Of a stretch of DNA of 64,000 bases, positions 1 through 64,000 are shown in pieces (the first letter of the stretch is position 1; the number at the start of each line of letters is the position of its first letter). The notes under the pieces are model-generated. The model searched no databases. It saw only the letters and a list, made by a program, of their open reading frames with translations, and had not been told where the DNA came from. The DNA is from Paenibacillus darwinianus (GTDB lineage Bacteria > Bacillota > Bacilli > Paenibacillales > Paenibacillaceae), in the NCBI RefSeq assembly GCF_000598065.1, contig NZ_KK082115.1:44774-108773 (forward strand), given 5' to 3'. The translations under genes were made by a program, and so were the position numbers.

Positions 1-1
1 C

Positions 2-1057
2 GATGCCGGCGCTGCGGCGGACGGACCGATCACGATCAACCAGTCGCTGCCGGATAAAGAAATTCTGAGCAAAGGTCCGGACGGAGAAAGCGCCGTTTCC
101 GCCAAAACGCTGAAGCTGACGCCAGAAGAGCTGGCCAAGATTAAGGAAGGCAACTACAAAGCCGCGATCTCCATGCACTACGCGGGCAATGACTGGTCAA
201 CCGCCCAGCTCAAAGGGCTGAAGGACACGTTTGCGAAAATGAACATCGAGGTCATCGCGACGACGGACGCGAACTTCAAATCCGAGACACAGGTATCCGA
301 CATCGAAACGATCCTGTCGCAGAAGCCGAATGTGATCGTCAGCATTCCGGTTGACCCGGTCTCGACTGCCGAGGCGTTCAGGAAAGCGGCTGCGCAAGGC
401 GTGAAGCTGGTATTTATGGACAACAAGCCGAGCGGTCTTCAGGCAGGCCAGGATTATGTCAGCGTCGTATCCGCCGACAACTACGGCAACGGCGTGGAAG
501 CGGCCAACATCATGGCGAAGGCGATCGGCGAAGAAGGCGAGATCGGGATGATTTTCCACGATGCGGATTTCTTCGTAACAAAGCAGCGCACGGATGCTTT
601 TGAAAAGACGATCACGGAGAAGTATCCGAACATCAAGCTGGTGGAACGCGGCGGCATCACCGGCCCGAACGATGGCGAGAAGGTAGCTTCCGCGATGCTG
701 ACCAAAAATCCGAACCTGAAAGGCATCTTCGTCGTATGGGACGTTCCGGCGGAAGGCGCGCTGGCGGCAGCCCGCTCGGCCGGCCGCGACGACCTCGTCA
801 TCACGACGATCGACCTCGGCACCAACGTCGCGCTCGATATCGCATCCGGCGGCATGATCAAGGGCCTCGGCGCCCAGCTTCCTTACGACCAAGGGGTTGC
901 CGAAGCGATTCTGGCGGGATACTCGCTGCTCGGCAAGGAAGCGCCTCCTTATGTAGCGGTTCCGGCTCTGGCGGTCACGAAGGACAATATTCTCGATGCA
1001 TGGAAAACGGTGTACCAGGCCGATGCGCCGAAAACGATTCAAGACGCGGCGAAGTAA
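2..1057 (+). CDS. Sugar ABC transporter substrate-binding protein (5' end outside window)
   Basis: This is a periplasmic-binding-protein type 1 (Peripla_BP_4, ribose/inositol class) solute receptor. The frame is open from base 2, so the signal peptide and true start lie left of the window; 351 codons are visible. The conserved course of the family can be followed: the IETILSQKPNVIVSIPVDP hinge segment, then DNYGNGVEAANIMAKAIG, then GIFVVWDVPAEGALAAARSAG near the second domain. It ends in a typical AVTKDNILDAWKTVY tail. It is followed by a GC-rich stem-loop and then an oxidoreductase, ATPase and permease, so it should deliver substrate to that RbsA/RbsC-type importer outside the membrane. The exact sugar cannot be read from sequence; a cyclitol or keto-sugar is plausible because two Gfo/Idh/MocA oxidoreductases flank the transporter. 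Family confidence is high, substrate confidence low. Confidence 0.9.
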   Translation, partial: DAGAAADGPITINQSLPDKEILSKGPDGESAVSAKTLKLTPEELAKIKEGNYKAAISMHYAGNDWSTAQLKGLKDTFAKMNIEVIATTDANFKSETQVSDIETILSQKPNVIVSIPVDPVSTAEAFRKAAAQGVKLVFMDNKPSGLQAGQDYVSVVSADNYGNGVEAANIMAKAIGEEGEIGMIFHDADFFVTKQRTDAFEKTITEKYPNIKLVERGGITGPNDGEKVASAMLTKNPNLKGIFVVWDVPAEGALAAARSAGRDDLVITTIDLGTNVALDIASGGMIKGLGAQLPYDQGVAEAILAGYSLLGKEAPPYVAVPALAVTKDNILDAWKTVYQADAPKTIQDAAK

Positions 1058-1105
1058 TTTGACGCGCGGGGCGGCTTGCACAGGGCCCCTCGTCTAACAA
1101 CCGAA

Positions 1106-1138
1106 GCTGCGGCCGGTGCTGAAGGTTCCGGCCGCAGC
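1106..1138 (+). terminator. Stem-loop after binding-protein gene
   Basis: An 11-bp perfect stem (GCTGCGGCCGG pairing with CCGGCCGCAGC) follows the binding-protein stop by about 50 bases. No T-run follows, so it is more likely a 3' mRNA-protecting hairpin or partial terminator, which would keep binding-protein transcript above that of the downstream genes. A similar hairpin lies after the binding-protein gene at 29806-29836. Confidence 0.55.
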
Positions 1139-1191
1139 CCAAGGTTCAGGGCAGAAGAACTTCAACTCATATATAGAGGAGAGAAAATGGA

Positions 1192-2358
1192 ATGCGTACA
1201 TTAAAAGTGGCAATGATCGGCGGAGGGTTCATGGGGAAGGCTCACTCGCTTGCCTATGCGGGCATGCCGATGTTTTTCTGGCCGGCGCCGGCCATTCCGG
1301 TTCGTCAAACCGTGGTCGACATCAACGATGCGCTGGCCAAGGAAGCGGCGGACCGTTACGGCTTCGCCAACTACTCATCCGACTGGCGGCGGGTCATCGA
1401 GGATCCGGAAATCGACATCATCGATATCGTGACTCCGAACAACACGCACGCCGAAATCGCAATTGCCGCAGCGCAAGCGGGCAAGCATATCATCTCCGAG
1501 AAGCCGCTCGCGCGCACGACCGAGGAAGCAAAGCAGATGCTGGAGGCGGTCAACAAAGCGGGCGTCAAGCATATGGTCGCTTTTAACTACCGTCGGACGC
1601 CAGCCGTTACGCTGGCCAAGAAGTATATCGAAGAAGGCGCGATCGGCAACATTCTGAATTTCCGCGGCACCTATTTGCAGGATTGGTCGGCAGACCCGAA
1701 TTCGCCGCTGTCGTGGCGTTTTCGCAAGGACATTGCGGGCTCGGGCACGCTCGGCGATATCGCGACGCATGTGATCGATTTTGCCCGCTATCTGGTCGGC
1801 GAGATTACCGAGGTTATGGGAACGTCGAACACCTGGATCAAAGAGCGTCCCGTGCAATCGGGCGGAGCCGACAAGCTTGGCGCCGTGAAGGCGGCCGGAG
1901 ACGTGCAGAAGCAGACGGTTGACGTTGACGATGAAATCAGCACGCTGGTTCGTTTCGAGAACGGCGCGGTGGGCAGCATTGAAGCGACCCGCAACGCCTG
2001 GGGCCGAAACAACTTCCTGACGTTTGAAATACATGGCGACAAAGGCTCCTTATCCTTTAATTATGAGCGGCGCGATGAGCTGCAGGTCTGTTTCTCGAAC
2101 GATCCGGACGACAGACGGGGCTTCCGCACGATCTATACCGGTCCCGCGCATCCAAACGGCGGCGCACTGTGGCCGATCCCGGCGCTTGGCATCGGCTACG
2201 GGGAGACGAAGATCATCGAAGCGCATGATTTCATCGCATCGATCGTGGACGACACGGAGGTGTCGCCGAACTTCTATGACGGTTACCGGATTTCTGTCAT
2301 TTCCGACGCAATTCTGGAATCGGCCGCCAGCGGCAAATGGGTGAGAACCGGGGTGTAA
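1192..2358 (+). CDS. Gfo/Idh/MocA family oxidoreductase (first copy)
   Basis: This is a 388-residue NAD(P)-dependent sugar or cyclitol dehydrogenase. The N-terminal Rossmann fold shows the dinucleotide loop GGGFMGKAH (residues 10-18) and the family EKP motif at 103-105 (ISEKPLAR). The C-terminal domain has the catalytic Asp/His pair in LGDIATHVIDFARY (Asp189, His193). The start is ATG 1192, preceded by GAGGAGAG. It sits between the binding-protein gene and the ATPase gene of the same importer. It probably oxidises or epimerises the imported compound in the cytoplasm, as IolG or IolX do for inositols. It shares the segment G-x-YLQDW with the second copy at 4910, so the two may act in sequence. 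The specific substrate is not determinable from sequence. Confidence 0.88.
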   Translation: MRTLKVAMIGGGFMGKAHSLAYAGMPMFFWPAPAIPVRQTVVDINDALAKEAADRYGFANYSSDWRRVIEDPEIDIIDIVTPNNTHAEIAIAAAQAGKHIISEKPLARTTEEAKQMLEAVNKAGVKHMVAFNYRRTPAVTLAKKYIEEGAIGNILNFRGTYLQDWSADPNSPLSWRFRKDIAGSGTLGDIATHVIDFARYLVGEITEVMGTSNTWIKERPVQSGGADKLGAVKAAGDVQKQTVDVDDEISTLVRFENGAVGSIEATRNAWGRNNFLTFEIHGDKGSLSFNYERRDELQVCFSNDPDDRRGFRTIYTGPAHPNGGALWPIPALGIGYGETKIIEAHDFIASIVDDTEVSPNFYDGYRISVISDAILESAASGKWVRTGV

Positions 2359-2428
2359 CCGGACGGAAATTAAAGCGGGGATCGGAGCGCCCGACGCTGC
2401 GATCCCATCTTGCAAAGGGGTACTTGCG

Positions 2429-3922
2429 ATGGAAACGCCAATATTGGAAATGCGCGATATCTCCAAATCGTTCAACGGCATCAAGGTGCTCGACAACGTC
2501 GGCTTTGAGCTGCGGAAAGGAGAGGTGCACGCCTTGATGGGCGGCAACGGCGCAGGCAAATCGACCTTGATGAAAATTTTGACGGGCGTGTACAGCCTGG
2601 ATTCCGGAAAGATTGTGATCGACGGCGCCGAAGCGCAGATCAGGGCGCCCAAGGACGCCGAAAAGCACGGCGTCTCGATGATTTTTCAGGAGTTCAGTCT
2701 CGTGCCCTCCTTGACCGTGGCGCAGAACATTTTTCTGGAAAGAGAACCGCGGACAAAGCTGGGCATGATCGACGACAAGGCATGCGTGCGCCGCACCCGG
2801 CAGCTGCTGGAGGAGCTGGACGTCGATATCAAGCCGGACGATCTGGTAGCGGATCTGGGCGTGGGCTACTGGCAAATGACCGAAATCGCCAAAGCGCTGT
2901 CGAAGGAAACGAAGCTGCTCATTATGGATGAACCTTCTTCATCGCTGACGAAAAGGGAGACCGAAATTTTATTCGATTTCATCGGCCGCCTGAAGCGGAA
3001 GGGGATTTCAATCATCTATATATCGCACCGGATGGAGGAAATTTTTCAGATTTGCGATCGGATCACGATTATGGGGGACGGCAAGCACATCGTCACCGCC
3101 GCTGTGAACGAGCTGGATATGGATAGCGTAATCCGGCATATCGCAGGCAAAAATCTGGACAAGTTCGAGTGGAAGGAACGGAACGGGATCGCCAAGGAGG
3201 ACGTCATTCTTGAGGTCCGGGGACTCCAAACGAACAACCGGGTAAACGGCGTCGACTTCGAGCTGCACCAGGGCGAGATTCTCGGCATAGCGGGCTTGAT
3301 GGGCAGCGGGCGGACCGAGACGATGCGGGCGCTGTTCGGCATCGATCCGATTATCGAAGGCGAGGTGCATATCAGGGGCCGGCAAGCGTCGATACGGTCG
3401 CCGCAGGACGCGATCGGTTATGGATTAGCGCTGGTGCCGGAGGACAGAAGGGTCCAGGGACTTGTGCTGGAGCATGAAGTGAGGGACAATATTCTGCTGC
3501 CTTCGATCTCCAAGGTGACGAGCGTGCTCGTCAACGATAAGAAAGGCGACCGGGTAGCCGAAGAATGGGTCGCGAAGCTGAACATCAAGACGGATTCGAT
3601 CTATAAGGAATCCAGACTGCTGTCGGGCGGCAATCAGCAGAAAATCGTATTCGCCAAATGGCTGGCCAACAATCCGGACATCATCATGCTGGATGAGCCG
3701 ACGATCGGAATCGATATTCGGGCGAAAACGGAAATCATCGAGATGGTCCGAAGCTTGGCCGACGAGGGTAAAAGCATCCTGCTCGTCTCCTCGGAGATGA
3801 CCGAGCTTCTGGCAGTCAGCGACCGTATTCTCGTGTTTCACGACGGGAAAGCGGTTAAGCAATTCATGCGCAAGGACATTAGTTCGGAGGAGGAGCTGCA
3901 GCATGCTATCCAAGGCTTCTAG
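2429..3922 (+). CDS. Sugar ABC transporter ATP-binding protein (RbsA/MglA type, two ATPase domains)
   Basis: This 497-residue fused double ATPase energises the importer whose receptor lies at the left edge. The first domain has Walker A GGNGAGKSTLMK (about residues 37-48), where Gly replaces the more usual Glu before Asn. Its signature is degenerate (GYWQMTEIAKAL), as is normal for the family, and Walker B is LLIMDEPSSSL. The second domain has a degenerate P-loop (GLMGSGRTETMRALF), a good signature LSGGNQQKIVFAKWL and Walker B IIMLDEPTIGIDI. The start is ATG 2429 with AAAGGGG eight bases upstream. Its 3' end overlaps the permease start by 20 bases, pointing to translational coupling. Assignment to the CUT2 class is secure; the sugar is not. 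Confidence 0.93.
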   Translation: METPILEMRDISKSFNGIKVLDNVGFELRKGEVHALMGGNGAGKSTLMKILTGVYSLDSGKIVIDGAEAQIRAPKDAEKHGVSMIFQEFSLVPSLTVAQNIFLEREPRTKLGMIDDKACVRRTRQLLEELDVDIKPDDLVADLGVGYWQMTEIAKALSKETKLLIMDEPSSSLTKRETEILFDFIGRLKRKGISIIYISHRMEEIFQICDRITIMGDGKHIVTAAVNELDMDSVIRHIAGKNLDKFEWKERNGIAKEDVILEVRGLQTNNRVNGVDFELHQGEILGIAGLMGSGRTETMRALFGIDPIIEGEVHIRGRQASIRSPQDAIGYGLALVPEDRRVQGLVLEHEVRDNILLPSISKVTSVLVNDKKGDRVAEEWVAKLNIKTDSIYKESRLLSGGNQQKIVFAKWLANNPDIIMLDEPTIGIDIRAKTEIIEMVRSLADEGKSILLVSSEMTELLAVSDRILVFHDGKAVKQFMRKDISSEEELQHAIQGF

Positions 3923-4889
3923 CGGAAACGGAGTGACCGGCGGAGCTTCCGCTGTCAGACCGTTTAATTGGAGACAATACATCGTTTACATCGCATTTGT
4001 CGGCGTGCTGATCTATTTCTCGGCCACGCTGAGCGACGACGGCTTTCTGTCGACAAACAATATGCTCAACATCATTCGCCAGACCGCCATCATTTCTATC
4101 ATGGGCGTCGCGATGACCTTCGTCATCAGCGCCGCCGAAATCGATTTGTCGGTCGGCTCGATCGCGGCGCTGTCGTCGTTGACGTCCGCTATGGCGCTGG
4201 AGTCCGGCTTCGGCATTCTCGGGGCGATCGTGGCCGGCATCGGTACAGGGCTTATCATCGGCTTGATTAACGGACTGCTGGTAACCAAGGTGCTGATTCC
4301 GTCGTTTCTCGTTACTTTAGGCATGATGGGCATAGCGAAAGGGCTCGCCATGTGGATTACCGGCACCGCTCCCGTACCGATCATCGACAAAACCTATGTG
4401 TTTATATTCGGATCCGGCGAAATCGGCAGCATTCCGGTTATGTTTTTCTGGACGCTTACGGCTGCAGTGGTTGGCCACATCGTGTTGAAGAAGACCGCAT
4501 TCGGCAGACGGACGCTTGCAACCGGAGGCAATCAAAGCGCGGCACGGTTCTCGGGCGTCAATGTGAGCAGGACGAAGCTCTATGTCATGCTGGGGTCGGG
4601 GATGATGGCCGGGCTCGCGGGCATGCTGTACGCCGGCCGGATGCATTCCGGACGCTACACCTTCGGCGAAGGAGACGAGCTGTCCGTCATTGCGGCGGTC
4701 ATTCTGGGCGGTACGAGTCTGTTCGGCGGCGTCGGCACGGTCATCGGCACGGTCATCGGCGCGCTGATGATCGGCACGATCAATAACGGCCTGATCATTA
4801 TGGGCCTTGATGTGAGCCAGCAAATGATCGTGAAAGGGCTGATCATTATACTGGCGGTCGCTTTCGGACGCAAAGCGATCAACAAGTAA
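3903..4889 (+). CDS. Sugar ABC transporter permease (RbsC/AraH family)
   Basis: This is a 328-residue inner-membrane permease with about nine to ten hydrophobic segments, belonging to branched-chain/ribose permease family BPD_transp_2. The family motif around EIDLSVGSIAALSSL (residues 79-93) is clear, as is VILGGTSLFGGVGTVIGTVI near the C-terminus. The N-terminal 25 residues are polar and cytoplasmic. The start ATG lies inside the end of the ATPase gene behind GGAGGAG. It is the only permease gene of this system and is expected to work as a homodimer. Confidence 0.93.
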   Translation: MLSKASSGNGVTGGASAVRPFNWRQYIVYIAFVGVLIYFSATLSDDGFLSTNNMLNIIRQTAIISIMGVAMTFVISAAEIDLSVGSIAALSSLTSAMALESGFGILGAIVAGIGTGLIIGLINGLLVTKVLIPSFLVTLGMMGIAKGLAMWITGTAPVPIIDKTYVFIFGSGEIGSIPVMFFWTLTAAVVGHIVLKKTAFGRRTLATGGNQSAARFSGVNVSRTKLYVMLGSGMMAGLAGMLYAGRMHSGRYTFGEGDELSVIAAVILGGTSLFGGVGTVIGTVIGALMIGTINNGLIIMGLDVSQQMIVKGLIIILAVAFGRKAINK

Positions 4890-4909
4890 TCGGAAAGGAC
4901 GGGACGTAT

Positions 4910-6082
4910 ATGCGGAAAATACGGGCAGCGATAATGGGGGCCGGCTTTATCGGCAAGGCGCATATCGAAGCCATCAGACGTCTCGGATTCGTAGACATCG
5001 TGGCCGTTGTGCAGCAGGGCCAGAGCAGGGCGGAGGAGCTCGCCGCCGAACTGCATATTCCGAAAGCGTACGGCAATTATCTGGATATGCTCCAGGATGA
5101 AGAGATCGACGTCGTCCACAACTGCACCCCCAACCATTTGCATTATGAAACGAACAAGCAGGTGCTGCTTCACGGCAAGCATCTGCTCTCTGAGAAGCCG
5201 CTGACGCTGACAAGCGAAGAGGCGAGAGAACTGTACCGGCTGGCAGAGCAGAAAGAACGGGTCACCGGCGTCCATTTCAATTACCGGCAGTTTCCGATGG
5301 TGCAGCATTTGCGGGGGATGGTCCTGGACGGCGAGCTGGGCGATATTCGGGTCGTCCGAGGTCACTATTTGCAGGATTGGCTGCTCTACGAGACGGATTA
5401 TAATTGGCGGATCGAGCCCGAATATGGGGGAGCGGCCCGCGCGATCGGCGATATCGGCTCGCACCTGTACGACTTGGGCCAATATGTGTCGGGCCTGCGT
5501 GTTTCGGAGGTGTTGACTGACATGTCGACGGTGATTCCGACGCGCTACAAACCTCTTAAGGGGGCGTCAACCTTCGGCGGCGGCGAAGATCGCGGAGAGC
5601 CGGTGGCCATTCGCACGGAGGATTATTGCTCAATACTGGTCAAATTCGAGGGCGGGGCGCACGGTGTGTTTACGGTGTCCCAAGTATCGGCAGGCAACAA
5701 GAACGCGCTGGAGCTGACGCTGGACGGATCGTTCGCTTCCGGGAACTGGAAACAGGAGGAGCCGTTCCGGCTGCTTGTCGGCTACCGGGATAAACCTGGG
5801 CAGACGGTCAGACGGGATCCGAGCCAGCTCAAGAAGGAGGCGCTTCCTTATGTCCACTATCCGGGCGGGCATGAGGAAGGCTGGACCGACAGCCTGAAAA
5901 ATATGATGCAGCAATTCTACGAAGCGGTGCGGGACGGTCGGAAGCCTGCGGATTCCGTCGCTTCGTTCAAGGATGGCTATGAGATCATGCTGATTATCGA
6001 TGCGGTTCTGCAAAGCGCGCGTTCCGGAACCTGGGAGAAGGTAGAGCCTGCCGGGGCCGCCGACCGAAACGCCATTCTGTAG
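4910..6082 (+). CDS. Gfo/Idh/MocA family oxidoreductase (second copy)
   Basis: This 390-residue NAD(P)-dependent oxidoreductase has the Rossmann loop GAGFIGKAH (10-18), EKP at 95-97 (SEKPLTL) and the catalytic pair in GDIGSHLYDLGQY (Asp181, His185). It begins 20 bases after the permease stop with its own GGAAAGGAC site, so it belongs to the same operon. It differs from the 1192 copy in the substrate-binding half but keeps the G-x-YLQDW segment. A pair of such enzymes in one importer operon commonly works as oxidation followed by reduction (epimerisation); here that is an inference. The substrate is unknown. Confidence 0.88.
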   Translation: MRKIRAAIMGAGFIGKAHIEAIRRLGFVDIVAVVQQGQSRAEELAAELHIPKAYGNYLDMLQDEEIDVVHNCTPNHLHYETNKQVLLHGKHLLSEKPLTLTSEEARELYRLAEQKERVTGVHFNYRQFPMVQHLRGMVLDGELGDIRVVRGHYLQDWLLYETDYNWRIEPEYGGAARAIGDIGSHLYDLGQYVSGLRVSEVLTDMSTVIPTRYKPLKGASTFGGGEDRGEPVAIRTEDYCSILVKFEGGAHGVFTVSQVSAGNKNALELTLDGSFASGNWKQEEPFRLLVGYRDKPGQTVRRDPSQLKKEALPYVHYPGGHEEGWTDSLKNMMQQFYEAVRDGRKPADSVASFKDGYEIMLIIDAVLQSARSGTWEKVEPAGAADRNAIL

Positions 6083-6097
6083 AGCGAGGGTGCCGAT

Positions 6098-6403
6098 ATG
6101 TCGGATAAGCGTCGTCCGTTCACCATCAAGCTTCATTGCGTGGACGCCGCTATGGAGGACGTGGCCGAACGACTTGAAAACAATTCGCTGCTTCTGCAGC
6201 GGTTGAAGCTCTCGCAATCGGCGCTCGGGGAATCAATCGGCCATGTGAGCGCGGTGTCGCCGGAGTCCTCGGCGGTTTCCGAGGAGGTCGCGTCGCAAAG
6301 CGCAGCACAACTGGCCGTCAGCAGTCATTTGGTGGAGCTGTCGGAGCGGCTGCGGCAGCTGTCCGATGAGCTTAATGCGTCGCTGTCCCGGTTTCATTAC
6401 TAG
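6098..6403 (+). CDS. Small protein resembling the C-terminal tail of a chemoreceptor
   Basis: This encodes 101 residues starting at ATG 6098, 15 bases after the oxidoreductase stop, with GAGGGTG as ribosome site. Residues about 40-101 read like the last helix of a methyl-accepting chemotaxis protein: SAVSPESSAVSEEVASQSAA and then LRQLSDELNASLSRF. There are no membrane segments and no kinase-contact hairpin tip (the EAARAGE region is missing). Residues 1-40 (AMEDVAERLENNSLLLQRL) are not recognised and look helical. It is either a leftover of a deleted chemoreceptor gene that kept an open frame and a start, or a small coiled-coil protein with its own role. Intact start, operon spacing and absence of stops make expression plausible. 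No function is assigned. Confidence 0.6.
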   Translation: MSDKRRPFTIKLHCVDAAMEDVAERLENNSLLLQRLKLSQSALGESIGHVSAVSPESSAVSEEVASQSAAQLAVSSHLVELSERLRQLSDELNASLSRFHY

Positions 6404-6459
6404 CGTCCGGCGGCTTCCACGGGATTGTTGTCAGTAATCATGAAAGTGGTGAATGCAAC

Positions 6460-7674
6460 GTGCTCTCCATGACCGCACACCTATTGCAGCTTATTCGCAG
6501 AGCAGACTGTCCGTTGTCCAAAACGGCGCTCGCCGACAAGTCGGGCCTGTCGTTGTCGGCGGTTTCCGATCATGTGGAGCGTCTCCTGACCGAAAAATTA
6601 ATCAAGGTAGCGAACGTCGGCAAATCCAGCGGAGGGCGAAAGCCGCGGCTGTATACCTTGAACAGGCACGCCGGTAACGTCGTTGCGATCGAACTCGGCA
6701 CGTCCAGCGTGCGGGTCGCCCTTTGCGATTTCGATTGCAGCATCATTTGCCATGACCGGGCGGCCGTCGATCTGGCGGAAGGCCCCGAGAATGTGTTGAA
6801 GCGGGTGCTCGCGCTGACCGGCAAGCTGATGAGCGGGCACGGCATCCGCAAGGAAACCGTCATGGGCATCGGCATCGGGATCCCGAGTCCGGTCGAGTTC
6901 ATTTCCGGGCTTCCTGTTTCGCCGCCGATCATGCCCGGTTGGGACCGTTATCCGATCCGGGAGTTCTGGGCGAAGCATTTCAATTGTCCGTGTTACGTCG
7001 ATAACGATGTGAATGTGATGGCGCTCGGAGAGCATGCCAAAGGACTAAGCTTTGAAGTGGATAATATGATCTATGTGAAAATCGGCACCGGCATCGGCGC
7101 CGGCGTCATTTGCGACGGAAGCCTGTATCGCGGGGCGAGCGGCAGCGCCGGGGACATCGGCCATTTCGATGTCGGCGCGGATGTGCTCTGCTGGTGCGGC
7201 AACACCGGCTGCCTTGAGGCGACGGCCGGAGGCAAGGCGATCGCGGGCAAGGCCAGGGAGCTCGCGGTCACGGGGCGGAGCCGGTTTCTGCAGACTGTGC
7301 TGCAGGAGAAAGGCGAGCTGAGCCTGAAGGATATTCGGGCGGGTATCGAGCAACTTGACCCCTTGTGCACGGAGCTCATCCGGGAGAGCGGCGAATGGGT
7401 CGGAAGGGTCATAGCGTCGCTCGTCAATTTCTCCAATCCGTCCCTGGTTGTAATCGGCGGGGGCGTGGCGGAATTCGGCGACGTTTTTCTCGCTTCCGTC
7501 CGGCAAGGCATTTACCGGCGCTCGCTGCCGCTGGCGACCCGCCATCTGCAAATCAACAAATCGATTCTGGGCAAAATGTCGGGCCTGATCGGCTGCGCCT
7601 TCATGACGGTCGACCAGCTCATTCTGGGCAGTACGGACAACAAGCCGGAGACGTTTTTGACTTCGAGTCGTTGA
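6460..7674 (+). CDS. ROK family transcriptional regulator (NagC/XylR type)
   Basis: A 404-residue repressor. It has an N-terminal winged helix (about residues 5-60, with KTALADKSGLSLSAVSDHVE as recognition region) and a C-terminal ROK sugar-kinase-like domain. The zinc-binding signature CWCGNTGCLE lies at 244-253, with DNDVN at 181-185 and the glycine-rich IGTGIGAGV following. The chosen start is GTG 6460, nine bases after AAAGTGGTG; an ATG at 6469 is an alternative. It closes the sugar-importer cluster and is terminated by a strong hairpin, so it probably regulates the genes upstream in response to the imported sugar or its phosphate. Confidence 0.9.
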   Translation: MLSMTAHLLQLIRRADCPLSKTALADKSGLSLSAVSDHVERLLTEKLIKVANVGKSSGGRKPRLYTLNRHAGNVVAIELGTSSVRVALCDFDCSIICHDRAAVDLAEGPENVLKRVLALTGKLMSGHGIRKETVMGIGIGIPSPVEFISGLPVSPPIMPGWDRYPIREFWAKHFNCPCYVDNDVNVMALGEHAKGLSFEVDNMIYVKIGTGIGAGVICDGSLYRGASGSAGDIGHFDVGADVLCWCGNTGCLEATAGGKAIAGKARELAVTGRSRFLQTVLQEKGELSLKDIRAGIEQLDPLCTELIRESGEWVGRVIASLVNFSNPSLVVIGGGVAEFGDVFLASVRQGIYRRSLPLATRHLQINKSILGKMSGLIGCAFMTVDQLILGSTDNKPETFLTSSR

Positions 7675-7702
7675 ACTTCAATGGCACCCCGGGTTCTCTT
7701 TG

Positions 7703-7729
7703 AAAAGCGGAAGCGATTTCCGCTTTTTT
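7703..7729 (+). terminator. Rho-independent terminator after the ROK gene
   Basis: Perfect 10-bp stem AAAAGCGGAA / TTCCGCTTTT with a five-base loop, running into six T residues. It ends the 1-7.7 kb sugar operon. Confidence 0.88.
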
Positions 7730-7832
7730 CGGTGGGGCGAGCCTGACTTTGCACCCGTTAGATCACAAAAAAACCGCTTATTTCGTCGGCTGCCTGATCC
7801 CGAAGATTACGACAAGATAACGGCCTGTGCTC

Positions 7833-7870
7833 TTGACTTTATTTGTTGTCTCTCATAGAATGTAAGAGAC
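7833..7870 (+). promoter_or_regulatory. Sigma-A promoter with overlapping dyad operator for the MATE gene
   Basis: TTGACT (7833-7838), a 17-base spacer and TAGAAT (7856-7861) form a near-consensus promoter 37 bases upstream of the MATE start. A dyad GTCTCT-N11-AGAGAC (7848-7870) covers the -10 box, as expected for a repressor site. No regulator gene is adjacent, so the repressor would act from elsewhere. Confidence 0.6.
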
Positions 7871-7897
7871 TATATAGAGAGAAGAGGCTGTGCCACC

Positions 7898-9238
7898 GTG
7901 TTCAATAACTGGAAGACAATTATGCTGCTCGCCATCCCCTCTCTTGTTTCTTTCGCCACAATGACGGTCACCGGCACCATAAGCCTGATCATGGTCGGGG
8001 GACTCGGCATGACGATCATTGCGGTCGTCGGCGTCAGCAACATTATCATGTACAATGCGTTTGCGATTTTCTCCGGCATCGGCCATACGGTCAATTATCT
8101 GGTGGCCCAAAACTACGGCGCGGGCGACATGAAGAAGGGCATAGAACGGACGTATCTCGCTTTCTATCTCTGCTTGGTGTTCGCGGGCGTCACGGCCTCG
8201 GCAGGTTGGCTGTTTGCGACCGATATTTTGCGCTTGACCGGCGTATCCGCCGCAGGCGTCGAGGCGGGCGCCGGTTATTTGCAGCTTCGGTTTTATGCCA
8301 TGTCGTTCGGGATCGTCTCTTTCGCGTTTCACGGGTTTCTGCGCGGGATCGGGGCTACGCGGATGTCGATGTACATCTCGCTCATCGGCAGCGGCACCAT
8401 GATTTTTCTGACGTATGCGCTTACGTTCGGCAAGCTGGGGTTCCCTGAGCTCGGCTTGTTCGGGGCAGGCTTGGCCGTTTTGGCAGGAGAGGCTCTGCAG
8501 GTGCTCGTGTGCGTGTTCGTTTTTTATTTTATGTTGAATCGGCAGTTCGAGACCCGTCGTCCCGTCCCTTTGAACGGTTCGGAGCTGAAGCTGCTCGCCA
8601 AGGAAAGCGGCAAGCTGGGCGTGCAGGAGTTTTCGCTCAGCCTGTCGATGTATATCTTCACGGTGTTCGTGGCGAGCCTCGGCGATGAAGCGCTGGCGGC
8701 GAATGAGGTGGCGCTGAATGTCATGTCGTTCGGCTTTATGCCGGCTTTCGCTTTCGGGGCGACAGCGACGATCCTGGTCGGCCAATACATCGGCTCGGGC
8801 AATCCATATGCGGGCCGGCGCGCAGGCACCGATACCGCGATCCTCGGAACGATTTTTCTGATTCTGCTCGGCACCGTCGAGCTGTTCTTCGCGGAGCCGA
8901 TCGCGCGCCTGTACGCGCCTCATGATCCGGCGGTGTACGAGACGGCCGCCTACCTGATCCAGGTTTCGGCTTATCTGCAAATTTTCGACGGGCTGCTCAA
9001 TTTCTATGCCGGCGGCCTGCGGGGAATCGGCGACACGACTTTCCTGCTGAGAGTGTCGTTCGCCGTCAGTTGGGGGCTGTTCGTGCCGCTGGCCTACTTA
9101 TTTATCTATGTGCTGGATATGGGGAGCCTCGGCGCCTGGTTGTCCTTGTATTCGTTCCTCACGGTGTTCGGGCTTGCGGTTATGGTGAGGTTCTACCGGA
9201 CGGATTGGATGGCGGTGCGCGCGAAAGAGGCGCATTGA
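7898..9238 (+). CDS. MATE family efflux transporter
   Basis: A 446-residue, 12-helix membrane exporter of the multidrug and toxic compound extrusion family (NorM/DinF-like), using Na+ or H+ to expel cationic compounds. The two MatE halves are visible: the first begins IMLLAIPSLVSFATMTVTGT and contains the paired segments around YLVAQNYGAGD; the second contains TILVGQYIGSGN and the late AYLQIFDGLLNFYAGGLRGI. The start is GTG 7898 behind AGAGAGAAGAGG. It is a single-gene unit with its own promoter and dyad operator. The substrate cannot be deduced. Confidence 0.9.
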   Translation: MFNNWKTIMLLAIPSLVSFATMTVTGTISLIMVGGLGMTIIAVVGVSNIIMYNAFAIFSGIGHTVNYLVAQNYGAGDMKKGIERTYLAFYLCLVFAGVTASAGWLFATDILRLTGVSAAGVEAGAGYLQLRFYAMSFGIVSFAFHGFLRGIGATRMSMYISLIGSGTMIFLTYALTFGKLGFPELGLFGAGLAVLAGEALQVLVCVFVFYFMLNRQFETRRPVPLNGSELKLLAKESGKLGVQEFSLSLSMYIFTVFVASLGDEALAANEVALNVMSFGFMPAFAFGATATILVGQYIGSGNPYAGRRAGTDTAILGTIFLILLGTVELFFAEPIARLYAPHDPAVYETAAYLIQVSAYLQIFDGLLNFYAGGLRGIGDTTFLLRVSFAVSWGLFVPLAYLFIYVLDMGSLGAWLSLYSFLTVFGLAVMVRFYRTDWMAVRAKEAH

Positions 9239-9296
9239 TCGGTGCGGAAGATCGACCGAGTGCGGTGAATCTTGTTCTGCTGTTCGGTTTTTTGGG

Positions 9297-9446
9297 CAAG
9301 ACTTTGATGTATATTATCTTCCGGAACCGTTAGCTCCAATTAAAGTTAAGAAAGAAAACGATAAATACATGTACTATAGACTGGACGGGTTCGGGGAAGT
9401 AGGCAATTGGTTTGAGTTTGGGATACCTGAGGTCCAGCAGGTATAG
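9297..9446 (+). pseudogene. Possible 3' remnant of an unrecognised gene
   Basis: Between the MATE stop and the spoVR terminator, one frame ending with TAG at 9444 encodes a protein-like stretch (DFDVYYLPEPLAPIKVKKEN, then LDGFGEVGNWFEFGIPEV). Its composition looks coding and it is more AT-rich than its neighbours. No start with a ribosome site is seen; an internal ATG lies at 9369. It may be the tail of a deleted gene. I do not recognise the family. The rest of 9240-9480 shows nothing else. Confidence 0.25.
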
Positions 9447-9479
9447 ATTATCCGAACCGTTAGGCAACCCAACGAAAGT

Positions 9480-9512
9480 GAAAAAATAACTGCCGAAGCG
9501 ATTCGCTTCGGC
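9480..9512 (-). terminator. Terminator downstream of spoVR
   Basis: Nine-bp stem GCCGAAGCG / CGCTTCGGC (9492-9512) with a three-base loop. Read on the minus strand it is followed by AGTTATTTTTT, a usable U-tract. It lies about 180 bases after the spoVR stop. Confidence 0.6.
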
Positions 9513-9688
9513 GGTTGTGTTGACCGGATATGCCGGCATTCGGCGCGGCGACCTGTGTCCGCTAAATATGCAGCTGCTCCTCGTCGGCCCTGCGTTCTCT
9601 TTCGAAGCTCATCCGCCTGACCGCCTTCCTGCTTTTCAATACCTGCAACGAATGAGGGCGAAACACAGGCGGCCGATGGCGGCCGGGC

Positions 9689-11140
9689 TCAGATGAATTT
9701 GCGGCTGATTTTCTTGCCATCGCAGCTGAATACGATCGGTTTATCCTCGACCACCGTCTGCAGGTGGACGTTCTTGCCCCATAGCCGGACGACGTAGGGC
9801 ATCGTCCGCTCCACGTATTTCAGGTCGAGCTCGACTCCCTCGTAGCGATGGGTAAGGTACAACTCGCCGGTCCGGTTGTGATCGCCGTCGGTCACTTCGA
9901 TGCAAGGGAAGCCGCCGTTCACGCGCGATACGACCAGCTGATCGCGGATGCTTTCCCAGGCCTTGTCGGTAATTTTCCACTCCGGCCCTTTTTTCTCGAA
10001 CACGTACAGATCCAGGTCGCCAACGAGCCTCTTCGTGAGATAATTGCGCAGGAACGAGATGTCGGAGTCGAACTCGCGAACCTCGAATATTTTCTCCCGG
10101 CCTTTGCCCGGCTCGCGCCCGAACCGCCGGCGTTCCTCCTCGGTCGGCTCATCCCAGCGCTTCTCGATGTCCTCGAAAATTTTCAGCCCCAAATAATACG
10201 GATTCAGGCTGTGGCGTGACGGCTGCACGACGGCGGAATTGAGCTTGGCGAATTCGATCGTTTCCTCGCTCGTCAAATCCAGCTCGCGGATGATGCGCTG
10301 ATGCCAGTACGAAGCCCAGCCCTCGTTCATGATTTTCGTCTCGATCTGCGGCCAGAAGTACAGCATTTCATCTCGTAGCATGGACATGATGTCGCGCTGC
10401 CAGTCCTGAAGCGCGGTCGAATATTCCTCGATGAACCAGACGACATCCTTCTCCGGCTGCGGCGGAAAATGCTTTCCCTGCTCGCCTTCCCTTTTCCCGC
10501 CGGCGGCAGCCGGATTCGTATCCGGGTCCAGCTCCCACAGGTCGGCGTAAGGCGCGCGCGGTTCCGGCGCTTCGGCGCGTTCCTTGTCCTGCTTGCGCAG
10601 CAGGTCGATATAACGGCTTTTGTCGAGCTGATACGGCTTCACGATCGTCTGATCGACATGCTCCTGGATGGCGAGCACCGCGTCGATGAACGATTCCACC
10701 GCATCCGCTCCGTGCTTGATCTCGTAGCCGGCGACCCGTTCCGCCGTGGCGGACATGCTCTCCACCATGTTGCGGTTGGAGGCGCGGAAGCGGGCGTTGT
10801 TTTTGAAAAAATCGCAATGGGCGAGGACATGCGCCACAATGAGCTTGTTCTGGATCAGCGAGTTGCCGTCCAGCAGAAAAGCGTAGCATGGATTCGAGTT
10901 GATGACGAGCTCGTAAATTTTGCTGAGCCCGAAATCGTACTGCATCTTCATGCGATGGAATGTTTTGCCGAAGCTCCAGTGGCTGAACCGGGTCGGCATG
11001 CCGTAGGCGCCGAAGGTGTAAATGATGTCCGCCGGGCAAACCTCGTAGCGCATCGGGTAGAAATCGAGCCCAAACCCCTTGGCGATCTCGGTGACATCGT
11101 CGATCGACCGTTCCAATTGCTTCATCTCGTCTGCATTCAC
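9689..11140 (-). CDS. spoVR: Stage V sporulation protein SpoVR (YcgB family)
   Basis: This 483-residue SpoVR/YcgB family protein is involved in spore cortex formation in Bacillus subtilis and is a cytoplasmic protein of unclear biochemistry. The N-terminal block [20 protein letters not shown] and the segment [20 protein letters not shown] are strongly diagnostic. The region [13 protein letters not shown] and the ending [11 protein letters not shown] also match the family, and length is as expected. The start ATG 11140 has GGAGGAAACGCGCG upstream. It is transcribed away from hflK, and a sigma-E-like promoter lies at 11218-11246. Its usual functional partners (yhbH and the PrkA kinase) are not adjacent: yhbH lies on the same strand at 62733. 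Confidence 0.95.
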
Positions 11141-11217
11141 GCGCGTTTCCTCCTTCTATACCTACATCCCTGTGTCCCAACTCTCGGCCTCGCAGCCGAA
11201 AAAACCGTTTCATACTC

Positions 11218-11246
11218 ATCGTATGATCGCGGGGCAAGCGGTATGA
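11218..11246 (-). promoter_or_regulatory. Sigma-E-type sporulation promoter for spoVR
   Basis: On the minus strand, TCATACC (-35, 11240-11246), a 14-base spacer and CATACGAT (-10, 11218-11225) match the mother-cell sigma-E consensus (KMATATT / CATACANT) at 5 of 7 and 7 of 8 positions. It is 78 bases upstream of the spoVR start. Known sigma-E control of spoVR in B. subtilis agrees. Confidence 0.7.
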
Positions 11247-11358
11247 CGGCACGCTTTTTCGAAACGCTTCTCCGCCGTTCATCGTATGAAGGAGAGCAAC
11301 CGAAAGTATAAATAGAACGATGCTGGAGACAAATGCCAGGAGAGGGGCCAGGACGCAT

Positions 11359-12396
11359 ATGGATGTCTATCAAGGCGGTAAAACGGGCAACACGCACAGG
11401 GTGCCCCAGCTGCCGAAAAATTTGTGGCGGAACGCGGTAATCGGTGCCGCGGTATTGATCGCAGTGTGGATCGGCTCGACCGTGTTCTATACGGTACAGG
11501 AGCAGGAACAGGCTGCGATTCTTACATTTGGCAAATATACGGCGACGCAGGAAAGCTCCGGCCTGCATTTCAAGCTGCCGTATCCGGTGCAGCGGGTCGT
11601 GAAGGTGCCGGCCAACCTGACGCAAAAAATCCAGATCGGATACCGGGAGGACGATCGCGGACAGGTGACGCCGGTGGAGGAAGAGGCGCTTATGATTACC
11701 GGCGATGAGAATATCGTTTCCGCCGATGCGGTCGTCGAGTGGAAAATATCGAACGTGCGCGATTATTTGTACAATATCGAGGATCCCGAGCTGTTTATGC
11801 GCAACTCGGCCAGCGCAGCGATCCGCTCGGTTATGGGCTCGACGAAGCTCGATTTTGCGATTACCGAAGGGAAAACGGTCATCCAGACCGAGGTGAAGAC
11901 GAAGCTCGAGGAGATCCAGACGCGTTACCAGACAGGCATCCAAATCATCGACCTGAAATTCCAGGACATCGAGCCGCCGGAGGGCCAGGTTCAGCAAGCG
12001 TTCAAGGAAGTGACGAATGCGCGCGAGGAGAAAAATACGAAGATCAATCAGGCGCAGAAATATGTCAACGACCGGCTGCCGAAGGCGCGCGGCGAAGCGC
12101 AGGCGCTGATCGAGAATGCGGAGGCCGAGAAAAAATCGCGTATTCTGAATGCCGAAGGCGATGTGGCCAAATTTAATGCGGTTTACAACGAATACGTGAA
12201 AAATCCGGCGGTCACCGCTGACCGGCTCATTCTGGAAACGCTCGAGCGGGTGCTGCCGAACGCCAAGCTGATCGTGACCGACGGCAGCGGAGATACGGTC
12301 AATTATTTGCCGCTGGACAGTTTTCTCAGAAACCCGGCCGGCGCTAAAGCGGGCGCTTCCGGACAGCCGGGCGCAGAGGGGGGCGCGACGCGATGA
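11359..12396 (+). CDS. hflK: FtsH protease activity modulator HflK
   Basis: A 345-residue SPFH/prohibitin-domain membrane protein that, with HflC, forms a ring around FtsH and modulates membrane-protein quality control. One N-terminal membrane helix (about residues 27-48, AVLIAVWIGSTVFYTV) is followed by the SPFH domain starting EQEQAAILTFGKY. Then comes a long helical region (VTNAREEKNTKINQAQKYVN) and the HflK ending GSGDTVNYLPL. I choose ATG 11359 because AGGAGAGGGG lies 11 bases upstream; an in-frame ATG at 11320 has no suitable ribosome site. The stop overlaps the hflC start (ATGA), so the two are translationally coupled. Confidence 0.93.
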   Translation: MDVYQGGKTGNTHRVPQLPKNLWRNAVIGAAVLIAVWIGSTVFYTVQEQEQAAILTFGKYTATQESSGLHFKLPYPVQRVVKVPANLTQKIQIGYREDDRGQVTPVEEEALMITGDENIVSADAVVEWKISNVRDYLYNIEDPELFMRNSASAAIRSVMGSTKLDFAITEGKTVIQTEVKTKLEEIQTRYQTGIQIIDLKFQDIEPPEGQVQQAFKEVTNAREEKNTKINQAQKYVNDRLPKARGEAQALIENAEAEKKSRILNAEGDVAKFNAVYNEYVKNPAVTADRLILETLERVLPNAKLIVTDGSGDTVNYLPLDSFLRNPAGAKAGASGQPGAEGGATR

Positions 12397-13262
12397 CGAG
12401 AAATAAATGGATCGCAGCGGCGGCAGGCATGCTGCTCTTGATCACTGTGCTGACCGGCTCGATATTTATCGTGAACGAGGGCGAGTATAAGATTGTGCTG
12501 CAGTTCGGCGAAGCGACACGTATTCACGAGGAACCGGGCATCCGCTTCAAGATCCCGTTCATCGAGTCGGTGCAGTCCCTGCCGAAATACCAGAAGGTAT
12601 ACGACAGCCAGCCGACGACGATTCTGACGAAAGACAAGAAGCCGATCATCGTCGACAATTACTCCGTGTGGCGCATCAGCGATCCGCAGCGTTTTCTCCG
12701 TTCGCTGCAAACCGTCTCAACGGCGGAAGGGCGGATCGGGGATGCGATCTACAACGCGGTGCGCCGCAAGCTTTCCGAGACGGACTACGGAAGCATCATC
12801 AGCGAAAATACGGCGCGCGGGGATATTAACGTCGAAATTACGAGCATTGTCGCCGAAGTGGCGGAGCGGCAAAATTACGGTATCGAGATCATTGACGTGC
12901 GGATCAAGAAAACCGATCTGCCAGAGGAGAACAAGCAAAGCGTCTATAACCGGATGATCTCCGACCGCCAGTCGATCGCCGCCGGCTATCTTTCCGAAGG
13001 AGACGAGCAGTCGCGCAAGGTTACCTCCAATGCGGACCGGCAGGCGCAGGAGCTGATCGCCCAGGCCGAGGCCGATTCGAAAAAGATTATCGCCGAAGGC
13101 GAGCAGGAGGCCGCGCGCATCTATAATGAAGCGTACGGCAAGGATCCGGAATTCTATAAACTGTACCGGACACTGGACAGCTATGTGACGACGTTCCGCG
13201 GCGAGCCTGTCATCATGCTGCCGATCGACTCCGAGTATACGCGCATACTGTTAGGCAAGTGA
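12393..13262 (+). CDS. hflC: Protease modulator HflC
   Basis: A 289-residue partner of HflK. It has one N-terminal membrane helix (AAAGMLLLITVLTGSIFIV, residues 9-27) and then an SPFH domain with the HflC landmarks NEGEYKIVLQFGE, RISDPQRFLRSL and EIIDVRIKKTDLPEEN. The helical region SDRQSIAAGYLSEGDEQSR follows, and the end EFYKLYRTLDSY..LPIDSEYTRIL is typical. It overlaps hflK by four bases and is followed by a strong terminator, giving a two-gene operon. Confidence 0.94.
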   Translation: MTRNKWIAAAAGMLLLITVLTGSIFIVNEGEYKIVLQFGEATRIHEEPGIRFKIPFIESVQSLPKYQKVYDSQPTTILTKDKKPIIVDNYSVWRISDPQRFLRSLQTVSTAEGRIGDAIYNAVRRKLSETDYGSIISENTARGDINVEITSIVAEVAERQNYGIEIIDVRIKKTDLPEENKQSVYNRMISDRQSIAAGYLSEGDEQSRKVTSNADRQAQELIAQAEADSKKIIAEGEQEAARIYNEAYGKDPEFYKLYRTLDSYVTTFRGEPVIMLPIDSEYTRILLGK

Positions 13263-13284
13263 TAAGATAGCTGCAGCAAGCTGC

Positions 13285-13337
13285 AAAAAGGGGCCTTCGC
13301 GAAGCGGACCGATCCGCTTCGCGGGGGTTCCTTTTTA
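13285..13337 (+). terminator. Terminator after hflC
   Basis: An 11-bp GC-rich stem (CGCGAAGCGGA / TCCGCTTCGCG, 13298-13323) is nested in an outer AAAAAGG / CCTTTTT pairing that supplies the T-run. Confidence 0.85.
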
Positions 13338-13343
13338 TCTGTT

Positions 13344-13374
13344 ATTTTACCATAAAATATAGTAAAATTATAGA
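13344..13374 (+). promoter_or_regulatory. Candidate promoter with inverted-repeat operator for the MFS gene
   Basis: TTTACC (13346-13351), 17 bases and TATAGA (13369-13374) form a plausible sigma-A promoter. It is covered by a perfect dyad ATTTTAC-N11-GTAAAAT (13344-13368), which looks like a TetR- or MarR-type operator. About 200 bases of leader follow before the gene, including a small CCTCC-GGCT-GGAGG hairpin near 13440; nothing else is evident there. Confidence 0.45.
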
Positions 13375-13575
13375 AAAAGGGATTAACCGCACCGTCGGGG
13401 AAGGGGCTGCAATAGAACGAATGCGCATCGAGTGGTCCTCCGGCTGGAGGGCTCACTTTTTGTGCGTATTGGTAAAATTTTCTCTTGCGCTGGCGGGGCA
13501 ACCGTGGGATTCTACAACTAGAGCTTGCCGCCGGGCGAACGTCAACGGCTGCCAATCGGAGGACTAGAGACATTC

Positions 13576-14799
13576 ATGATAAATCCGCGATCGTTTATTC
13601 AGCAGCTTAAAGTGCAGATGGGTCCGCAGGCGTGGCATAATTTCCGCTTCGACGCCTGGGCGGCGATGACGTTCAGCGTGTTCAACGTTGTGTTTAACCA
13701 ATTTTACATTCCGATGGCGCTGCGGGCCGGAGCGACGAATTTGCAGGTCGGCCTGCTGGCTGCTGCCCCGGCGATCGGCCTGCTGTTCTCGCCCGTGTGG
13801 GCGTCGTGGATCGAGCGGACAAGTCCCAAGCCGTTCGTCATCATCCCGAATCTGATCGGCCGGATACTGATCATTCTCCCCGCCTTCTTCGGGGCGCCGA
13901 TCGTGTTCGTTGCCGTGGCGCTGCTGTTCCATTTGCTGATGGGCATTCAGGCACCGGCGTATCCGGCCTTGATCACCCGCATTTATCCGCCGCATCTGCG
14001 CGGCAGGCTGATGGGCAATGTGCGCGTCGCCATGGGCGCGCTCATGATCCCGCTCGCTTATCTGATCGGCCGCTGGATGGACTACTCGGGAGCGGCCGGC
14101 CCGCTGCTGGCCGCCTCGGCGACCGGTGTTCTGTCTATACTGTTTCTGATGGGCGTGCGGGAATCGGGGGTCGGACCGGCGCGTCCGGTCGCCGTTAAGC
14201 GGGCGTCGCTCAAGGATCAGTTCGGGCTGGTCAGGCAAAACCGCGAGCTGGCTTTTTTTCTGGTAGCGACCACCTTGTCAGGCTTCGCTAACCTATTCTC
14301 GCAACCGCTTTATAATATGATTCAGGTCGAATATTTGTCGCTGAGCAATGCGCAGCTCGGCTATGCGCGCGCAACTTACTTCGGCTGCCTGCTACTCGCC
14401 TATCTGACGGTCGGCTGGGTGATCGACCGGATTTCCGCGAAGAAAAGCATCGTCTACGGCCTGCTCGCGTATTCGCTTGTGCCGCTGCTGTACGGGCTGT
14501 TCGGAAATTACGCCTCCGTGCTGGCCGGCAGCGGCATTCAGGGCATCGGGGATGCGATCTGGGATATCGGCATCATGGCGTACCTGTTCCGGCTGGCGCC
14601 GGGCCGCGAGGCCGTCGTGTTCGGCCTGCATATGATGCTGTTCGGCGTCCGCGGTACGATCGGCCCGCTGCTGAGCACTTCGCTGCTGGCGCAGGACATC
14701 CCGATGACCGGACTGCTCATCGGCGCATCGCTGTTTTCGTGGGCGGGCGTCGCCGTGTTTCTGCTGCTGGCCGCGAGGGAACGGGCTGCGGCGGCGTGA
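13576..14799 (+). CDS. MFS transporter
   Basis: A 407-residue major facilitator superfamily permease with about 11-12 hydrophobic helices. The loop-2/3 type motif appears as WASWIERTSPKPFVIIPNLI and the second-half counterpart as GWVIDRISAKKSIVYGL. The N-terminal 20 residues are cytoplasmic. I take ATG 13576 as start because GGAGG lies 12 bases upstream; an in-frame TTG at 13525 is unlikely. It is a single-gene unit. Direction and substrate are unknown; the set of family members this resembles is usually annotated simply as MFS. Confidence 0.85.
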   Translation: MINPRSFIQQLKVQMGPQAWHNFRFDAWAAMTFSVFNVVFNQFYIPMALRAGATNLQVGLLAAAPAIGLLFSPVWASWIERTSPKPFVIIPNLIGRILIILPAFFGAPIVFVAVALLFHLLMGIQAPAYPALITRIYPPHLRGRLMGNVRVAMGALMIPLAYLIGRWMDYSGAAGPLLAASATGVLSILFLMGVRESGVGPARPVAVKRASLKDQFGLVRQNRELAFFLVATTLSGFANLFSQPLYNMIQVEYLSLSNAQLGYARATYFGCLLLAYLTVGWVIDRISAKKSIVYGLLAYSLVPLLYGLFGNYASVLAGSGIQGIGDAIWDIGIMAYLFRLAPGREAVVFGLHMMLFGVRGTIGPLLSTSLLAQDIPMTGLLIGASLFSWAGVAVFLLLAARERAAAA

Positions 14800-14959
14800 G
14801 GCGCAGGCCGGCGCTGTTGGCGCGGAAGAGATAAGCCTTGAAGCGCGCTCTGGGATGGTCGTATGGATTTGCCTCAGTTGGTAACACTATTGCCTGAATG
14901 TCAAGCTATGCTATACGATCCAGATTCCGAACCAGAGACGACAAGGTGGTGGTGCCAGC

Positions 14960-17947
14960 ATGAACCAGCAAACGGAGCAAGCGTTCACGTTCCGCATCGA
15001 CGATGGGGAATATACGGCGACGCCGGGACAAAGCATTTTGCAGGCGGCCCAAACGCATCAACATTACCTGCCTTACGTCTGCTATCATCCGAATCTCGGC
15101 GCCATTCAATCGTGCGATACATGCATGGTCGAGGTGGACGGCGAGCTGAAAAGGGCGTGCGCGACCGAGGCCCGGCCCGGGATGGCCGTCAACAGCGTGT
15201 CGGCGAGAGCCAAGGAAGCGCAGATGGAAGCGATGCAGCGGTTGCTGGAAAATCATGAGCTGTACTGCACCGTTTGCGACAACAACAACGGCAACTGCAC
15301 GCTCCATAATACTGCCGAGCATCTGCAGGTGCAGCATCAGAAATACGCGTTCAAGCCGAAGCCTTACCCTCCGGACAATACGAATCCGTTCTACCGCTAC
15401 GAGCCGGATCAATGCATCCTGTGCGGGCGCTGCGTGGAGGCTTGCCAGGATGTACAGGTCAATGAAACGCTGACGATCGACTGGAGCCTGGACCGCCCGC
15501 GGGTGCTGTGGGATAACGGCAAGCCGATCGACGAATCGTCGTGCGTCTCGTGCGGCCACTGCGTCAATGTGTGCCCGTGCAACGCGCTGATGGAGAAGTC
15601 GATGCTTGGCGAAGCGGGCTTCCTGACCGGCATTCCGAACGATCTCCTGCTGCCGATGATCAACCTGACCAAGGAGGTCGAGCCGGGTTATCAGGAAATT
15701 TTTGCGATTTCCGAGGTCGAGGCGGCGATGCGGCAGGCGCGGATTGAGCGGACCAAAACGGTATGTACATACTGCGGTGTAGGATGCAGCTTCGAGGTAT
15801 GGACCAAAGACCGCCAGATTCTTCGCATCCAGCCGACCTCGCAGGCTCCAGTGAACGGCATCTCGACCTGCATTAAAGGAAAATTCGGCTGGGACTTTGT
15901 CAACAGCGAGGAGCGGCTGACGAAGCCGCTGATCCGCCAGGGCGACCGGTTCGTGGAAGCGACGTGGGAAGAGGCGCTGACGCTGATCGCGAGCCGGCTG
16001 AAGGAGATCAAGGATATGCACGGGCCGAATTCGATCGGCTACATCTCGTCGTCGAAGTGCAGCAACGAGGAAAATTATGTTTTCCAGAAGTTTGCGCGTG
16101 CCGTGATGGGCAGCAACAACGTGGACAACTGCTCGCGTTACTGCCAATCGCCGGCGACGGCCGGGCTGATGCGGACGGTCGGCATCGGCGGCGATTCGGG
16201 CACGATACGCGATATTGCGGCCGCCGAGCTGGTCATGGTTGTGGGCGCGAACCCGGCGGAATCCCACCCCGTGCTGGCAACGCGTGTCAAGCGCGCGCAC
16301 AAGCTTCACGGCCAGAAGCTGATCGTCGTCGACCTGCGCAAGCATGAGCTCGGCCGGCGGGCGGATGTGTTTCTGCGGCCGAAGCCGGGCACGGATCTGA
16401 TCTGGGTCTCCGCCGTGACGAAGTACATTCTTGACCAGGGCTGGGAGGACCGGGAGTTCCTGAACGGCCGGGTCAACGGCGTGCGCGAGTATGAAGCGTC
16501 GCTGGATAAATATACGCTGGCATACGCCGAGGAAAAAACGGGGCTGTCGCAGAACGAACTGATTCGCATCGCGACGATGATTCACGAGGCCCAAAGCGTG
16601 TGCATCCTGTGGGCGATGGGCGTGACCCAGCATATGGGGGCGACGGATACGAGTACGGCGATCTCCAACCTGCTGCTGATGACCGGCAACTACGGGCGGC
16701 CCGGTACCGGCGCCTATCCGCTGCGCGGGCACAACAACGTGCAGGGCGCGTGCGATTTCGGCACGATGCCGGCCTGGTTCCCGGGCTACGAGGCGGTGCA
16801 GGACGAGAAGATTCGCGCCAAATATGAGAAGGCGTGGGGAGTCAGCCTGCCGCCCGATCCCGGGTACAACAACCATCAGATGATCGAAGGCATTCATAAG
16901 GGCGAGCTGAAGGCGATGTACCTGTTCGGAGAAGAAATGGCCTTGGTCGATTCCAACGCGAACCATGTGCACGAGGCGTTCAACAAGCTCGATTTCTTCG
17001 TCGTGCAGGATATTTTCTTTACGAAAACCGCCCAGTTCGCCGACGTCGTTCTGCCGGCGGCGCCAAGTCTGGAGAAGGACGGCACGTTCGTCAATACGGA
17101 GCGGCGCATCCAGCGGTTCTATAAAGTATTCGAGCCGCTCGGCGATTCCAGGCCGGACTGGATGATCATTCAGGACGTTGCGAACCGGCTGGGCGCCGGG
17201 TGGAACTATACGCATCCGAGCGAGATTATGGCGGAAGCGGCCAGTCTTGCCGTCGTGTTTGCGGGCGTGAGCTACGAGCGGTTGGATAACTGGAACAGCT
17301 TGGTCTGGCCGGTGCTGGAGAACGGGCAGGATACGCCGCTGCTGTTCACCGAGAAGTTCGGCTTCCCGGACGGGAAGGCCAAGCTGATTCCGGTGGACTG
17401 GACGCCGCCGTTCGAGCCGGGTCCCGAATACGACCTGCATCTGAACAACGGGCGGCTGCTGGAGCATTTTCACGAGGGCAATATGACTTACCGCTCGAAG
17501 GGGATCACGAAAAAAGTTCCGAGCGAGTGGCTGGAGGTATCGCCGGAGCTGGCACGGGAGCGGGGGATCAGCAGCGGCGCGCGGGTCCGGCTGATGTCCC
17601 CGTACGGACAAGTGGAGGTTCGCGTCGAGGTGACGGATCGGGTGTGGGGCAACGAGCTGTATCTGACGATGAACTCTCCCGATGTCGATTCAGCCGTGAA
17701 CATGCTGACGAGCAGCTACCATGACCGGATTACCCATACGCCGGCGTACAAGGAAATGAACGTGAAGATGGAGGTGCTGGAGCCGAAGGGAGACAGCCCG
17801 CTGCCGCGGGAAAATCATCGCTTCGGCAACCCGGTGCCGCAAATCGGCGTGAGGGTCGAGGACAAGTGGAAGCGGCCGGATTATATTCCGATCCCGGATA
17901 TCGTGACAGGAGGCGAGGCCGTTGGCCGAAGCGATCACCCGCATTGA
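14960..17947 (+). CDS. fdhF: Formate dehydrogenase, catalytic (molybdopterin) subunit
   Basis: A 995-residue cytoplasmic oxidoreductase of the YrhE/YjgC type. In order it has a 2Fe-2S ferredoxin domain (residues about 10-85, SCDTCMVEVDGELKRACATE), a His-Cys3 4Fe-4S region (CTVCDNNNGNCTLH), and two 4Fe-4S motifs (CILCGRCVEAC and CVSCGHCVNVCPC). The molybdopterin domain follows, starting CTYCGVGCSFEVW with its own cluster. The active-site residue is cysteine, not selenocysteine, in NCSRYCQSPAT. The C-terminal MGD-binding domain contains HEGNMTYRSKG. It oxidises formate to CO2, probably passing electrons to NAD+ or an unidentified partner. The start is ATG 14960 after AGGTGGTG. Its end overlaps the DUF1641 gene by 26 bases, the same order as yrhE-yrhD in B. 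subtilis. Confidence 0.93.
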   Translation: MNQQTEQAFTFRIDDGEYTATPGQSILQAAQTHQHYLPYVCYHPNLGAIQSCDTCMVEVDGELKRACATEARPGMAVNSVSARAKEAQMEAMQRLLENHELYCTVCDNNNGNCTLHNTAEHLQVQHQKYAFKPKPYPPDNTNPFYRYEPDQCILCGRCVEACQDVQVNETLTIDWSLDRPRVLWDNGKPIDESSCVSCGHCVNVCPCNALMEKSMLGEAGFLTGIPNDLLLPMINLTKEVEPGYQEIFAISEVEAAMRQARIERTKTVCTYCGVGCSFEVWTKDRQILRIQPTSQAPVNGISTCIKGKFGWDFVNSEERLTKPLIRQGDRFVEATWEEALTLIASRLKEIKDMHGPNSIGYISSSKCSNEENYVFQKFARAVMGSNNVDNCSRYCQSPATAGLMRTVGIGGDSGTIRDIAAAELVMVVGANPAESHPVLATRVKRAHKLHGQKLIVVDLRKHELGRRADVFLRPKPGTDLIWVSAVTKYILDQGWEDREFLNGRVNGVREYEASLDKYTLAYAEEKTGLSQNELIRIATMIHEAQSVCILWAMGVTQHMGATDTSTAISNLLLMTGNYGRPGTGAYPLRGHNNVQGACDFGTMPAWFPGYEAVQDEKIRAKYEKAWGVSLPPDPGYNNHQMIEGIHKGELKAMYLFGEEMALVDSNANHVHEAFNKLDFFVVQDIFFTKTAQFADVVLPAAPSLEKDGTFVNTERRIQRFYKVFEPLGDSRPDWMIIQDVANRLGAGWNYTHPSEIMAEAASLAVVFAGVSYERLDNWNSLVWPVLENGQDTPLLFTEKFGFPDGKAKLIPVDWTPPFEPGPEYDLHLNNGRLLEHFHEGNMTYRSKGITKKVPSEWLEVSPELARERGISSGARVRLMSPYGQVEVRVEVTDRVWGNELYLTMNSPDVDSAVNMLTSSYHDRITHTPAYKEMNVKMEVLEPKGDSPLPRENHRFGNPVPQIGVRVEDKWKRPDYIPIPDIVTGGEAVGRSDHPH

Positions 17948-18428
17948 CAGACAGACGCAGAATGCGGCGGAGGAACAGGTCCAGGCGATGGACCGGCTGC
18001 TCCAGGCGACCGCCGGCGGGAGCGAGCCTTTGCTGAAAGGGCTCGATATCCTGAATGAGCTCGACCGGCTGGGCGTGCTGGATGCGATGCGCGCGATGCT
18101 GAAACAGAGCGGCCAGATTACGGCGATCGGGCTGGAGCAGATGAACAAGCCGGGCGCGCACCGCATCATCAAGAACGCGATGGGCGCGCTCCAGTTTCTC
18201 AGCAGCCTGGACCCGGCGAAGCTGGCGGTGCTGATGAACGGCCTGACCGCCGGCATCGACAGCGCGACAGCGGCCGGGACGGTTGGGGAAGCCGGAAGGC
18301 AGGAGCGCGGGGGCGGCGGATTGTGGAGCATCGTGAAAAGCATGCGGGGGCCGGACGTGATGGCCTCTCTGTCCCTGATGGTCCGGTTCCTGCAGGGCAT
18401 GGGCCGGAGTCTCAACAAATCCCGCTAA
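17922..18428 (+). CDS. DUF1641 protein, formate dehydrogenase partner (YrhD-like)
   Basis: A 168-residue helical, mostly hydrophilic protein of the DUF1641 family, which is habitually encoded next to this class of formate dehydrogenase. The core GLDILNELDRLGVLDAMRAM and the segment NAMGALQFLSSLDPAKLAVL are visible. A glycine-rich linker (about residues 128-134) precedes the C-terminal helix. The start is TTG 17922, seven bases after AGGAGG and inside the end of the fdh gene. An accessory or electron-transfer role is inferred only from neighbourhood. Confidence 0.85.
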   Translation: MAEAITRIDRQTQNAAEEQVQAMDRLLQATAGGSEPLLKGLDILNELDRLGVLDAMRAMLKQSGQITAIGLEQMNKPGAHRIIKNAMGALQFLSSLDPAKLAVLMNGLTAGIDSATAAGTVGEAGRQERGGGGLWSIVKSMRGPDVMASLSLMVRFLQGMGRSLNKSR

Positions 18429-18442
18429 TGAGGTGTTTTTGC

Positions 18443-18703
18443 ATGGCTAACGGAACCATCATCATTCCCGGCATGGGCGACCAGACCGACGCCGACAAAA
18501 TCAGCCGGGCGCTCCACGACACGTGGGGCATCCGCTCGGCGGAGGTGGCACTGGACCGGAAGGAAGCGGTTGTGGCGTACGACGAGCTGGCGGCGTCGAT
18601 GCGCGATTTTCAGCAGGCGGTGCTCGATTTGGGGTTTGAAATCAAGACCGGGGACGGCGAGTCGATCGAGAGCTTTCATGACTGGCACCTGGAAGACAAG
18701 TGA
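18443..18703 (+). CDS. HMA-like ferredoxin-fold protein without metal-binding cysteines
   Basis: An 86-residue protein, ATG 18443 with ATGAGGTG eight bases upstream, 14 bases after the DUF1641 stop. Its pattern (GTIIIPGMGDQTDADKISRA, then VALDRKEAVVAYDE) follows the beta-alpha-beta layout of heavy-metal-associated domains. The usual GMTCxxC loop is replaced by GMGDQTD, so it cannot bind copper in the usual way. It extends about 20 residues past a standard domain (ESFHDWHLEDK). It probably helps the formate dehydrogenase or its cofactor assembly, judged only from its place in the operon. Confidence 0.7.
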   Translation: MANGTIIIPGMGDQTDADKISRALHDTWGIRSAEVALDRKEAVVAYDELAASMRDFQQAVLDLGFEIKTGDGESIESFHDWHLEDK

Positions 18704-18719
18704 GGAGGAGCGATCAGCA

Positions 18720-18878
18720 ATGGCCAGCATTTGCGAAGTATGCGGCGCCGTCGACGCCCCCGCGGAGGACGCGGCGGCTGTCGGCGGGCATAACGGCGTC
18801 GACCGTCTGCATGTTTGCCCTGAATGCGTGAAAGAGCGGCAGGGGATGGAAGCGGTCGAAGCGGAGGAACTGTCCTGA
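18720..18878 (+). CDS. Small zinc-ribbon protein
   Basis: A 52-residue acidic protein, ATG 18720 preceded by GAGGAGGAGCGATCAGCA, 16 bases after the previous stop. Two CxxC pairs (CEVCGA at residues 5-10 and CPECVKER near residue 36) can hold one zinc or iron ion. It is the last gene of the formate dehydrogenase operon, and its stop lies within the stem of the terminator. No known family is recognised beyond the zinc-ribbon pattern. Confidence 0.7.
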   Translation: MASICEVCGAVDAPAEDAAAVGGHNGVDRLHVCPECVKERQGMEAVEAEELS

Positions 18879-18894
18879 TGAGGGCAGTTTTTTT
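18868..18894 (+). terminator. Terminator of the formate dehydrogenase operon
   Basis: Eight-bp stem AACTGTCC / GGGCAGTT with one G-T pair and a six-base loop, followed by seven T residues. It overlaps the last codons of the zinc-ribbon gene. Confidence 0.82.
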
Positions 18895-19056
18895 GTGCAA
18901 AAAAATCTATGCGTAGGAATACCATGAAATTCGTACAGACCAGTAGAATCGCCGCGTACAAAGAAAAAAGCTAAGTGTCACCACCTCGCTCTTTCCAAAT
19001 AAAATTGTTAAGCAGCAGAAAAATAAGCTTATGCAAGACACTAATCCCGCGCGGGC

Positions 19057-19085
19057 TTGGCGAAACAGGTAATTGGTATTATTAT
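19057..19085 (+). promoter_or_regulatory. Candidate sigma-A promoter for the small membrane protein
   Basis: TTGGCG (19057-19062), 17-base spacer and TATTAT (19080-19085), 35 bases before the AAGGAG site of the next gene. The stretch 18895-19056 shows nothing else I can interpret. Confidence 0.5.
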
Positions 19086-19136
19086 GGTATAAAAAGGACT
19101 GGTGCATGATGCGGTCGAAAAGGAGAATTTAATGCC

Positions 19137-19394
19137 TTGATATCATTTCTGATTTTGATTCCCGCGGCACTGCTTGTGAGCATGATCGTTTGCTGGATCC
19201 TTTTTAAGCGTTTTAAACAAAGCCAAGGACTGCTTTTTGTGCTCTTGGGGATACAATTTACAATCCTCGGCCTTTCTGTGCTCGTGCTGTGGAAGCTGAC
19301 GGCGCAAGATTCTGTATGGCTTATGAATTTCGCCATCTTTTTAAGTGTTTTAGGAACCGTCTTATCTATTGCAGCAGCTTTCAAACAAAATTAG
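19137..19394 (+). CDS. Hypothetical small membrane protein
   Basis: An 85-residue protein with three predicted membrane segments: residues 2-21, about 32-52 and about 63-80. Positive residues lie in the first loop (FKRFKQSQ). The start is TTG 19137 with AAGGAG 11 bases upstream. A closer ATG (19132) opens a two-codon frame ATG-CCT-TGA whose stop overlaps the TTG, so translation may re-initiate there. It has its own candidate promoter. I do not recognise a family. Confidence 0.6.
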   Translation: MISFLILIPAALLVSMIVCWILFKRFKQSQGLLFVLLGIQFTILGLSVLVLWKLTAQDSVWLMNFAIFLSVLGTVLSIAAAFKQN

Positions 19395-19442
19395 TTCCGA
19401 ATCATTTAAATACAATGACCGTATAAGAGGAGACTATAGCCG

Positions 19443-19804
19443 ATGGATTTCGGAGCCTTGCGAAAAATCGTCGGAGAGGTGCTGCAGTTTGCGGATATAG
19501 GCGGAGGCGTGCCGAAATGCGGCAAATGCGGCGGTATCGTGAAGCCGGATGTCGTGCTGTATGAAGAGGCGCTTGACGGGAACACGCTGGAGGCGGCGGT
19601 CGCCTATATCGGCGAGGCGGATGTGCTCATTGTCGGCGGAACGTCGCTGACGTGAACCCTGCGGCGGGGCTCGTCAGGCTCTACAATGGAAACAAGCTGA
19701 TTCTGATTAACCGGACGCCGACTCCTTATGACGGACGGGCCGACTATTTGATTCAGGACAGCATCGGGAAGGTGCTGCAGGCTTTTGCTGCGGAGGCGGA
19801 TTGA
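19443..19804 (+). pseudogene. Decayed NAD-dependent deacetylase (Sir2/CobB) C-terminal half
   Basis: The frame from ATG 19443 encodes Sir2 landmarks (PKCGKCGGIVKPDVVLYEEA, then VLIVGGTSLT) and ends at TGA 19653. The family sequence continues at once in another frame (VNPAAGLVRLYNGNKLILIN, then DYLIQDSIGKVLQ) to TGA 19804. A single missing base near 19650 explains the shift. The first about 140 residues, including the NAD-binding GAGxS motif and catalytic histidine region, are absent; only one zinc CxxC pair remains. It is therefore non-functional as a deacetylase. A ribosome-site-like AAGAGGAG precedes the ATG. Confidence 0.85.
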
Positions 19805-19861
19805 AGAAAAGCTGTCTGTTCTGCTCCCCAACCGGGGGAAGGAACGACAGCTTTTTGCCTA

Positions 19862-20743
19862 TCATTCCTCCAGCGGCGCTTTTACACCGGTGCGGACCGG
19901 CAGGTTCAGAAGCAGAATGCCTGCGAGAAAAACCGCTGTTCCCACCATAATATAGAGGGTGACCGGGTCATTGAAAAATAGCCGTCCCCAGAGGATCATG
20001 AACAGCGGAGCGGCGTTGCCGACCAGGACGGCGACCAGAAACGACACTTTCGCCAGCGCGATGGAAAAAAAGTAAAAGCTGACGCCCGTAATGAAGCCGA
20101 GGACGACGAGCGCAAGCAGGGCGTCGGCTTCGACGGTGCCGGACCATTCGAACGTCCACGGCAGCGGCATCAGCGTGATGAGCGAGGCCCAGAAAAACAC
20201 CGAGAAGTTCATATTGCCGGCGTCCATCGAACGGAGCAGCACCTTCTGGCTCAGGAAGTGGAATCCCGCCCCGATCCCGGCCCCGGCAAACAGCAAAGTC
20301 GTGAACCCGCTGTTCTCGAACATGAGCTGCAAAGGTAGGCCGTTCCAGCTTACGATCAGGACGCCGCCGATGCAGAGCGCCGCCGCGACCCAGTTGGCCG
20401 GGGTCACTTTTTCCTTGAAGTAGAACACCGTCATGAACAGCAGAAACACGGTCTGAATCGGGGTGACCAGCATATTGCCGTACGAGTAGCCGTAGTGCAG
20501 CCCGATATTCTCGAAAATGTAATTCGCGGTTTTTCCCGCCGCTCCGAACCAAATCCACGTCAGGTTTCCCCTCAATTGAATTTTGCGGTCTTTAATCAGC
20601 AGCAGGAGAGCTATAAATACGACGCCGAAAAAGAAGCGGAAAAACGTGACGGTCGTCGCATCGACCATCGTCAGCGAGATTTTAACGAAGGTGCCTACCA
20701 GGCTCCACATCAGCATCGATAATACCAGCAGCAATACGCCCAA
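19862..20743 (-). CDS. DMT family transporter (EamA domain)
   Basis: A 293-residue integral membrane protein with about ten helices in two EamA repeats, of the drug/metabolite transporter superfamily (RhaT/YdcZ-like exporters). The first repeat starts LSMLMWSLVGTFVKISL; the second includes GAGIGAGFHFLSQKVLLRSM and NAAPLFMILWGRLFFNDPVT. The start is uncertain: TTG 20743 gives the full first helix but has no clear ribosome site. It is a single gene on the minus strand. The substrate is unknown. Confidence 0.85.
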   Translation of the reverse strand: MGVLLLVLSMLMWSLVGTFVKISLTMVDATTVTFFRFFFGVVFIALLLLIKDRKIQLRGNLTWIWFGAAGKTANYIFENIGLHYGYSYGNMLVTPIQTVFLLFMTVFYFKEKVTPANWVAAALCIGGVLIVSWNGLPLQLMFENSGFTTLLFAGAGIGAGFHFLSQKVLLRSMDAGNMNFSVFFWASLITLMPLPWTFEWSGTVEADALLALVVLGFITGVSFYFFSIALAKVSFLVAVLVGNAAPLFMILWGRLFFNDPVTLYIMVGTAVFLAGILLLNLPVRTGVKAPLEE

Positions 20744-20886
20744 GCGAACACAACCCGTCTATGGATGATAGATAGATTCGATGATACAGGAAAAAGCTTC
20801 CTCTGGCTACGGAGAACGGTGAGGCTGTTGTTGAATTTTGAACGCGGTGAGGCGCTGCATGAGGGTATTCCGACCGCGGATTCCCT

Positions 20887-20916
20887 AAAAACGGCCCAGC
20901 GGCGTGCTGGCCGTTT
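20887..20916 (-). terminator. Orphan terminator-like hairpin
   Basis: AAAACGGCCCAGC pairs with GCTGGCCGTTT; read on the minus strand the stem is followed by a short T-run. No minus-strand gene lies upstream (to the right), so it may be left from a lost gene or act on read-through. The flanks 20760-20886 hold nothing recognisable. Confidence 0.4.
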
Positions 20917-20947
20917 CCTGAGATTTTCAATCCAAGCTAGGTACGAG

Positions 20948-21158
20948 GCGTTTTGCGTGTTATGGCGGCGAAAGAGGGTTGGCGAGAGGCAATAAGCAGC
21001 GTTTTGCGTGTTATGGCGGCGAAAGAGGGTTGGTGAGAGGCAATAAGCAGCGTTTTGCGTGTTATGGCGGCGAAAGGGGGTTGGTGAGAGGCAATAAGCA
21101 GCGTTTTGCGTGTTATGGCGACGAAAGGGGGTTGGTGAGAGGCAATAAGCAGCGTTTT
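20948..21158 (+). repeat. Four tandem copies of a 51-bp repeat, with degenerate copies downstream
   Basis: Units start at 20948, 20999, 21050 and 21101, with a partial fifth at 21152; each begins GCGTTTTGCGTGTTATGG. Copies differ by only a few bases. The period is exactly 17 codons, so one frame (20979-21218) stays open and reads RGNKQRFACYGGERGLV four times. Looser related units appear at 21261 and 21313 (AGGTGYATGTTYTGC), 52 bases apart. The frame has no convincing ribosome site or promoter; I treat it as a non-coding repeat. The rest of 21160-21370 holds nothing else. Confidence 0.9.
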
Positions 21159-21374
21159 CTAACTTTGACGGTCAGGTTGCGGCTATCATACCGTGCAAGG
21201 TGCAAAGCATGTACTTGAAATGGGGTGGAGGGAGCCATTTCAGCCATTTGTGTTATTCGAGGTGCATGTTTTGCTCTTCAGGCTGCCGAATGCATGCGAA
21301 ACTCGGAAATAAGGTGTATGTTCTGCACTTCGCAGGCCGATCGGAGAACAGTCCGCTGAGTCGCCATTCGTTCA

Positions 21375-21466
21375 TTAAACGAAATTAATCAAAATTATTT
21401 AAAGTTAAACGAAACTATTGACAGTCGATTTAAGCTGCCATATGATAATAACGAAATAAAACGTAA
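21375..21466 (+). promoter_or_regulatory. Promoter of the hexitol operon with repeated DeoR-type operator boxes
   Basis: TTGACA (21418-21423), 17 bases and TATGAT (21441-21446) form a near-consensus sigma-A promoter. Two identical TTAAACGAAA boxes lie upstream (21375 and 21405, 30 bases apart). Related AATAACGAAA (21447) and AAAACGTAA lie downstream of the -10. The centres are spaced by about multiples of ten bases, so they sit on one helix face. A similar TGAAACGAAACGATTC lies before the DeoR gene, which makes DeoR the likely repressor. Confidence 0.7.
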
Positions 21467-21557
21467 CTTACGGAACGGAAAACAGCATTCTTAGAGTTTC
21501 AACAACCATCAATCTGTAAAATCGAAATCCATCCAACCACAGTGCGGAGGGAGAGCT

Positions 21558-22520
21558 TTGATCACAACCTTCACGTTAAATGCCGCAATTGACAAGGTCC
21601 ATTATATCGATGATTTTCGGGTAGATAAGGTGAACCGGGTGAGCGGAATCGCGGCCGAGCCCGGAGGCAAAGGCAATAATGTCGCCAAGGTCGCCCGTTT
21701 GCTGGGCTCCGACGTGACGGCGTCGGGTTTTCTCGGCGGTGACAGCGGGCGCTTCGTGCATCAGCAATTGACCGTCAAGGGAGTGGGGAGCAAGCCGGTA
21801 TGGGTGGCCGGCCAAACGCGGGAAGCGCTGAACATCATCGACCGGGTCGGGGGCACGCAAACCGAGATTCTGGAGCCGGGACCTGAGATCGAAGCAGTTG
21901 AATGGGATGGGATGAAAGCGTTAACGCAAACGCTGGCTGCAATGAGCAGGATCGTTTGCTTTTCCGGCAGCCTGCCGCGAGGGGTACCCATTCAAGCCTA
22001 TGCCGACCTGATTCGAATCGCCAAGACGGCGGGTGCGCTGACCATCCTGGATTCCAGCGGGGAAAGCTTGGCCCAAGGGCTCGAAAGCGGTCCCTTTATA
22101 TGCAAGCCGAACCGGGAGGAGCTTGCGCAGTTGACGGGAGGGGGAGTGGATACGCCGGCCGGCGCCATCGGAGCGGCGCGACAGATCATCGCCGATAAGG
22201 GCGTGTCCATGATAGTCGTCTCGCTGGACAAGGACGGATCGGTCGTCGTCACGGCCGATTCGGCCTGGGCGGTCCGCCCGCCGAAGATTGCCGCGGTGAA
22301 CACGGTCGGCTGCGGCGACGCCTTGGTGGCGGGCATTGCCTGTTATCTGGACGAGCTCGGCCGGCAGCCGGATGCAGCGGAGCTGCTTCGGTCCGTCGTG
22401 CTGGGAACCGCGGCCGCCGCCTCGAATGCGATGTATCCGATCGCCGGGCATGTCAATCCCGCCGACGTGCATGAATGGGCCAGGGAAGTGACGGTTACCC
22501 CTTTGGCAAGAAGCAAATAA
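21558..22520 (+). CDS. 1-phosphofructokinase / tagatose-6-phosphate kinase family protein
   Basis: A 320-residue PfkB-family kinase of the FruK/LacC branch, which adds a second phosphate to a ketohexose phosphate. The N-terminus ITTFTLNAAIDK and the PGGKGNNVAKVARLLG glycine motif (residues 37-52) are diagnostic of this branch. The catalytic loop is VNTVGCGDALVAGIA (near 245-259), with the base Asp in GCGD. The start is TTG 21558 after GGAGGGAG. As first gene of the operon with a class II aldolase and a GatD-like dehydrogenase, it most likely makes tagatose-1,6- or fructose-1,6-bisphosphate. Choice between the two is inference. Confidence 0.82.
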   Translation: MITTFTLNAAIDKVHYIDDFRVDKVNRVSGIAAEPGGKGNNVAKVARLLGSDVTASGFLGGDSGRFVHQQLTVKGVGSKPVWVAGQTREALNIIDRVGGTQTEILEPGPEIEAVEWDGMKALTQTLAAMSRIVCFSGSLPRGVPIQAYADLIRIAKTAGALTILDSSGESLAQGLESGPFICKPNREELAQLTGGGVDTPAGAIGAARQIIADKGVSMIVVSLDKDGSVVVTADSAWAVRPPKIAAVNTVGCGDALVAGIACYLDELGRQPDAAELLRSVVLGTAAAASNAMYPIAGHVNPADVHEWAREVTVTPLARSK

Positions 22521-22566
22521 CCAAATAACACAAATAACCAAGTAATCTAAACAGGGGGCAAAAAAA

Positions 22567-22795
22567 GTGAGCAAAGACAAATCCGTTTCCCTCATCCTCC
22601 GCAACCCGGGGGTATCGACATTCTGCCGGCTCGTTCACTTATCCGGATACGCAGGTCCGGGCGATTCGGCTGATCGAATCGGGAGCGTTCGAGCTCGATT
22701 CGATGATCCAGGAGATGACTTTGCAAGAGGTAGAGGCTTTGCTGGAAGGAAAACGCGACGATGACGTCATTAAGGGCGTCGTCAGGCTGCCTTGA
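22567..22795 (+). pseudogene. Remnant of a zinc-dependent (MDR) dehydrogenase
   Basis: A start (GTG 22567, AGGGGG upstream) gives a short N-terminus (MSKDKSVSLILRNPG). After a frame change, the last about 55 residues read as the tail of a medium-chain alcohol dehydrogenase: GSFTYPDTQVRAIRLIESG, then LDSMIQEMTLQEVEALLEG, ending at TGA 22795. Roughly 270 residues of a normal dehydrogenase are missing, so an internal deletion is the simplest explanation. It lies between two kinase genes of the operon, where a functional dehydrogenase would have fitted. Confidence 0.75.
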
Positions 22796-22806
22796 GGGGT
22801 GATCGG

Positions 22807-23763
22807 ATGCATCGGGTATTCACGATCGGTGAGCTGCTGGTCGAAATCATGCGGACGGACAAAAACAGCCCGCTGTCGGAGCCGGCCTTGTTTGCCGGTC
22901 CTTATCCGAGCGGGGCGCCGGCGATTTTCATCGACGCGGCGGCGCGGTGGGGGTTGAAGGCCGGCATCGTCGGCGCCGTAGGGCAGGATGCTTTCGGCCG
23001 CTGTCTCATCGATAGGCTCGAGAAGGACGGGGTGGATTGCGCGCACGTGCATCGCAGCGGCTCGAGAACGACCGGCATGGCGTTCGTCACTTATTACGAT
23101 GACGGCTCGCGCGAGTTTCTTTTTCATATGAAGGATTCCGCCGCCGTCGATATTCCGCGCCCCGCCGGTGCCGGCTATCTGGCCGGCACGAACGTGCTGC
23201 ATATCAGCGGCACCAGCCTGACGATCAACGACGCGATTCGCGAGATTTGCTACGAAGCGGTCCGCTATGTGAAAAGCCGCGGCGGCATCGTCACGTTCGA
23301 TCCGAATTTGCGGCCCGAGCTTGCGGAAGACCGGACCTGGATGGCGTGGTATAAGCCCGTGCTGGAGCAGACGGACATTCTGCTGCCGAGCGGGGAAGAA
23401 CTGGCATGGCTGACCGGCTGTACGAGCGCCGATGAAGCGGCGGCTGAACTGTATAAGAGCGGAATCGGCACAGTCGTCAGGAAGATGGGCGAACAGGGAT
23501 GCATGGTGTATCTCGACGGCGCGTCATCCGCCGCCGCTCCCGGCTACACGGTCGACTGCGTCGATCCGACGGGGGCGGGAGATTGCTTCTGCGCCGGTGT
23601 CGTATACGGTTATTTGCAGGGCTGGTCATGGGAGGAGACGCTGCGCTTCGCCAATGCGGCAGCCGCGCTATCGACCACAAAGCAGGGCCCGATGGAGGGC
23701 ATTCGCGATTTGCCGGCGATCCTGGCTTTCATGGATCAATCAAATTTGGAAAGGCAGGCATAG
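22807..23763 (+). CDS. PfkB family sugar kinase
   Basis: A 318-residue ribokinase-fold kinase, close to 2-keto-3-deoxygluconate/fructokinase-type members. The N-terminus TIGELLVEIMR, the segment GPYPSGAPAIFIDAAARWG, and the C-terminal anion-hole and base motif DPTGAGDCFCAGVVYGYL are present. ATG 22807 is chosen because AGGGGTG lies six bases upstream; an in-frame codon at 22792 is inside the preceding remnant. It lies three bases before the aldolase gene. It is the second PfkB kinase of the operon, so the two kinases may act on different sugars or positions. Substrate unresolved. Confidence 0.85.
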   Translation: MHRVFTIGELLVEIMRTDKNSPLSEPALFAGPYPSGAPAIFIDAAARWGLKAGIVGAVGQDAFGRCLIDRLEKDGVDCAHVHRSGSRTTGMAFVTYYDDGSREFLFHMKDSAAVDIPRPAGAGYLAGTNVLHISGTSLTINDAIREICYEAVRYVKSRGGIVTFDPNLRPELAEDRTWMAWYKPVLEQTDILLPSGEELAWLTGCTSADEAAAELYKSGIGTVVRKMGEQGCMVYLDGASSAAAPGYTVDCVDPTGAGDCFCAGVVYGYLQGWSWEETLRFANAAAALSTTKQGPMEGIRDLPAILAFMDQSNLERQA

Positions 23764-23766
23764 ACC

Positions 23767-24621
23767 ATGTCATTGGTATCATCCACTCCTTTATTGGTAG
23801 AAGCGCGGAAGCAGGGTTACGGGATCGTTGCTTTCAACGTGCATACGCTCGAAATGCTGCAGGCAGTCGTCGATGCGGCGGCGGAGAGCCGTTCCCCGCT
23901 TATTTTGCAGACGACGGTCGGAACCGTCAAGCACCTGGGAATCGACTATATCGTCGGCGCGGCGCAGGCGGCGGCCAAGCAGGCCAGTGTGCCGATCGCA
24001 CTGCATCTCGATCATTGCCAGGATTTCGATCTGATTTTACAATGTATGCGTGCAGGCTACACATCGGTTATGATCGACCAGTCGATGCATCCGTTCGAGC
24101 GCAATGTGGAGATGACCCGCAAGGTCGTCGAGGTCGCACGGGCGCTGAACGTCAACGTGGAGGCGGAGCTCGGCAAGGTCGGCGGCGTGGAAGACGACAT
24201 CCGCGTGGAAGACGGAATGGAGACGCTGGCCGATCCGGAGGAATGCCGCCGCTTCGTCGAATTGACCGGCGTTCCGACGCTGGCCCCGGCGATCGGCACC
24301 GCGCACGGCATTTATAAAGGGGAGCCGAACATTGATTTCGCGCGAATCGAGGAGATTGCGGGCAAAGTCGCCGTGCCGCTCGTGCTGCACGGCGGCTCGG
24401 GCATTCCGGAGGGGCAGGTCAGGCGGTGCGTGTCGCTCGGCATGGCCAAGATGAATGTCGCGACGGAGCTGAAGAACGCCTTCTCACTGTCCTTGCAGGA
24501 GTCGTTCACGGCAAACCCGGCCGAGCTGGACCCGCGGTCGTACATGGCGGCGGCGAAGAAAGTGGTCAAACGGATGGCACTCGAAAAAATGCAGTTGTGC
24601 GGCTGTACGGGCAAAGCTTAA
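23767..24621 (+). CDS. Class II ketose-bisphosphate aldolase (GatY/KbaY/FbaA family)
   Basis: A 284-residue zinc-dependent aldolase that splits tagatose- or fructose-1,6-bisphosphate into dihydroxyacetone phosphate and glyceraldehyde-3-phosphate. Zinc and catalytic motifs are visible: LHLDHCQDFDLI (about 78-89), AELGKVGGVEDD, TAHGIYKGEPNIDF and LVLHGGSGIPEGQVRRC. A short N-terminus LLVEARKQGYGIVAFNVH is typical. It follows the PfkB gene closely and precedes the FGGY kinase. The neighbouring GatD-like enzyme favours tagatose-bisphosphate, which is inference. Confidence 0.9.
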   Translation: MSLVSSTPLLVEARKQGYGIVAFNVHTLEMLQAVVDAAAESRSPLILQTTVGTVKHLGIDYIVGAAQAAAKQASVPIALHLDHCQDFDLILQCMRAGYTSVMIDQSMHPFERNVEMTRKVVEVARALNVNVEAELGKVGGVEDDIRVEDGMETLADPEECRRFVELTGVPTLAPAIGTAHGIYKGEPNIDFARIEEIAGKVAVPLVLHGGSGIPEGQVRRCVSLGMAKMNVATELKNAFSLSLQESFTANPAELDPRSYMAAAKKVVKRMALEKMQLCGCTGKA

Positions 24622-24655
24622 GCGGTCCGGTACAGGGGAGAGGTGGCGCTGTGTC

Positions 24656-26152
24656 ATGACGAATCAATATTTGGCCGGAATCGATATCGGAACGTCCGGC
24701 TGCAAGGTCGCGTTGTTCACGCCTGACGGCGAAATCCTGTTCCAGGGTACGACCCCATACCAAACGCACTATCCTCAGCCTGGCTACGCCGAACAGAATC
24801 CGGAGGATTGGTGGCGGGCCGTATGTAACGGGCTGCGGCATATGCTGCACCGCACCGGCGTCGACCCTAAGCAAATCAAGGGAGTCGGCGTCGACGGGAT
24901 GAGCGGGGCAGCCGTGCCGATGGACGGACAAGGCAGGGCGCTGCGCAATGCGATGATTTGGCTCGATCGGCGGACGGTGAGGCAATGCGAATCGATTACC
25001 GAGCGGATCGGCGCGGAGCAGCTGTTTGCCGTGTCGGGAAACCCGATGTCTCCCTCCTACGTGACGGGGAAAATGCTGTGGATCAAGGAAAATGAGCCTG
25101 ACCTGTATACCCGTACGGCAAAAGTGCTGCAATGCAACAGCTACATCGTCTATCGATTAACCGGCGAATATTCGCAGGACGTCTCGCAGGGAAACGGTTT
25201 TCATGCGTTTGACATCGAAACTGCCGCATGGGATGAGGCGCTGTCCGAGCGGATCGGCGTCGCCCCAGAGTTGCTTCCGCCCGTCTATCGGTGCAGCGAT
25301 ATCGTCGGCGGGATCACGATGGCGGTTGCGACGGAGACCGGACTGACAGCCGGAACGACGGTCGTTGCGGGCGGACTCGACGCCGCGTGCGCCACGCTCG
25401 GCGCGGGGGCGATCCATGTCGGCGAGGTGCAGGAGCAGGGCGGTCAGGCCGGGGGCATGAGCATCGTGATGGACCGTCCGGTCAAAAATGAGAAGCTCAT
25501 TTTGAGCTGCCATGTCGTGCCGGACAGATGGATTCTGCAGGGCGGCACAGTCGGCGGCGGGAGCCTGAATTGGCTGAAAAGAGAGTTCGCGGGAGAAGCG
25601 GGGGACGACTTCTTCGCATTGGCCAACGAGGCGGCCTCCCGGGTCAAGCCGGGCAGCGAGGGGTTGCTTTTTCTGCCGTACATGGCAGGCGAGCGCTCGC
25701 CGATCTGGGACCCGAATGCCAAGGGCGTGTTCCTCGGCTTAAGCTTTGAAAAGACGAAGGGGCACATGATCCGCGCGATCATGGAAGGCTGCGCGATGGC
25801 GCTGCGGCACAATCTGGCGACCGCCGAGGACAGCGGGGTTCCCGTACACACGCTGCACAGCGTCGGCGGGGCCGCCAATAGCGCGCTCTGGACGCAGATC
25901 AAAGCCGATGTGACCGGAAAAGCGTTCAAAATCCCTTCCTCCGATTCCGCTGCGGCGCTCGGGGCGGCCATTCTGGCCGGTATCGGCACCGGCATTTACC
26001 GGGACGCCGAAGACGCGGTTGCTAGAACGGTCCGCATCCAGCGCGAGCAGGCGCCGCTTCCCGGTCACACACGGATTTACAATCAGGCCTTTGACATTTA
26101 TCTGGAAGCCTACAATCGGCTGAAGGATCTATTTCCCAGGATGGGGTGGTGA
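24656..26152 (+). CDS. FGGY family carbohydrate kinase (xylulokinase-like)
   Basis: A 498-residue sugar kinase with the actin-like ATPase fold. The N-terminal phosphate loop GIDIGTSGCKVALF, the segment VDGMSGAAVPMD, the catalytic Asp in VAGGLDAACATLGAGA (near residue 240) and the C-terminal SVGGAANSALWTQIKADV are all present. It starts at ATG 24656 after GGGGAGAGGTGG. The second copy at 37728 is a much closer match to XylB; this one is diverged in the substrate loop. In a operon with a hexitol-phosphate dehydrogenase but no phosphotransferase system, it could phosphorylate the free hexitol or ketohexose. That role is inferred. Confidence 0.85.
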   Translation: MTNQYLAGIDIGTSGCKVALFTPDGEILFQGTTPYQTHYPQPGYAEQNPEDWWRAVCNGLRHMLHRTGVDPKQIKGVGVDGMSGAAVPMDGQGRALRNAMIWLDRRTVRQCESITERIGAEQLFAVSGNPMSPSYVTGKMLWIKENEPDLYTRTAKVLQCNSYIVYRLTGEYSQDVSQGNGFHAFDIETAAWDEALSERIGVAPELLPPVYRCSDIVGGITMAVATETGLTAGTTVVAGGLDAACATLGAGAIHVGEVQEQGGQAGGMSIVMDRPVKNEKLILSCHVVPDRWILQGGTVGGGSLNWLKREFAGEAGDDFFALANEAASRVKPGSEGLLFLPYMAGERSPIWDPNAKGVFLGLSFEKTKGHMIRAIMEGCAMALRHNLATAEDSGVPVHTLHSVGGAANSALWTQIKADVTGKAFKIPSSDSAAALGAAILAGIGTGIYRDAEDAVARTVRIQREQAPLPGHTRIYNQAFDIYLEAYNRLKDLFPRMGW

Positions 26153-26157
26153 GCGGC

Positions 26158-27201
26158 ATGAAAGCGGCCGTATTGTACGCACGGAACGATATCCGGGTTG
26201 AAGAGAAGGCGGTTCCGGCCTTGGAGCCGCATGAAATACTGGTCAAGGTCAAGGCGACGGGTATTTGCGGCTCCGACCTTCCCAGGGTGCTTGGGGACGC
26301 CGCCCATCACTACCCGATCGTATTGGGGCATGAGTTTGCGGGGGTGGTGGAGCGGATCGGCTTCGGCGTTTCCAAGGTGAAGGTGGGCGACCGCGTGGCG
26401 GGAGTGCCGCTCAAGCCTTGCTTTAAATGCCAGGACTGCCTGAGCGGAAATTACGCGCAGTGCAAGTACTACTCGTTCATCGGCTCCCGGGTAGACGGCA
26501 GCTGGGCGGAATATGTGGCGATTCCCGAAATCAACGCGATCCGCTTCGACGATTCGATTCGCTTTGAAGAAGCCGCGTTCGTCGAGCCGTCAGCCGTGGC
26601 GCTCCATGCGCTGCAGCACATTCGGTTTGAAGGCGGAGAGAATGTGGCAGTGCTCGGCGGCGGCAACATCGGACTGCTGGCCCTGCAATGGGCCAAACTA
26701 TTGGGAGCCCGCGAGGTGACCGTGTTCGATATCGACGACGATCGGCTGGCATCCGCGAGCAGGCTGGGCGCCGACCATACGATCAACGCGAAGCATCCGG
26801 ATGTAGAGGAGCAGGTGAAACGCATGACGGACGGCAAAGGGTTTCCGGTCGTGCTGGAAACCGCCGGCTCGGATGTCACAATGCGTCAAAGCTTCGAGCT
26901 GGCCGCGAGCAAGGCGAAGATATGCTTCATCGGAACGCCGGCCGGAGACATCACCTTCTCGCATAAACAATTCGAGCTGATGAACCGCAAGGAGTTCACC
27001 TTAACCGGCTCGTGGATGTCCTACAGCGCACCTTTTCCCGGCCGTGAGTGGGAATTGACGCTGCATTTTCTGAAGCAGGGGAAATTAAATTTCAAAGAGC
27101 TGATTTTCCGGACGTTCCCGCTGGACGAGATTAACGAGGCATTTGATTTATACCGCACGCCAGGCGCCGTCAAAGGCAAGCTCATGCTGCTTCCCGGCTG
27201 A
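26158..27201 (+). CDS. gatD: Zinc-dependent dehydrogenase, galactitol-1-phosphate 5-dehydrogenase-like
   Basis: A 347-residue medium-chain dehydrogenase. Catalytic zinc ligands are in GICGSDLPRV and GHEF, and four structural-zinc cysteines are in PCFKCQDCLSGNYAQC. The nucleotide fold is AVLGGGNIGLLALQWAK. It shares with E. coli GatD the landmarks GSDLPR, PCF-C-C, GSR-DG-AEY and, strikingly, GSWMSYSAPFPGREWE. It should oxidise a hexitol phosphate to tagatose- or fructose-6-phosphate. The start ATG 26158 is preceded by GGGGTGG eight bases upstream; earlier GTG codons overlap the FGGY stop. The gene overlaps nothing but follows the kinase by five bases. Confidence 0.82.
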   Translation: MKAAVLYARNDIRVEEKAVPALEPHEILVKVKATGICGSDLPRVLGDAAHHYPIVLGHEFAGVVERIGFGVSKVKVGDRVAGVPLKPCFKCQDCLSGNYAQCKYYSFIGSRVDGSWAEYVAIPEINAIRFDDSIRFEEAAFVEPSAVALHALQHIRFEGGENVAVLGGGNIGLLALQWAKLLGAREVTVFDIDDDRLASASRLGADHTINAKHPDVEEQVKRMTDGKGFPVVLETAGSDVTMRQSFELAASKAKICFIGTPAGDITFSHKQFELMNRKEFTLTGSWMSYSAPFPGREWELTLHFLKQGKLNFKELIFRTFPLDEINEAFDLYRTPGAVKGKLMLLPG

Positions 27202-27261
27202 TTGCTTCCCGATGTCAAATTCCCTATACTGGGAACATCCAAATGAAACGAAACGATTCGG
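27202..27261 (+). promoter_or_regulatory. Promoter and operator of the DeoR gene
   Basis: TTGCTT (27202-27207), 17 bases and TATACT (27225-27230) form a sigma-A promoter in the gap after gatD. Just downstream, AAATGAAACGAAACGATTCGG (27241-27261) carries the same ACGAAA core as the boxes before the operon at 21375-21466, so DeoR probably represses itself. Confidence 0.6.
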
Positions 27262-27306
27262 AGCCGAGCGCAACGTCAGCCCGGATCGTCGAAAGGAATG
27301 CCCCGA

Positions 27307-28095
27307 ATGAATGAGCAGCAGAATCAGCGGAAAATGCGCAGCCTGGAGAGGCATCAATATATTATCGACTATCTCAAAACCCATAAAAGCGTCGACGTCT
27401 CGTTCCTCAGCACCGAACTGTCGGTTTCGGAAGTGACGGTAAGGAAGGATCTGGAGAAGCTCGAGCGGGACAAATGGCTTGTCAGAAGCCACGGCGGGGC
27501 GGTGCTGAACGAGAATCTGTTCGTCGAGCCTTCTTTTATTGAGAAAGAGGACCGGCTGACCAGAGAGAAGTCGGCGATTGCCGCCGAAGCGGCAAAGCTC
27601 GTTCGTGACGGGATGGTTGTGGCGCTGTCCACGGGCACGACGGTCAGCCGATTAGCCGCCCTGCTCAAGGACCGAAGCTCGCTCACGGCCGTAACGAACG
27701 CCCTCAACGTCGCAACGGAACTGATGGGCTATGGCGGAATCGAGCTATTCCTGACAGGCGGGCAGATACGTCCCAATACGTTCGCGTTGATCGGCGAGAC
27801 CGCCGAGAAATCGCTGGACGGGGTGTATACGGAATACGTCTTTTTCGGCGCGAACGGCTTCAGTGCGGACGAAGGCTTGACCACGCCCAGCATGGAGGAA
27901 GCGAGGGTGGTTCGCCGGCTGATCGACAACGCCAAGCATGTCGTCGCACTGGTCGACCACAGCAAATTCGGCAAGGCCGCCTTCTATCGGATCGTGTCTA
28001 CCGAGCGGATCCAGACGCTCATTACGGACGGCAAGGCGCCGCAGGATGAGGTGGACAAGCTTCGTGAGCGCGGCATACAGGTGATAGTAGCTTGA
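27307..28095 (+). CDS. DeoR/GlpR family transcriptional regulator
   Basis: A 262-residue repressor. The N-terminal winged helix (LERHQYIIDYLKTHKSVDVS, then LSVSEVTVRKDLEKLE) is followed by the family hinge LVRSHGGAV. The effector domain has the DeoR sugar-phosphate pocket motifs STGTTVSRLAALL and FFGANGFSADEGLT and the ending VALVDHSKFGKAAF. I choose ATG 27307, nine bases after AAAGGA; ATG 27298 touches that site and is less likely. It closes the hexitol operon but also has its own promoter. It is expected to release DNA on binding a sugar phosphate from the pathway. Confidence 0.9.
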   Translation: MNEQQNQRKMRSLERHQYIIDYLKTHKSVDVSFLSTELSVSEVTVRKDLEKLERDKWLVRSHGGAVLNENLFVEPSFIEKEDRLTREKSAIAAEAAKLVRDGMVVALSTGTTVSRLAALLKDRSSLTAVTNALNVATELMGYGGIELFLTGGQIRPNTFALIGETAEKSLDGVYTEYVFFGANGFSADEGLTTPSMEEARVVRRLIDNAKHVVALVDHSKFGKAAFYRIVSTERIQTLITDGKAPQDEVDKLRERGIQVIVA

Positions 28096-28110
28096 TTGCC
28101 AAGCCGCAAT

Positions 28111-28171
28111 ACCCCTTGATGGGCATCGGGCGACAAAGGCTGCCGGATGACATCAAGGGGTGTTTACTTTA
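28111..28171 (+). terminator. Terminator after deoR
   Basis: Eleven-bp stem ACCCCTTGATG / CATCAAGGGGT with a 29-base loop that can form a smaller inner hairpin, followed by GTTTACTTTAGTT. Confidence 0.7.
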
Positions 28172-28235
28172 GTTGGTAAAATATTTTTGGGTGCGCAAGT
28201 CCGCTTGCAGGCATGCACCGAAGGGGAAAATATAT

Positions 28236-28249
28236 ATAAAACGCTTACA
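28236..28249 (+). promoter_or_regulatory. Catabolite-responsive element (cre) before the polyol importer
   Basis: ATAAAACGCTTACA fits the CcpA consensus TGWAANCGNTNWCA at 12 of 14 positions. It lies in the 260-base AT-rich leader before the binding-protein gene. The rest of 28172-28362 contains AT-rich stretches but no second element I can define. Confidence 0.6.
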
Positions 28250-28362
28250 TTATATAAAAAAATCGTGTATCAAAGTCAAACACCGTTCATTTAAAGCGAT
28301 TTCATCTTGTTTTATCATTCTAGGTGAGGGTAACGCCTTAAAAACTTGATGGGGGAATTGAT

Positions 28363-29799
28363 ATGGTCAAAAGATTCAAAGTTTTAAGCGCAGTACTGCT
28401 GATTATGGCTTTGGTCATTGCAGGCTGCGGTTCTTCAGGCAACAAAGATGCGGGCAACACTCAGCAATCGAGCAATGGGGGAAGCGGCGCTGCGGCAAAT
28501 GAAAGCGCCAACAGTGGCGGCGACAAGAAGATGGAAGGCGTCTCGCTGACCGTTGCAACCGTCAACAATCCGGATATGAAGATCATGCAAAAGCTGACTC
28601 CGGAATTCGAGAAAGAAACGGGCATCCGCATCAATTACGTGGTACTTCCGGAGAACGATCTCCGAAAGCAAGTGACGATGGACGTCTCCTCCGGAGCCGG
28701 CAAATTCGACATCGTAACGATCGGAACGTACGACACGCCGATCTGGGCGAAAAACGGCTGGATCGAAAATCTCGACCAATTTTTGGGCAACATGACGGAC
28801 GAGGAAAAGCAAGCCTATGATCTGGAAGATATTTTCCCGGTTATCCGCGACGCTCTGTCCTACGAGAATAAACTGTACGCCATTCCGTTCAACGCGGAGA
28901 GCAGTCTGTTGTTCTACAACAAGGAGAAGCTGGCGAAGGCCGGCGTTGAGATGCCGAAAAACCCGACTTGGGATCAGGTAGCGGAAGCAGCGAAAAAAGC
29001 GAAGGCCGCTAACAACGAGCCTGGCATCATCATTCGCGGACTTCCCGGCTGGGGCGAGATGCTGGCACCGCTCAACACGATCGTCAACGCGTTTGGCGGC
29101 CGCTGGTATGACGAGAACTGGAACGCGCAGCTGGATAGTCCGGAGACGGTTTCCGCGATCAAGTTCTACGTGGATCTGCTGGCAGCGGCAGGCCAACCGG
29201 GAGCGACGACGACAGGCTTTACCGAGGCGTTGACCCTGATGCAACAAGGCAAAGCGGCTATGTGGTACGATGCGACGACGGCGGCCGGTTTCCTTGAAGA
29301 TCCGAACAGCTCCACCATTTCCGGCAAAGTCGGCTATGCGCTGGCGCCGAGCCAAGCGAAGGACAAAAACGGTTGGCTGTGGTCGTGGGCGCTGGGAATC
29401 GAAGCGGCGAGCAAGAACAAGGAAGCCGCGTTCAAATTCGTTACTTGGGCGACGAGCAAGGAGTACATCAAGCTGGTGGGCGAGTCTGAAGGATGGGTAG
29501 TGGCGCCTGCAGGCACCCGCAAATCGACTTACGAGAACGAGAACTACAAGAAAGCCGCTCCGTTCGCGGACATTACTTTGGAAGCGATGAGCAACGCGGA
29601 TTTCAAGAAGCCAACTCTTAAGCCGGTACCGTATGTCGGCATCCAGTATGTTGCCATTCCGGAGTTCCAGCAATTGGGAACTGAAGTCAGCCAGGATATA
29701 GCCGCTGCGATCGCGGGCAACAAAACCGTAGAGCAAGCGATGAAGGACGCACAGGCGAAAGCCGAGCGAGTGGCTGTAGAGGGCGGTTATAAAAAATAA
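28363..29799 (+). CDS. ABC transporter substrate-binding lipoprotein (sorbitol/mannitol/arabitol type)
   Basis: A 478-residue extracellular receptor with a lipoprotein signal (LLIMALVIAGCGSSG; lipid-modified Cys about residue 22), then a Ser/Asn/Gly-rich linker. The mature part is a SBP_bac_1 fold: LTPEFEKETGIRINYVVLPE, MTDEEKQAYDLEDIFPVI, and VGIQYVAIPEFQQLGTEVSQ, as in polyol-binding SmoE/MtlE proteins. The start is ATG 28363 behind GGGGG. It leads an operon with two permeases and a polyol dehydrogenase, and a cre box lies upstream. Substrate assignment to a polyol rests on resemblance and on the dehydrogenase. Confidence 0.9.
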   Translation: MVKRFKVLSAVLLIMALVIAGCGSSGNKDAGNTQQSSNGGSGAAANESANSGGDKKMEGVSLTVATVNNPDMKIMQKLTPEFEKETGIRINYVVLPENDLRKQVTMDVSSGAGKFDIVTIGTYDTPIWAKNGWIENLDQFLGNMTDEEKQAYDLEDIFPVIRDALSYENKLYAIPFNAESSLLFYNKEKLAKAGVEMPKNPTWDQVAEAAKKAKAANNEPGIIIRGLPGWGEMLAPLNTIVNAFGGRWYDENWNAQLDSPETVSAIKFYVDLLAAAGQPGATTTGFTEALTLMQQGKAAMWYDATTAAGFLEDPNSSTISGKVGYALAPSQAKDKNGWLWSWALGIEAASKNKEAAFKFVTWATSKEYIKLVGESEGWVVAPAGTRKSTYENENYKKAAPFADITLEAMSNADFKKPTLKPVPYVGIQYVAIPEFQQLGTEVSQDIAAAIAGNKTVEQAMKDAQAKAERVAVEGGYKK

Positions 29800-29805
29800 G
29801 GCATA

Positions 29806-29836
29806 GCGGGAGGGGAAGGGGGACTTCCCCTCCCGC
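29806..29836 (+). terminator. Hairpin between binding-protein and permease genes
   Basis: Thirteen-bp perfect stem GCGGGAGGGGAAG / CTTCCCCTCCCGC with a five-base loop and no T-run. It probably protects the binding-protein mRNA and lowers permease expression. Confidence 0.65.
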
Positions 29837-29862
29837 ACTACAAAACAAAAGTAGGGTTGATC

Positions 29863-30798
29863 ATGATGCAAGAATTAACCGAAATCCAGAAGGTGAATAT
29901 GGAGCCTGGCGTGATGGTGAACAAGTCGTTCGCGCCGCCGGTCAGACGGCTGCTGTGGCCAAGTATCATTTTTGTAGCTTTGATCACGCAAATTCCGTTC
30001 CTGATCACGATTTATTACAGCTTCCAAGACTGGAATCTGATGAGACCCGATAAGGGAATCACTTTTGCGGGAATCCGCAATTATTCGAAGATTTTGCTCG
30101 ATGCGGCGTTTTACGAGGTTTTGTGGAACACGTTTGTATTGACGGGCGGGACGCTTGTCATCTGTCTGGTTATGGGACTTTTCTTTTCCTTTCTGATGAA
30201 CCGGGATTTTTTCGGCAAGGGCATCGTCAGGACGATGCTGGTTTCCCCATTCTTTATTATGCCTGCCGTTGCCGGTATCGTGTGGAAAACAATGCTTCTA
30301 AATCCGAGCTTCGGATTTACGGCTTATTTTGCTTCCGTATTTCGATTTCCGCTGATCGATTGGTTGGCGAGTTATCCGCTGACGACCATCATGTTTATGA
30401 TCGCCTGGCAGTGGATTCCGTTCTTCATGCTGATTTTGCTTGCGGGGCTGCAATCCGTACCGGACGACGTTATGGAAGCCGCTCATCTGGACGGGGCAAA
30501 CGCCCTGCAGCGGTTTTACAACGTCATTTTCCCGCATCTTCTGAAATATGTTGAAGTTGCGGTTTTGCTGGGCCTGATCTTCATTATGCAGACCTTCGGC
30601 GAGATTTACGTGACGACAGCCGGAGGACCGGGCTTTGCATCCACCAACCTACCCTACTTCGTTTATCGGGTCGGTTTCCAGGGCTGGGATGTCGGCGGCG
30701 CGTCCGCTGTCGGTGTCATCATTGTCATCATCACCATTGCGTTAATGACAGTGCTGTTCAAATTTTTGCGGAAAACGTTTCAAGGAGAACTGTCATGA
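29863..30798 (+). CDS. Polyol ABC transporter permease (MalF/SmoF type)
   Basis: A 311-residue inner-membrane protein with six membrane segments. The N-terminus carries FLITIYYSFQDWNLMRPDKG, typical of polyol permeases. The EAA loop that contacts the ATPase reads VMEAAHLDGANALQRFYNV (near residues 200-218). ATG 29863 is preceded by GTAGGG; ATG 29866 is equally possible. It overlaps the next permease gene by four bases (ATGA). The matching ATPase is not encoded in the window. Confidence 0.9.
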   Translation: MMQELTEIQKVNMEPGVMVNKSFAPPVRRLLWPSIIFVALITQIPFLITIYYSFQDWNLMRPDKGITFAGIRNYSKILLDAAFYEVLWNTFVLTGGTLVICLVMGLFFSFLMNRDFFGKGIVRTMLVSPFFIMPAVAGIVWKTMLLNPSFGFTAYFASVFRFPLIDWLASYPLTTIMFMIAWQWIPFFMLILLAGLQSVPDDVMEAAHLDGANALQRFYNVIFPHLLKYVEVAVLLGLIFIMQTFGEIYVTTAGGPGFASTNLPYFVYRVGFQGWDVGGASAVGVIIVIITIALMTVLFKFLRKTFQGELS

Positions 30799-31610
30799 AA
30801 AAATTATCAGCTGTCTTGGTGACCTTGTTTACTTATGTGGTGGCCGTCCTTTATTTCTATCCCGTGTTCTGGATGCTGATCACCGGCTTCAAAAAAGAGG
30901 GCGATGCGGTGCAAATGCCGCCTTCCCTGTTCTTCAACCCGACGAAAGAGAACTATCAGCTCATTTGGGACAGCGGCGTCGTCTCGTTTTTCAGCAATTC
31001 CGCAGTCGTGACGCTGACCTCCACCCTGTTCGCCCTGCTGCTGGGGGTACCGGCCGCTTATGTTCTGGCGATGTTCAAGCTGAAAAAAGCGGAGGACATT
31101 CTGTTCTGGTTCATTTCTACCAAATTTCTGCCGGCGGCAGGCATTATTATCCCGATCTACATGCTGTTCAAAGAGCTGCAGCTGCTGGATAGCCTTTGGG
31201 CCCTGATCCTGCTCTACACAGCGATGAATGTGCCCCTTGTAGTATGGATGATGCGCTCTTTCTTCAAAGAAGTGCCGCACGAGCTGTTGGAAGCGTCAAG
31301 GGTGGACGGCGCATCCGATATCCGGACCTTTTTTCAAATTACGCTGCCGCTCGTCAGACCCGGCCTCATTTCCACCGCATTGCTGTCGCTCATCTTTGCC
31401 TGGAACGAATTTTTCCTGGCCGTGAGCTTGACCGCCACCAGCGCGGCGACGATGCCTGTCCATATGGCGTCCTTCATGACGCAGCAGGGGCTTTTCTGGG
31501 CTAAAATGTCTTCGGTCGCTTCGATTGCGGTCGTACCGGCTTTGCTCCTGGGATGGTTTACGCAAAAGCAGCTGGTGCGCGGAATGACGATGGGCGCTGT
31601 AAAAGGTTGA
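30795..31610 (+). CDS. Polyol ABC transporter permease (MalG/SmoG type)
   Basis: A 271-residue second permease with six membrane segments. The EAA loop ELLEASRVDGASDIRTFFQI (about 158-177) and the end FTQKQLVRGMTMGAVKG are typical of MalG-like proteins. It is coupled to the first permease by a four-base overlap. The pair forms the channel for the binding protein at 28363. Confidence 0.92.
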   Translation: MKKLSAVLVTLFTYVVAVLYFYPVFWMLITGFKKEGDAVQMPPSLFFNPTKENYQLIWDSGVVSFFSNSAVVTLTSTLFALLLGVPAAYVLAMFKLKKAEDILFWFISTKFLPAAGIIIPIYMLFKELQLLDSLWALILLYTAMNVPLVVWMMRSFFKEVPHELLEASRVDGASDIRTFFQITLPLVRPGLISTALLSLIFAWNEFFLAVSLTATSAATMPVHMASFMTQQGLFWAKMSSVASIAVVPALLLGWFTQKQLVRGMTMGAVKG

Positions 31611-31640
31611 TTTTATATTAAAAATAGGGAGGAATATGAA

Positions 31641-32663
31641 ATGACGGACAGAACCATGAAAGCGCTCGTGATTGAGGAGCCGCGTAAAGCGGTCGTGAAA
31701 CAGATGCCTTACCCGAAGCCAGGACCGAATGAAGTGACCATCAAGGTGAACAGCGTCGGCATTTGCGGCACGGATGTTCATATTTTTGAAGGCGACTTTA
31801 TTTCCGAGTATCCGATCATTCCGGGACATGAGTTTTCCGGCACAATTGCGGAGCTTGGCGAAGGCGTTACAGGCTGGCGGATCGGGGATCCGGTCAGCGC
31901 GGATCCGTCCTTATTCTGCGGCTCTTGCCAATTCTGTCTGACGAACCGCGGCAATCAATGCGAGAATTGGGGAGCGCTCGGCAATACGACCTCCGGCACG
32001 ATGGCCGAGTATGTCGCTGTTCCGGTCAAAAATGTGGTCAAAATGCCTGAAGGAATGTCCTTCTCGCAGGCCGCGTTCATTGAGCCGCTCGCTTGCGTCG
32101 TGCATGGCATGAACCGGCTGCAGGTGAAGGCGGGGGACCGGGTTATATTGTTCGGGGCGGGCGCCATGGGGCAGCAGCTCGTGCAGGCAATCGCCAGATC
32201 GGGCGCCTCGGAGCTGGTCGTTGTCGACGTATCGCAGCAGAAGCTGGACATAGCTTGCAAGTATGGCGCGACGAAAGGGGTTCTGAGCCGGGATCTGGGC
32301 GAGGAGCTGTCCAAGGAGAAATACCCGTACGGCTTCGACATCGTGGTCGATGTCACAGGCATTCCGGCCGTCATCGAGCAGGCGTTCGACTACATGGGAC
32401 CGACGGCGAAGTTTCTGCAGTTCGGTGTGACGTCGGAGAACGCCAAGGTGCAATTGAGTCCTTTCAAGCTGTATAACAAGGACTGGACGATCATCGGCTC
32501 CATGGCCATCAACAATACGTTTATTCCGGCTTACCATTGGCTGAAGGACGGCAGAATCGAAGTCAATCACCTCGTTTCGAAGCAGATTACGCTCGAGGAA
32601 ACGATCGACTTCTTCAATTCTCCCCGGGATCCGAATCACCTGAAAATACAAATCAAAATCTGA
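31641..32663 (+). CDS. Zinc-dependent polyol dehydrogenase (D-arabitol/sorbitol type)
   Basis: A 340-residue medium-chain dehydrogenase. Catalytic zinc site residues are in GICGTDVHIFEGDF and GHEFSG; structural-zinc cysteines lie in FCGSCQFC..NQC; the nucleotide fold is ILFGAGAMGQQLVQA. It starts at ATG 31641 after GGGAGG, 30 bases behind the second permease, as the last gene of the importer operon. It likely oxidises the imported pentitol or hexitol to a ketose with NAD+. With the xylulokinase at 37728, D-arabitol or xylitol to D-xylulose is a coherent route, but that is inference. Confidence 0.87.
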   Translation: MTDRTMKALVIEEPRKAVVKQMPYPKPGPNEVTIKVNSVGICGTDVHIFEGDFISEYPIIPGHEFSGTIAELGEGVTGWRIGDPVSADPSLFCGSCQFCLTNRGNQCENWGALGNTTSGTMAEYVAVPVKNVVKMPEGMSFSQAAFIEPLACVVHGMNRLQVKAGDRVILFGAGAMGQQLVQAIARSGASELVVVDVSQQKLDIACKYGATKGVLSRDLGEELSKEKYPYGFDIVVDVTGIPAVIEQAFDYMGPTAKFLQFGVTSENAKVQLSPFKLYNKDWTIIGSMAINNTFIPAYHWLKDGRIEVNHLVSKQITLEETIDFFNSPRDPNHLKIQIKI

Positions 32664-32693
32664 CCGGACTTTCTCGGGCAGGACGAAAACATG

Positions 32694-32735
32694 CAGAACG
32701 GTCAGTTTAGGCAGGCAGCCTGACTGACCGTTCTG
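32694..32735. terminator. Bidirectional hairpin between convergent genes
   Basis: Thirteen-bp perfect stem CAGAACGGTCAGT / ACTGACCGTTCTG with a small inner GGC/GCC pairing. It separates the plus-strand dehydrogenase from the minus-strand lipoprotein gene; T-runs are weak on both sides. Confidence 0.65.
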
Positions 32736-32779
32736 GCATTTGACGGCCGTACCCCGAGGCGGTGCGCCGGCTGCCCCGT

Positions 32780-34153
32780 TTATCCCGATTGGTCCAGCAT
32801 GGTATCGATTTTCGGTTTTAATTCATCCAAGCCCTCCCGGGCGCTCGAATACTCTCCGTTGACGATTTTTCTTAACGTTCTGGCCCATTCGTTCGCCGTA
32901 TCGAAAAAGGCAGGCTGAGGGGTGAACAAGACTGCGGCGTTCTTCAAATGCGAATCCAGCGTTTGCGCAAAACCGTCCGCCCGGCCGATCAGCTTCAGAT
33001 AGTCCTTGTCCTGCAATACCGATTTGCGCGCCGGATGAACGACGTTGGCATTCATCGCGGCCCATTGAATAAATGGTTTCGAGCTGAAGTATTGCATGAA
33101 CAGCCAGGAGGCCTTCTTGTTGTTGGACGCATTGTTCATGCCGAGCCCCCAGGCCCAAAGATTCGATGTGACCGGTTGGTTCAGATCGGACAGCGGAGCC
33201 GGGGTCCAGGCGATATTCCCCGCTTCCTTGGAGTAGCCTTCGACATTCTGGATATACGAGTTAATGTCCGCATCGAAAAGCATGGCGACTTTGCCGGAGC
33301 CCAGGGCGGCGCCCGCCTCGTTCCATGGATTCTGCTGCCAGGAGCTTGCGGAGGTGCATTTGTGGACGAGGTCTACCCATAGCTCGGTGGCCCGGACAGC
33401 CTCGTCCGAGTTGACGGCTGAGCGCAGCTTGCCGTTCTCCGACACTAGGTCTTTGGCGCCGAAGTTTATATAAGTCGTAATGAAAGAAGTCGATAGGCTC
33501 GTCCATTTATCGGAGATCCGCAGCGACAGCCCGTCGATGCCGCTGCCGCTGAGCGCTTCGCACCCGTTCATCAGCTCGGACAGCGTTGAAGGCGGCTTTA
33601 GCGCATACTGCTCGAAAATCCGTTTGTTGTAGGCGAGGGAGTTAAGCTCGAAGCCGATCGGGACTGCCCATTGATAGCCGGTTCCGACCGGATCGCCGGG
33701 CGTCAGATTCCATTTCATCGAATCGAAGACCTTCGGCTGGAAATCCCGGAAGTCATAACCGGGTATGAGCAGGGCGGGATCGGCCAGCATCTCGTCCAGA
33801 CTCTGCATCAGCCGCTTCGAGGCATGCTCCCAAATATAATACGTTCCGGTCATAAACACATCCGGAGTGCCCCGGCGATCGTTGAGCGCCAGATCCAATT
33901 TGTCGATATAATAGTCTTCCGGCGTTATGATATAATTTACTTGGATACCGGTCAAACTCTCGAAATCCCGAAGTTTCTGCACGATTGCCGCCGAATACGG
34001 GTGCTGATTGAGCATGACGTTGATCCGTTGGCCTTCGAAGGCTCGCCAATTGTATTCAGGCTCCGGCTGCGGCCGCGGCTGGCATCCCGCAATAAAAACG
34101 AGTAAACATAAACTGGCGAAAACCGAGAATCTGAGGAAACCTGAGCCGAGCAC
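32780..34153 (-). CDS. Extracellular solute-binding lipoprotein, putative sugar sensor partner
   Basis: A 457-residue SBP_bac_1 protein with a lipoprotein signal (FASLCLLVFIAGCQPRP; Cys about residue 23) and a proline-rich linker. The fold follows NYIITPEDYYIDKLDLALND, then DVFMTGTYYIWEHASKRLM and WAWGLGMNNASNNKKASWLF. I set the start at GTG 34153, about ten bases after GGGAGG; a longer frame to 34252 lacks a ribosome site and would bury the lipoprotein signal. It is divergent from a response regulator and sensor kinase and has no permeases of its own on this strand. It may feed the 29863/30795 permeases or present sugar to the kinase. A cre-like site lies just upstream. Confidence 0.85.
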   Translation of the reverse strand: MLGSGFLRFSVFASLCLLVFIAGCQPRPQPEPEYNWRAFEGQRINVMLNQHPYSAAIVQKLRDFESLTGIQVNYIITPEDYYIDKLDLALNDRRGTPDVFMTGTYYIWEHASKRLMQSLDEMLADPALLIPGYDFRDFQPKVFDSMKWNLTPGDPVGTGYQWAVPIGFELNSLAYNKRIFEQYALKPPSTLSELMNGCEALSGSGIDGLSLRISDKWTSLSTSFITTYINFGAKDLVSENGKLRSAVNSDEAVRATELWVDLVHKCTSASSWQQNPWNEAGAALGSGKVAMLFDADINSYIQNVEGYSKEAGNIAWTPAPLSDLNQPVTSNLWAWGLGMNNASNNKKASWLFMQYFSSKPFIQWAAMNANVVHPARKSVLQDKDYLKLIGRADGFAQTLDSHLKNAAVLFTPQPAFFDTANEWARTLRKIVNGEYSSAREGLDELKPKIDTMLDQSG

Positions 34154-34176
34154 CAAACACAAACCTCCCAAAAAAG

Positions 34177-34207
34177 AGAAATCGCTTCCACGAATCATTT
34201 CATTATA
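34177..34207 (-). promoter_or_regulatory. Candidate promoter -10 and cre box for the minus-strand lipoprotein
   Basis: On the minus strand TATAAT (34202-34207) is followed by TGGAAGCGATTTCT (34177-34190), which fits the CcpA consensus at 12 of 14 positions. A cre just downstream of the promoter is the usual repressing arrangement. No good -35 box is seen. Confidence 0.5.
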
Positions 34208-34269
34208 ACGCACTAGGTTTATTATATATAATATTTCATTTCTCGGCACCATTGGAGGTAACTTTAACG

Positions 34270-35811
34270 ATGAAAGTGTTAATCGTCGACGATGAATTTC
34301 TCGTTCGAATGGGGCTGAAATCGATTATCCCCTGGGAAGAAAAAGGGTTCACCTTGCTGGGCGACGCCAAAAACGGCGCCGAAGCGATTGACATGTTTAA
34401 CGAGACGCAGCCTGATATTCTGTTGACCGACATCTCGATGCCGTTCATGGACGGGCTGGAGCTGATCCGTATTCTAAAAGGGAAGAGCCCATCGTTAAAA
34501 GTCATCATTCTATCCAACTACGACGATTTCAAATATGCGCAAAAGGGCATTCAGCTAGGGGTCAATGAATACATCCTGAAGCATGAAATTTCGCCGGAAA
34601 AGATTTTGGCGGCGCTTGAAAGTGTTACCGGGCCTGCCGGCGGCAGTGAATTCCCGGCCGCCGCGGCCGGCAGGAAAGACTATAGCACGCAGCTGTATCA
34701 CCTGATGGTTAAGGATAATCTTTCCGAACAGGAAAAGGAAGACGTTCTTAATACCTTGAAAAAAGATTTACAAGGCAGCTATTTTACGGTGATCTCCATG
34801 CTTCTGCAATTCAGCGGAACGGAAGCGGATTCACGTGATCTGACGAGAGAAGAAACCATTGAGAAGTTGGCGCTGGAAACGCTGAAGGGCAAGGATTTCC
34901 AGGTTTTTTCCCTCCTGCGAAAAAATGAAGTCCTATTTATTGTGAACACCTCCGAAGCCGGCGGGATAAACGAAAGAATCAAAAAGATGATGCACACCGT
35001 CAAAAATAATACGAAGCAGTTTCTGAACCGGAACCTGTTTATCGGAATCAGCTCAGCCGGCGGCGGTCTCGAGGAGCTGCGCATGCTGTATGAGCAGTCC
35101 AAAACGGCACGGGAACAGAGCTTTTTCTCCAATGATATCATGGTCTGCTCCGAGGAACGGGTCATGGAGCAGGACAACGGCGCGCTCCCGCGCCTCGACA
35201 TGGAGCAGCTGAATAAATTGGTCAAATTGAAGGACACCGGCCGTGTCGAGAAGTTTCTGCTGGATGTGTTCGACATCCTCTACAACCTGCAGAGTGTAGC
35301 CGCCGTGCAGAACATATTCCAACGTTTGATCAAGGATAATGCGGAGCTGTTCGCCGCGAACAACCTTATTCTGAACCAGCAATCTTTCGGCGATTTTTCT
35401 GGCTTTGAGGATGTCCGGCAATATGTCATCGACGTATACAAAAAAAATTGCCTGCATAACGAGCGCAACATTCATTCCGTCCATATTACGAAGAGCATTC
35501 ATTACCTGAAAAAAAACTATAGCGACAATATATCGCTGTCTCAGCTGGCCGATTATCTGCAAATTAACAAAAGCTATTTGAGCCTGCTGTTCAAGCAGGA
35601 AATCGGCGTGAATTTCACCAATTACCTGAACAACATCCGCATCGAGAAAGCGAAGGAGCTGCTGCTCCATTCCAATTACAAGGCCTATGAGATCGCCAAG
35701 CAGATCGGCTTCGACAATCCGTATTATTTCAGCAAGGTGTTCAAGGAAACGACGGGCATGAACTGTCAGGAGTTCAAAAGGACATCCGCATCGCTCGGCC
35801 ATGACAGATAA
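34270..35811 (+). CDS. AraC-type two-component response regulator (YesN family)
   Basis: A 513-residue regulator. The receiver domain (1-120) has the acidic pair in VLIVDDE, phosphoacceptor Asp54 in LLTDISMP, and Lys near 104 in EYILKHE. A long middle region of unknown fold follows, and the C-terminal AraC DNA-binding domain (about 405-505) has two helix-turn-helix units: ISLSQLADYLQINKSYLSLL and YEIAKQIGFDNPYYFSKVFK. ATG 34270 is chosen with GGAGGT ten bases upstream. It is paired with the kinase 30 bases downstream and probably activates the adjacent polyol genes. Confidence 0.93.
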   Translation: MKVLIVDDEFLVRMGLKSIIPWEEKGFTLLGDAKNGAEAIDMFNETQPDILLTDISMPFMDGLELIRILKGKSPSLKVIILSNYDDFKYAQKGIQLGVNEYILKHEISPEKILAALESVTGPAGGSEFPAAAAGRKDYSTQLYHLMVKDNLSEQEKEDVLNTLKKDLQGSYFTVISMLLQFSGTEADSRDLTREETIEKLALETLKGKDFQVFSLLRKNEVLFIVNTSEAGGINERIKKMMHTVKNNTKQFLNRNLFIGISSAGGGLEELRMLYEQSKTAREQSFFSNDIMVCSEERVMEQDNGALPRLDMEQLNKLVKLKDTGRVEKFLLDVFDILYNLQSVAAVQNIFQRLIKDNAELFAANNLILNQQSFGDFSGFEDVRQYVIDVYKKNCLHNERNIHSVHITKSIHYLKKNYSDNISLSQLADYLQINKSYLSLLFKQEIGVNFTNYLNNIRIEKAKELLLHSNYKAYEIAKQIGFDNPYYFSKVFKETTGMNCQEFKRTSASLGHDR

Positions 35812-35840
35812 GCGATCAACCTACAAAAGCAGGTGTTAGC

Positions 35841-37583
35841 TTGATACAGAAACGAATCTTTCTCTTTATCTCTTCCCTGGTTGTGCTCCTGCTGATTTCG
35901 ATCAGCATCATTGTTTATGTTTATTTTTTTCAAACGATGAGAGAGAAGGAGATCGACAGCGCGGTCCGTTATTCCAACGGCACGAAGCAAAGCGTTGAGC
36001 TCATACTCAGCTTTATGAATAACACGGTCAATTCCATAAGCAAAAACAGCACCGTGATCAAAGAACTGAGCGGCGAGTTTTACAGCAGCGAGGAGGAGGC
36101 GCAGAACTCGCGGACGATTGTACATTCGCTCCTGAGCAATCTCGTTTCGATCCACGAATATATCCGCAAAATCGAAATCATCGGTAACCGAGCGGAGGGC
36201 AAATATTACAGCACGATCACCGGAGAGGTCGAGGGGCGCATTGCGGAGCGCAATGCGGAGATCGACGAGAAGCTGAAGGGCTGCTATAAGGATGCAGGGG
36301 ACACCTATTATTTTTTGTGCGTGAGCGGCAACGTTATCTCGTTCGTCGTCCCCATTTTTCAGCCGCAATCGGGCTATCGGATCGGATTTCTGGTGATCGA
36401 TATCAACCGGTCGTATCTGGAGGAGATCGTCGCGACGACGACGGGCGGCGCCGATGAGAAGGTGCTGATCGTCACGGCGCAGGACGAGACCATCCTCAGC
36501 TACCCGTACACCGCCAATTTAAGCGGCATCACCGAGCAGTATCCGCAGCTGTTGAACCTGGAGCAGACGCAGATCAACGGGAAGATTTTCGGCAAGGAAA
36601 GCATTATCGTCTCCGATTCCATCAGCTACAGTAATTGGAGAATCGTGCGCATGATCGATACGGCCAAAATCAACGAGTCGATGAACCAGTTGGGACAAAT
36701 CGGGCTGCTCGCGCTGCTGCTCTCTCTGATCATCTCGTCCGTGGCATCCTACCGCCTGTCGATCTACTTTACCAAACCGATTATCGAGCTGAACAGAAAG
36801 ATTAAGCAATTCGAGAAGGGCAACATGGAAACCAGAATCGATATTATCCGCAGCGATGAATTGGGCCAATTAAGCAACTCCTTCAACAAAATGGTCGTCA
36901 AGCTGGATACGTTGCTGAAAAGAACGATCGAGGAGGAGCAAAAGAAAAGCGAGATGGAGTTCGAGCTGCTGCAATCGCAGATCAATCCCCACTTTCTGTA
37001 CAATACGCTGGATTCGATCAGATGGCTTGCGGTCATTCAAAACGTTGAAAATATCGGCCATATGACGACATCGCTGATCCAGCTGCTGAAATACAGCATT
37101 TCGCACAAGGGCCGCATGGTGACCCTGTCGGAAGAAATCAGCATGATCAAAAATTATATAACGATCCAGAAATACCGGTACGGCGATATTTTTGAGGTGG
37201 AGTTCGACATCGAGGATGAGGCCAGGGACTGCCGTGCCTTGAATCTGATCCTGCAGCCGCTGGTGGAGAATGCGATCTATCACGGGATGGAGTCCAGGGA
37301 AGAAGGCGGCGTCATCCGAATAGAGGCGTATATCCGCGACGGCGAGCATCTGGAGATCAGCGTCGTCGACAACGGTTTGGGAATGGACGAGAATGAATGG
37401 CGGAGCGGAGCGGGCGTTACGAAAAAAATGCATACCGGAATCGGCCTTAAAAACGTCGAGGAACGGATCAAGCTGTATTTTGGCGAGCAATACGGCTTAA
37501 CCATCAGCAGCAGCATCGGTGAAGGCACCAAAATGACGATTGTGCTCCCCAGGCTTTACGAGGACAGCGCTGCCGCCAACTGA
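35841..37583 (+). CDS. Sensor histidine kinase (YesM family)
   Basis: A 580-residue membrane sensor. There is one helix at residues 5-30, an extracellular sensing domain to about 285, a second helix (LLALLLSLIISSVASY), and a HAMP domain (KPIIELNRKIKQFEKG). The His_kinase domain has the phospho-site in QSQINPHFLYNTLD (His near 382), and the HATPase domain has ILQPLVENAIYHG and VVDNGLGMDENE. The start is TTG 35841 after AGGTG. It pairs with the regulator just upstream. The signal is probably a polyol or sugar, possibly via the lipoprotein at 32780. Confidence 0.93.
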   Translation: MIQKRIFLFISSLVVLLLISISIIVYVYFFQTMREKEIDSAVRYSNGTKQSVELILSFMNNTVNSISKNSTVIKELSGEFYSSEEEAQNSRTIVHSLLSNLVSIHEYIRKIEIIGNRAEGKYYSTITGEVEGRIAERNAEIDEKLKGCYKDAGDTYYFLCVSGNVISFVVPIFQPQSGYRIGFLVIDINRSYLEEIVATTTGGADEKVLIVTAQDETILSYPYTANLSGITEQYPQLLNLEQTQINGKIFGKESIIVSDSISYSNWRIVRMIDTAKINESMNQLGQIGLLALLLSLIISSVASYRLSIYFTKPIIELNRKIKQFEKGNMETRIDIIRSDELGQLSNSFNKMVVKLDTLLKRTIEEEQKKSEMEFELLQSQINPHFLYNTLDSIRWLAVIQNVENIGHMTTSLIQLLKYSISHKGRMVTLSEEISMIKNYITIQKYRYGDIFEVEFDIEDEARDCRALNLILQPLVENAIYHGMESREEGGVIRIEAYIRDGEHLEISVVDNGLGMDENEWRSGAGVTKKMHTGIGLKNVEERIKLYFGEQYGLTISSSIGEGTKMTIVLPRLYEDSAAAN

Positions 37584-37692
37584 ACCGCCGCCGCGAGCCT
37601 GTTAAAAGAGTGTAAAAAGAAAGCTTAAAAAACTTAAAGATAATGCATTTCTATTGCGCAAATCTCTCGATACAATTGAGGAAGAACAGTAA

Positions 37693-37706
37693 TGTAAGCG
37701 GTTAAA
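37693..37706 (+). promoter_or_regulatory. Catabolite-responsive element before xylulokinase
   Basis: TGTAAGCGGTTAAA matches the CcpA consensus TGWAANCGNTNWCA at 13 of 14 positions, 21 bases before the xylulokinase start. A weak -10 like TACAAT lies just upstream near 37670; no convincing -35 was found. Confidence 0.7.
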
Positions 37707-37727
37707 TGGGCAGGGGGAGCATCCGAG

Positions 37728-39227
37728 TTGAGCTTATTGATGGGGATTGACCTGGGGACCTCAAGCGTAAAAGCGCTGCTGATGGATGTGCACGGCAAGA
37801 CGTACGGCATCGCGCAGCAGCATTATGATATCGACGTTCCCCGTAAGGATTGGGCGGAACAGTCGCCAGAAAGGTGGTGGACCGCCACTGCCGATACGAT
37901 CCGCAAGCTGTTCGCCGAAACGGGCGCCAATCCGAATCGTGTAACCGGTTTAGGCTTGTCCGGCCAAATGCACGGACTTGTGACGCTGGATGCGCAAGGA
38001 ACGCCGGTCAGGCCCGCTATCATCTGGTCGGATCAAAGATCCAAAAAGCAGGTTGCCCGCATCAACGATATGCTGGAGCGGATGAACCTGACCGGGGAAA
38101 CGATGAACAAGGCGTCGACGGGTTTTGCGCTTTCGTCCCTGCTGTGGATCAAAGAGAATGAACCGGAGCATTACGCGGCGATTCGCAGCATCGTTCTGCC
38201 GAAGGATTACATCCGCTACAAACTGACAGGACGCATCGCTTGCGAGGCTACGGACGCTTCAAGCTCGCTTGCTTTCAACACACGCGGCAGGCAATGGTTG
38301 TATCCGCTGATCGAAGCGCTGGGCATCGCGGCCGCTTTGTTCCCCGAATGCCGGGAGCCGTTCGAGATCGCGGGCGAAATAACGGCGGATGCGGCATGGG
38401 AAACCGGGCTGCGCACCGGGACATCCGTCGTTTACGGCGGCGCCGACCAATGCATGCAGGCGGTCGGCAACGGGGTCGTTGAACCCGGCCGGATCATTTC
38501 GAATATCGGTACAGGGGGCCAGGTCGCCGCAATGGTGGCCGATCCGGTTTACGATCCGCAGTGGAGGATGAATTCGTTCTGCCATATTCACCCGGGCTCA
38601 TGGGCGATTCAGGGCTCCAACCTCAACAGCGGCCTTGCGTTGAAATGGCTGAAGGATAATGTGCTGCAGGCGGCGGATTTTAACGGCTTAATGGAGATGT
38701 GCGCCCAGGTGGAGGCGGGAAGCGAGGGCGTGCTTTTTCTGCCGTATTTGATCGGCGAACGGACGCCTCATATGGATGCCGATGCCAGAGCCGGCTTCCT
38801 CGGCATGACCTTGAGACACCGGACGGAGCATTTGGTGAAAGCGGTTCTGGAGGGCGTCGTCTACGCCCTTCGGGACTCGCTGGAACTGATGGAGGAGCAG
38901 GGTATCCGGGCAGGGCAAGTGATCGCCTCGGGCGGCGGCGCAAAGCACCGCTTATGGCTGCAATGCCAGGCGGATATTTTCGGCAAGCCGGTTTATACGA
39001 CCAAGGTGCAGGAGGAAGCATGCGTCGGCGCGGCCATCGTGGCAGGAACCGGAGTCGGCGAATATCGGTCCGTACGCGAAGGATGCGGGCAGGTTGTTGC
39101 GCTCGACGAACGGTATTACGAGCCTGATCCGCGCAATCAAGAGCTGTACGACCATTACCACGGACTGTTCAAACAGATTTATTTGAGAAACAGGGAGCTT
39201 TTTAAAAACTGGACAGTGAATGCTTAG
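37728..39227 (+). CDS. xylB: Xylulokinase
   Basis: A 499-residue FGGY kinase that makes D-xylulose-5-phosphate. XylB hallmarks are MGIDLGTSSVKALLMD at the N-terminus, GLGLSGQMHGLVTLD (near 76-90), PAIIWSDQR, the catalytic Asp in VYGGADQCMQAVGNGV and the late ASGGGAKHRLWLQCQADIFG. The start is TTG 37728, 11 bases after GGGGG. It sits downstream of the sensor kinase and before a polyol dehydrogenase, under a cre box. It is the natural sink for xylulose produced by the dehydrogenases at 31641 and 39290. Confidence 0.93.
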   Translation: MSLLMGIDLGTSSVKALLMDVHGKTYGIAQQHYDIDVPRKDWAEQSPERWWTATADTIRKLFAETGANPNRVTGLGLSGQMHGLVTLDAQGTPVRPAIIWSDQRSKKQVARINDMLERMNLTGETMNKASTGFALSSLLWIKENEPEHYAAIRSIVLPKDYIRYKLTGRIACEATDASSSLAFNTRGRQWLYPLIEALGIAAALFPECREPFEIAGEITADAAWETGLRTGTSVVYGGADQCMQAVGNGVVEPGRIISNIGTGGQVAAMVADPVYDPQWRMNSFCHIHPGSWAIQGSNLNSGLALKWLKDNVLQAADFNGLMEMCAQVEAGSEGVLFLPYLIGERTPHMDADARAGFLGMTLRHRTEHLVKAVLEGVVYALRDSLELMEEQGIRAGQVIASGGGAKHRLWLQCQADIFGKPVYTTKVQEEACVGAAIVAGTGVGEYRSVREGCGQVVALDERYYEPDPRNQELYDHYHGLFKQIYLRNRELFKNWTVNA

Positions 39228-39289
39228 GCCGTTTCCATGATAGACAAGATCGATCGCCAATCTCATAAAAAGAAGGGAATTGAAAAACT

Positions 39290-40360
39290 ATGTCTACGAA
39301 CCAGCCGACTCAAACGATGAAAGCCGCCATCATGCACAGCACCCGTGAAATTCGGATCGAGGAGCTGCCTGTTCCGCAAATCGGCCCCGACGAGGTATTG
39401 ATTAAGGTCATAGCGGTCGGGATTTGCGGCTCCGATCTGCATTATTATTCGCATGGCAGAATCGGCAAATATGTGGTCGACAAGCCATTCATTCTCGGGC
39501 ACGAGTGCGCGGGAGACGTTGCGGCGGTCGGCGCCGATGTCAGGCGTTTCGCTGTTGGCGACCGGGTGGCGGTGGAGCCCGGCGTTACCTGCGGGCGCTG
39601 CGCCGCATGCAAGGAAGGCCGGTACAATCTTTGTCCGGACGTCGAATTTCTCGCCACCCCGCCGTTTGACGGCGCGTTCGTGCAATATATCAAAATCCGC
39701 GAGGATTTCGTGTTTCCGATTCCGGACAGCCTGTCCTACGAGGAGGCTGCGCTTGTTGAGCCGTTCTCGGTCGGCATCCATGCCGCGGTGCGGACGAAGC
39801 TGCAACCCGGCTCGACGGTAGCGATCATGGGGATGGGGCCTGTCGGCTTGATGGCCGTCGCCGCCGCCAAAGCGTACGGCGCCTCCACCATTATCGCAAC
39901 CGATCTCGAACCGCTGCGGCTCGAGGCGGCCAGGCAGATGGGCGCCACCCACATCATTAACGTGCGCGAACAGGACCCGAACGAGGCAATCAGGACATTC
40001 ACGAACGGTCGCGGAGTCGACGCCGCCTGGGAAACGGCGGGCAGCCCGAAGGCGCTGCAGTCCGCGCTCGGCTCGCTGCGGCGGGGCGGAAAGCTCGCCG
40101 TCGTCGGGCTGCCGGCGCAGGATGAAACCCCGCTGAACGTGCCGCTAATCGCCGATAACGAAGTCGATATATACGGTATTTTCCGGTATGCCAATACGTA
40201 TCCGAAGGGTATCGAGTTCCTGGCCTCCGGCATCGTCGATGCCAGCCGGCTCGTGACCGACAAGTTTGCGCTCGAACAGACCCAGGAAGCGATGGAGCGG
40301 GCGCTTAACCAGAAGAGCGAGTGTCTGAAAATCGTCGTCTATCCCAATGGTTTGATCTGA
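39290..40360 (+). CDS. Zinc-dependent polyol dehydrogenase (sorbitol/xylitol type)
   Basis: A 356-residue medium-chain dehydrogenase close to GutB/sorbitol dehydrogenase. The pattern GICGSDLHYYSHGRIGKYVV and the LGHECAGDV segment hold the catalytic zinc. Structural-zinc cysteines are in CGRCAACKEGRYNLC, and FLATPPFDGAFVQY is a sorbitol-dehydrogenase mark. The nucleotide fold is AIMGMGPVGLMAVAAAK. It starts at ATG 39290, 62 bases after xylB, with AAGAAGGGA upstream, and ends at a strong terminator. It oxidises a polyol at C2; xylitol to D-xylulose fits its partner gene. Confidence 0.88.
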   Translation: MSTNQPTQTMKAAIMHSTREIRIEELPVPQIGPDEVLIKVIAVGICGSDLHYYSHGRIGKYVVDKPFILGHECAGDVAAVGADVRRFAVGDRVAVEPGVTCGRCAACKEGRYNLCPDVEFLATPPFDGAFVQYIKIREDFVFPIPDSLSYEEAALVEPFSVGIHAAVRTKLQPGSTVAIMGMGPVGLMAVAAAKAYGASTIIATDLEPLRLEAARQMGATHIINVREQDPNEAIRTFTNGRGVDAAWETAGSPKALQSALGSLRRGGKLAVVGLPAQDETPLNVPLIADNEVDIYGIFRYANTYPKGIEFLASGIVDASRLVTDKFALEQTQEAMERALNQKSECLKIVVYPNGLI

Positions 40361-40420
40361 AACGAAACGCCGGGCCCGCCAGTGGGCTGTTCCATAAGAG
40401 CACAATTGAAGTCAAATGAT

Positions 40421-40470
40421 AAAACCTCCAAAACCACGCTGGAAAGCGGTTTCGGAGGTTTTTCTTTTTG
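40421..40470 (+). terminator. Terminator after the polyol dehydrogenase
   Basis: AAAACCTCC-A-AAACC pairs with GGTTT-C-GGAGGTTTT and runs into TTTCTTTTT. Confidence 0.85.
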
Positions 40471-40607
40471 GGGAAGCGAGACTGCCGTTCTGTCGTGAAT
40501 CGGCCGCTTATTCCGGTCATCTTTGGCCAGTGCCGCCGAATAAGATAAATGAACCCGATTTCCGCCGGTCTCATGGGATTGCCGGAACATCCAGAGGAGG
40601 GCTAGGC

Positions 40608-41645
40608 ATGGATTTGTGGAAATCGATCGTGACGGATGGATTCGAACAGCTGCTGTTCATTCAAGACCGTCCCAGCGGATTAAAGGCGGTCATCGCGATC
40701 CACGATACGACGTTGGGACCCGCCATGGGTGGCTGCCGGTTTTGGCATTACGGTTCGGAAGAAGAGGCCGTGTCCGACGCGTTGCGGTTGGCCAAGGGAA
40801 TGACCTATAAATGCGCCATCTCCGGACTTCCATATGGGGGCGGGAAGGCAGTTGTCATCAGACAGCCCGGCCAGAGCGGGAATGAAGCGGCCTTTCGCGC
40901 CCTTGGCCGAATCATAAATCGGCTCGGCGGCCTTTATATTACCGGCATGGATCTGGGGACGACCGTCAGGGAAATGGACTGGATCAAAGCGGAAACCGAT
41001 TATGTGACGGATACCGCGGGCTCGCTGGGGGCGGCCGGGGATTTCACGGCAAGGATGACCGCTTACGGCGTTTGTCTCGGTATACAGGCCTCGCTTGAAG
41101 AGGCGTTCGGATCGGATGAGCTGCGGGGCCGGACGATTGCCGTACAAGGATTGGGGAAGGTCGGTTATTTCGTATGCCGTTATTTGCATCGGAAGGGAGC
41201 GTGCCTGCTCGTCACCGATCTTCATACCGGCCTTGTTGAAAAGGCCGTCAAGCAGTTTAACGCGATCGCCGTCGAGACGGACGACATCTACCGGCAGGAT
41301 TGCGATGCATTCTGTCCCTGCGCGTTGGGCGGCATTATCAACGAGCGCACCATTCCGCAGCTGAGATGTCGGATTGTGGCCGGCGCTGCCAATAACCAGC
41401 TGGCGGAGCAGCATCACGGCGACATGCTGCACCGGAACGGGATTTTGTACGCTCCCGATTATGTGATCAATGCGGGCGGCATTATCGTCACGGCCGCAGA
41501 AATCGCCCACCGAAGCGGCGAATATGCGCGAAGGCGGGTAATGAACATCCGGAATACGTTGAACAGCATCTACCGCTGCGCCGACTCGCTTGGCATATCT
41601 TCCTCCGAAGCCGCAAACCGATTGACGCGGCAGCGGCTCGGATAG
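40608..41645 (+). CDS. Leucine/Glu/Phe/Val dehydrogenase family protein
   Basis: A 345-residue NAD+-dependent amino-acid dehydrogenase, closest to leucine dehydrogenase, which interconverts branched-chain amino acids and 2-oxo acids. Landmarks are TLGPAMGGCRFWHY, the catalytic lysine motif ALRLAKGMTYKCAISGLPYG, GGGKAVVI, MDLGTTVREMDWI and the Rossmann IAVQGLGKVGYFVCRYL. It ends at NRLTRQRLG, about 20 residues short of typical leucine dehydrogenases, so the last helix is trimmed. ATG 40608 is preceded by AGAGGAGG seven bases upstream. It is a single gene between two terminators. Catalytic residues appear intact. Confidence 0.87.
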   Translation: MDLWKSIVTDGFEQLLFIQDRPSGLKAVIAIHDTTLGPAMGGCRFWHYGSEEEAVSDALRLAKGMTYKCAISGLPYGGGKAVVIRQPGQSGNEAAFRALGRIINRLGGLYITGMDLGTTVREMDWIKAETDYVTDTAGSLGAAGDFTARMTAYGVCLGIQASLEEAFGSDELRGRTIAVQGLGKVGYFVCRYLHRKGACLLVTDLHTGLVEKAVKQFNAIAVETDDIYRQDCDAFCPCALGGIINERTIPQLRCRIVAGAANNQLAEQHHGDMLHRNGILYAPDYVINAGGIIVTAAEIAHRSGEYARRRVMNIRNTLNSIYRCADSLGISSSEAANRLTRQRLG

Positions 41646-41690
41646 GAGCCCCCGTTCTTATCACGCTCGCAGTTGGTGCAAGCCTCCCGC

Positions 41691-41723
41691 AATAGCGAAC
41701 AGGAAAAACTCCTGCTATTTTTG
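41691..41723 (+). terminator. Terminator after the leucine-dehydrogenase-like gene
   Basis: AATAGC..CAGG pairs with CCTGCTATT and is followed by TTTTG. Confidence 0.6.
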
Positions 41724-41810
41724 CCCGGATGCCACTGCCGGTCAGCGATAGGCTTTTATTCCAGCGCGTGCTAGAATGATGGGGATAATCAAATCACGCG
41801 GGGTGGATGT

Positions 41811-42629
41811 ATGCCGAGAGAAATCAATAAAGATACGCTGCTGTGCATGTCATTGGCGGGAAGACCGGGCAATTTCGGAACCCGTTTTCACAATTATTTA
41901 TACAATGAGCTGAATCTCAATATTGTCTACAAAGCGTTTACCACGAACGATTTGCAGGCCGCAATCGGCGGGGTGCGCGCGCTCGGGATTCGCGGCTGTG
42001 CCGTGTCGATGCCCTTCAAGGAGGCTTGCATTCCATTCATGGATGAAATGGACGAATCGGCGTCTGTCATTCAATCCGTCAATACGATCGTCAATACCGA
42101 CGGACGGCTTCGTGCATACAACACCGATTACATCGCGATCGCTCAGCTGCTCGACACGTATCAGGTATCGCGCGACTCCGTATTCGCCTTGCGCGGCAGC
42201 GGGGGCATGGCCAAGGCCGTCGCAAGCGCAGTGCGAGATGCCGGGTTCCGCACCGGGTACATCATCGCCCGTAACGAGACGGCGGGACGCGAGCTGGCGC
42301 AAGCCTGCGACTACGAGTGGAAAAGCGAGGTAAGCGGCATCGAGCCGGAGCTGATCATCAATGTGACGCCGATCGGCATGGCGGGAGGCCCCGAATCCGA
42401 GGAACTCGCATTCGCACCCGAGGTGATCGACAAGGTGGAGACCGTATTCGACGTGGGGGCGATTCCCTCGGAAACGCCTCTGATCCGTTATGCCAGGACG
42501 AAAGAAAAAAAGGTGATCACCGGGGCGGAAGTCATCGCGCTTCAGGCATTGGAGCAATTCGTGCTCTATACCGGCGTGCGCCCCGAAGACGAGCTGGTCC
42601 AAAGGGCTGCAGAGCACGCTCGTTCCTGA
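41811..42629 (+). CDS. Shikimate 5-dehydrogenase-like protein
   Basis: A 272-residue AroE-family protein. The N-terminal substrate domain ends in the catalytic-lysine motif GCAVSMPFKEACIPFMDE and the SVNTIVN segment. The nucleotide domain has GSGGMAKAVASAVRDAG and INVTPIGMAGG. It resembles the shorter AroE-like paralogues rather than the main biosynthetic enzyme; the usual GAGGA loop reads GSGGM. It lies three bases upstream of a sensor kinase gene and may form an operon with it, which is unusual for a shikimate enzyme. It might act on quinate, shikimate or a related acid. Confidence 0.82.
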   Translation: MPREINKDTLLCMSLAGRPGNFGTRFHNYLYNELNLNIVYKAFTTNDLQAAIGGVRALGIRGCAVSMPFKEACIPFMDEMDESASVIQSVNTIVNTDGRLRAYNTDYIAIAQLLDTYQVSRDSVFALRGSGGMAKAVASAVRDAGFRTGYIIARNETAGRELAQACDYEWKSEVSGIEPELIINVTPIGMAGGPESEELAFAPEVIDKVETVFDVGAIPSETPLIRYARTKEKKVITGAEVIALQALEQFVLYTGVRPEDELVQRAAEHARS

Positions 42630-42632
42630 TCG

Positions 42633-44462
42633 ATGAAACGGCGGTTTCTGACCTCATTGTCAGCCGTCAGTCTAAGAACGCGGCTGACGTTGTCGTTTAT
42701 CGCGCTGATCATCCTTTCGATTACCGTCATGGGCATCGGCTACATCAGGAAAAGCTCCGAGGTGATTTTGTCGAACGCCAGCCAAACCTCATTGGGTCTG
42801 GTGAAGATGAGCAACCAGTCTCTCGAAGCGAAATTGGCGCGGGTTGAGCAAAGCGCCATCAACATGCATTTGGATGAGGAGCTGTTTCAGTTTGTCAACG
42901 CAACCGATCTGAAAGACAAATAATTAAGCAACGAGAATGACCGCAAAATTACGCGAATTCTGCAAAAATATTTTCCCGCGTCGGAGGATATGTTCTCGGT
43001 CAATTTGGTTACAAAGGACTTTACGTTCGGTCAAAATCCAAACTTCTGGATTCCGAAAACGGATTATGCCATGTCGAATATTTATAAGACCGGTCAACAA
43101 TCGGTTGAGAATACGTCATGGATTCCCACCTATGATTTGCTGGAGCAGTTTTTTTCCGCCGCTCCCTTGTCGCCGGACAAATATCAATATGTATTTACCG
43201 CTACCCGACTGATCAATGTTTCAACGATCCGGAATAATTTACTTCGGCAGATGGATAAGAACATCGAACGCCCGATTCTGATCGTTAATTTTCAAGAATC
43301 GATGATCAAACAGGCTTTCAAGGAAAGCCTGTCGGTTCAAGGTTCTTATTACCAGGTATTTACAGAAGACGGTGCGGTGGTCTCAAGCTCCGCTGCGGCG
43401 GACGACTCGCCTGCTGCAAGCCTGGACTGGATCCGTTACGCGATGTCCAAGGGAAGCGGCACCGAATATATCAACATCAACGGTCAAAAAATGGTCGTAA
43501 ACTTCGATCGGATGGATGTAACAGGATGGCTATCGGCTGTTTACATCCCATACGACAATCTGCTGAAGACCGTCCCGAACATGTTTGCTTATACGATGTA
43601 TTCCATGGTCATCATCATCGTCTTGTCGATCGTGCTCGCTTCTTTTATTTCGGGAAGAATTACTTGGCCGTTAAAAAAGCTTTTGCGCGGAATCAACCGG
43701 ATCGGGGAAGGGAACTTCAACACCAGAATCGAATCGTCCGGCATGCCGGAAGTCAACGTCATCATTCATAAATTCAATCAGATGAACGATAAAATTCAAA
43801 CCTTGATCGAAGAGAACTATGAGACCCATCTGAAAGAAATGGAAGCGGAGCTGAAGGCGCTAAATTTTCAATTCAATCCCCACTTTCTGTATAACACGCT
43901 GAACATTATTAATTATTTGGCGATCGAGAACAAACAAGCCTTGATCAGCAATATGCTCGTGGAGTTATCCGAGATGCTGGAATATACGGCGCAGGACCCT
44001 GGTCTGGTCCATTTCGGCGAGGACGTAAACTACTTGAAAAATTACGTGTTCATCATGAACCACCGGTTCGAGGGGAAATTCACGGTTACCTATGACATCG
44101 ACCCTGACCTGTACCAATATACCGTACCGAAGTTTTTTCTGCAGCCTTTTATAGAGAATGCTTTGATTCACGGACTTGAGGAAATGGAGACGGGCGGAGA
44201 AATCAACGTTGCCGGACGGATGGAGAACGGGCTAAGAATTTTTTTCATTACGGATAACGGGAAAGGCATGCCGGAGGAAACGATCCGGCGCGTGCTTGAA
44301 ACGGGCGACGATCACGGCGGGTTCGGGAAATCGATCGGAATTACAAACGTGAACCAGCGGATTAAAATGCAATACGGCCGTCAGTACGGTGTGCAAATCG
44401 CATCGCAGAGAAATAAGGGAACCGCCGTTACTATCGTGCTGCCGCTCATCCGACCCGAATAG
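42633..44462 (+). pseudogene. Sensor histidine kinase (YesM family) interrupted by an in-frame TAA
   Basis: The frame from ATG 42633 runs 96 codons, meets TAA at 42921-42923, then stays open in the same frame to 44462. Together the two parts make a normal YesM-type kinase of about 609 codons. It has a membrane helix near 18-36 (TLSFIALIILSITVMGIGYI), an extracellular domain, a second helix (MYSMVIIIVLSIVLASFI), HAMP, the phospho-His motif FQFNPHFLYNTLNI (near codon 416) and HATPase motifs FIENALIHG and DNGKGMPEE. One base change (CAA, GAA or AAA to TAA) explains it. The downstream part could start at ATG 42990 but would lack the first helix. Its regulator partner at 47822 is intact. Confidence 0.85.
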
Positions 44463-44500
44463 GCAAGAGGGTTGCCCAACCCTTCTTGCCTATCGTTTTG
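44459..44500 (+). terminator. Terminator after the sensor kinase
   Basis: ATAGGCAAGAGGGTT pairs with AACCCTTCTTGCCTAT around a four-base loop, followed by CGTTTTG. It separates the kinase from the importer operon. Confidence 0.85.
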
Positions 44501-44592
44501 TCATACAAGCTCCCCTTGAAATTGTTTTCAGTGTAAAAGTCCACTTATTTACGATTTTTAGAGTAGGATGGCGCGTGCGGTTTCTTTTATGA

Positions 44593-44606
44593 TGAAAGCG
44601 TAAACA
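44593..44606 (+). promoter_or_regulatory. Catabolite-responsive element before the second sugar importer
   Basis: TGAAAGCGTAAACA fits the CcpA consensus at 13 of 14 positions, 28 bases before the binding-protein start. No clear -35/-10 pair was recognised in 44500-44590. Confidence 0.65.
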
Positions 44607-44633
44607 AAATCATTGAAAGCGAGGAACCGTTTT

Positions 44634-45938
44634 ATGAAAAAGGGGATCATCGCCGCTTTATTGGCCGTATCGCTGCTGGCCGGATGCGGCACGGGAGGAC
44701 AAACGAATAATGACGGGCCGGAAGGGAACGGCGCCGCCGAAACAGGCAGCGAGCTGGTGGAGCTTGCCTACTGGCGGCCGCAAGCGGGCGAGGAAGAGGA
44801 CAATGCCTATGTACAACGGGTGGAGGCATTCAACAAAGCTTATGAGGGTAAAATCAAGCTGAATATGGAGGTTATTACGAGGGGCAATTCCTTCGCCTAT
44901 GAGGATAAAATTAACGCGGCCGTCGCTTCCAACACGCTGCCCGACGTGGTTGCGCTTGACGGGCCGAACGTGGCCAACTATGCCGCATCAGAAATCATCA
45001 TCCCGTTGGATGAGTATTTCACGGAAGAGGATATGAACGACTTTGTGCCGTCGATCGTCCAACAGGGCAGCTACCAGGGCAAGTTTTATGCACCGGGGCT
45101 GATCGAGTCGTCGGTGGTGCTGTTCTACAACAAAAAAATCATGGATAAATACGGGATTACGCCTCCCGACAAAATTGAGAATGCCTGGACCTGGGATCAG
45201 TGGTACGACGTCATGAAGCAGACGGCAAAAGACGGCGTTTTCGGAACGAACATGATTAACGATAAAGGCGAGTGGATGACCTATGCGTTCGAGCAGTTCT
45301 GGATTTCGAACGGCACGGATATCGTCAATCCGGAGGGGACCGAAGCCGAGGGCTGGGTCAACAGCGGGCAAGGCATCGAGGCGGCGTCTTTCCTGCAGAA
45401 GCTGGCTAACGAGAAGCTGTTCAATATCGACCCGAAGCCGACGGAATTTGAGGAAGGTAAAGCGGCGACCAAGCTTGGCGGTCCGTGGAACATTCCGGGG
45501 TTTAAAAATTATCCGGACCTTGAATGGGGCATCACTTACTTCCCGAAGAAAGCGGGCGGCACGCAAACCGCGCCTTCGGGCAGCTGGGCGGTAGGGGTCT
45601 CGGCGAACAGCAAGCATCCGAAGGAAGCGGCGGAGGCCGTGAAATGGCTGACCAACAAAGACAGCTCCGTTGTGCTGGCGAAGTCGATCAGCATGCCTGC
45701 TAACCGCAAATCGGCTTATGAAAGCTTGCCGGAATACGATGAATTGCCGCTTCGCGTCATTAAGGAGCAAGTAACGACCGTTTCCCGCGCAAGACCGGTA
45801 ACCCCGGCTTATCCGGTACTGACGCAAAAGTTTGCCGAGGCATTGACGGACATCATGATGGGAGCCGAAGTGAAAAAATCGCTTGATAGCGTCGCAGCCA
45901 CCTATGATGACGAATATAAACGAAACTTCGCCGAATAG
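44634..45938 (+). CDS. Sugar ABC transporter substrate-binding lipoprotein
   Basis: A 434-residue SBP_bac_1 receptor with lipoprotein signal IIAALLAVSLLAGCGTGG (Cys near residue 17). The mature fold includes YVQRVEAFNKAYEGKIKLNM, VLFYNKKIMDKYGITPPDK and AVGVSANSKHPKEAAEAVKW. The start ATG 44634 is preceded by GCGAGGAACC; an earlier in-frame ATG is unlikely. It leads an operon with two permeases and a response regulator. It binds an unidentified oligo- or monosaccharide of the CUT1 class. Confidence 0.9.
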   Translation: MKKGIIAALLAVSLLAGCGTGGQTNNDGPEGNGAAETGSELVELAYWRPQAGEEEDNAYVQRVEAFNKAYEGKIKLNMEVITRGNSFAYEDKINAAVASNTLPDVVALDGPNVANYAASEIIIPLDEYFTEEDMNDFVPSIVQQGSYQGKFYAPGLIESSVVLFYNKKIMDKYGITPPDKIENAWTWDQWYDVMKQTAKDGVFGTNMINDKGEWMTYAFEQFWISNGTDIVNPEGTEAEGWVNSGQGIEAASFLQKLANEKLFNIDPKPTEFEEGKAATKLGGPWNIPGFKNYPDLEWGITYFPKKAGGTQTAPSGSWAVGVSANSKHPKEAAEAVKWLTNKDSSVVLAKSISMPANRKSAYESLPEYDELPLRVIKEQVTTVSRARPVTPAYPVLTQKFAEALTDIMMGAEVKKSLDSVAATYDDEYKRNFAE

Positions 45939-46028
45939 GTGACCGTACCGGGTGAATGGCGGCGGCGAAGGCATAACCTTTATGCTTTTCGCCGCACCGT
46001 TCATTCCGTTCGGGGAAAGGGAGAAGAG

Positions 46029-46955
46029 ATGCAAACCGCAGCTTCAACGAAGGCGCTTAATCAAAAAAGTGAATCGGCCTCCTTGGGACGGCAGAAGCGA
46101 AGAGAAACCGTTGCAGGCTATGCTTTCATTACACCGGCCGTCATTTTACTCATTGTTTTTCTGGTACTGCCTTTTCTGTTCGCGATCCTGTTCGGCTTCA
46201 CCAAGTTCAACCTGCTGCGGCCCGATAAAATCCAGTTCATCGGTTTTGAAAATTACAAGATTCTGTTCCAAGACAGCCTTTTTTATAAATCGCTGTTCAA
46301 CACGCTGTATTTTACCGCCATCGTCGTTCCCGTCCAATGCGCGGTTGCGCTAATGCTGGCGCTGTTGGTCAATCATCGGCTAAAGCTGCGGAACGCGTAT
46401 CGGATCGCTTATTTCAGCCCGGTCGTCACGTCGATGACCGTTATCGCTATCCTGTGGATTTATCTCTACAATCCGAACGAAGGATTAATCAATTCGGCGC
46501 TCAACTTTTTCGGCATTCCGAACCAGCCTTTTCTGAGAAGCGCAAACCAGGCGATGCATTCGATTATTTTCATGTCCGTCTGGCAGGCGGCGGGTTATCA
46601 GATGATGATATTTCTCGCCGGACTTCAGGGAATACCCGGTGACTTAAATGAAGCATCGTCGATCGACGGGGCGAACAAATTCCAGCAGCTGCGGTTCATT
46701 ACGCTCCCCAGCTTATATAACGTAACGGTATTCGTCCTGACGATTACGACGATTCAGGCGGTAAAGCTGTTCGTGCAGCCGTACATTATGACGAACGGCG
46801 GTCCGGAGAATTCGACAAGGACGCTTGCCCTGCTCATCTACCAGCAAGGCTTCCAGTTCAGGAACGCGGGCTACGCCTCGGCCGTGTCCGTCATTTTTTT
46901 CCTCATCGTCGTGTTCATCTCATTCTCCATGAAAAAATTTCTGAGAGATAAATAG
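46029..46955 (+). CDS. Sugar ABC transporter permease (UgpA/MalF type)
   Basis: A 308-residue six-helix permease. The first helix is FITPAVILLIVFLVLPFLFA, the FGFTKFNLLRPDKIQFIGFE segment follows, and the EAA loop reads LNEASSIDGANKFQQLRFI. ATG 46029 has GGGAGAAGAG before it. It is 90 bases behind the binding-protein stop and 17 before the next permease. Confidence 0.92.
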   Translation: MQTAASTKALNQKSESASLGRQKRRETVAGYAFITPAVILLIVFLVLPFLFAILFGFTKFNLLRPDKIQFIGFENYKILFQDSLFYKSLFNTLYFTAIVVPVQCAVALMLALLVNHRLKLRNAYRIAYFSPVVTSMTVIAILWIYLYNPNEGLINSALNFFGIPNQPFLRSANQAMHSIIFMSVWQAAGYQMMIFLAGLQGIPGDLNEASSIDGANKFQQLRFITLPSLYNVTVFVLTITTIQAVKLFVQPYIMTNGGPENSTRTLALLIYQQGFQFRNAGYASAVSVIFFLIVVFISFSMKKFLRDK

Positions 46956-46972
46956 CGGGAGGACCGATACTC

Positions 46973-47803
46973 ATGACAGACCGCACCGTAAAGCTGCTGC
47001 TAAATCTGACGAATATCGTCATGTCGATTTTGTTCATTACCCCCTTGCTGTGGATGGTCGTTTCGTCGTTTAAACCGGAAACCCGGATTTTTGCGGATCT
47101 GAGCTCGATAAAAGCGTTGCTTCCGCTGAACTTTACATTGGATAATTACAAAGCGGCGTTCGACCGGATTCCGATGATGAAATATTTGAATAACAGCATT
47201 TTTTACGTGTCGGTCATCGCGATCAGCGGGTTGGCGGTCAATTCGATCTGCGGCTATGCGCTCGCCAAGCTGCATTTCAAGGGCAGGGAATTTATTTTGT
47301 CGGCGGTCATTGCGCTTATGATCGTTCCGTTCGAGAGCATCCTGATGCCGCTGTATTTCATTGTCAACAACCTGCAGTGGGTCGACACATGGCCGGCGCT
47401 GATCGTGCCTTTCGTAGCCAACAGCTTCAGTATTTTCATGTTCCGGCAATTTTTTATGGACATTCCGAACGAAATACTGGAGTCGGCTTCAATCGACGGC
47501 TCGTCGCCGATGAAGACATTCGTTTCGATTGTCGTCCCTTTGTCCGGACCCGTTTTTGCAACGGTGTTCATTCTTGATTTCATCAGCCATTGGGGCGACT
47601 TCATGTGGCCGATCCTGGTCACGACGGGCGAATCGCTGCGAAATGTCCAATTGGGCATACAGACCTTTTTTACACTGCCGCCGGTATTCTACGGGCAGAT
47701 CATGGCGACGCTGACGTTCACTACGGTGCCGATCATCCTGCTTTTCCTGCTGCTGCAAAAGTATTATGTGCAAGGGATTACAAGCTCGGGCATCAAAGGC
47801 TAA
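46973..47803 (+). CDS. Sugar ABC transporter permease (UgpE/MalG type)
   Basis: A 276-residue six-helix permease with the N-terminal LLWMVVSSFKPETRIFADL and the EAA loop EILESASIDGSSPMKTFVSI. The end YYVQGITSSGIKG is typical. It pairs with the permease at 46029. No ATPase gene is present, so an MsmX-like ATPase from elsewhere is assumed. Confidence 0.92.
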   Translation: MTDRTVKLLLNLTNIVMSILFITPLLWMVVSSFKPETRIFADLSSIKALLPLNFTLDNYKAAFDRIPMMKYLNNSIFYVSVIAISGLAVNSICGYALAKLHFKGREFILSAVIALMIVPFESILMPLYFIVNNLQWVDTWPALIVPFVANSFSIFMFRQFFMDIPNEILESASIDGSSPMKTFVSIVVPLSGPVFATVFILDFISHWGDFMWPILVTTGESLRNVQLGIQTFFTLPPVFYGQIMATLTFTTVPIILLFLLLQKYYVQGITSSGIKG

Positions 47804-47821
47804 GCGGTTTCACCATTACGA

Positions 47822-49477
47822 TTGATATGGCAGGTGAGTCCTATCCTGAACAAAATAATGGTCGTCGATGATGAGGCTATCCAGCGAAGGGTGCTCGGCA
47901 AGATGATTCGCGAGGTGCTGCCCGAATGCGAGGTCGTTGAGGCGAGCAACGGCAAAGCTGCCCTGGAGCTGGTGAAGACCGATTCGATTGAAGTCGTTAT
48001 TACGGATATCAAGATGCCGATCATGGATGGCTTCGGATTTATCGAGCGCATGAATAAAACCGCGGCCGGAACGAAAATCATCATTTTGAGCGGCTTCCGC
48101 TATTTTGAATACGCCCAGAGAGCCGTACGGCTCGGCGCTTTTGACTATTTGCTGAAGCCGGTGAAGGAAGAAAGCATTCGCCGTTTGCTGCAGGAGGTCG
48201 CGGAAAGCATCCGTACAGAAAAAATGCAGGCCATGGAGCACGAAACGATCAGGAAGAAGCTGCACAGCAGCCAATCCGTTTATTATCAGCACATGCTGCA
48301 GGAATGGACAAGCAACGGCCTCTCTGGGGCCAGGCTGCAGGAGCTGCAGGGCAAATTTTCGTTCGGCGGCGCCGGAGCGGTCATTGTGACGAAAATCGGC
48401 GGCGCCGGAACCGGGGATCTATCGGCGGCCAGGATGCAAGACATGAGGAACAGCATGCTAGCCGGCCTGGAGCGGCAGATGGGTTCGGGCGGAAGGGCCG
48501 TATCTTTTTTTCCCGCGGAAAACAAGCGGACAATGGTAACCGTGTTGACGGCGGAGCTGCCTTCCGAAGTGTCGGCGGGAATTCGGACGGATGGCCTGGA
48601 TGCGTACAGCCGGGCGTTGTCCGGGCAGTATGACGTTCCCGTTACGGTAGGGGTGGGCGGGATACACGGCGATTTTCTGAGCAACGCGAAGATTTCCTGT
48701 AAAGAGGCTTTGGAGGCGGCCGGGTTTCGTTATTTTCTGAAGGACGAGAACGTGATTTTCCACACCGGCGTTTCCGGCAGGATCAAGCCGCTGCGGTGTG
48801 ATTTTCTGAAAGATGAAGAACTGATAAAAGAGCATATCCGGACAATGAAACGGGAAGCTCTCTCTAAATATACGGAGGAACTGTTCGAACGCATTGTGGA
48901 GACCGGTCTGCCCCACCCCGACCAGTGGGCGAAGGCGATTGTCCATATGGCCTATCATATAGCGCCGGTTATCAAGGATTTCGTCGGCGATGAGGATTAT
49001 GAGCGGGGGCTGGAAGATATTGAGAGAAGGCTTACGGCCTGTCACGACTACGCCGATTGCCGAAAACAATTTCTGGAGATTTTAGAACAGTTCATGTATG
49101 TCATCGACAGCAGCCGTACCAGGAAGCATGAAATGATCATTGAGAAATGCATCGCCTATATCGACGCTTATTACGCGGAGGATTTGTCGCTGGACGAAGC
49201 GGCGCGCCAGCTTTATTTCAGTCCGAACTATTTAAGCATGCTGTTTAAAAACCGTCTGGGTCTAACGTTTACGAAATATTTATCCGAGGTACGGCTTAAA
49301 AAGGCGGTCGAAATGCTCGAGAACCGCGATATGAAGGTGTACGAGATCGCCGCCGAGATCGGGTATAAGGACGAGAAATATTTTTACCGTGTGTTCAAAA
49401 CTAAATTCGGCGTCACGCCGGATGAATATCGCAAGCAAAACAAGTCTATCGAAGCTCCTTTTGCGGGAGAGCGATAG
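47822..49477 (+). CDS. AraC-type two-component response regulator (YesN family)
   Basis: A response regulator of about 540-551 residues. The receiver domain begins KIMVVDDEAIQRR and has the phosphoacceptor Asp in VVITDIKMPIMDG (about residue 62) and Lys in DYLLKPVKEE. The C-terminal AraC domain has LSLDEAARQLYFSPNYLSML and VYEIAAEIGYKDEKYFYRVF. The start is unsettled: TTG 47822, GTG 47834, CTG 47846 (seven bases after AGGTGAG) and ATG 47858 are possible. It closes the importer operon and is the expected partner of the interrupted kinase at 42633. Confidence 0.92.
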   Translation: MIWQVSPILNKIMVVDDEAIQRRVLGKMIREVLPECEVVEASNGKAALELVKTDSIEVVITDIKMPIMDGFGFIERMNKTAAGTKIIILSGFRYFEYAQRAVRLGAFDYLLKPVKEESIRRLLQEVAESIRTEKMQAMEHETIRKKLHSSQSVYYQHMLQEWTSNGLSGARLQELQGKFSFGGAGAVIVTKIGGAGTGDLSAARMQDMRNSMLAGLERQMGSGGRAVSFFPAENKRTMVTVLTAELPSEVSAGIRTDGLDAYSRALSGQYDVPVTVGVGGIHGDFLSNAKISCKEALEAAGFRYFLKDENVIFHTGVSGRIKPLRCDFLKDEELIKEHIRTMKREALSKYTEELFERIVETGLPHPDQWAKAIVHMAYHIAPVIKDFVGDEDYERGLEDIERRLTACHDYADCRKQFLEILEQFMYVIDSSRTRKHEMIIEKCIAYIDAYYAEDLSLDEAARQLYFSPNYLSMLFKNRLGLTFTKYLSEVRLKKAVEMLENRDMKVYEIAAEIGYKDEKYFYRVFKTKFGVTPDEYRKQNKSIEAPFAGER

Positions 49478-49486
49478 GCTTTTTTG
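49446..49486 (+). terminator. Terminator overlapping the end of the response-regulator gene
   Basis: CTATCG..GCTCC pairs with GGGAG..CGATAG and ends in GCTTTTTT. The distal arm contains the stop codon of the regulator. Confidence 0.82.
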
Positions 49487-49592
49487 TATGCAAGTGTTAG
49501 AATGGTGGGAACGGGATGAGCTGCCGCGATGCCGAAGCTGCGGGCGCCCGGTCTTTTGTGTTCCGCATAGATAGAGGGAGTGGTGAAAGGGT

Positions 49593-50366
49593 ATGGCGCG
49601 CAAAATGATTTTTTTTGACATCGACGGCACGCTTCTCGACCATGACAAGAGATTGCCGGCATCGACGAAAGAAGCAATCGGACAATTGAAGCGGCTGGGA
49701 CATGAGGTGGCGATCGCGACGGGCCGCGGGCCGTTTATGTTCAAGGACATTCGGGACGAGCTGGAGATCGATTCTTTCGTCAGCTACAACGGTCAATATG
49801 TGGAATGGAAAGGCAAGCCGCTTTTTGTCAACCCGATACAGACCGGGCTGCTGCAGCAGCTGACGGAATACGCGGATGAGAAGGGACACCCGCTTGTTTA
49901 TATGGACATTAAGACGATGAGAAGCAGCAGGGAGTACCATGTCCATATCGAGGAGAGCATCTCCACCCTGAAGGTGCCCCATCCTGCGTACGATCCGGAG
50001 TACTTTCGGGACAGAAGCATTTTTCAAACCCTGGTTTTTTGCACGATCGGGGAGGAGTCGAAGTATCGCGAGCGGTTTCCGGACCTGGATTTCATTCGGT
50101 GGCATCAATTCTCTATGGATGTGCTGCCTCTTGGAGGCTCGAAGGCGAAAGGCATCGAGGAAATGATCGGCGCGCTCGGCATCGACAGATCGGACGTTTA
50201 TGCATTCGGCGACTACCTCAACGACATTGAGATGCTCCAATTCGCGGGGACAAGCGTTGCGATGGGAAATGCCCCGGATGTTGTGAAAAAAGCGGCCGAC
50301 CACGTTACGAGAGACGTCGGCGACGACGGCATTTGGTACGGCTTGCGCATGGTCGGGCTGCTGTAA
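49593..50366 (+). CDS. HAD superfamily hydrolase (Cof type)
   Basis: A 257-residue phosphatase of the Cof/YidA group acting on sugar phosphates or similar metabolites in the cytoplasm. The HAD motifs are I FFDIDGTLLDHDKR (nucleophile Asp8 and Asp10), II AIATGRGPFMFKD, the lysine at LPLGGSKAKGIEEM and III AFGDYLNDIEMLQFAG. A large C2 cap lies between. ATG 49593 is behind GGAGTGGTGAAAGGG. It is a stand-alone gene; substrate unknown. Confidence 0.9.
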   Translation: MARKMIFFDIDGTLLDHDKRLPASTKEAIGQLKRLGHEVAIATGRGPFMFKDIRDELEIDSFVSYNGQYVEWKGKPLFVNPIQTGLLQQLTEYADEKGHPLVYMDIKTMRSSREYHVHIEESISTLKVPHPAYDPEYFRDRSIFQTLVFCTIGEESKYRERFPDLDFIRWHQFSMDVLPLGGSKAKGIEEMIGALGIDRSDVYAFGDYLNDIEMLQFAGTSVAMGNAPDVVKKAADHVTRDVGDDGIWYGLRMVGLL

Positions 50367-50512
50367 ACAGTTCTGTTTCCAGTGAAAATAAATCCCGCCT
50401 GATGCGCATTATTGTGCAATAAAGGGAGCAGCATCACTGCAAATGTCTGCAACTCTGTATTGAATTATGCTGTATAATAAGAAAATAACAGCTTTGAAAC
50501 TTAGGGGTGAAG

Positions 50513-50713
50513 ATGGTGGCCTTAAAAACCGGTATCGAGCTTGAGGAAATTTTCGATAAAGCCCATCAAACTGTAAAGAAAAAAGCTAAGGATGCGGGCG
50601 CTCCCCTATATTATATGCACACTGGCAAACGGATCAGAGAAGATGCGAATGGACAAAAATTTGTTATTGTTTTAGATGCGGATGGTAACGTAATTGAGTA
50701 TAAACTGAATTAG
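50513..50713 (+). CDS. Small antitoxin-like protein upstream of zeta-toxin family gene
   Basis: A 66-residue basic protein, ATG 50513 directly behind AGGGGTGAAG. Residues 4-30 form a likely helix (GIELEEIFDKAHQTVKKKAK) and the rest a beta-rich segment (KFVIVLDADGNVIEYKLN). The stop is 12 bases before the next gene, so the two are co-transcribed. By position it is the candidate antitoxin or partner of the zeta-type kinase. The TATAAT at 50473-50478 may be its -10 box. Family not recognised. The gap 50367-50500 holds nothing else defined. Confidence 0.65.
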   Translation: MVALKTGIELEEIFDKAHQTVKKKAKDAGAPLYYMHTGKRIREDANGQKFVIVLDADGNVIEYKLN

Positions 50714-50724
50714 AGGTGTCGAGG

Positions 50725-51282
50725 GTGCCGGAAATGTATGTTTTTGCCGGTTGCAACGGTGCGGGAAAATCCACCCTGATCGAGCACTTCGGCGGTGATT
50801 ATGAATTTATAATTAATCCCGACCAGATAGCCAAACAAATCAATCCTATTGATCCACGCAGTGTTGACCTTTCCGCGGGTAAAGAGGCGGTAAAATTGAT
50901 TCGAAACTGTTTAGAGAAAGAGAAGACATTTGCGATGGAGACCACGCTTTCCGGTCAATATGTGATCCGCCAAATGAACGCGGCAAAGAAGGCCGGTTAC
51001 AAGGTGTTTCTTTATTATATCGGGCTGCAGGATGTTCAGATGCATGTGGATCGCATACGTACACGGGTAAGAGAAGGCGGACATTTTATCGCAACAGAGG
51101 ACATTATTCGTCGCTATGATCATTCTTTGGCAAATTTGCAGGGTGCAATAAAAGTAGCTGATGTAGCCATTGTTATTGATAATTCGGGCGAAAAATATGA
51201 GTTGTTGCTTGAGATTCACAATGGTGAAATCAAAAAACAGTCGAAGATACTGCCGACATGGTTAAAAGTACTGGAAATATGA
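50725..51282 (+). CDS. Zeta-toxin family P-loop kinase
   Basis: A 185-residue AAA_33/zeta-toxin protein. Walker A is VFAGCNGAGKSTLIEHF at the N-terminus, the zeta-type Asp motif is IINPDQIAKQINP, and the glutamate in FAMETTLSG is the conserved acid. The Arg-rich lid is RIRTRVREGGHFIATEDIIRRYDHSL. Zeta toxins phosphorylate UDP-sugars; chromosomal relatives like this are often of unknown effect. Start is GTG 50725 (AGAGG eight bases before) or ATG 50734. It forms a two-gene unit with 50513. It is more AT-rich than its neighbours, consistent with acquisition. Confidence 0.82.
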   Translation: MPEMYVFAGCNGAGKSTLIEHFGGDYEFIINPDQIAKQINPIDPRSVDLSAGKEAVKLIRNCLEKEKTFAMETTLSGQYVIRQMNAAKKAGYKVFLYYIGLQDVQMHVDRIRTRVREGGHFIATEDIIRRYDHSLANLQGAIKVADVAIVIDNSGEKYELLLEIHNGEIKKQSKILPTWLKVLEI

Positions 51283-51306
51283 GCGACGTAACGCTGTTAA
51301 ACCAAA

Positions 51307-51343
51307 AACCCTTGAAACGGCCTGGACGGCAGCTTCAAGGGTT
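51307..51343. terminator. Terminator after the zeta-type gene
   Basis: Ten-bp perfect stem AACCCTTGAA / TTCAAGGGTT. On the minus strand a T-rich run follows; on the plus strand GCTTCTGC. It is almost the same hairpin as at 59262-59305. Confidence 0.65.
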
Positions 51344-51355
51344 GCTTCTGCGCAC

Positions 51356-51405
51356 TTGACGAACGCTTTCATTCCGTCTATAATTTGTCATAACAACATA
51401 ACAAA
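51356..51405 (+). promoter_or_regulatory. Promoter and operator of the GntR gene
   Basis: TTGACG (51356-51361), 17 bases and TATAAT (51379-51384) form a near-consensus promoter. Directly abutting it, TTTGTCATAACAACATAAC (starting 51383) recurs before the downstream operon, so the GntR protein probably represses itself here. Confidence 0.8.
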
Positions 51406-51433
51406 TTAGCTCTCGTTAGGAGGAGGTGAAACG

Positions 51434-52165
51434 ATGCCGCTGCTAAACCGTTCCAACCGGATACCGCTGTACATTCAATTAAAAGAAGAGATTATTGAGA
51501 AAATTGAAGAGGGCAAATGGAAACCCGGCGATGCGATTCCGACGGAATCCGAACTCCAAAAACTTTACAAAATCAGCAGAATCACGGTTCGGCAAGCATT
51601 AGGGGAATTGGTCTCCAGCGGTACCTTGTCGCGAATCCAAGGCAAAGGCACGTTCGTTGCGGATCCGAAACTGGAACCCATCCGGCCGGCTTTGACAAGC
51701 TTTACCAAAGACATGGCCGAGCAAGGGAATCGGACGAGTTCCCGCGTATTGAATTTTGACGAAGTAAAGGCGACCGACAGGCTGAAACGGATTTTCAAAA
51801 ATCCGAATCTCGATATGCTTCAGGTGTTGGAGCGGGTGCGATTGGTTGACGGAGTGCCGGTAGGCATTCACAAAAGTTACCTGAATCTTGGCGTTCTTCC
51901 CGGCATTAACTTGGAAAAGTACGATTTGGTTCAAGGATCTTTGTATGAAGCGCTTCGTTCAGAGGGAGCGGTGATGGGGCCTGCGGAAGAGACAATCGAA
52001 GCCGGCCAGGCAAATGCCGTTGAGGCCGATCTGCTGGATATCCCGGCAGGGTCACCCGTATTGCTGATCAACCGGACGACTTATCTGAAGAGCGGGGATG
52101 TCTTCGAGCACGTTAAAATGGTGTACCGGGGCGATAAGTACAAATACTCCGTCAAATTGAGTTAG
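51434..52165 (+). CDS. GntR family transcriptional regulator (HutC subfamily)
   Basis: A 243-residue repressor. The N-terminal winged helix contains LYIQLKEEIIEKIEEGKW, then IPTESELQKLYKISRITVRQ. The C-terminal UTRA effector domain contains LQVLERVRLVDGVPVGIHKS and the ending HVKMVYRGDKYKYSVKL. ATG 51434 lies behind AGGAGGAGGTGAAACG. Its own promoter and the promoter of the operon at 52411 carry the same operator, so it is very likely the local regulator of that operon, responding to the transported compound or its phosphate. Confidence 0.92.
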   Translation: MPLLNRSNRIPLYIQLKEEIIEKIEEGKWKPGDAIPTESELQKLYKISRITVRQALGELVSSGTLSRIQGKGTFVADPKLEPIRPALTSFTKDMAEQGNRTSSRVLNFDEVKATDRLKRIFKNPNLDMLQVLERVRLVDGVPVGIHKSYLNLGVLPGINLEKYDLVQGSLYEALRSEGAVMGPAEETIEAGQANAVEADLLDIPAGSPVLLINRTTYLKSGDVFEHVKMVYRGDKYKYSVKLS

Positions 52166-52316
52166 TCAAGTCCTTCAGGTTCACGAGACGGTCGTTCAGC
52201 CACCAGCGATCCGGATGTTCGTATTCAAGAAACAATACATGTAAGATTAAGTGCGCCATCCACCGCCACCTACCTGATTTATGTTAGTTAACTTTACACG
52301 AATATCACAAAATGCA

Positions 52317-52370
52317 TTGACTTGTTGGACACTCTGCTTTATGATTTGTTATAACGACATAACGTTATAA
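52317..52370 (+). promoter_or_regulatory. Promoter and GntR operator of the BtpA-ribokinase-ABC operon
   Basis: TTGACT (52317-52322), 17 bases and TATGAT (52340-52345) are followed without a gap by TTTGTTATAACGACATAAC and then GTTATAATG. Both position and sequence match the GntR autoregulatory site. The preceding gap 52166-52316 shows no terminator for gntR. Confidence 0.8.
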
Positions 52371-52410
52371 TGATATAAACTTATTAATTCAGCCATCTTA
52401 GGAGGATATC

Positions 52411-53265
52411 ATGTCCGGAAAAATATTCCCTGCCAAAGCCAATGCCGTCACCCAAATTTTCAAAACAGACAAAGCCGTGATCGGCATGATCCATCTCAAA
52501 CCCTTGCCGGGCGCTCCACGGTTTACGGGCGGCAACCTGGACGCCGCATTCGACTTCGCGATGAACGATGTCCGGGCTTACGAGGAAGGCGGCATCGACG
52601 GTTTGATCATCGAGAACGCCTGGGACATCCCGTTTCCGAAACCCGATGAAGTCGGCTTGGAGACGGTTGCGGCTCTGACGGCTTTGACGCTGAGAATCAA
52701 GCAGGAAACGGATCTGCCGATCGGAATCAATTGTCTTGCCAACGCTGTCATTCCGTCACTTGCCGTGGCGAAAGCCGCCGATGTGCCGTTCGTGCGCGTC
52801 AATCAATGGGTTAATGCTTATGTTGCCAATGAAGGCTTTATCGAGGGAATCTCGGCCAGAGCCATGCGGTACCGTGCCAGCATCAAGGGCGACGACATCA
52901 AAATTTTTGCCGATGTACACGTGAAGCATGGAAGCCATGCGATCGTGGCGGACCGCAGCTTGGCGGAACAGACGAGGGACAACATTTTCTTTGATGCCGA
53001 CGTGCTGATCGCCACGGGCAACCGTACGGGTGACGAGACGCCGACGGCGGAGGTGGAGGGCATTAAGAACCACACGGACCTGCCGGTTATCGTAGGCAGC
53101 GGAATGTCGAAAGACAACGTGCGGAAAATCCTGTCCCTGTGCAACGGCTGCATCGTCGGGAGTTCGCTGAAATACGACGGGGAATGGTGGAATCAAGTGG
53201 ACCCGGCCCGCGTCAAAGCACTCATGGAGGTCGTTGTCGCTCTCCGCGAGGAAGAAGGTCGATAA
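52411..53265 (+). CDS. BtpA/SgcQ family protein
   Basis: A 284-residue TIM-barrel protein of the BtpA family (PF03437), which includes SgcQ of a cryptic E. coli sugar operon. Motifs are VIGMIHLKPLPGAPRF at the N-terminus, DGLIIENAWDIPF, PIGINCLANAVIPSLAVA, IFADVHVKHGSH and the phosphate-binding-like LPVIVGSGMSKDNVRKIL. No enzymatic activity is established for the family; the barrel and terminal glycine loop suggest a sugar-phosphate substrate. It is the first gene behind the GntR-controlled promoter, with AGGAGG before ATG 52411. Confidence 0.85.
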   Translation: MSGKIFPAKANAVTQIFKTDKAVIGMIHLKPLPGAPRFTGGNLDAAFDFAMNDVRAYEEGGIDGLIIENAWDIPFPKPDEVGLETVAALTALTLRIKQETDLPIGINCLANAVIPSLAVAKAADVPFVRVNQWVNAYVANEGFIEGISARAMRYRASIKGDDIKIFADVHVKHGSHAIVADRSLAEQTRDNIFFDADVLIATGNRTGDETPTAEVEGIKNHTDLPVIVGSGMSKDNVRKILSLCNGCIVGSSLKYDGEWWNQVDPARVKALMEVVVALREEEGR

Positions 53266-53267
53266 TC

Positions 53268-54212
53268 TTGGTCGAAGAAGTGGACATCATCGTTTATGGT
53301 AGCCTGAATATGGATTTCGTGGCTTACGTAAGGCACCTGCCGCGCGCGGGTGAGACCATTGCCGCTTCTTCGTTCGCGATGGTACCGGGCGGCAAAGCCG
53401 CCAATCAAGCGGTCGCTGCATCCCGGCTGGGATCGGCGGTGGCGATGGTGGGCAGGGTCGGCGAAGACGAGCTTGGCGACAAGATGCGCATTCACTTGGA
53501 GTCGGACGGGGTCGATTGCCGGTTTCTGCGTCGGACGCCAGGCGTGGAGACCGGCGTGGCCAGCATTGCTGTCGATCCTGACGGACAGAACACGATCATT
53601 ACGTTTCTTGGGGCGAATGCCTGCGTATCCGCGTTGGACATAGACGCTACGCTGCCATTGCTTCGTCGGGCCCGTTACGTGATGCTTCAAATGGAAATGG
53701 ATCCAGATGCAGGCGAGCATATTATCCGGCTTGCGAAGAAATCCGGAGCGTCCATCGTACTGAATCTGGCTCCTGTCTTACCCATCAGAGAAGATCTCTA
53801 TTCGCTTGTCGATCTCTTGATCGTGAACGAAACGGAGGCCTCCCAACTGACGGACGTATCGGTCACTTCACCCGAGACGGCATTGCGAGCGGCCTCGAAG
53901 CTTCGGGATAAAGGCGTCAAGAATGTCGTGGTCACCTTGGGCAGAGAGGGCGCGGTTCTACAAGCCGATGGCGCCAGTGAAGGCACTCACTATACGCCGC
54001 CGCTTGTCCAAGCAGTGGACGCTACGGCGGCGGGCGATTGTTTCGTAGCCGCAGCCACGCATTTCTGGAACGATACCGGAGACTTGCAAGCATCCGTACG
54101 CCGGGCAGTGGATGTGGCGGCGCTCTCCGTGACCAGGAAAGGAGCGCAGCCTTCGCTCCCGACGCTGGAGGAATTCCTGCAGTTTATGCAAGGAAAGGAG
54201 AGGCGACCATGA
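53268..54212 (+). CDS. Ribokinase-like PfkB family kinase
   Basis: A 314-residue carbohydrate or nucleoside kinase. RbsK features are VYGSLNMDFVAYVRHLPRAG, the PGGKAANQAVAASRLG glycine motif, MVGRVGEDELGDKM and the catalytic VDATAAGDCFVAAATHFW. I set TTG 53268 as start, nine bases after AGGAAGAAGG; an upstream extension overlaps the BtpA gene. Its stop overlaps the ATPase start by four bases. It would phosphorylate the sugar imported by the ABC system before the BtpA-like enzyme acts. Confidence 0.9.
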   Translation: MVEEVDIIVYGSLNMDFVAYVRHLPRAGETIAASSFAMVPGGKAANQAVAASRLGSAVAMVGRVGEDELGDKMRIHLESDGVDCRFLRRTPGVETGVASIAVDPDGQNTIITFLGANACVSALDIDATLPLLRRARYVMLQMEMDPDAGEHIIRLAKKSGASIVLNLAPVLPIREDLYSLVDLLIVNETEASQLTDVSVTSPETALRAASKLRDKGVKNVVVTLGREGAVLQADGASEGTHYTPPLVQAVDATAAGDCFVAAATHFWNDTGDLQASVRRAVDVAALSVTRKGAQPSLPTLEEFLQFMQGKERRP

Positions 54213-55720
54213 GCCAGCCGATTCTGACGATGCGCGGCATTTCCAAACGTTTTCCCGGTGTGAAGGCGCTGGAAGAGGTCGACTTCGAACTGTACCCGGG
54301 AGAGGTCCACGCTTTGATGGGGGAGAACGGGGCCGGCAAATCCACGCTGATGAAAATATTGTCCGGCGTGTATGCGCCCACGGAAGGAACCATCCGTCTG
54401 AAGGGCCGGGACGTCGTCTTCCATAATCCGATGAATGCCCAGCGCCAAGGGGTTTCTATTATCCACCAGGAATTCAACCTCTTCCCTAATTTGTCCGCGG
54501 CCGAGAACATTTACATCGACCGGCCGGACATCACCGGACGGTTCGGCTTCATCAAGTGGCCAAAACTCGTGCGGGAAGCACAGGCGCTAATCGACTCCAT
54601 CGGCGGCGGCATCGACGTCCGCAGAGAAGTACAGCATCTCGGTGTTCACAGCCAGCAGGTCGTGGAAATCGCCAAAGCCTTGTCGTTCCGGGCCGACGTG
54701 CTGATTATGGACGAGCCTTCCGCGACGCTGCCCGAGAACGAAGTGCAGAACATGTTCGAGGTCGTGAGGCGGCTGCGCCACCAAGGCGTCGCCATCGTCT
54801 ACGTCTCGCACCGGATGAAAGAGATTTTCGAAATCGCGGATAAAGTGACGGTTCTGCGGGATGGGAAAAAAATCGACACTCGGCCCATCGGTGAAGTGAC
54901 GGAGCAGAAGCTCATCCGGATGATGGTCGGCAAGGAAGTCGGAAATTTGTACCCGGTTCGAATTACCGAGGGCCAGCCCCAGCAGGTTCTTCAGGTGGAT
55001 GAAATGTCGCTGGACGCCTCCCATAAAGTTTCCTTTGAATTACATAAGGGAGAAATCCTCGGCCTCTTCGGTCTCGTGGGTTCGGGTACGCATACGGTGG
55101 CGGAACGGCTGTTCGGACTGCGCAAAGGCACCGGCGACGTGTACATCCTCGGTAAGAAGGTCCGCATCGGCAGCCCTTTGGAGGCCATATCGCACAAGGT
55201 GGCATATGTGCCGCCGGACCGGCACCGGCAGGGCTTGATCAAGCCGATGACGATCTGTCAGAATTTGTCGCTGAATCTCCTTAAAGACTATACGAAAGGC
55301 ATGCTGCTGGACCGCAAGAGGGTGAAGCAGGTCAGCGAGACGTATATGCAGAAACTGCGAGTGAAAGCGCCGAACGACCAACATATCGTCGACTTTTTGA
55401 GCGGGGGAAACCAGCAGAAGGTTGTTCTCGGCAAATGGCTGGCCACGGAACCCAACATCTTGATTCTGGAGGAACCGACCCGGGGCGTGGATGTAGGAGC
55501 GAAGGCGGAAATCTACCAGATCATTCACCAGCTGGCGGAGGGCGGATTGAGCATTCTGCTCATCTCCTCGGAAATGCCGGAAGTGATCGGGATGAGCGAC
55601 CGGATCCTCGTTATGCACAAGGGCGAGTTCGTGCATGAGTTCCGCCGCGGCGAAGTGGACCAAGAGCAGTTGCTGAAACGGGCGTCCAACCCGCGGCTCC
55701 ATGAGGAGGCGGTTCCATGA
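54209..55720 (+). CDS. Sugar ABC transporter ATP-binding protein (RbsA type)
   Basis: A 503-residue double ATPase. Domain one has Walker A GENGAGKSTLMKI and Walker B VLIMDEPSATL. Domain two has signature LSGGNQQKVVLGKWL and Walker B ILILEEPTRGVDVGAK (Glu in place of the usual Asp before Glu). The degenerate second P-loop GLVGSGTHTVAERL is normal. ATG 54209 is preceded by GGAAAGGAG and is coupled to the kinase stop. It powers the two permeases that follow. Confidence 0.94.
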   Translation: MSQPILTMRGISKRFPGVKALEEVDFELYPGEVHALMGENGAGKSTLMKILSGVYAPTEGTIRLKGRDVVFHNPMNAQRQGVSIIHQEFNLFPNLSAAENIYIDRPDITGRFGFIKWPKLVREAQALIDSIGGGIDVRREVQHLGVHSQQVVEIAKALSFRADVLIMDEPSATLPENEVQNMFEVVRRLRHQGVAIVYVSHRMKEIFEIADKVTVLRDGKKIDTRPIGEVTEQKLIRMMVGKEVGNLYPVRITEGQPQQVLQVDEMSLDASHKVSFELHKGEILGLFGLVGSGTHTVAERLFGLRKGTGDVYILGKKVRIGSPLEAISHKVAYVPPDRHRQGLIKPMTICQNLSLNLLKDYTKGMLLDRKRVKQVSETYMQKLRVKAPNDQHIVDFLSGGNQQKVVLGKWLATEPNILILEEPTRGVDVGAKAEIYQIIHQLAEGGLSILLISSEMPEVIGMSDRILVMHKGEFVHEFRRGEVDQEQLLKRASNPRLHEEAVP

Positions 55721-56679
55721 GGAGGGCGCTGGAAATTCGGGAAGCTCCCATAGTCGTATTCACGTTCATGGTCGGCATTTTCTTCTCTTTGATGTCTTCC
55801 AGCTTTTATCAAATGGATAATGTGGAATTGATTTTGTCCCAGATCACCACAAACGGCATCGTCGCGATCGGCATGACGATGGTCATTCTGCTCGGCGGGA
55901 TCGACCTGTCGGTCGGTTCGGTGCTCGCGCTGGTCGCAACTTCGGTCGGATTGTTCATCAGCCAAGGTTTGCTCCCCTGGCAAGCGGCGCTGCTCGGAAT
56001 CGGAATCGGTGTGCTATGCGGAATATTCAACGGCTATTTCATCGCCGTGATGAACATTCCCGACATTATAGTGACGCTTGCGACCATGTTTATTTTTCGG
56101 GGATTGGCGGTTGGCATCAGCGGCGGCACCTGGATGACGAACTTTCCCGCAGCGTTTCAATTCTTCGGTCAGGGAACCGTGCTCGGCATCTCGTTTCCTC
56201 TGCTGATGGTCATTTTTTTTGCGGTCTTATTCGCCTTGGCTCTCAGATACACTCCGTTCGGAAGAAGGGTTTACGCGATCGGGGGCAACAAGTCCGCAGC
56301 CAAGCTGGCAGGGATGAGCATCGCCAAAACCAAATTCATGGTCTACGTGTACAGCGGCATTCTCGCCTCGGTCTCCGCCATTATCTTCGCTTCGAAGGTG
56401 GGGAGCGTTCAGGCCTCAACGGCCGGCAACAACCTGTCCTTCGAGGTCATGGCGGCCGTGCTGATCGGCGGCGGCAGCATATTCGGCGGCGTCGGGACCA
56501 TCGTAGGTACGATGTTCGGCGTACTGCTGATGGGCATGATCAAGAACGGCCTTGTCATCGCGAAAATATCTCCGTTCTGGGTGGATGCAACCATCGGCTT
56601 TCTGATTATCTTGGCGATCGTCATTAATACCTTACAGCGGATTAGGCAAAGCAAGAAAAGGGAGGGAGATCTTGTATGA
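55717..56679 (+). CDS. Sugar ABC transporter permease (RbsC family), first of two
   Basis: A 320-residue permease with about nine membrane segments. GIDLSVGSVLALVATSVG (near residues 67-84) and LIGGGSIFGGVGTIVGTMFG are the family signatures. The ATG overlaps the ATPase stop by four bases. Two different permeases, rather than one homodimeric one, recall the LsrC/LsrD and RhaP/RhaQ systems. Confidence 0.92.
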   Translation: MRRALEIREAPIVVFTFMVGIFFSLMSSSFYQMDNVELILSQITTNGIVAIGMTMVILLGGIDLSVGSVLALVATSVGLFISQGLLPWQAALLGIGIGVLCGIFNGYFIAVMNIPDIIVTLATMFIFRGLAVGISGGTWMTNFPAAFQFFGQGTVLGISFPLLMVIFFAVLFALALRYTPFGRRVYAIGGNKSAAKLAGMSIAKTKFMVYVYSGILASVSAIIFASKVGSVQASTAGNNLSFEVMAAVLIGGGSIFGGVGTIVGTMFGVLLMGMIKNGLVIAKISPFWVDATIGFLIILAIVINTLQRIRQSKKREGDLV

Positions 56680-57620
56680 GCACGAGTCTGCTGTTCAGGG
56701 CGATACAGCCTTTTCGGGTGAACAAGATGCTGACGCTGCTGTTGTTGTTCGCCGCCATGCTCGTTTTTTTCAGCACCCGGTCACCTTATTTTCTGACCTT
56801 TAATAACTTCATGAACGTGCTGAATCAAATGGTGGAAGTCGGCCTTATCGCCATTCCGATGACACTCGTCATCATATCCGGAGCGATGGATTTGTCCGTT
56901 GGCGCGATCCTGGGTCTCTCAGCGGTTTCTCTTGGCCTGGCCTACGAGAGTGGCATGAACATTTGGCTCAGCGTCATCGTCGCGTTGCTCGTAGGGTCGC
57001 TGTGCGGATCGGTTAACGGATATCTCATCGCCCGGCACCGGATGCAGGCGATCATCGTCACCATCGGCATGCTGGTCATGCTTCGCGGCATGATCTATGT
57101 GCTGAATGAGGGCAGGCCGATCAGCGGATATCCCGAACCGTTCTATTTTCTCGGCCAACATGCTATCGCGGGCATACCTGTTAACGCTATTTTCCTGATT
57201 GTCATGTTTCTGATTGCGACCTTCGCGATGAGACGAACCCGATTCGGCACTTACGTGTACGGCCTCGGCAACAATGAAGAGGCGGTTCGCTACTCTGGCG
57301 TTCCGGTCGTCCGTATCCGATTCACTTTATTCGTGCTCAGCGGGTTGTTTTCGGCTATGGCCGGCGTGTTCCTCGTTTCCCGCTTGGCAAGCGCAGAAGC
57401 GACTTCCGGTACGAACATAGAGCTTGACGTGATCACCGCAACCTTAATCGGGGGTACGCACATTTTCGGGGGAAGGGGGAGTTTGACCGGCACCTTTATG
57501 GGCCTGCTGATCATCGTGTTTCTGCGAAACGGCTTGAATCTCATGGGTGTATCCGTTCTCTACCAATCGGTAATACTCGGCATTCTGATCTTGATCGCGG
57601 TCGGCAAGCAGAAGGTATAA
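56676..57620 (+). CDS. Sugar ABC transporter permease (RbsC family), second of two
   Basis: A 314-residue permease with SGAMDLSVGAILGLSAVSLG and LIGGTHIFGGRGSLTGTFMG as signatures and about nine membrane segments. It overlaps the first permease by four bases. Sequence differs enough from the first to suggest an old duplication and a heterodimeric channel. Confidence 0.92.
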   Translation: MSTSLLFRAIQPFRVNKMLTLLLLFAAMLVFFSTRSPYFLTFNNFMNVLNQMVEVGLIAIPMTLVIISGAMDLSVGAILGLSAVSLGLAYESGMNIWLSVIVALLVGSLCGSVNGYLIARHRMQAIIVTIGMLVMLRGMIYVLNEGRPISGYPEPFYFLGQHAIAGIPVNAIFLIVMFLIATFAMRRTRFGTYVYGLGNNEEAVRYSGVPVVRIRFTLFVLSGLFSAMAGVFLVSRLASAEATSGTNIELDVITATLIGGTHIFGGRGSLTGTFMGLLIIVFLRNGLNLMGVSVLYQSVILGILILIAVGKQKV

Positions 57621-57646
57621 CGACTACTACTTGGAGGTTAGTGCAA

Positions 57647-58699
57647 ATGAAAAAGATCGGTTCCACTCTGGCTATCGGTTTACTCGCTTTCGCCTTGGCG
57701 GCATGTGGAAATTTAGGCAACAACGGCGGAGCGAATACTCCGTCGGCAGGCGGCGATACTTCTGCGACAGCGGCCTCATCTTCCGAATCCAGATCGTACT
57801 TCATCAATCCGAAATCGATCGGTCCGGCTTACTGGGCCGCCGCCGAGAAGGGCGCCAAGCAAGCAGGCACGGATCTGGGCGTGGAAGTGATCTTCAACGC
57901 ACCGACAGAAGCCGATTCCGCCAAGCAAATCAACATGATCCAGGACATGCTGACCCGTCAGGTGAGCGGCATCGGCGTATCGCCCAACGATGCGAAAGCG
58001 GTTGGTCCGGTATTTAAGAAAGCGGCAGATCAGAATGTCCAGATTGTCACCTGGGACAGCGACGCGCCGGAGACCGACCGCAAGTATTATGTAGCACCGG
58101 CTACCGACGAGGAAGTTGGACAAAAGCTTGCGCAGACGATCGGCGACGAATTAGGCGGCAAAGGCCAAGTCGCGTTTATGGTGGCCGGTCTCGGCGCCCA
58201 GAATCAAATCGCCAAAGCGGATGCGGCTAAAGCCCACTTGGCAGCTAACTACCGTGACATTGAAGTGGTAACGACGGTCGCGAGCGACGACGACCAGCAA
58301 AAAGCGTTCGCGAATGCCCAGAATCTCATTAAAACCTATCCGGAACTGAAAGGCATTATCGGCTTTGCGGGCGGAGAGTCTCCTGCCGCGGCTGAGGTAA
58401 TCGAGCAAGCGGTGAAAGCCGGTACGTTGAAGCAGGGCCAAATCGCACTGACGGGAATCGCCGTGCCGAGCCTGGTGAAGAACTACGTCCACAACGGTAC
58501 GATCACAACCGACATCATTTGGGATCCAGGCATCCTTGGCTACGTAACGGTGTATGTGTTGGATCAACTTGCACAAGGAAATGAGATTACCGACGGCATG
58601 GAAGTTCCGAATGTCGGACCGATCAAGGTGGACGGCCAGAACATTTTCATCGGCATGCTCGAAGTCACCAAAGACAACGTGGATACGTTCAGCTTCTAA
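57647..58699 (+). CDS. Sugar ABC transporter substrate-binding lipoprotein (LsrB/RhaS-like)
   Basis: A 350-residue receptor with lipoprotein signal LAIGLLAFALAACGNLG (Cys near 20). The mature fold is Peripla_BP_4 and begins FINPKSIGPAYWAAAEKGAK, the pattern of LsrB and rhamnose-binding proteins. YYVAPATDEEVGQKLAQTIG and VQIVTWDSDAPE follow. ATG 57647 is nine bases after GGAGG. The ligand is not determinable; a furanose or deoxysugar is suggested by resemblance. Confidence 0.9.
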   Translation: MKKIGSTLAIGLLAFALAACGNLGNNGGANTPSAGGDTSATAASSSESRSYFINPKSIGPAYWAAAEKGAKQAGTDLGVEVIFNAPTEADSAKQINMIQDMLTRQVSGIGVSPNDAKAVGPVFKKAADQNVQIVTWDSDAPETDRKYYVAPATDEEVGQKLAQTIGDELGGKGQVAFMVAGLGAQNQIAKADAAKAHLAANYRDIEVVTTVASDDDQQKAFANAQNLIKTYPELKGIIGFAGGESPAAAEVIEQAVKAGTLKQGQIALTGIAVPSLVKNYVHNGTITTDIIWDPGILGYVTVYVLDQLAQGNEITDGMEVPNVGPIKVDGQNIFIGMLEVTKDNVDTFSF

Positions 58700-58723
58700 A
58701 ATCTCATTTGTGCGAGGTAACCC

Positions 58724-59236
58724 ATGGAAAAACGCGTAATCGTCAGGGAACTGACGGCGGAGGCTTTTAAGGACTTTGGCAAAGTAATCGATCTTCCTTC
58801 CTATGCGCCCCCCAAGACGGGGGAAGGCTGGGATTGCTGGAACTACATCGCGATGATGGACGTGTCTGAGCCGATCGGGATGGGGCTGGTCATCACCAAG
58901 GACCGGGAGCTAATGGTAGATTCAATGGAACGGCATGTGAGCCGGGAGGAACTGCTGCTTCCTTTTGATAAGGAAATCATCCAACCGGTGGCGGCTTGTC
59001 TCGATATCGAGGATCCGGAAGAGTCGCCCGATCCAGAGACAGTCCGGTGTTTTCGGATCAAGCCCGGGCAGGGGATCGTGATCGGCAGAGGCGTATGGCA
59101 CAGCCCCGCTTACCCCGTCGGCGGAGACTCTGCTTATCTGTTCGCCATCGAGAAAAAACTGGACAAGTTCGGTGACGAGATGGTGAATCCGTGGGTCAAC
59201 TTTCAAGGCGGAAAAGTCGTCAGGATGGAGCTTTAG
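58724..59236 (+). CDS. Ureidoglycolate lyase (AllA)-like protein
   Basis: A 170-residue cupin-like protein resembling the ureidoglycolate lyase/hydrolase family. The N-terminus shows ELTAEAFKDFGKVIDLPS, and a metal- or ligand-site region shows QGIVIGRGVWHSPAYPVGGD. It begins 24 bases after the binding-protein stop and closes the operon before a terminator. In a sugar operon it more likely opens or isomerises a small keto-acid, lactone or ureide derived from the substrate than takes part in purine breakdown; no allantoin genes are near. Function is not established. Confidence 0.75.
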   Translation: MEKRVIVRELTAEAFKDFGKVIDLPSYAPPKTGEGWDCWNYIAMMDVSEPIGMGLVITKDRELMVDSMERHVSREELLLPFDKEIIQPVAACLDIEDPEESPDPETVRCFRIKPGQGIVIGRGVWHSPAYPVGGDSAYLFAIEKKLDKFGDEMVNPWVNFQGGKVVRMEL

Positions 59237-59261
59237 ACTGCGTAAACGAGCGGCTAAAACC

Positions 59262-59305
59262 AAAAACCCTGGAGGCAGCCCAACCGGGCCGCTTCAAGGG
59301 TTTTC
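59262..59305. terminator. Bidirectional terminator between convergent operons
   Basis: AAAACCCTGGAGGC pairs with GCTTCAAGGGTTTT (a few mismatches), with T-rich tails on both strands. It serves the sugar operon on plus and the multicopper oxidase on minus. Confidence 0.78.
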
Positions 59306-59328
59306 TTATCCCGCTAGAAGCCACCGCC

Positions 59329-60540
59329 TTACTTCACATATTTGATCAAAACCATCAATCCGCCCGGTTCCACATCCGCGTTGGTCGTGTGATGCAATTC
59401 GTGGCAATGGAAGACCCATTCGCCCGGATTGTCGGCGATGAAATCAATATCGTAGGTCTCACCGGGATTGACCGTTACCGTGTTCACAATCTGAGGAACG
59501 GCGAGCGGATGGCCGTCCTTCGCAATGATGCGGAAATCATGACCGTGCATATGCATCGGGTGAATGCCGTTGCTGACGTTGGCCAACCGGATGCGTACCT
59601 TTTCGCCGTATTTTACCTCTAGAGGATCGGTATCCGGAAATGATTTGCCGTTAATCGTCCAATAATTATAATCCATTCCCATGACGGAGCTCCCCGCCTC
59701 GGAGCCCGTGTTGGAAGGAGGCATTTGCATCCCGCCATTCCCGGTTGAGGAATCGGGCTTGTCCTGCATCCCGTGTTTCATCAAGCTCCGAATGTCGCCC
59801 TTTTGTTTGAGCGGGCCAGGCGTACCTTTGGACATACCGGCCATCGGATCGTTTTGTCCGGTTTGAGGCTGTCCTCCCGGTTCGTCCGGAATATTCCATC
59901 CCCCGAATATCATCGCATACTCCCGATTATGCTTAAGCGGGCCGGCGTTCTGCGGATCGATGATTAAAAGCCCGTACAGTCCTTTGTCGATTTGCTCTAT
60001 GCTGTTAAAATGCGAATGGTACATGTACGTGCCGGCATGATTGGCTGTGAATTCGTAGGTGAACGTCTCGCCGGGCTTTATTGCATTTTGGGTGAAGGAA
60101 GGAACCCCGTCCATGCGGTTCGGAACATGCAGACCGTGCCAGTGGATGGCGGTTTCCTGCGGCAGGCTGTTTTTAACAATGACTCGTATCGTATCCCCTT
60201 CCTTGGCCCGTATGGTCGGACCCGGGACTGTTCCGTTAAAGGTATAAGCATTCGTTTTCACCCCGGAGACCAATTGCCAGCGGCCCTCTTTGGCCTCCAG
60301 CTTGAATTCGCGCACTTTATTCGTTGGACGTATAACGTCCGTTTCGCTAAGTGGGGCCAAATCCCGCAGTTTTTTTGTCGTTAGAATTTCCTCAGGCTTT
60401 GCAACAGAACCGCTCTCGGCTTGCGCGGTTTGCGCCGAATCCGTGGTAGGCTCCGAACCGTTGTTACCGGCCGAAGAGGCGCAACCGGCCAATAAAGTTA
60501 ACGAAACGGTTAACAAAAGGGAAATCTTTCGTCTGTTCAT
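59329..60540 (-). CDS. Multicopper oxidase lipoprotein
   Basis: A 403-residue exported oxidase with lipoprotein signal LLLTVSLTLLAGCASS. The four copper-binding motifs are present: HWHGLHVPN and YHSHFNS near the N-terminal half, HPMHMHGHDF and HCHELHHTT near the C-terminus. These fill the type 1, 2 and 3 sites, although the family's usual HCH-x3-H-x4-M differs slightly after the last histidines. Between them lies a Met/Gly/Pro-rich insertion (about residues 230-290). It likely oxidises Cu(I) or phenolic or metal substrates at the outer face of the membrane. It is a single-gene unit behind GAGGAGGG. Confidence 0.9.
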   Translation of the reverse strand: MNRRKISLLLTVSLTLLAGCASSAGNNGSEPTTDSAQTAQAESGSVAKPEEILTTKKLRDLAPLSETDVIRPTNKVREFKLEAKEGRWQLVSGVKTNAYTFNGTVPGPTIRAKEGDTIRVIVKNSLPQETAIHWHGLHVPNRMDGVPSFTQNAIKPGETFTYEFTANHAGTYMYHSHFNSIEQIDKGLYGLLIIDPQNAGPLKHNREYAMIFGGWNIPDEPGGQPQTGQNDPMAGMSKGTPGPLKQKGDIRSLMKHGMQDKPDSSTGNGGMQMPPSNTGSEAGSSVMGMDYNYWTINGKSFPDTDPLEVKYGEKVRIRLANVSNGIHPMHMHGHDFRIIAKDGHPLAVPQIVNTVTVNPGETYDIDFIADNPGEWVFHCHELHHTTNADVEPGGLMVLIKYVK

Positions 60541-60615
60541 CAGGAACCCTCCTCGGCCGTATAGGAGTATTCTGATGAAATGCTGGTCTAAATATGCAGG
60601 TATTACGCTGAACGG

Positions 60616-60645
60616 AAAAAAACAACTGCGATGGATCCGCAGTTG
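60616..60645 (-). terminator. Terminator of the 5'-nucleotidase gene
   Basis: Eight-bp stem CAACTGCG / CGCAGTTG with a seven-base loop, followed on the minus strand by seven T residues. It lies 20 bases after the nucleotidase stop. Confidence 0.85.
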
Positions 60646-60664
60646 CCCCTTAATCGGTATGAGT

Positions 60665-62491
60665 TTACGGTAGTATTATTTTTTGACCGGGGTAGATCAG
60701 ATGCGGGTTTGCCAGTTTGTTCAGGTCACGCAGGCGCTGCCATGTCGTGCCGTATTTCACCCCGATCGCCCAAAGGGTATCGCCGGGCTTCACGATGTAT
60801 ACCTTGGATTGAGCCTTGGCAGGCGGAACTGTCGTTGATTCGGATTTTTTCTCTTTCGATGGCTCCGGCTGCCCGGCTTTGGCCGATTCCGCTTTGACGA
60901 TGCGCCCTTCCACTTTCGGAGCTATCTTCCGTTGCTGCTGTATCGTGTCAATCATCAGGTTGGAAAGAAGCTGTCCCGCATTTTTATCCAGAAGCACTTC
61001 GGCCTCTTTGAACGCCTCGTATCCATCGCCGCCTTCTGCCAGGAAATCAACGGTTGCAAGCGAATAAGAGGCCGATTTGTCCAAAGGTTTGCCGTTTACT
61101 TTTATGTTTGCGATACGGGACCCTGGCGGCTTGGACAAGTCGTATGCGTATTGCATGCCGCTTACCTGCGCAAATCGGCCCGCTCCTTTCTCCACCTCGC
61201 TCACCGCGTTTTCAACCGCCTGCAAAAGCTGTTCGCCTGTAACCTTGATTTTTACGACATAGTTGGTAAAAGGAAGGGCGTCCATGATGTCTTTCTTGGT
61301 TAGTTTGCCGACAGGGAAAACGCGCTCTGCCCGAATGCCGCCCCCGTTGATGAGGGCTGCGTCGGCGCCGGTATAGGCCTTCATCGCATCGGCGATGAAG
61401 TTTCCGATTGCCGTTTCCTGCTTGCGCTGGGTCGCTTTCATGACGTCCAATTCCGTTGCGGTGCTGCCGATTTCCACCGAAAGCTCGGTTCCCAGCTTCG
61501 TCATATAGTCATCCATGACCGTCTTAACGGCTGCATCGGGCTTGAAATCCGGCTTGTTCACTACTTCTTTCAGCGTGTAACGGCGGAAATTGAAATCCTG
61601 GATCGAGCCGTCCTTGACATAAAAATTCAGTTCGCCGAAATACTCGAACTCGTCGCCGATGAACCAAAGCAGCGTATCGTCGATTTTTTCCGGTGTATCG
61701 AACGCCTTCGCCGCGTGGTCGCCTATCATAACGTCGATGCCCTCCACTTGATCGGCTACCAGCCGGGCATCGGGACCGGCCAGATGGGAGGAAACGATAA
61801 TGATCTGCGCGCCGGCCGCTTTCATGTCGGGCACGACTTTTTTCATCGCCTCTACCGGATCGATTACCTGGGCATTCGGTCCCATGGACGTAATTTGAGG
61901 GGCTTCTTCGTTAATAAGGCCGGTAATGCCGAGCTTGACTCCGTTCACTTCAATAATGACGAATCGGGCTGCTCCCTGTTCTTTGCCGAATACGTCTTTT
62001 GTCCGCTTGTCCATCACGTTGGCGCTTACCCATTGGAAAGCGCTCGCTTCCACCATTCTGGCGAGCTGGTCCGGCCCCATATCAAATTCATGGTTGCCGT
62101 ATGTATTCACATCGAGCTTGCCGGCATTGAAGGCGTCGATCATATGCTGTCCGTTGAACAAGGACGATAACAAGGAGGTGGCCAAATCGTCGCCGTTGCC
62201 GATATATAAAGCATTGGGATTTTGCGCCTTAATCCGGTTGGCCAGGCCGAAATAATTGGCGATATTTTCTTCTGCGGCCGGGTCGCCGAAATTGCCGTGG
62301 AAATGGGTGTCGAACAGTAGCGTGAAGGTGTTTTCGGGAAGCGGATGCTTGTCCGCGCTAAAGTCGGCGCCGACCGGATTTAGCGGGCCTGTAACCGGTT
62401 GGCCGTGATTGCTTGCGAAGACGGCCGGAGCGGCAATTGAGAAAAGAAGCGCACAAGAAAGCAACGTTCGAATGATAACAGCGAGTTTCAT
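60665..62491 (-). CDS. Secreted 5'-nucleotidase/metallophosphatase with C-terminal LysM domain
   Basis: A 609-residue exported hydrolase. It has a signal peptide (AVIIRTLLSCALLFSIAAPAVFA) and a calcineurin-like metallophosphatase domain with LLFDTHFHGNFGDP, GNGDDLAT and YGNHEFDMG, plus SSHLAGPD and IGDHAAKAF. A 5'-nucleotidase C-terminal domain follows, with INGGGIRAERVFPVGKLTK and VDFLAEGGDGYEAF. A Lys/Ser/Pro linker then leads to one LysM repeat (VYIVKPGDTLWAIGVKYGTT). It should release phosphate from nucleotides or related esters while held to peptidoglycan. I take ATG 62491 rather than 62497 because GGAGG is six bases from it. Confidence 0.9.
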   Translation of the reverse strand: MKLAVIIRTLLSCALLFSIAAPAVFASNHGQPVTGPLNPVGADFSADKHPLPENTFTLLFDTHFHGNFGDPAAEENIANYFGLANRIKAQNPNALYIGNGDDLATSLLSSLFNGQHMIDAFNAGKLDVNTYGNHEFDMGPDQLARMVEASAFQWVSANVMDKRTKDVFGKEQGAARFVIIEVNGVKLGITGLINEEAPQITSMGPNAQVIDPVEAMKKVVPDMKAAGAQIIIVSSHLAGPDARLVADQVEGIDVMIGDHAAKAFDTPEKIDDTLLWFIGDEFEYFGELNFYVKDGSIQDFNFRRYTLKEVVNKPDFKPDAAVKTVMDDYMTKLGTELSVEIGSTATELDVMKATQRKQETAIGNFIADAMKAYTGADAALINGGGIRAERVFPVGKLTKKDIMDALPFTNYVVKIKVTGEQLLQAVENAVSEVEKGAGRFAQVSGMQYAYDLSKPPGSRIANIKVNGKPLDKSASYSLATVDFLAEGGDGYEAFKEAEVLLDKNAGQLLSNLMIDTIQQQRKIAPKVEGRIVKAESAKAGQPEPSKEKKSESTTVPPAKAQSKVYIVKPGDTLWAIGVKYGTTWQRLRDLNKLANPHLIYPGQKIILP

Positions 62492-62659
62492 ATCCATCCT
62501 CCCGAATCGATTGATTTATCTCTCCCTTTATAGGTAGCATACTGTTTGTCCGGCTTCAATAGGATTAGGCCAATTTAAACGAAAACTTAATAAACGTTTG
62601 AAGAGGAACTAATGGTAAGTTCACACTTGTTCTTCAAGTTGCTGTTCTCTTTCCTGGTG

Positions 62660-62702
62660 AAATATGAATCCCGCCTGGTGCACGAATACTGTGCTAGGCG
62701 GG
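62660..62702 (-). terminator. Hairpin after yhbH
   Basis: CCCGCCT pairs with AGGCGGG (62670-62702), with an inner GCAC/GTGC pairing; on the minus strand ATTCATATTT follows. The arm AATCCCGCCTG also occurs at 50385. The rest of 62500-62660 shows nothing defined. Confidence 0.5.
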
Positions 62703-62732
62703 ACTTCGGGTACGCTCTAATGACCAATCTTG

Positions 62733-63893
62733 TCAGCCCGTCGCGACCTCCCGCTTGCGGAAGAACGACTTCAGCGCTTGGTACACCTCGCCTTTCTCGT
62801 GGATGACGTAGTAGAGGAACGTGGGTATGGCGATGTTCTTGTAGGCCGACATCAGCGTGCTGGAGCGGTTGTACTGGTTGACCTCGCCGTAGCCGAACAT
62901 GTTGGACCGCTTCAGCAGCTCGCCGATCAGCTTCACGCAGCGCTCATTGTCGCTCGTCAGGTTGTCGCCGTCGGAGAAGTGAAACGGGTAAATGTTGTGC
63001 GTGACCGGAGGGAAGCGGGAGTCGATAATTTCAAGCGCTTTAACGTACGCTGAGGAGCAGATCGTGCCCCCGCTTTCGCCGCGCGTGAAAAACTCCTCCT
63101 CCGTTACTTCCTTTGCCTCGGTATGGTGCGCGATGAACACAATATCGACCTTCTCATACTGATGCCGAAGAAACCGCGTCATCCAGAAGAAGAAGCTGCG
63201 CGCCACGTACTTTTCAAACGAGCCCATCGAGCCGGACGTATCCATCATTGCCAGAATGACCGCGTTCGAGTTCGGCTTGACGATTTCCTCCCACGTTTTG
63301 TAGCGTAGATCGTCAGGCGATATGCCGTGAATGCCCGGCATGCCGCCGGTCGCGTTCCGCTTCAAATTTTCGAGGATCGTCCGTTTTTTATCGATATTGG
63401 ACATGATGCCTTTCTTGCGGATGTCGTTGAAGCGGATTTCCGTCGTCTCCAGCTGCTCCTTATCCTTCCGCTGCATGAACGGCAGCTCAAGCTCCTCGAA
63501 CAGCATCGTCTCCAGCTCGGCCAGACTGATTTCGGCCTCGATCACCGTCTCCCCCGGCTGGTCGCCCGCCCCTTCGCCTTTTCCGCCTTTCTGCGCCGCA
63601 GGGTCCACCCCGAGCACGTCGCCGACCTGGCTTTCTCCGTCCCCCTGACCCACATGTTTGCTTTTGTTGTAATTGTAGACAAACCGGTATTCGTCCAAGC
63701 TTCGGATCGGCACCTTGATGACCTGCTTGCCGTCCGACATAATGATATTCTCCTCCGACACCAGATCGGGCAGGTTCTGCTTCACGGCCTCCCGGACCTT
63801 CTGCTGGTGCCTGGCTTGATCCTGGTAGCCTTTGCGGTGCAGCGACCAATCTTCCCGGGACACGATAAAGAGCGAATCATTGTGGTTTGCCAT
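62733..63893 (-). CDS. yhbH: Sporulation protein YhbH (DUF444/UPF0229)
   Basis: A 386-residue protein of the YhbH/YeaH family, needed for efficient sporulation in Bacillus and linked with the PrkA kinase and SpoVR. Features are [20 protein letters not shown] at the N-terminus, the VWA-like metal site [17 protein letters not shown] (DxSxS), the [20 protein letters not shown] segment and [20 protein letters not shown]. An acidic Gly/Glu-rich linker lies near residues 85-115. ATG 63893 is behind GGGGAGGTG. It is 32 bases downstream of the end of another minus-strand gene, so it belongs to an operon entering from the right. Confidence 0.94.
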
Positions 63894-63925
63894 TGTCCTT
63901 GCACCTCCCCGCGGTTACTGTGTTG

Positions 63926-64000
63926 TTATTCAATATATTCAAGCTCCCACAGGTTATGTGAGTCAAAAATGTCCGATTCTACCATCGCCGTTGCCGCTTG
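63926..64000 (-). CDS. C-terminal end of an upstream minus-strand gene (prkA candidate)
   Basis: The last 24 codons of a frame read with no stop from the right edge and end at TAA 63926-63928 (VESDIFDSHNLWELEYIE). The composition looks coding and the gap to yhbH is 32 bases. By known gene order in Bacillales (prkA then yhbH) this may be the serine-kinase gene prkA; the visible part is too short to prove that. Confidence 0.45.
   Translation of the reverse strand, partial: QAATAMVESDIFDSHNLWELEYIE

Follow-up and report, generated by a model that had tools for sequence, protein, structure and literature searches.

How might a GatD-like dehydrogenase be supplied with a hexitol phosphate where no phosphotransferase system (PTS) is encoded beside it? 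This question is raised by a gene cluster at positions 21558-27201 of the 64,000-nucleotide stretch of DNA analysed here (the window), for which a sequence-only reading had suggested that an FGGY kinase takes the place of the PTS. The explanation that we favour, with a probability of roughly two in three, is that the operon serves the PTS-independent catabolism of galactitol (or of a closely related hexitol) and that the kinase acts before the dehydrogenase.

Organization of the operon

The five genes originally singled out are all intact, tightly spaced and located on the + strand, and a strong promoter-like site lies directly 5' of the first of them. Their families were assigned with Pfam and NCBIfam profile models, which confirmed the presence of two different PfkB kinases and a class II aldolase, as well as of an FGGY kinase preceding gatD, these last two genes overlapping by 7 bp. 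The sequence-only reading was thus correct about these five genes, while it overlooked a regulator, an ABC importer and a second dehydrogenase, so that the operon is as follows:

21418..21446, + strand: predicted promoter-like site, TTGACA-17-TATGAT (consensus scan, 11/12 matches)
21558..22520, + strand: PfkB1, kinase of the 1-PFK/LacC subfamily, proposed tagatose-6-phosphate kinase (TIGR03168)
22792..23763, + strand: PfkB2, tagatose-kinase-like PfkB protein, proposed D-tagatose 6-kinase providing a side entry (NF049991 best)
23767..24621, + strand: class II ketose-bisphosphate aldolase, GatY/KbaY/FBA type (TIGR00167)
24656..26152, + strand: FGGY kinase, proposed to phosphorylate galactitol (or another hexitol) with ATP (PF00370/PF02782, own clade)
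26146..27201, + strand: GatD, galactitol-1-phosphate 5-dehydrogenase-like zinc MDR (PDB match, GatD clade, residues)
27298..28095, + strand: DeoR-family regulator, AgaR-like (NF040755 AgaR, 227 bits, cut-off 260)
28363..29799, + strand: ABC solute-binding protein, proposed polyol binder (PF01547, 205 bits)
29857..30798, + strand: ABC permease 1 (PF00528; syntenic in loci L012 and L132)
30795..31610, + strand: ABC permease 2 (PF00528; syntenic in L012 and L132)
31641..32663, + strand: second zinc dehydrogenase (MDR2), proposed free-polyol dehydrogenase (PF08240/PF00107; outside the GatD clade)

An Rfam search of the window yielded no RNA elements. The bacterium is of a soil type. A literature search for dulcitol phenotypes of the named host species yielded only a paper on another Cohnella species.

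The scores of the two PfkB proteins and the aldolase delimit their likely roles. PfkB1 passes the 1-PFK subfamily model TIGR03168 (284.5 bits, cut-off 216.4) and falls below the cut-offs of both the LacC (196 bits, cut-off 409.55) and the FruK equivalogs, and its homologues recur in loci that carry FGGY and GatD. The aldolase passes TIGR00167 with 312 bits and stays just below the cut-offs of the GatY-type subfamily models (355-358 bits). For both proteins, these values are compatible with tagatose or fructose esters. As for PfkB2, by far its best model is that of tagatose kinase, NF049991, although at 312.5 bits it does not reach the cut-off of 420, and the gene is retained only in the near relatives L132 and L133.

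Absence of a PTS from the operon

The earlier observation that no PTS gene is present was sustained: the operon has no enzyme IIA, IIB or IIC gene linked to gatD, the linkage by which an E. coli-type galactitol PTS pathway would be recognized, and the genome bin (75% complete) gave no match to EIIC-GAT. A PTS encoded elsewhere in the genome and serving the FGGY/GatD pair was considered and rejected, since EIIC-GAT was found in only four of the 20 pair-bearing genomes searched, being absent from the other 16, and it never adjoined the pair. The importers encoded near such pairs are of the ABC type, and homologues of the solute-binding protein of the window lie beside FGGY and GatD in L012 (67% identical) and L132 (84%).

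The FGGY kinase

In a phylogenetic tree, the FGGY kinase belongs to a monophyletic clade (support 100/100) whose members come from Bacillota and Synergistota. At the five specificity positions published for the family (PMC3245297), the enzyme of the window carries S83, G84, S134, D242 and G267 (S-G-S-D-G), and the clade as a whole follows the pattern S/G-W/G-x-D-G, while xylulokinase has MHGDV there and glycerol kinase has REYDF. Alignment with reference proteins showed that the signature of the window differs from those of GlpK, XylB, AraB and LyxK. Because these positions do not correspond to the M-H-G-D-V of xylulokinases, the members of the clade are probably not pentulose kinases.

This result bears on the notion that the locus degrades a pentitol or some other polyol, the FGGY protein being a xylulokinase-like pentulose or pentitol kinase and the PfkB and aldolase enzymes serving another sugar. 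The kinase does pass the xylulokinase model TIGR01312, albeit barely (383.4 bits against a cut-off of 380.25). However, it differs from xylulokinases at four of the five specificity positions, for which reason a xylulokinase identity was discarded; another gene of the window, at 37728, is xylulokinase-like and of the MHGD type; and in at least 16 loci the FGGY/GatD pair is accompanied by enzymes acting on tagatose 6-phosphate or the bisphosphate. We therefore regard a pentitol pathway as very improbable. The literature searched contained no assayed enzyme of this clade, and nothing relevant on a galactitol, hexitol or polyol kinase or on a connection between galactitol and FGGY proteins.

The GatD-like dehydrogenase

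Judged by its sequence, the dehydrogenase truly belongs to the GatD clade. It shares about 40% of its residues with E. coli GatD, whose structure (4a2c) is its best PDB match with 272 bits, the next structure scoring 157 bits; and the GatD equivalog NF007642 is its best-scoring model, even if its 319.7 bits lie below the cut-off of 550. The clade (support 100/99) unites every FGGY-linked member with E. coli GatD and with a PTS-linked relative, the free-polyol dehydrogenases being set apart. Several residues are specific to GatD, namely R44, S111-R112, R278 and a GSWMxYSxPxPGxEW loop. Among 32 FGGY-linked proteins, each of them is conserved in 94% or more; they are also present in E. coli GatD and largely kept in the PTS-linked relative, whereas the free-polyol dehydrogenases lack Arg44, Arg112, Arg278 and the loop. 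In the window, alignment showed conservation of Arg47 (equivalent to E. coli R44) and of the loop, GSWMSYSAPFPGREW. From the alignment, we infer that Arg44 may bind the phosphate of the substrate. MDR2, which is not a member of the GatD clade, has His-Ile at the Pro-Arg positions of GatD.

These residues are relevant to a different order of events, in which the GatD-like enzyme or MDR2 would first oxidize the free hexitol to a ketohexose, such as D-tagatose, that the FGGY kinase would convert to the 6-phosphate, to be followed by PfkB1 and the aldolase. The same genes and the same product fit this scheme, and in Agrobacterium galactitol is catabolized via free tagatose. The same is known of rhizobia, going by the title of a reference cited in PMC10433430 (ref. 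36), and ketoses are the substrates of most characterized FGGY kinases (PMC3245297). Moreover, Bacillus methanolicus AtlD restored growth on arabitol without its PTS (PMC6685057), so that MDR enzymes presumed to use a phosphorylated polyol may take the unphosphorylated compound as well, in that case arabitol. Against this scheme, almost every FGGY-linked member retains the GatD-specific residues associated with the galactitol-1-phosphate enzyme, and the tagatose-kinase-like PfkB2 already covers the conversion of tagatose to tagatose 6-phosphate, which would make a tagatose-specific FGGY kinase redundant in the window. We consider that the dehydrogenase acting first is possible, though doubtful.

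Recurrence of the FGGY/GatD pair

The operon variant is found again across many Gram-positive bacteria. The FGGY clade is represented by 30 loci, and in 28 of them a strict loop pattern identified a GatD paired with the kinase. One of the two exceptions, L014, has an adjoining GatD (55% identical) that escaped the pattern, and the second, L128, is truncated by the end of its contig; hence, each of the 29 members open to this test shares its operon with a GatD. Of a further 79 FGGY kinases, only those of the separate L159/L160 lineage had a GatD-type gene that was not simply the neighbour of an FGGY of the clade. The pairing is beyond chance and, as the tree of the kinases and that of the dehydrogenases agree in their main groupings, both genes appear to have been inherited as a unit. 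Caproiciproducens galactitolivorans, named for its use of galactitol, was rejected as a carrier of the pair: its FGGY match (L068) has the ordinary MHGDV signature, and its best GatD-like match is 36% identical (176 bits).

The pair adjoins either PfkB1 and a GatY-type aldolase or proteins of the GatZ/KbaZ type and, given that E. coli GatZ interconverts tagatose 6-phosphate and fructose 6-phosphate (PMC11907403), tagatose 6-phosphate is likely to be its common product. In 11 clostridial-type loci the pair adjoins an aldo-keto reductase, several of them also having a FucU/RbsD-type mutarotase, which suggests that the hexitol may be made there from an aldose.

These neighbours would also suit a variant of the kinase-first explanation, overlapping with it in probability, in which the hexitol either is a close isomer of galactitol, such as D-altritol, or arises by reduction of an aldose. 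Indeed, reduction of D-tagatose at C2 yields galactitol or D-altritol. However, E. coli GatD, the characterized member of the clade, uses galactitol 1-phosphate, and no specific pointer to altritol was found, making this variant unlikely.

A proposed kinase-first route

In the pathway that we favour, whose substrate and order of kinase and dehydrogenase are deduced from sequence, the ABC importer would take up the free hexitol, and the FGGY kinase would use ATP to convert galactitol to L-galactitol 1-phosphate. GatD would oxidize this compound to D-tagatose 6-phosphate, LacC-type PfkB1 would yield tagatose 1,6-bisphosphate, and the class II aldolase would split it into two triose phosphates. 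The linear succession of FGGY kinase, GatD, second kinase and aldolase envisaged earlier thus provides the best-supported account of the FGGY signature, the GatD residues and the tagatose 6-phosphate neighbours, but it leaves PfkB2 without a role; this protein, perhaps with MDR2, might channel free D-tagatose into the route at the level of tagatose 6-phosphate.

A broader proposal, which we advance tentatively, is that the whole FGGY clade represents undescribed ATP-dependent galactitol (hexitol) kinases forming with GatD a mobile two-gene module across Bacillota and Synergistota, within which the PTS-linked E. coli GatD would be nested. In the clostridial loci, the aldo-keto reductase and the FucU-type mutarotase would allow an aldose (e.g., galactose) to be converted to galactitol and then to tagatose 6-phosphate, a reductive-oxidative bypass of the Leloir pathway. 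If the kinase-first explanation is right, a large FGGY group labelled as xylulokinase by automated models would gain a new substrate class, with a predicted galactitol kinase activity that was not found in the literature searched; ABC uptake plus an ATP-dependent kinase could replace a PTS with the downstream enzymes unchanged; and the FGGY signature S-W/G-x-D-G beside a GatD could serve as an annotation rule.

Comparison with known systems

The closest counterpart is E. coli gatYZABCDR, which shares with the window a GatD-clade dehydrogenase, a GatY-type aldolase, a DeoR-family regulator and, as proposed, the conversion of galactitol 1-phosphate to tagatose 6-phosphate and tagatose 1,6-bisphosphate. 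In contrast, uptake and phosphorylation would be provided by the ABC importer and the FGGY kinase instead of PTS enzyme II proteins, the operon includes a dedicated, putative PfkB tagatose-6-phosphate kinase, and the window has no GatZ. The galactitol route of Sinorhizobium and Agrobacterium has in common the non-PTS ABC uptake, a tagatose kinase and, in some loci, a GatZ-type epimerase exit, but there the free polyol is oxidized first and the ketose kinase is of the PfkB type. In erythritol catabolism, the FGGY erythritol kinase EryA acts first and a phosphate dehydrogenase follows, the same logic of a cytoplasmic FGGY polyol kinase and subsequent oxidation of the polyol phosphate, although the dehydrogenase belongs to another family, the polyol is C4 and not C6, and the kinase falls in another group, that of the rhamnulokinase lineage (PMC3245297). 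Finally, B. methanolicus AtlABCD (PMC6685057) also relies on a dehydrogenase acting on a polyol phosphate, but it differs in its pentitol substrate, in the phosphorylation by a PTS and in that no FGGY kinase is reported for it.

Gene content of the operon

A GatD-like hexitol pathway had been read from the sequence alone as five genes at 21558-27201, and all five were found intact and in one orientation. The gene list was incomplete, as it missed a regulator, an ABC importer and a second dehydrogenase belonging to the same operon.

The operon in the window
21418-21446, near-consensus promoter-like site (sequence match)
21558-22520, PfkB1, 1-PFK/LacC subfamily (family scan)
22792-23763, PfkB2, best model tagatose kinase NF049991 (312 bits, below the 420 cut-off)
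23767-24621, class II aldolase, GatY/KbaY/FBA type (family scan)
24656-26152, FGGY kinase (family scan)
26146-27201, GatD-like zinc dehydrogenase, overlapping the FGGY gene by 7 bp
Further genes, to 32663, AgaR-like DeoR regulator, ABC solute-binding protein, two permeases, second zinc dehydrogenase

The operon holds no ATPase gene for the ABC importer; Gram-positive bacteria usually share one common sugar ATPase, which is assumed to serve here.

A separate clade of FGGY kinases

When genome contigs were scanned with the window's FGGY protein, identity dropped sharply, from 13 loci at 47-78% to 40% or less. Further members came from searches of 297 family genomes and 398 phylum genomes, so that the comparison covered 30 proteins plus the window's own, from Paenibacillus, Cohnella, Aneurinibacillus, Bhargavaea, Clostridia, Halanaerobiales and one Synergistales bin. 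These 31 formed a single group (100/100 support) in a tree built with 37 further FGGY kinases, among them E. coli GlpK, XylB, AraB and LyxK.

Zhang et al. 2011 defined five specificity-determining positions in the family (GlpK Arg83, Glu84, Tyr135, Asp245 and Phe270; PMC3245297). Read after alignment with E. coli reference kinases, they give S-W-(A/S/T)-D-G in the clade, against REYDF in GlpK and MHGDV in XylB and most of the 34-38% relatives. In the branch of Paenibacillus and Cohnella the W is a G (S83, G84, S134, D242 and G267 in the window's protein), and in two members the S is a G. The catalytic Asp is retained, while the substrate pocket differs, so the xylulokinase call by TIGR01312 (383 vs 380 cut-off) is not trustworthy; this marginal match was outweighed by the specificity positions and the assignment rejected.

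Pairing with GatD

The loop motif of GatD, used as a search pattern, placed a GatD gene on the strand of the clade FGGY in 28 of the 30 compared loci, usually directly downstream, directly upstream in L013, and upstream with one gene in between in L120 and L121. That gene encodes an iron-containing alcohol dehydrogenase (L120 7767-8936, L121 7850-9019). As for the two motif-negative loci, in L014 a 55% identical GatD whose loop escapes the pattern adjoins FGGY, and L128 ends at a contig edge. The motif occurred at the loci of only 6 of 79 other FGGY kinases, in four of them just because a clade FGGY shares the locus. In the other two, at L159 5260-9394 and L160 73-3278, a separate AraB-like FGGY (S-S-E-D-V) is paired with a GatD-like dehydrogenase that has the GatD arginine and loop, and an ABC importer of ribose type lies beside them. 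This kinase/GatD pairing may be an independent one, serving another polyol.

Since the two trees, of FGGY and of GatD, agree in their main groupings (L127, L129 and L130, for example, form a group apart from the rest in each), the two genes appear to have been inherited together. The Synergistales member falls within clostridial groups in both trees.

The closest solved relative of the dehydrogenase is E. coli GatD (4a2c, 272 bits; runner-up 157), whose own best Bacillota matches are nearly all FGGY-linked proteins. A clade with 100/99 support unites the FGGY-linked proteins, E. coli GatD, the L159/L160 proteins and that of L221, a galactitol-PTS-linked locus adjoining an EIIC-GAT above its cut-off. 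Outside it fall the window's two other dehydrogenases and human sorbitol dehydrogenase, included as a reference. E. coli GatD is nested in the FGGY-linked set at a place that is not firm (80/83), and only 15% of bootstraps recover the FGGY-linked enzymes as a single group.

P43-R44, S111-R112 and R278, among others, and the loop W287...YS-P-PG-EW are common to E. coli GatD and the FGGY-linked set and not to free-polyol dehydrogenases. R44, also present in the L221 protein, replaces Tyr50 of human sorbitol dehydrogenase, which lines the substrate pocket, and we infer that it would contact the phosphate. An Arg or Lys here, or one residue earlier, also occurs in two further MDRs encoded close to EIIC-GAT genes (L235 R43, L237 K44). 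Because the same holds for a few non-PTS MDRs (e.g., L159_7, 'CGSDLRI'), R44 was used as a marker only within the GatD clade.

Uptake, product and order of steps

The proposed absence of a PTS at the pathway held: EIIC-GAT was present in four of the 20 pair-bearing genomes searched, beside the pair in none, and the genome bin of the window (75% complete) gave no hit. Wherever an importer was seen adjoining the pair, it is an ABC system, either of MalEFG type or of ribose type, and close syntenic relatives of the window's ABC genes lie beside it in L012 and L132. With such importers and no adjoining EIIC-GAT, the substrate would be expected to enter the cell unphosphorylated.

The clade loci carry either of two exits. 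A LacC-type PfkB with a GatY-type aldolase occurs in nine loci and the window, the aldolase gene being present each time, and a few more loci have the aldolase alone. A GatZ/KbaZ-family protein occurs in seven loci (two tested gave 526 and 590 bits, cut-off 569). L120 and L121 carry an additional weak class II aldolase relative (31-32%), and the available stretch of several clade loci shows neither exit. E. coli GatZ and KbaZ interconvert fructose 6-phosphate and tagatose 6-phosphate (PMC11907403). That both exits start from tagatose 6-phosphate supports this compound as the probable product of FGGY plus GatD.

The same genes and product would result if the free hexitol were oxidised first and the ketohexose then phosphorylated. 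Most FGGY kinases do act on ketoses, and B. methanolicus AtlD restored arabitol growth without its PTS (PMC6685057). However, the identity of the dehydrogenase as GatD, with its conserved arginines, points the other way, and in the window the tagatose-kinase-like PfkB2 would make a tagatose-specific FGGY a duplicate. The kinase-then-dehydrogenase route is thus favoured, its order with a probability of about two in three.

In 11 loci of clostridial-type genomes (L013, L016, L018, L020, L117, L118, L122-L126) an aldo-keto reductase adjoins the module, and several also have a FucU/RbsD-type mutarotase; L016 and L018 adjoin L-fucose genes as well. The reductase could supply the hexitol by acting on an aldose; reduction of either D- or L-galactose, for example, yields galactitol. 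We regard this as a lead rather than a result; the window has no such reductase gene.

Neighbouring sugar genes

At 37728-40360, a second FGGY kinase (near-xylulokinase MHGDQ) precedes a sorbitol/xylitol-type dehydrogenase, apparently an ordinary pentitol or xylulose pathway in which oxidation comes first. At 32780-37583, a divergent solute-binding lipoprotein accompanies a sensor kinase and response regulator that look YesM/YesN-like, perhaps the sensor for the polyol region. A further sensor kinase, a solute-binding protein, two ABC permeases and an AraC-type response regulator occupy 42990-49477, and relatives of this kinase and binding protein directly follow the FGGY/GatD operon in Paenibacillus alkaliterrae (L009). 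Another sugar or nucleoside uptake cluster, at 52411-58699, comprises a BtpA-like protein, a ribokinase-type PfkB and a full ribose-type ABC importer.

Comparison with known systems

The literature searched, which did not include the Agrobacterium galactitol paper, describes no FGGY kinase that is joined to GatD and replaces a PTS. Polyol use in which the kinase acts first is already known for erythritol, and GatD, GatY, LacC and GatZ are known individually.

Follow-up and report, generated by a model that had tools for sequence, protein, structure and literature searches.

We report that, in the window of Paenibacillus darwinianus DNA analysed here (64,000 nucleotides in its entirety), the sensor kinase gene of a sugar-importer operon on the forward strand is split by an in-frame TAA at positions 42921-42923. 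The explanation that we favour, with a probability of roughly 0.7, is that the kinase was inactivated very recently by a single nonsense substitution in a loop of its sensor domain, within a sugar-sensing operon of the YesM/YesN type, a name which we take to cover a kinase with a Pfam His_kinase domain and an AraC-type regulator located beside a sugar ABC importer. The initial annotation had offered three options, namely loss of the sensor, read-through of the stop or an error in the sequence. The first is the best supported since intact orthologues carry no stop at this position and several relatives have other lesions in this signalling pair, while read-through found no support and an error is the main rival.

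Translation of positions 42630-44462 shows a kinase frame which starts at ATG 42633, runs for 96 codons, meets the TAA as codon 97 instead of forming the uninterrupted frame of a YesM-type kinase, and continues for 512 codons to a TAG at 44460-44462. The 5′ part (42633-42923) encodes the first membrane segment and the beginning of the sensor domain. The 3′ part (42924-44462) encodes the remaining sensor domain, the second membrane segment, the HAMP, His_kinase and HATPase_c domains and the terminal TAG. That the TAA splits a YesM-type sensor kinase, as initially proposed, is confirmed by this translation and by homology to intact relatives across the stop. The kinase motifs announced for the continued frame are also present: Pfam matches to PF06580 (His_kinase, E = 2.8e-20), HATPase_c (6e-10) and HAMP (1.6e-6) all lie 3′ of the stop, together with stretches resembling what we take to be the H-, N- and G-boxes. 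In contrast, the remark that one base separates the TAA from a sense codon is true but uninformative, as it holds for any stop.

In the read-through frame, hydropathy windows starting at residues 12-22 and 315-329 reveal two membrane segments, as in a YesM-type kinase, the first 5′ of the stop and the second at about residues 315-347. The sensor domain between them would be extracellular. No dCache match was found by Pfam in either part of the window kinase, and the P. zanthoxyli orthologue gave a weak dCache_1 match, below the cut-off. An AlphaFold model of an intact kinase orthologue (mean pLDDT 52) was too poor for a fold search.

The genes downstream of the kinase are intact, as stated in the initial annotation for the importer and the regulator. 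The extracellular sugar-binding protein (SBP_bac_1; 44634-45938, with a start at 44613 or 44634), permease 1 (BPD_transp_1; 46029-46955), permease 2 (BPD_transp_1; 46973-47803) and the response regulator (Response_reg and AraC-type HTH; 47822-49477, exact start uncertain) each form a single open frame on the forward strand, as judged by ORFs, Pfam domains and orthologues. Gene order and domains thus place an AraC-type response regulator and a sugar importer at one locus, as in YesM/YesN-type systems. Scans for promoters and terminators gave results at or below the shuffled background. Two other features of the window were observed. A shikimate 5-dehydrogenase gene (41811-42629, NCBIfam NF009202 above cut-off) stops 3 bases short of the kinase ATG and in its frame, and no counterpart was matched in the 28 other loci described below. 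A second YesM-type kinase/regulator/permease set lies upstream, at 29959-37556.

To place the split kinase among its relatives we used 29 orthologous loci, the window included and duplicates removed. These came from a sensor-domain scan of genome contigs (10 loci), followed by searches of genera and of two families. The last family searches were run at E ≤ 1e-58 and E ≤ 1e-70, cut-offs strict enough to miss short relics such as that of Cohnella (see below), so that broken copies are possibly undercounted there. The gene order kinase, binding protein, permease, permease, regulator is kept in 27 of the 28 other loci. A GH32-like gene occurs in the fetched region of 20/29 loci, usually after permease 2 and before the regulator, and Pfam GH32N and GH32C domains were confirmed for two of these 20 genes, which hints at fructans or sucrose-type sugars as the substrate in the relatives. 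No GH32 gene was found at the window locus or in the other examined stretches of its contig. The GH32 gene of P. puerhi (L062 16507-17870), which follows the regulator, seems to carry a frameshift.

The kinase is open in 23 of the 29 loci and not open in six, among them the window. Intact orthologues thus span the site of the stop in 23/29 loci, and the TAA is a disabling lesion by comparison with them. Since these 23 kinases align on both sides of the stop, the split is far beyond chance. At the stop column they carry Tyr (11), Asp (7), a gap (2) or another residue (3); the gapped sequences, G594 and G607, are the two nearest intact orthologues. These mixed residues and gaps indicate that the sensor-domain loop in which the stop sits is variable and tolerates indels. 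Tyr codons are one substitution away from TAA. A distant paralogous kinase with 33% identity (L081, G236:C1:2374510-2375379) also contains one in-frame TAA.

Apart from the stop, the kinase shows no sign of decay. It departs from the consensus at 3 of the 191 columns that are invariant in the 23 intact orthologues, which is similar to the departures of its partners (binding protein 4/224, permease 1 1/179, permease 2 1/161, regulator 3/92). The median ratio of kinase to importer distances is 1.69 for the window, within the middle 90% of 232 intact pairs (1.57-2.19), and its nearest intact orthologue shares 71.3% identity with it before the stop and 71.1% after the stop. No second lesion was found in its 609 codons. 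In simulations of a neutral gene with this sequence, a second lesion appeared at a median of 4-21 substitutions, and within 15-97 substitutions (0.8-5.3% of the gene) in 95% of cases, depending on the assumptions. Neither relaxed constraint nor further lesions, which might be expected of a pseudogene, are thus seen, although a very young lesion does not require them. The absence of decay fits a very recent mutation, and fits equally well a stop that is an assembly error or a product that is still in use.

The main rival is therefore that the kinase is intact and the TAA stems from an error in the assembly or consensus. We consider this unlikely, but it carries the most weight among the alternatives. 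The window belongs to a draft genome, probably derived from a metagenome, of 3.0 Mb in 111 contigs and 75% complete, and the preserved constraint and lack of a second lesion described above are what an intact gene would display. Likely artefacts also exist elsewhere in the set. In G396, lesions affect the kinase, permease 2 and the regulator, and the mean ORF is 215-233 aa, compared to 268-307 aa in the other genomes sampled (the window's own contig left out). Several damaged genes together with short ORFs led us to treat G396 as an error-prone assembly. In G236, the kinase lacks one base in an A run and the regulator one in a T run, but ORF lengths are normal; homopolymer losses combined with normal ORFs make it ambiguous. 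Both loci were first counted as broken and then set apart, as artefact and ambiguous case, respectively. The window differs from them in that its TAA is a substitution and not a homopolymer indel. Among the 25 kinase matches of its genome, only the split kinase has a stop inside the matched stretch, and none of the other sets compared has ORFs as long as those of its contig. An error-rich assembly is not supported for the window, given these normal ORF lengths and kinase matches. No internal stops occurred in the kinase matches of two other genomes of the genus (0/38 and 0/31). A codon-usage scan of the contig for further genes split by stops failed to distinguish coding from antisense frames and was set aside.

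Translation could alternatively restart at ATG 42990-42992, the first in-frame ATG past the stop, to give a kinase of 490 aa that would lack the first membrane segment and some of the sensor domain and would perhaps be active independently of the signal. A GGAGG at 42983-42987 lies just 5′ of this ATG, and the conservation of the kinase part would suit continued use. Nevertheless, the spacing between GGAGG and ATG is only 2 nt, the purine-rich stretch encodes a conserved Ser-Glu-Asp motif, loss of the first membrane segment would probably upset membrane topology, and a very young stop would leave the frame equally intact. Moreover, of the 28 aligned rows (window included), 8 have Met at this column and the others V, L or F, and a conserved internal start was rejected on this ground. 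Altogether, a restart appears improbable. Read-through of the stop or recoding of the codon, suggested by a frame that is open and constrained past the stop, is hardly credible and was rejected, since none of the other 27 aligned orthologues has a stop at this column, so that it is not conserved as in a read-through gene, and TAA normally ends other genes here, for instance permease 2 at 47803.

Inactivation of the kinase is consistent with the fate of the same signalling pair in relatives. The P. doosanensis kinase (L059 8704-10507) is frameshifted at the second membrane segment and also interrupted by a TAA within its ATPase domain; importer and regulator are intact. The kinase of P. cisolokensis (LC2-13A) has lost one base in the H-box. 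In Cohnella sp. CFH 77786 (L064 8698-9452; same place in L041), about 150 kinase codons are fused to the AraC tail of the regulator and the importer genes between them are deleted, leaving a relic of the whole operon. P. rhizophilus (L056 13874-15502) presents the mirror case, an intact kinase and a regulator whose matched stretch is interrupted by a TGA as its codon 140. As these lesions differ in kind and place, they arose as separate events. A record error is unlikely for P. doosanensis, with its two lesions, and for Cohnella, with its large deletion, and possible for the lesions of the other relatives.

When G396, G236 and the Cohnella deletion were dropped, point lesions were counted in 3 of 26 loci for the kinase, 1 of 26 for the regulator and 0 of 78 importer genes. 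That all four lesions fall in signalling genes has a probability of about 0.08, given that these two genes account for 1160 of 2178 codons. The counts thus hint that signalling genes are lost more often than importer genes, but for a sample of this size the bias is not significant.

If the kinase was indeed inactivated by the nonsense substitution, translation from the normal start would end after the first membrane segment and yield no kinase domain. By analogy with the cua cluster discussed below, the intact kinase would respond to a sugar outside the cell by phosphorylating the AraC-type regulator, and the regulator would switch on the importer. A regulator deprived of its own kinase may then no longer induce the importer or, alternatively, may rely on a basal level of activity or be driven by a different kinase of this class, much as RisA of Bordetella pertussis depends on RisK (PMC5020355). 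Both the loss of kinase activity and this effect on the importer are inferred.

Taken alone, the window case is probably an ordinary, recent loss of a sensor, a routine nonsense mutation affecting one of the many sensor-kinase paralogues of a Paenibacillaceae-like genome. Its slight wider relevance is that orthologous systems show varied lesions of kinase and regulator while the binding protein and permeases stay intact. A bolder proposal, which we regard as rather doubtful, is that this clade repeatedly discards the sensing half of a sugar-importer operon and keeps the importer, the window being the youngest example. If so, a truncated or missing kinase would perhaps free the importer from its original signal, by constitutive expression or by takeover by another YesM-type kinase, and the pattern could be tested as importers escaping their own sensor.

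Among the papers listed on sugar-importer two-component systems, kinase pseudogenes or Paenibacillus YesM/YesN, none dealt with this locus, and the accessible part of a review (PMC10766802) contains nothing on this system. Compared to known systems, the window has the same domains and operon make-up as the YesM/YesN-type systems located beside sugar ABC importers; it differs from these relatives by the broken kinase frame and the absence of the GH32 gene. In the cua cluster of Ruminiclostridium cellulolyticum, a two-component system also adjoins a sugar ABC importer and, according to the portion of the report available, its regulator targets the region 5′ of the importer genes (PMC5663094). 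Unlike in the window, a second binding protein is thought to sense there, cellodextrins are handled, and that portion reports no broken kinase (PMC5663094). The other comparison concerns the kinase lesion itself. In Bordetella pertussis, as described in the available part of the source, RisS is a frameshifted kinase pseudogene, RisA is functional and RisK is needed for full RisA activity (PMC5020355). RisA belongs to the OmpR family and has RisK as its other kinase, whereas the window regulator is of AraC type and a kinase that might rescue it is conjectural. Within the limits of what that part covers, the two cases nevertheless resemble each other in that the neighbouring kinase is broken and the regulator is kept, as a functional protein for RisA and as an open frame in the window.
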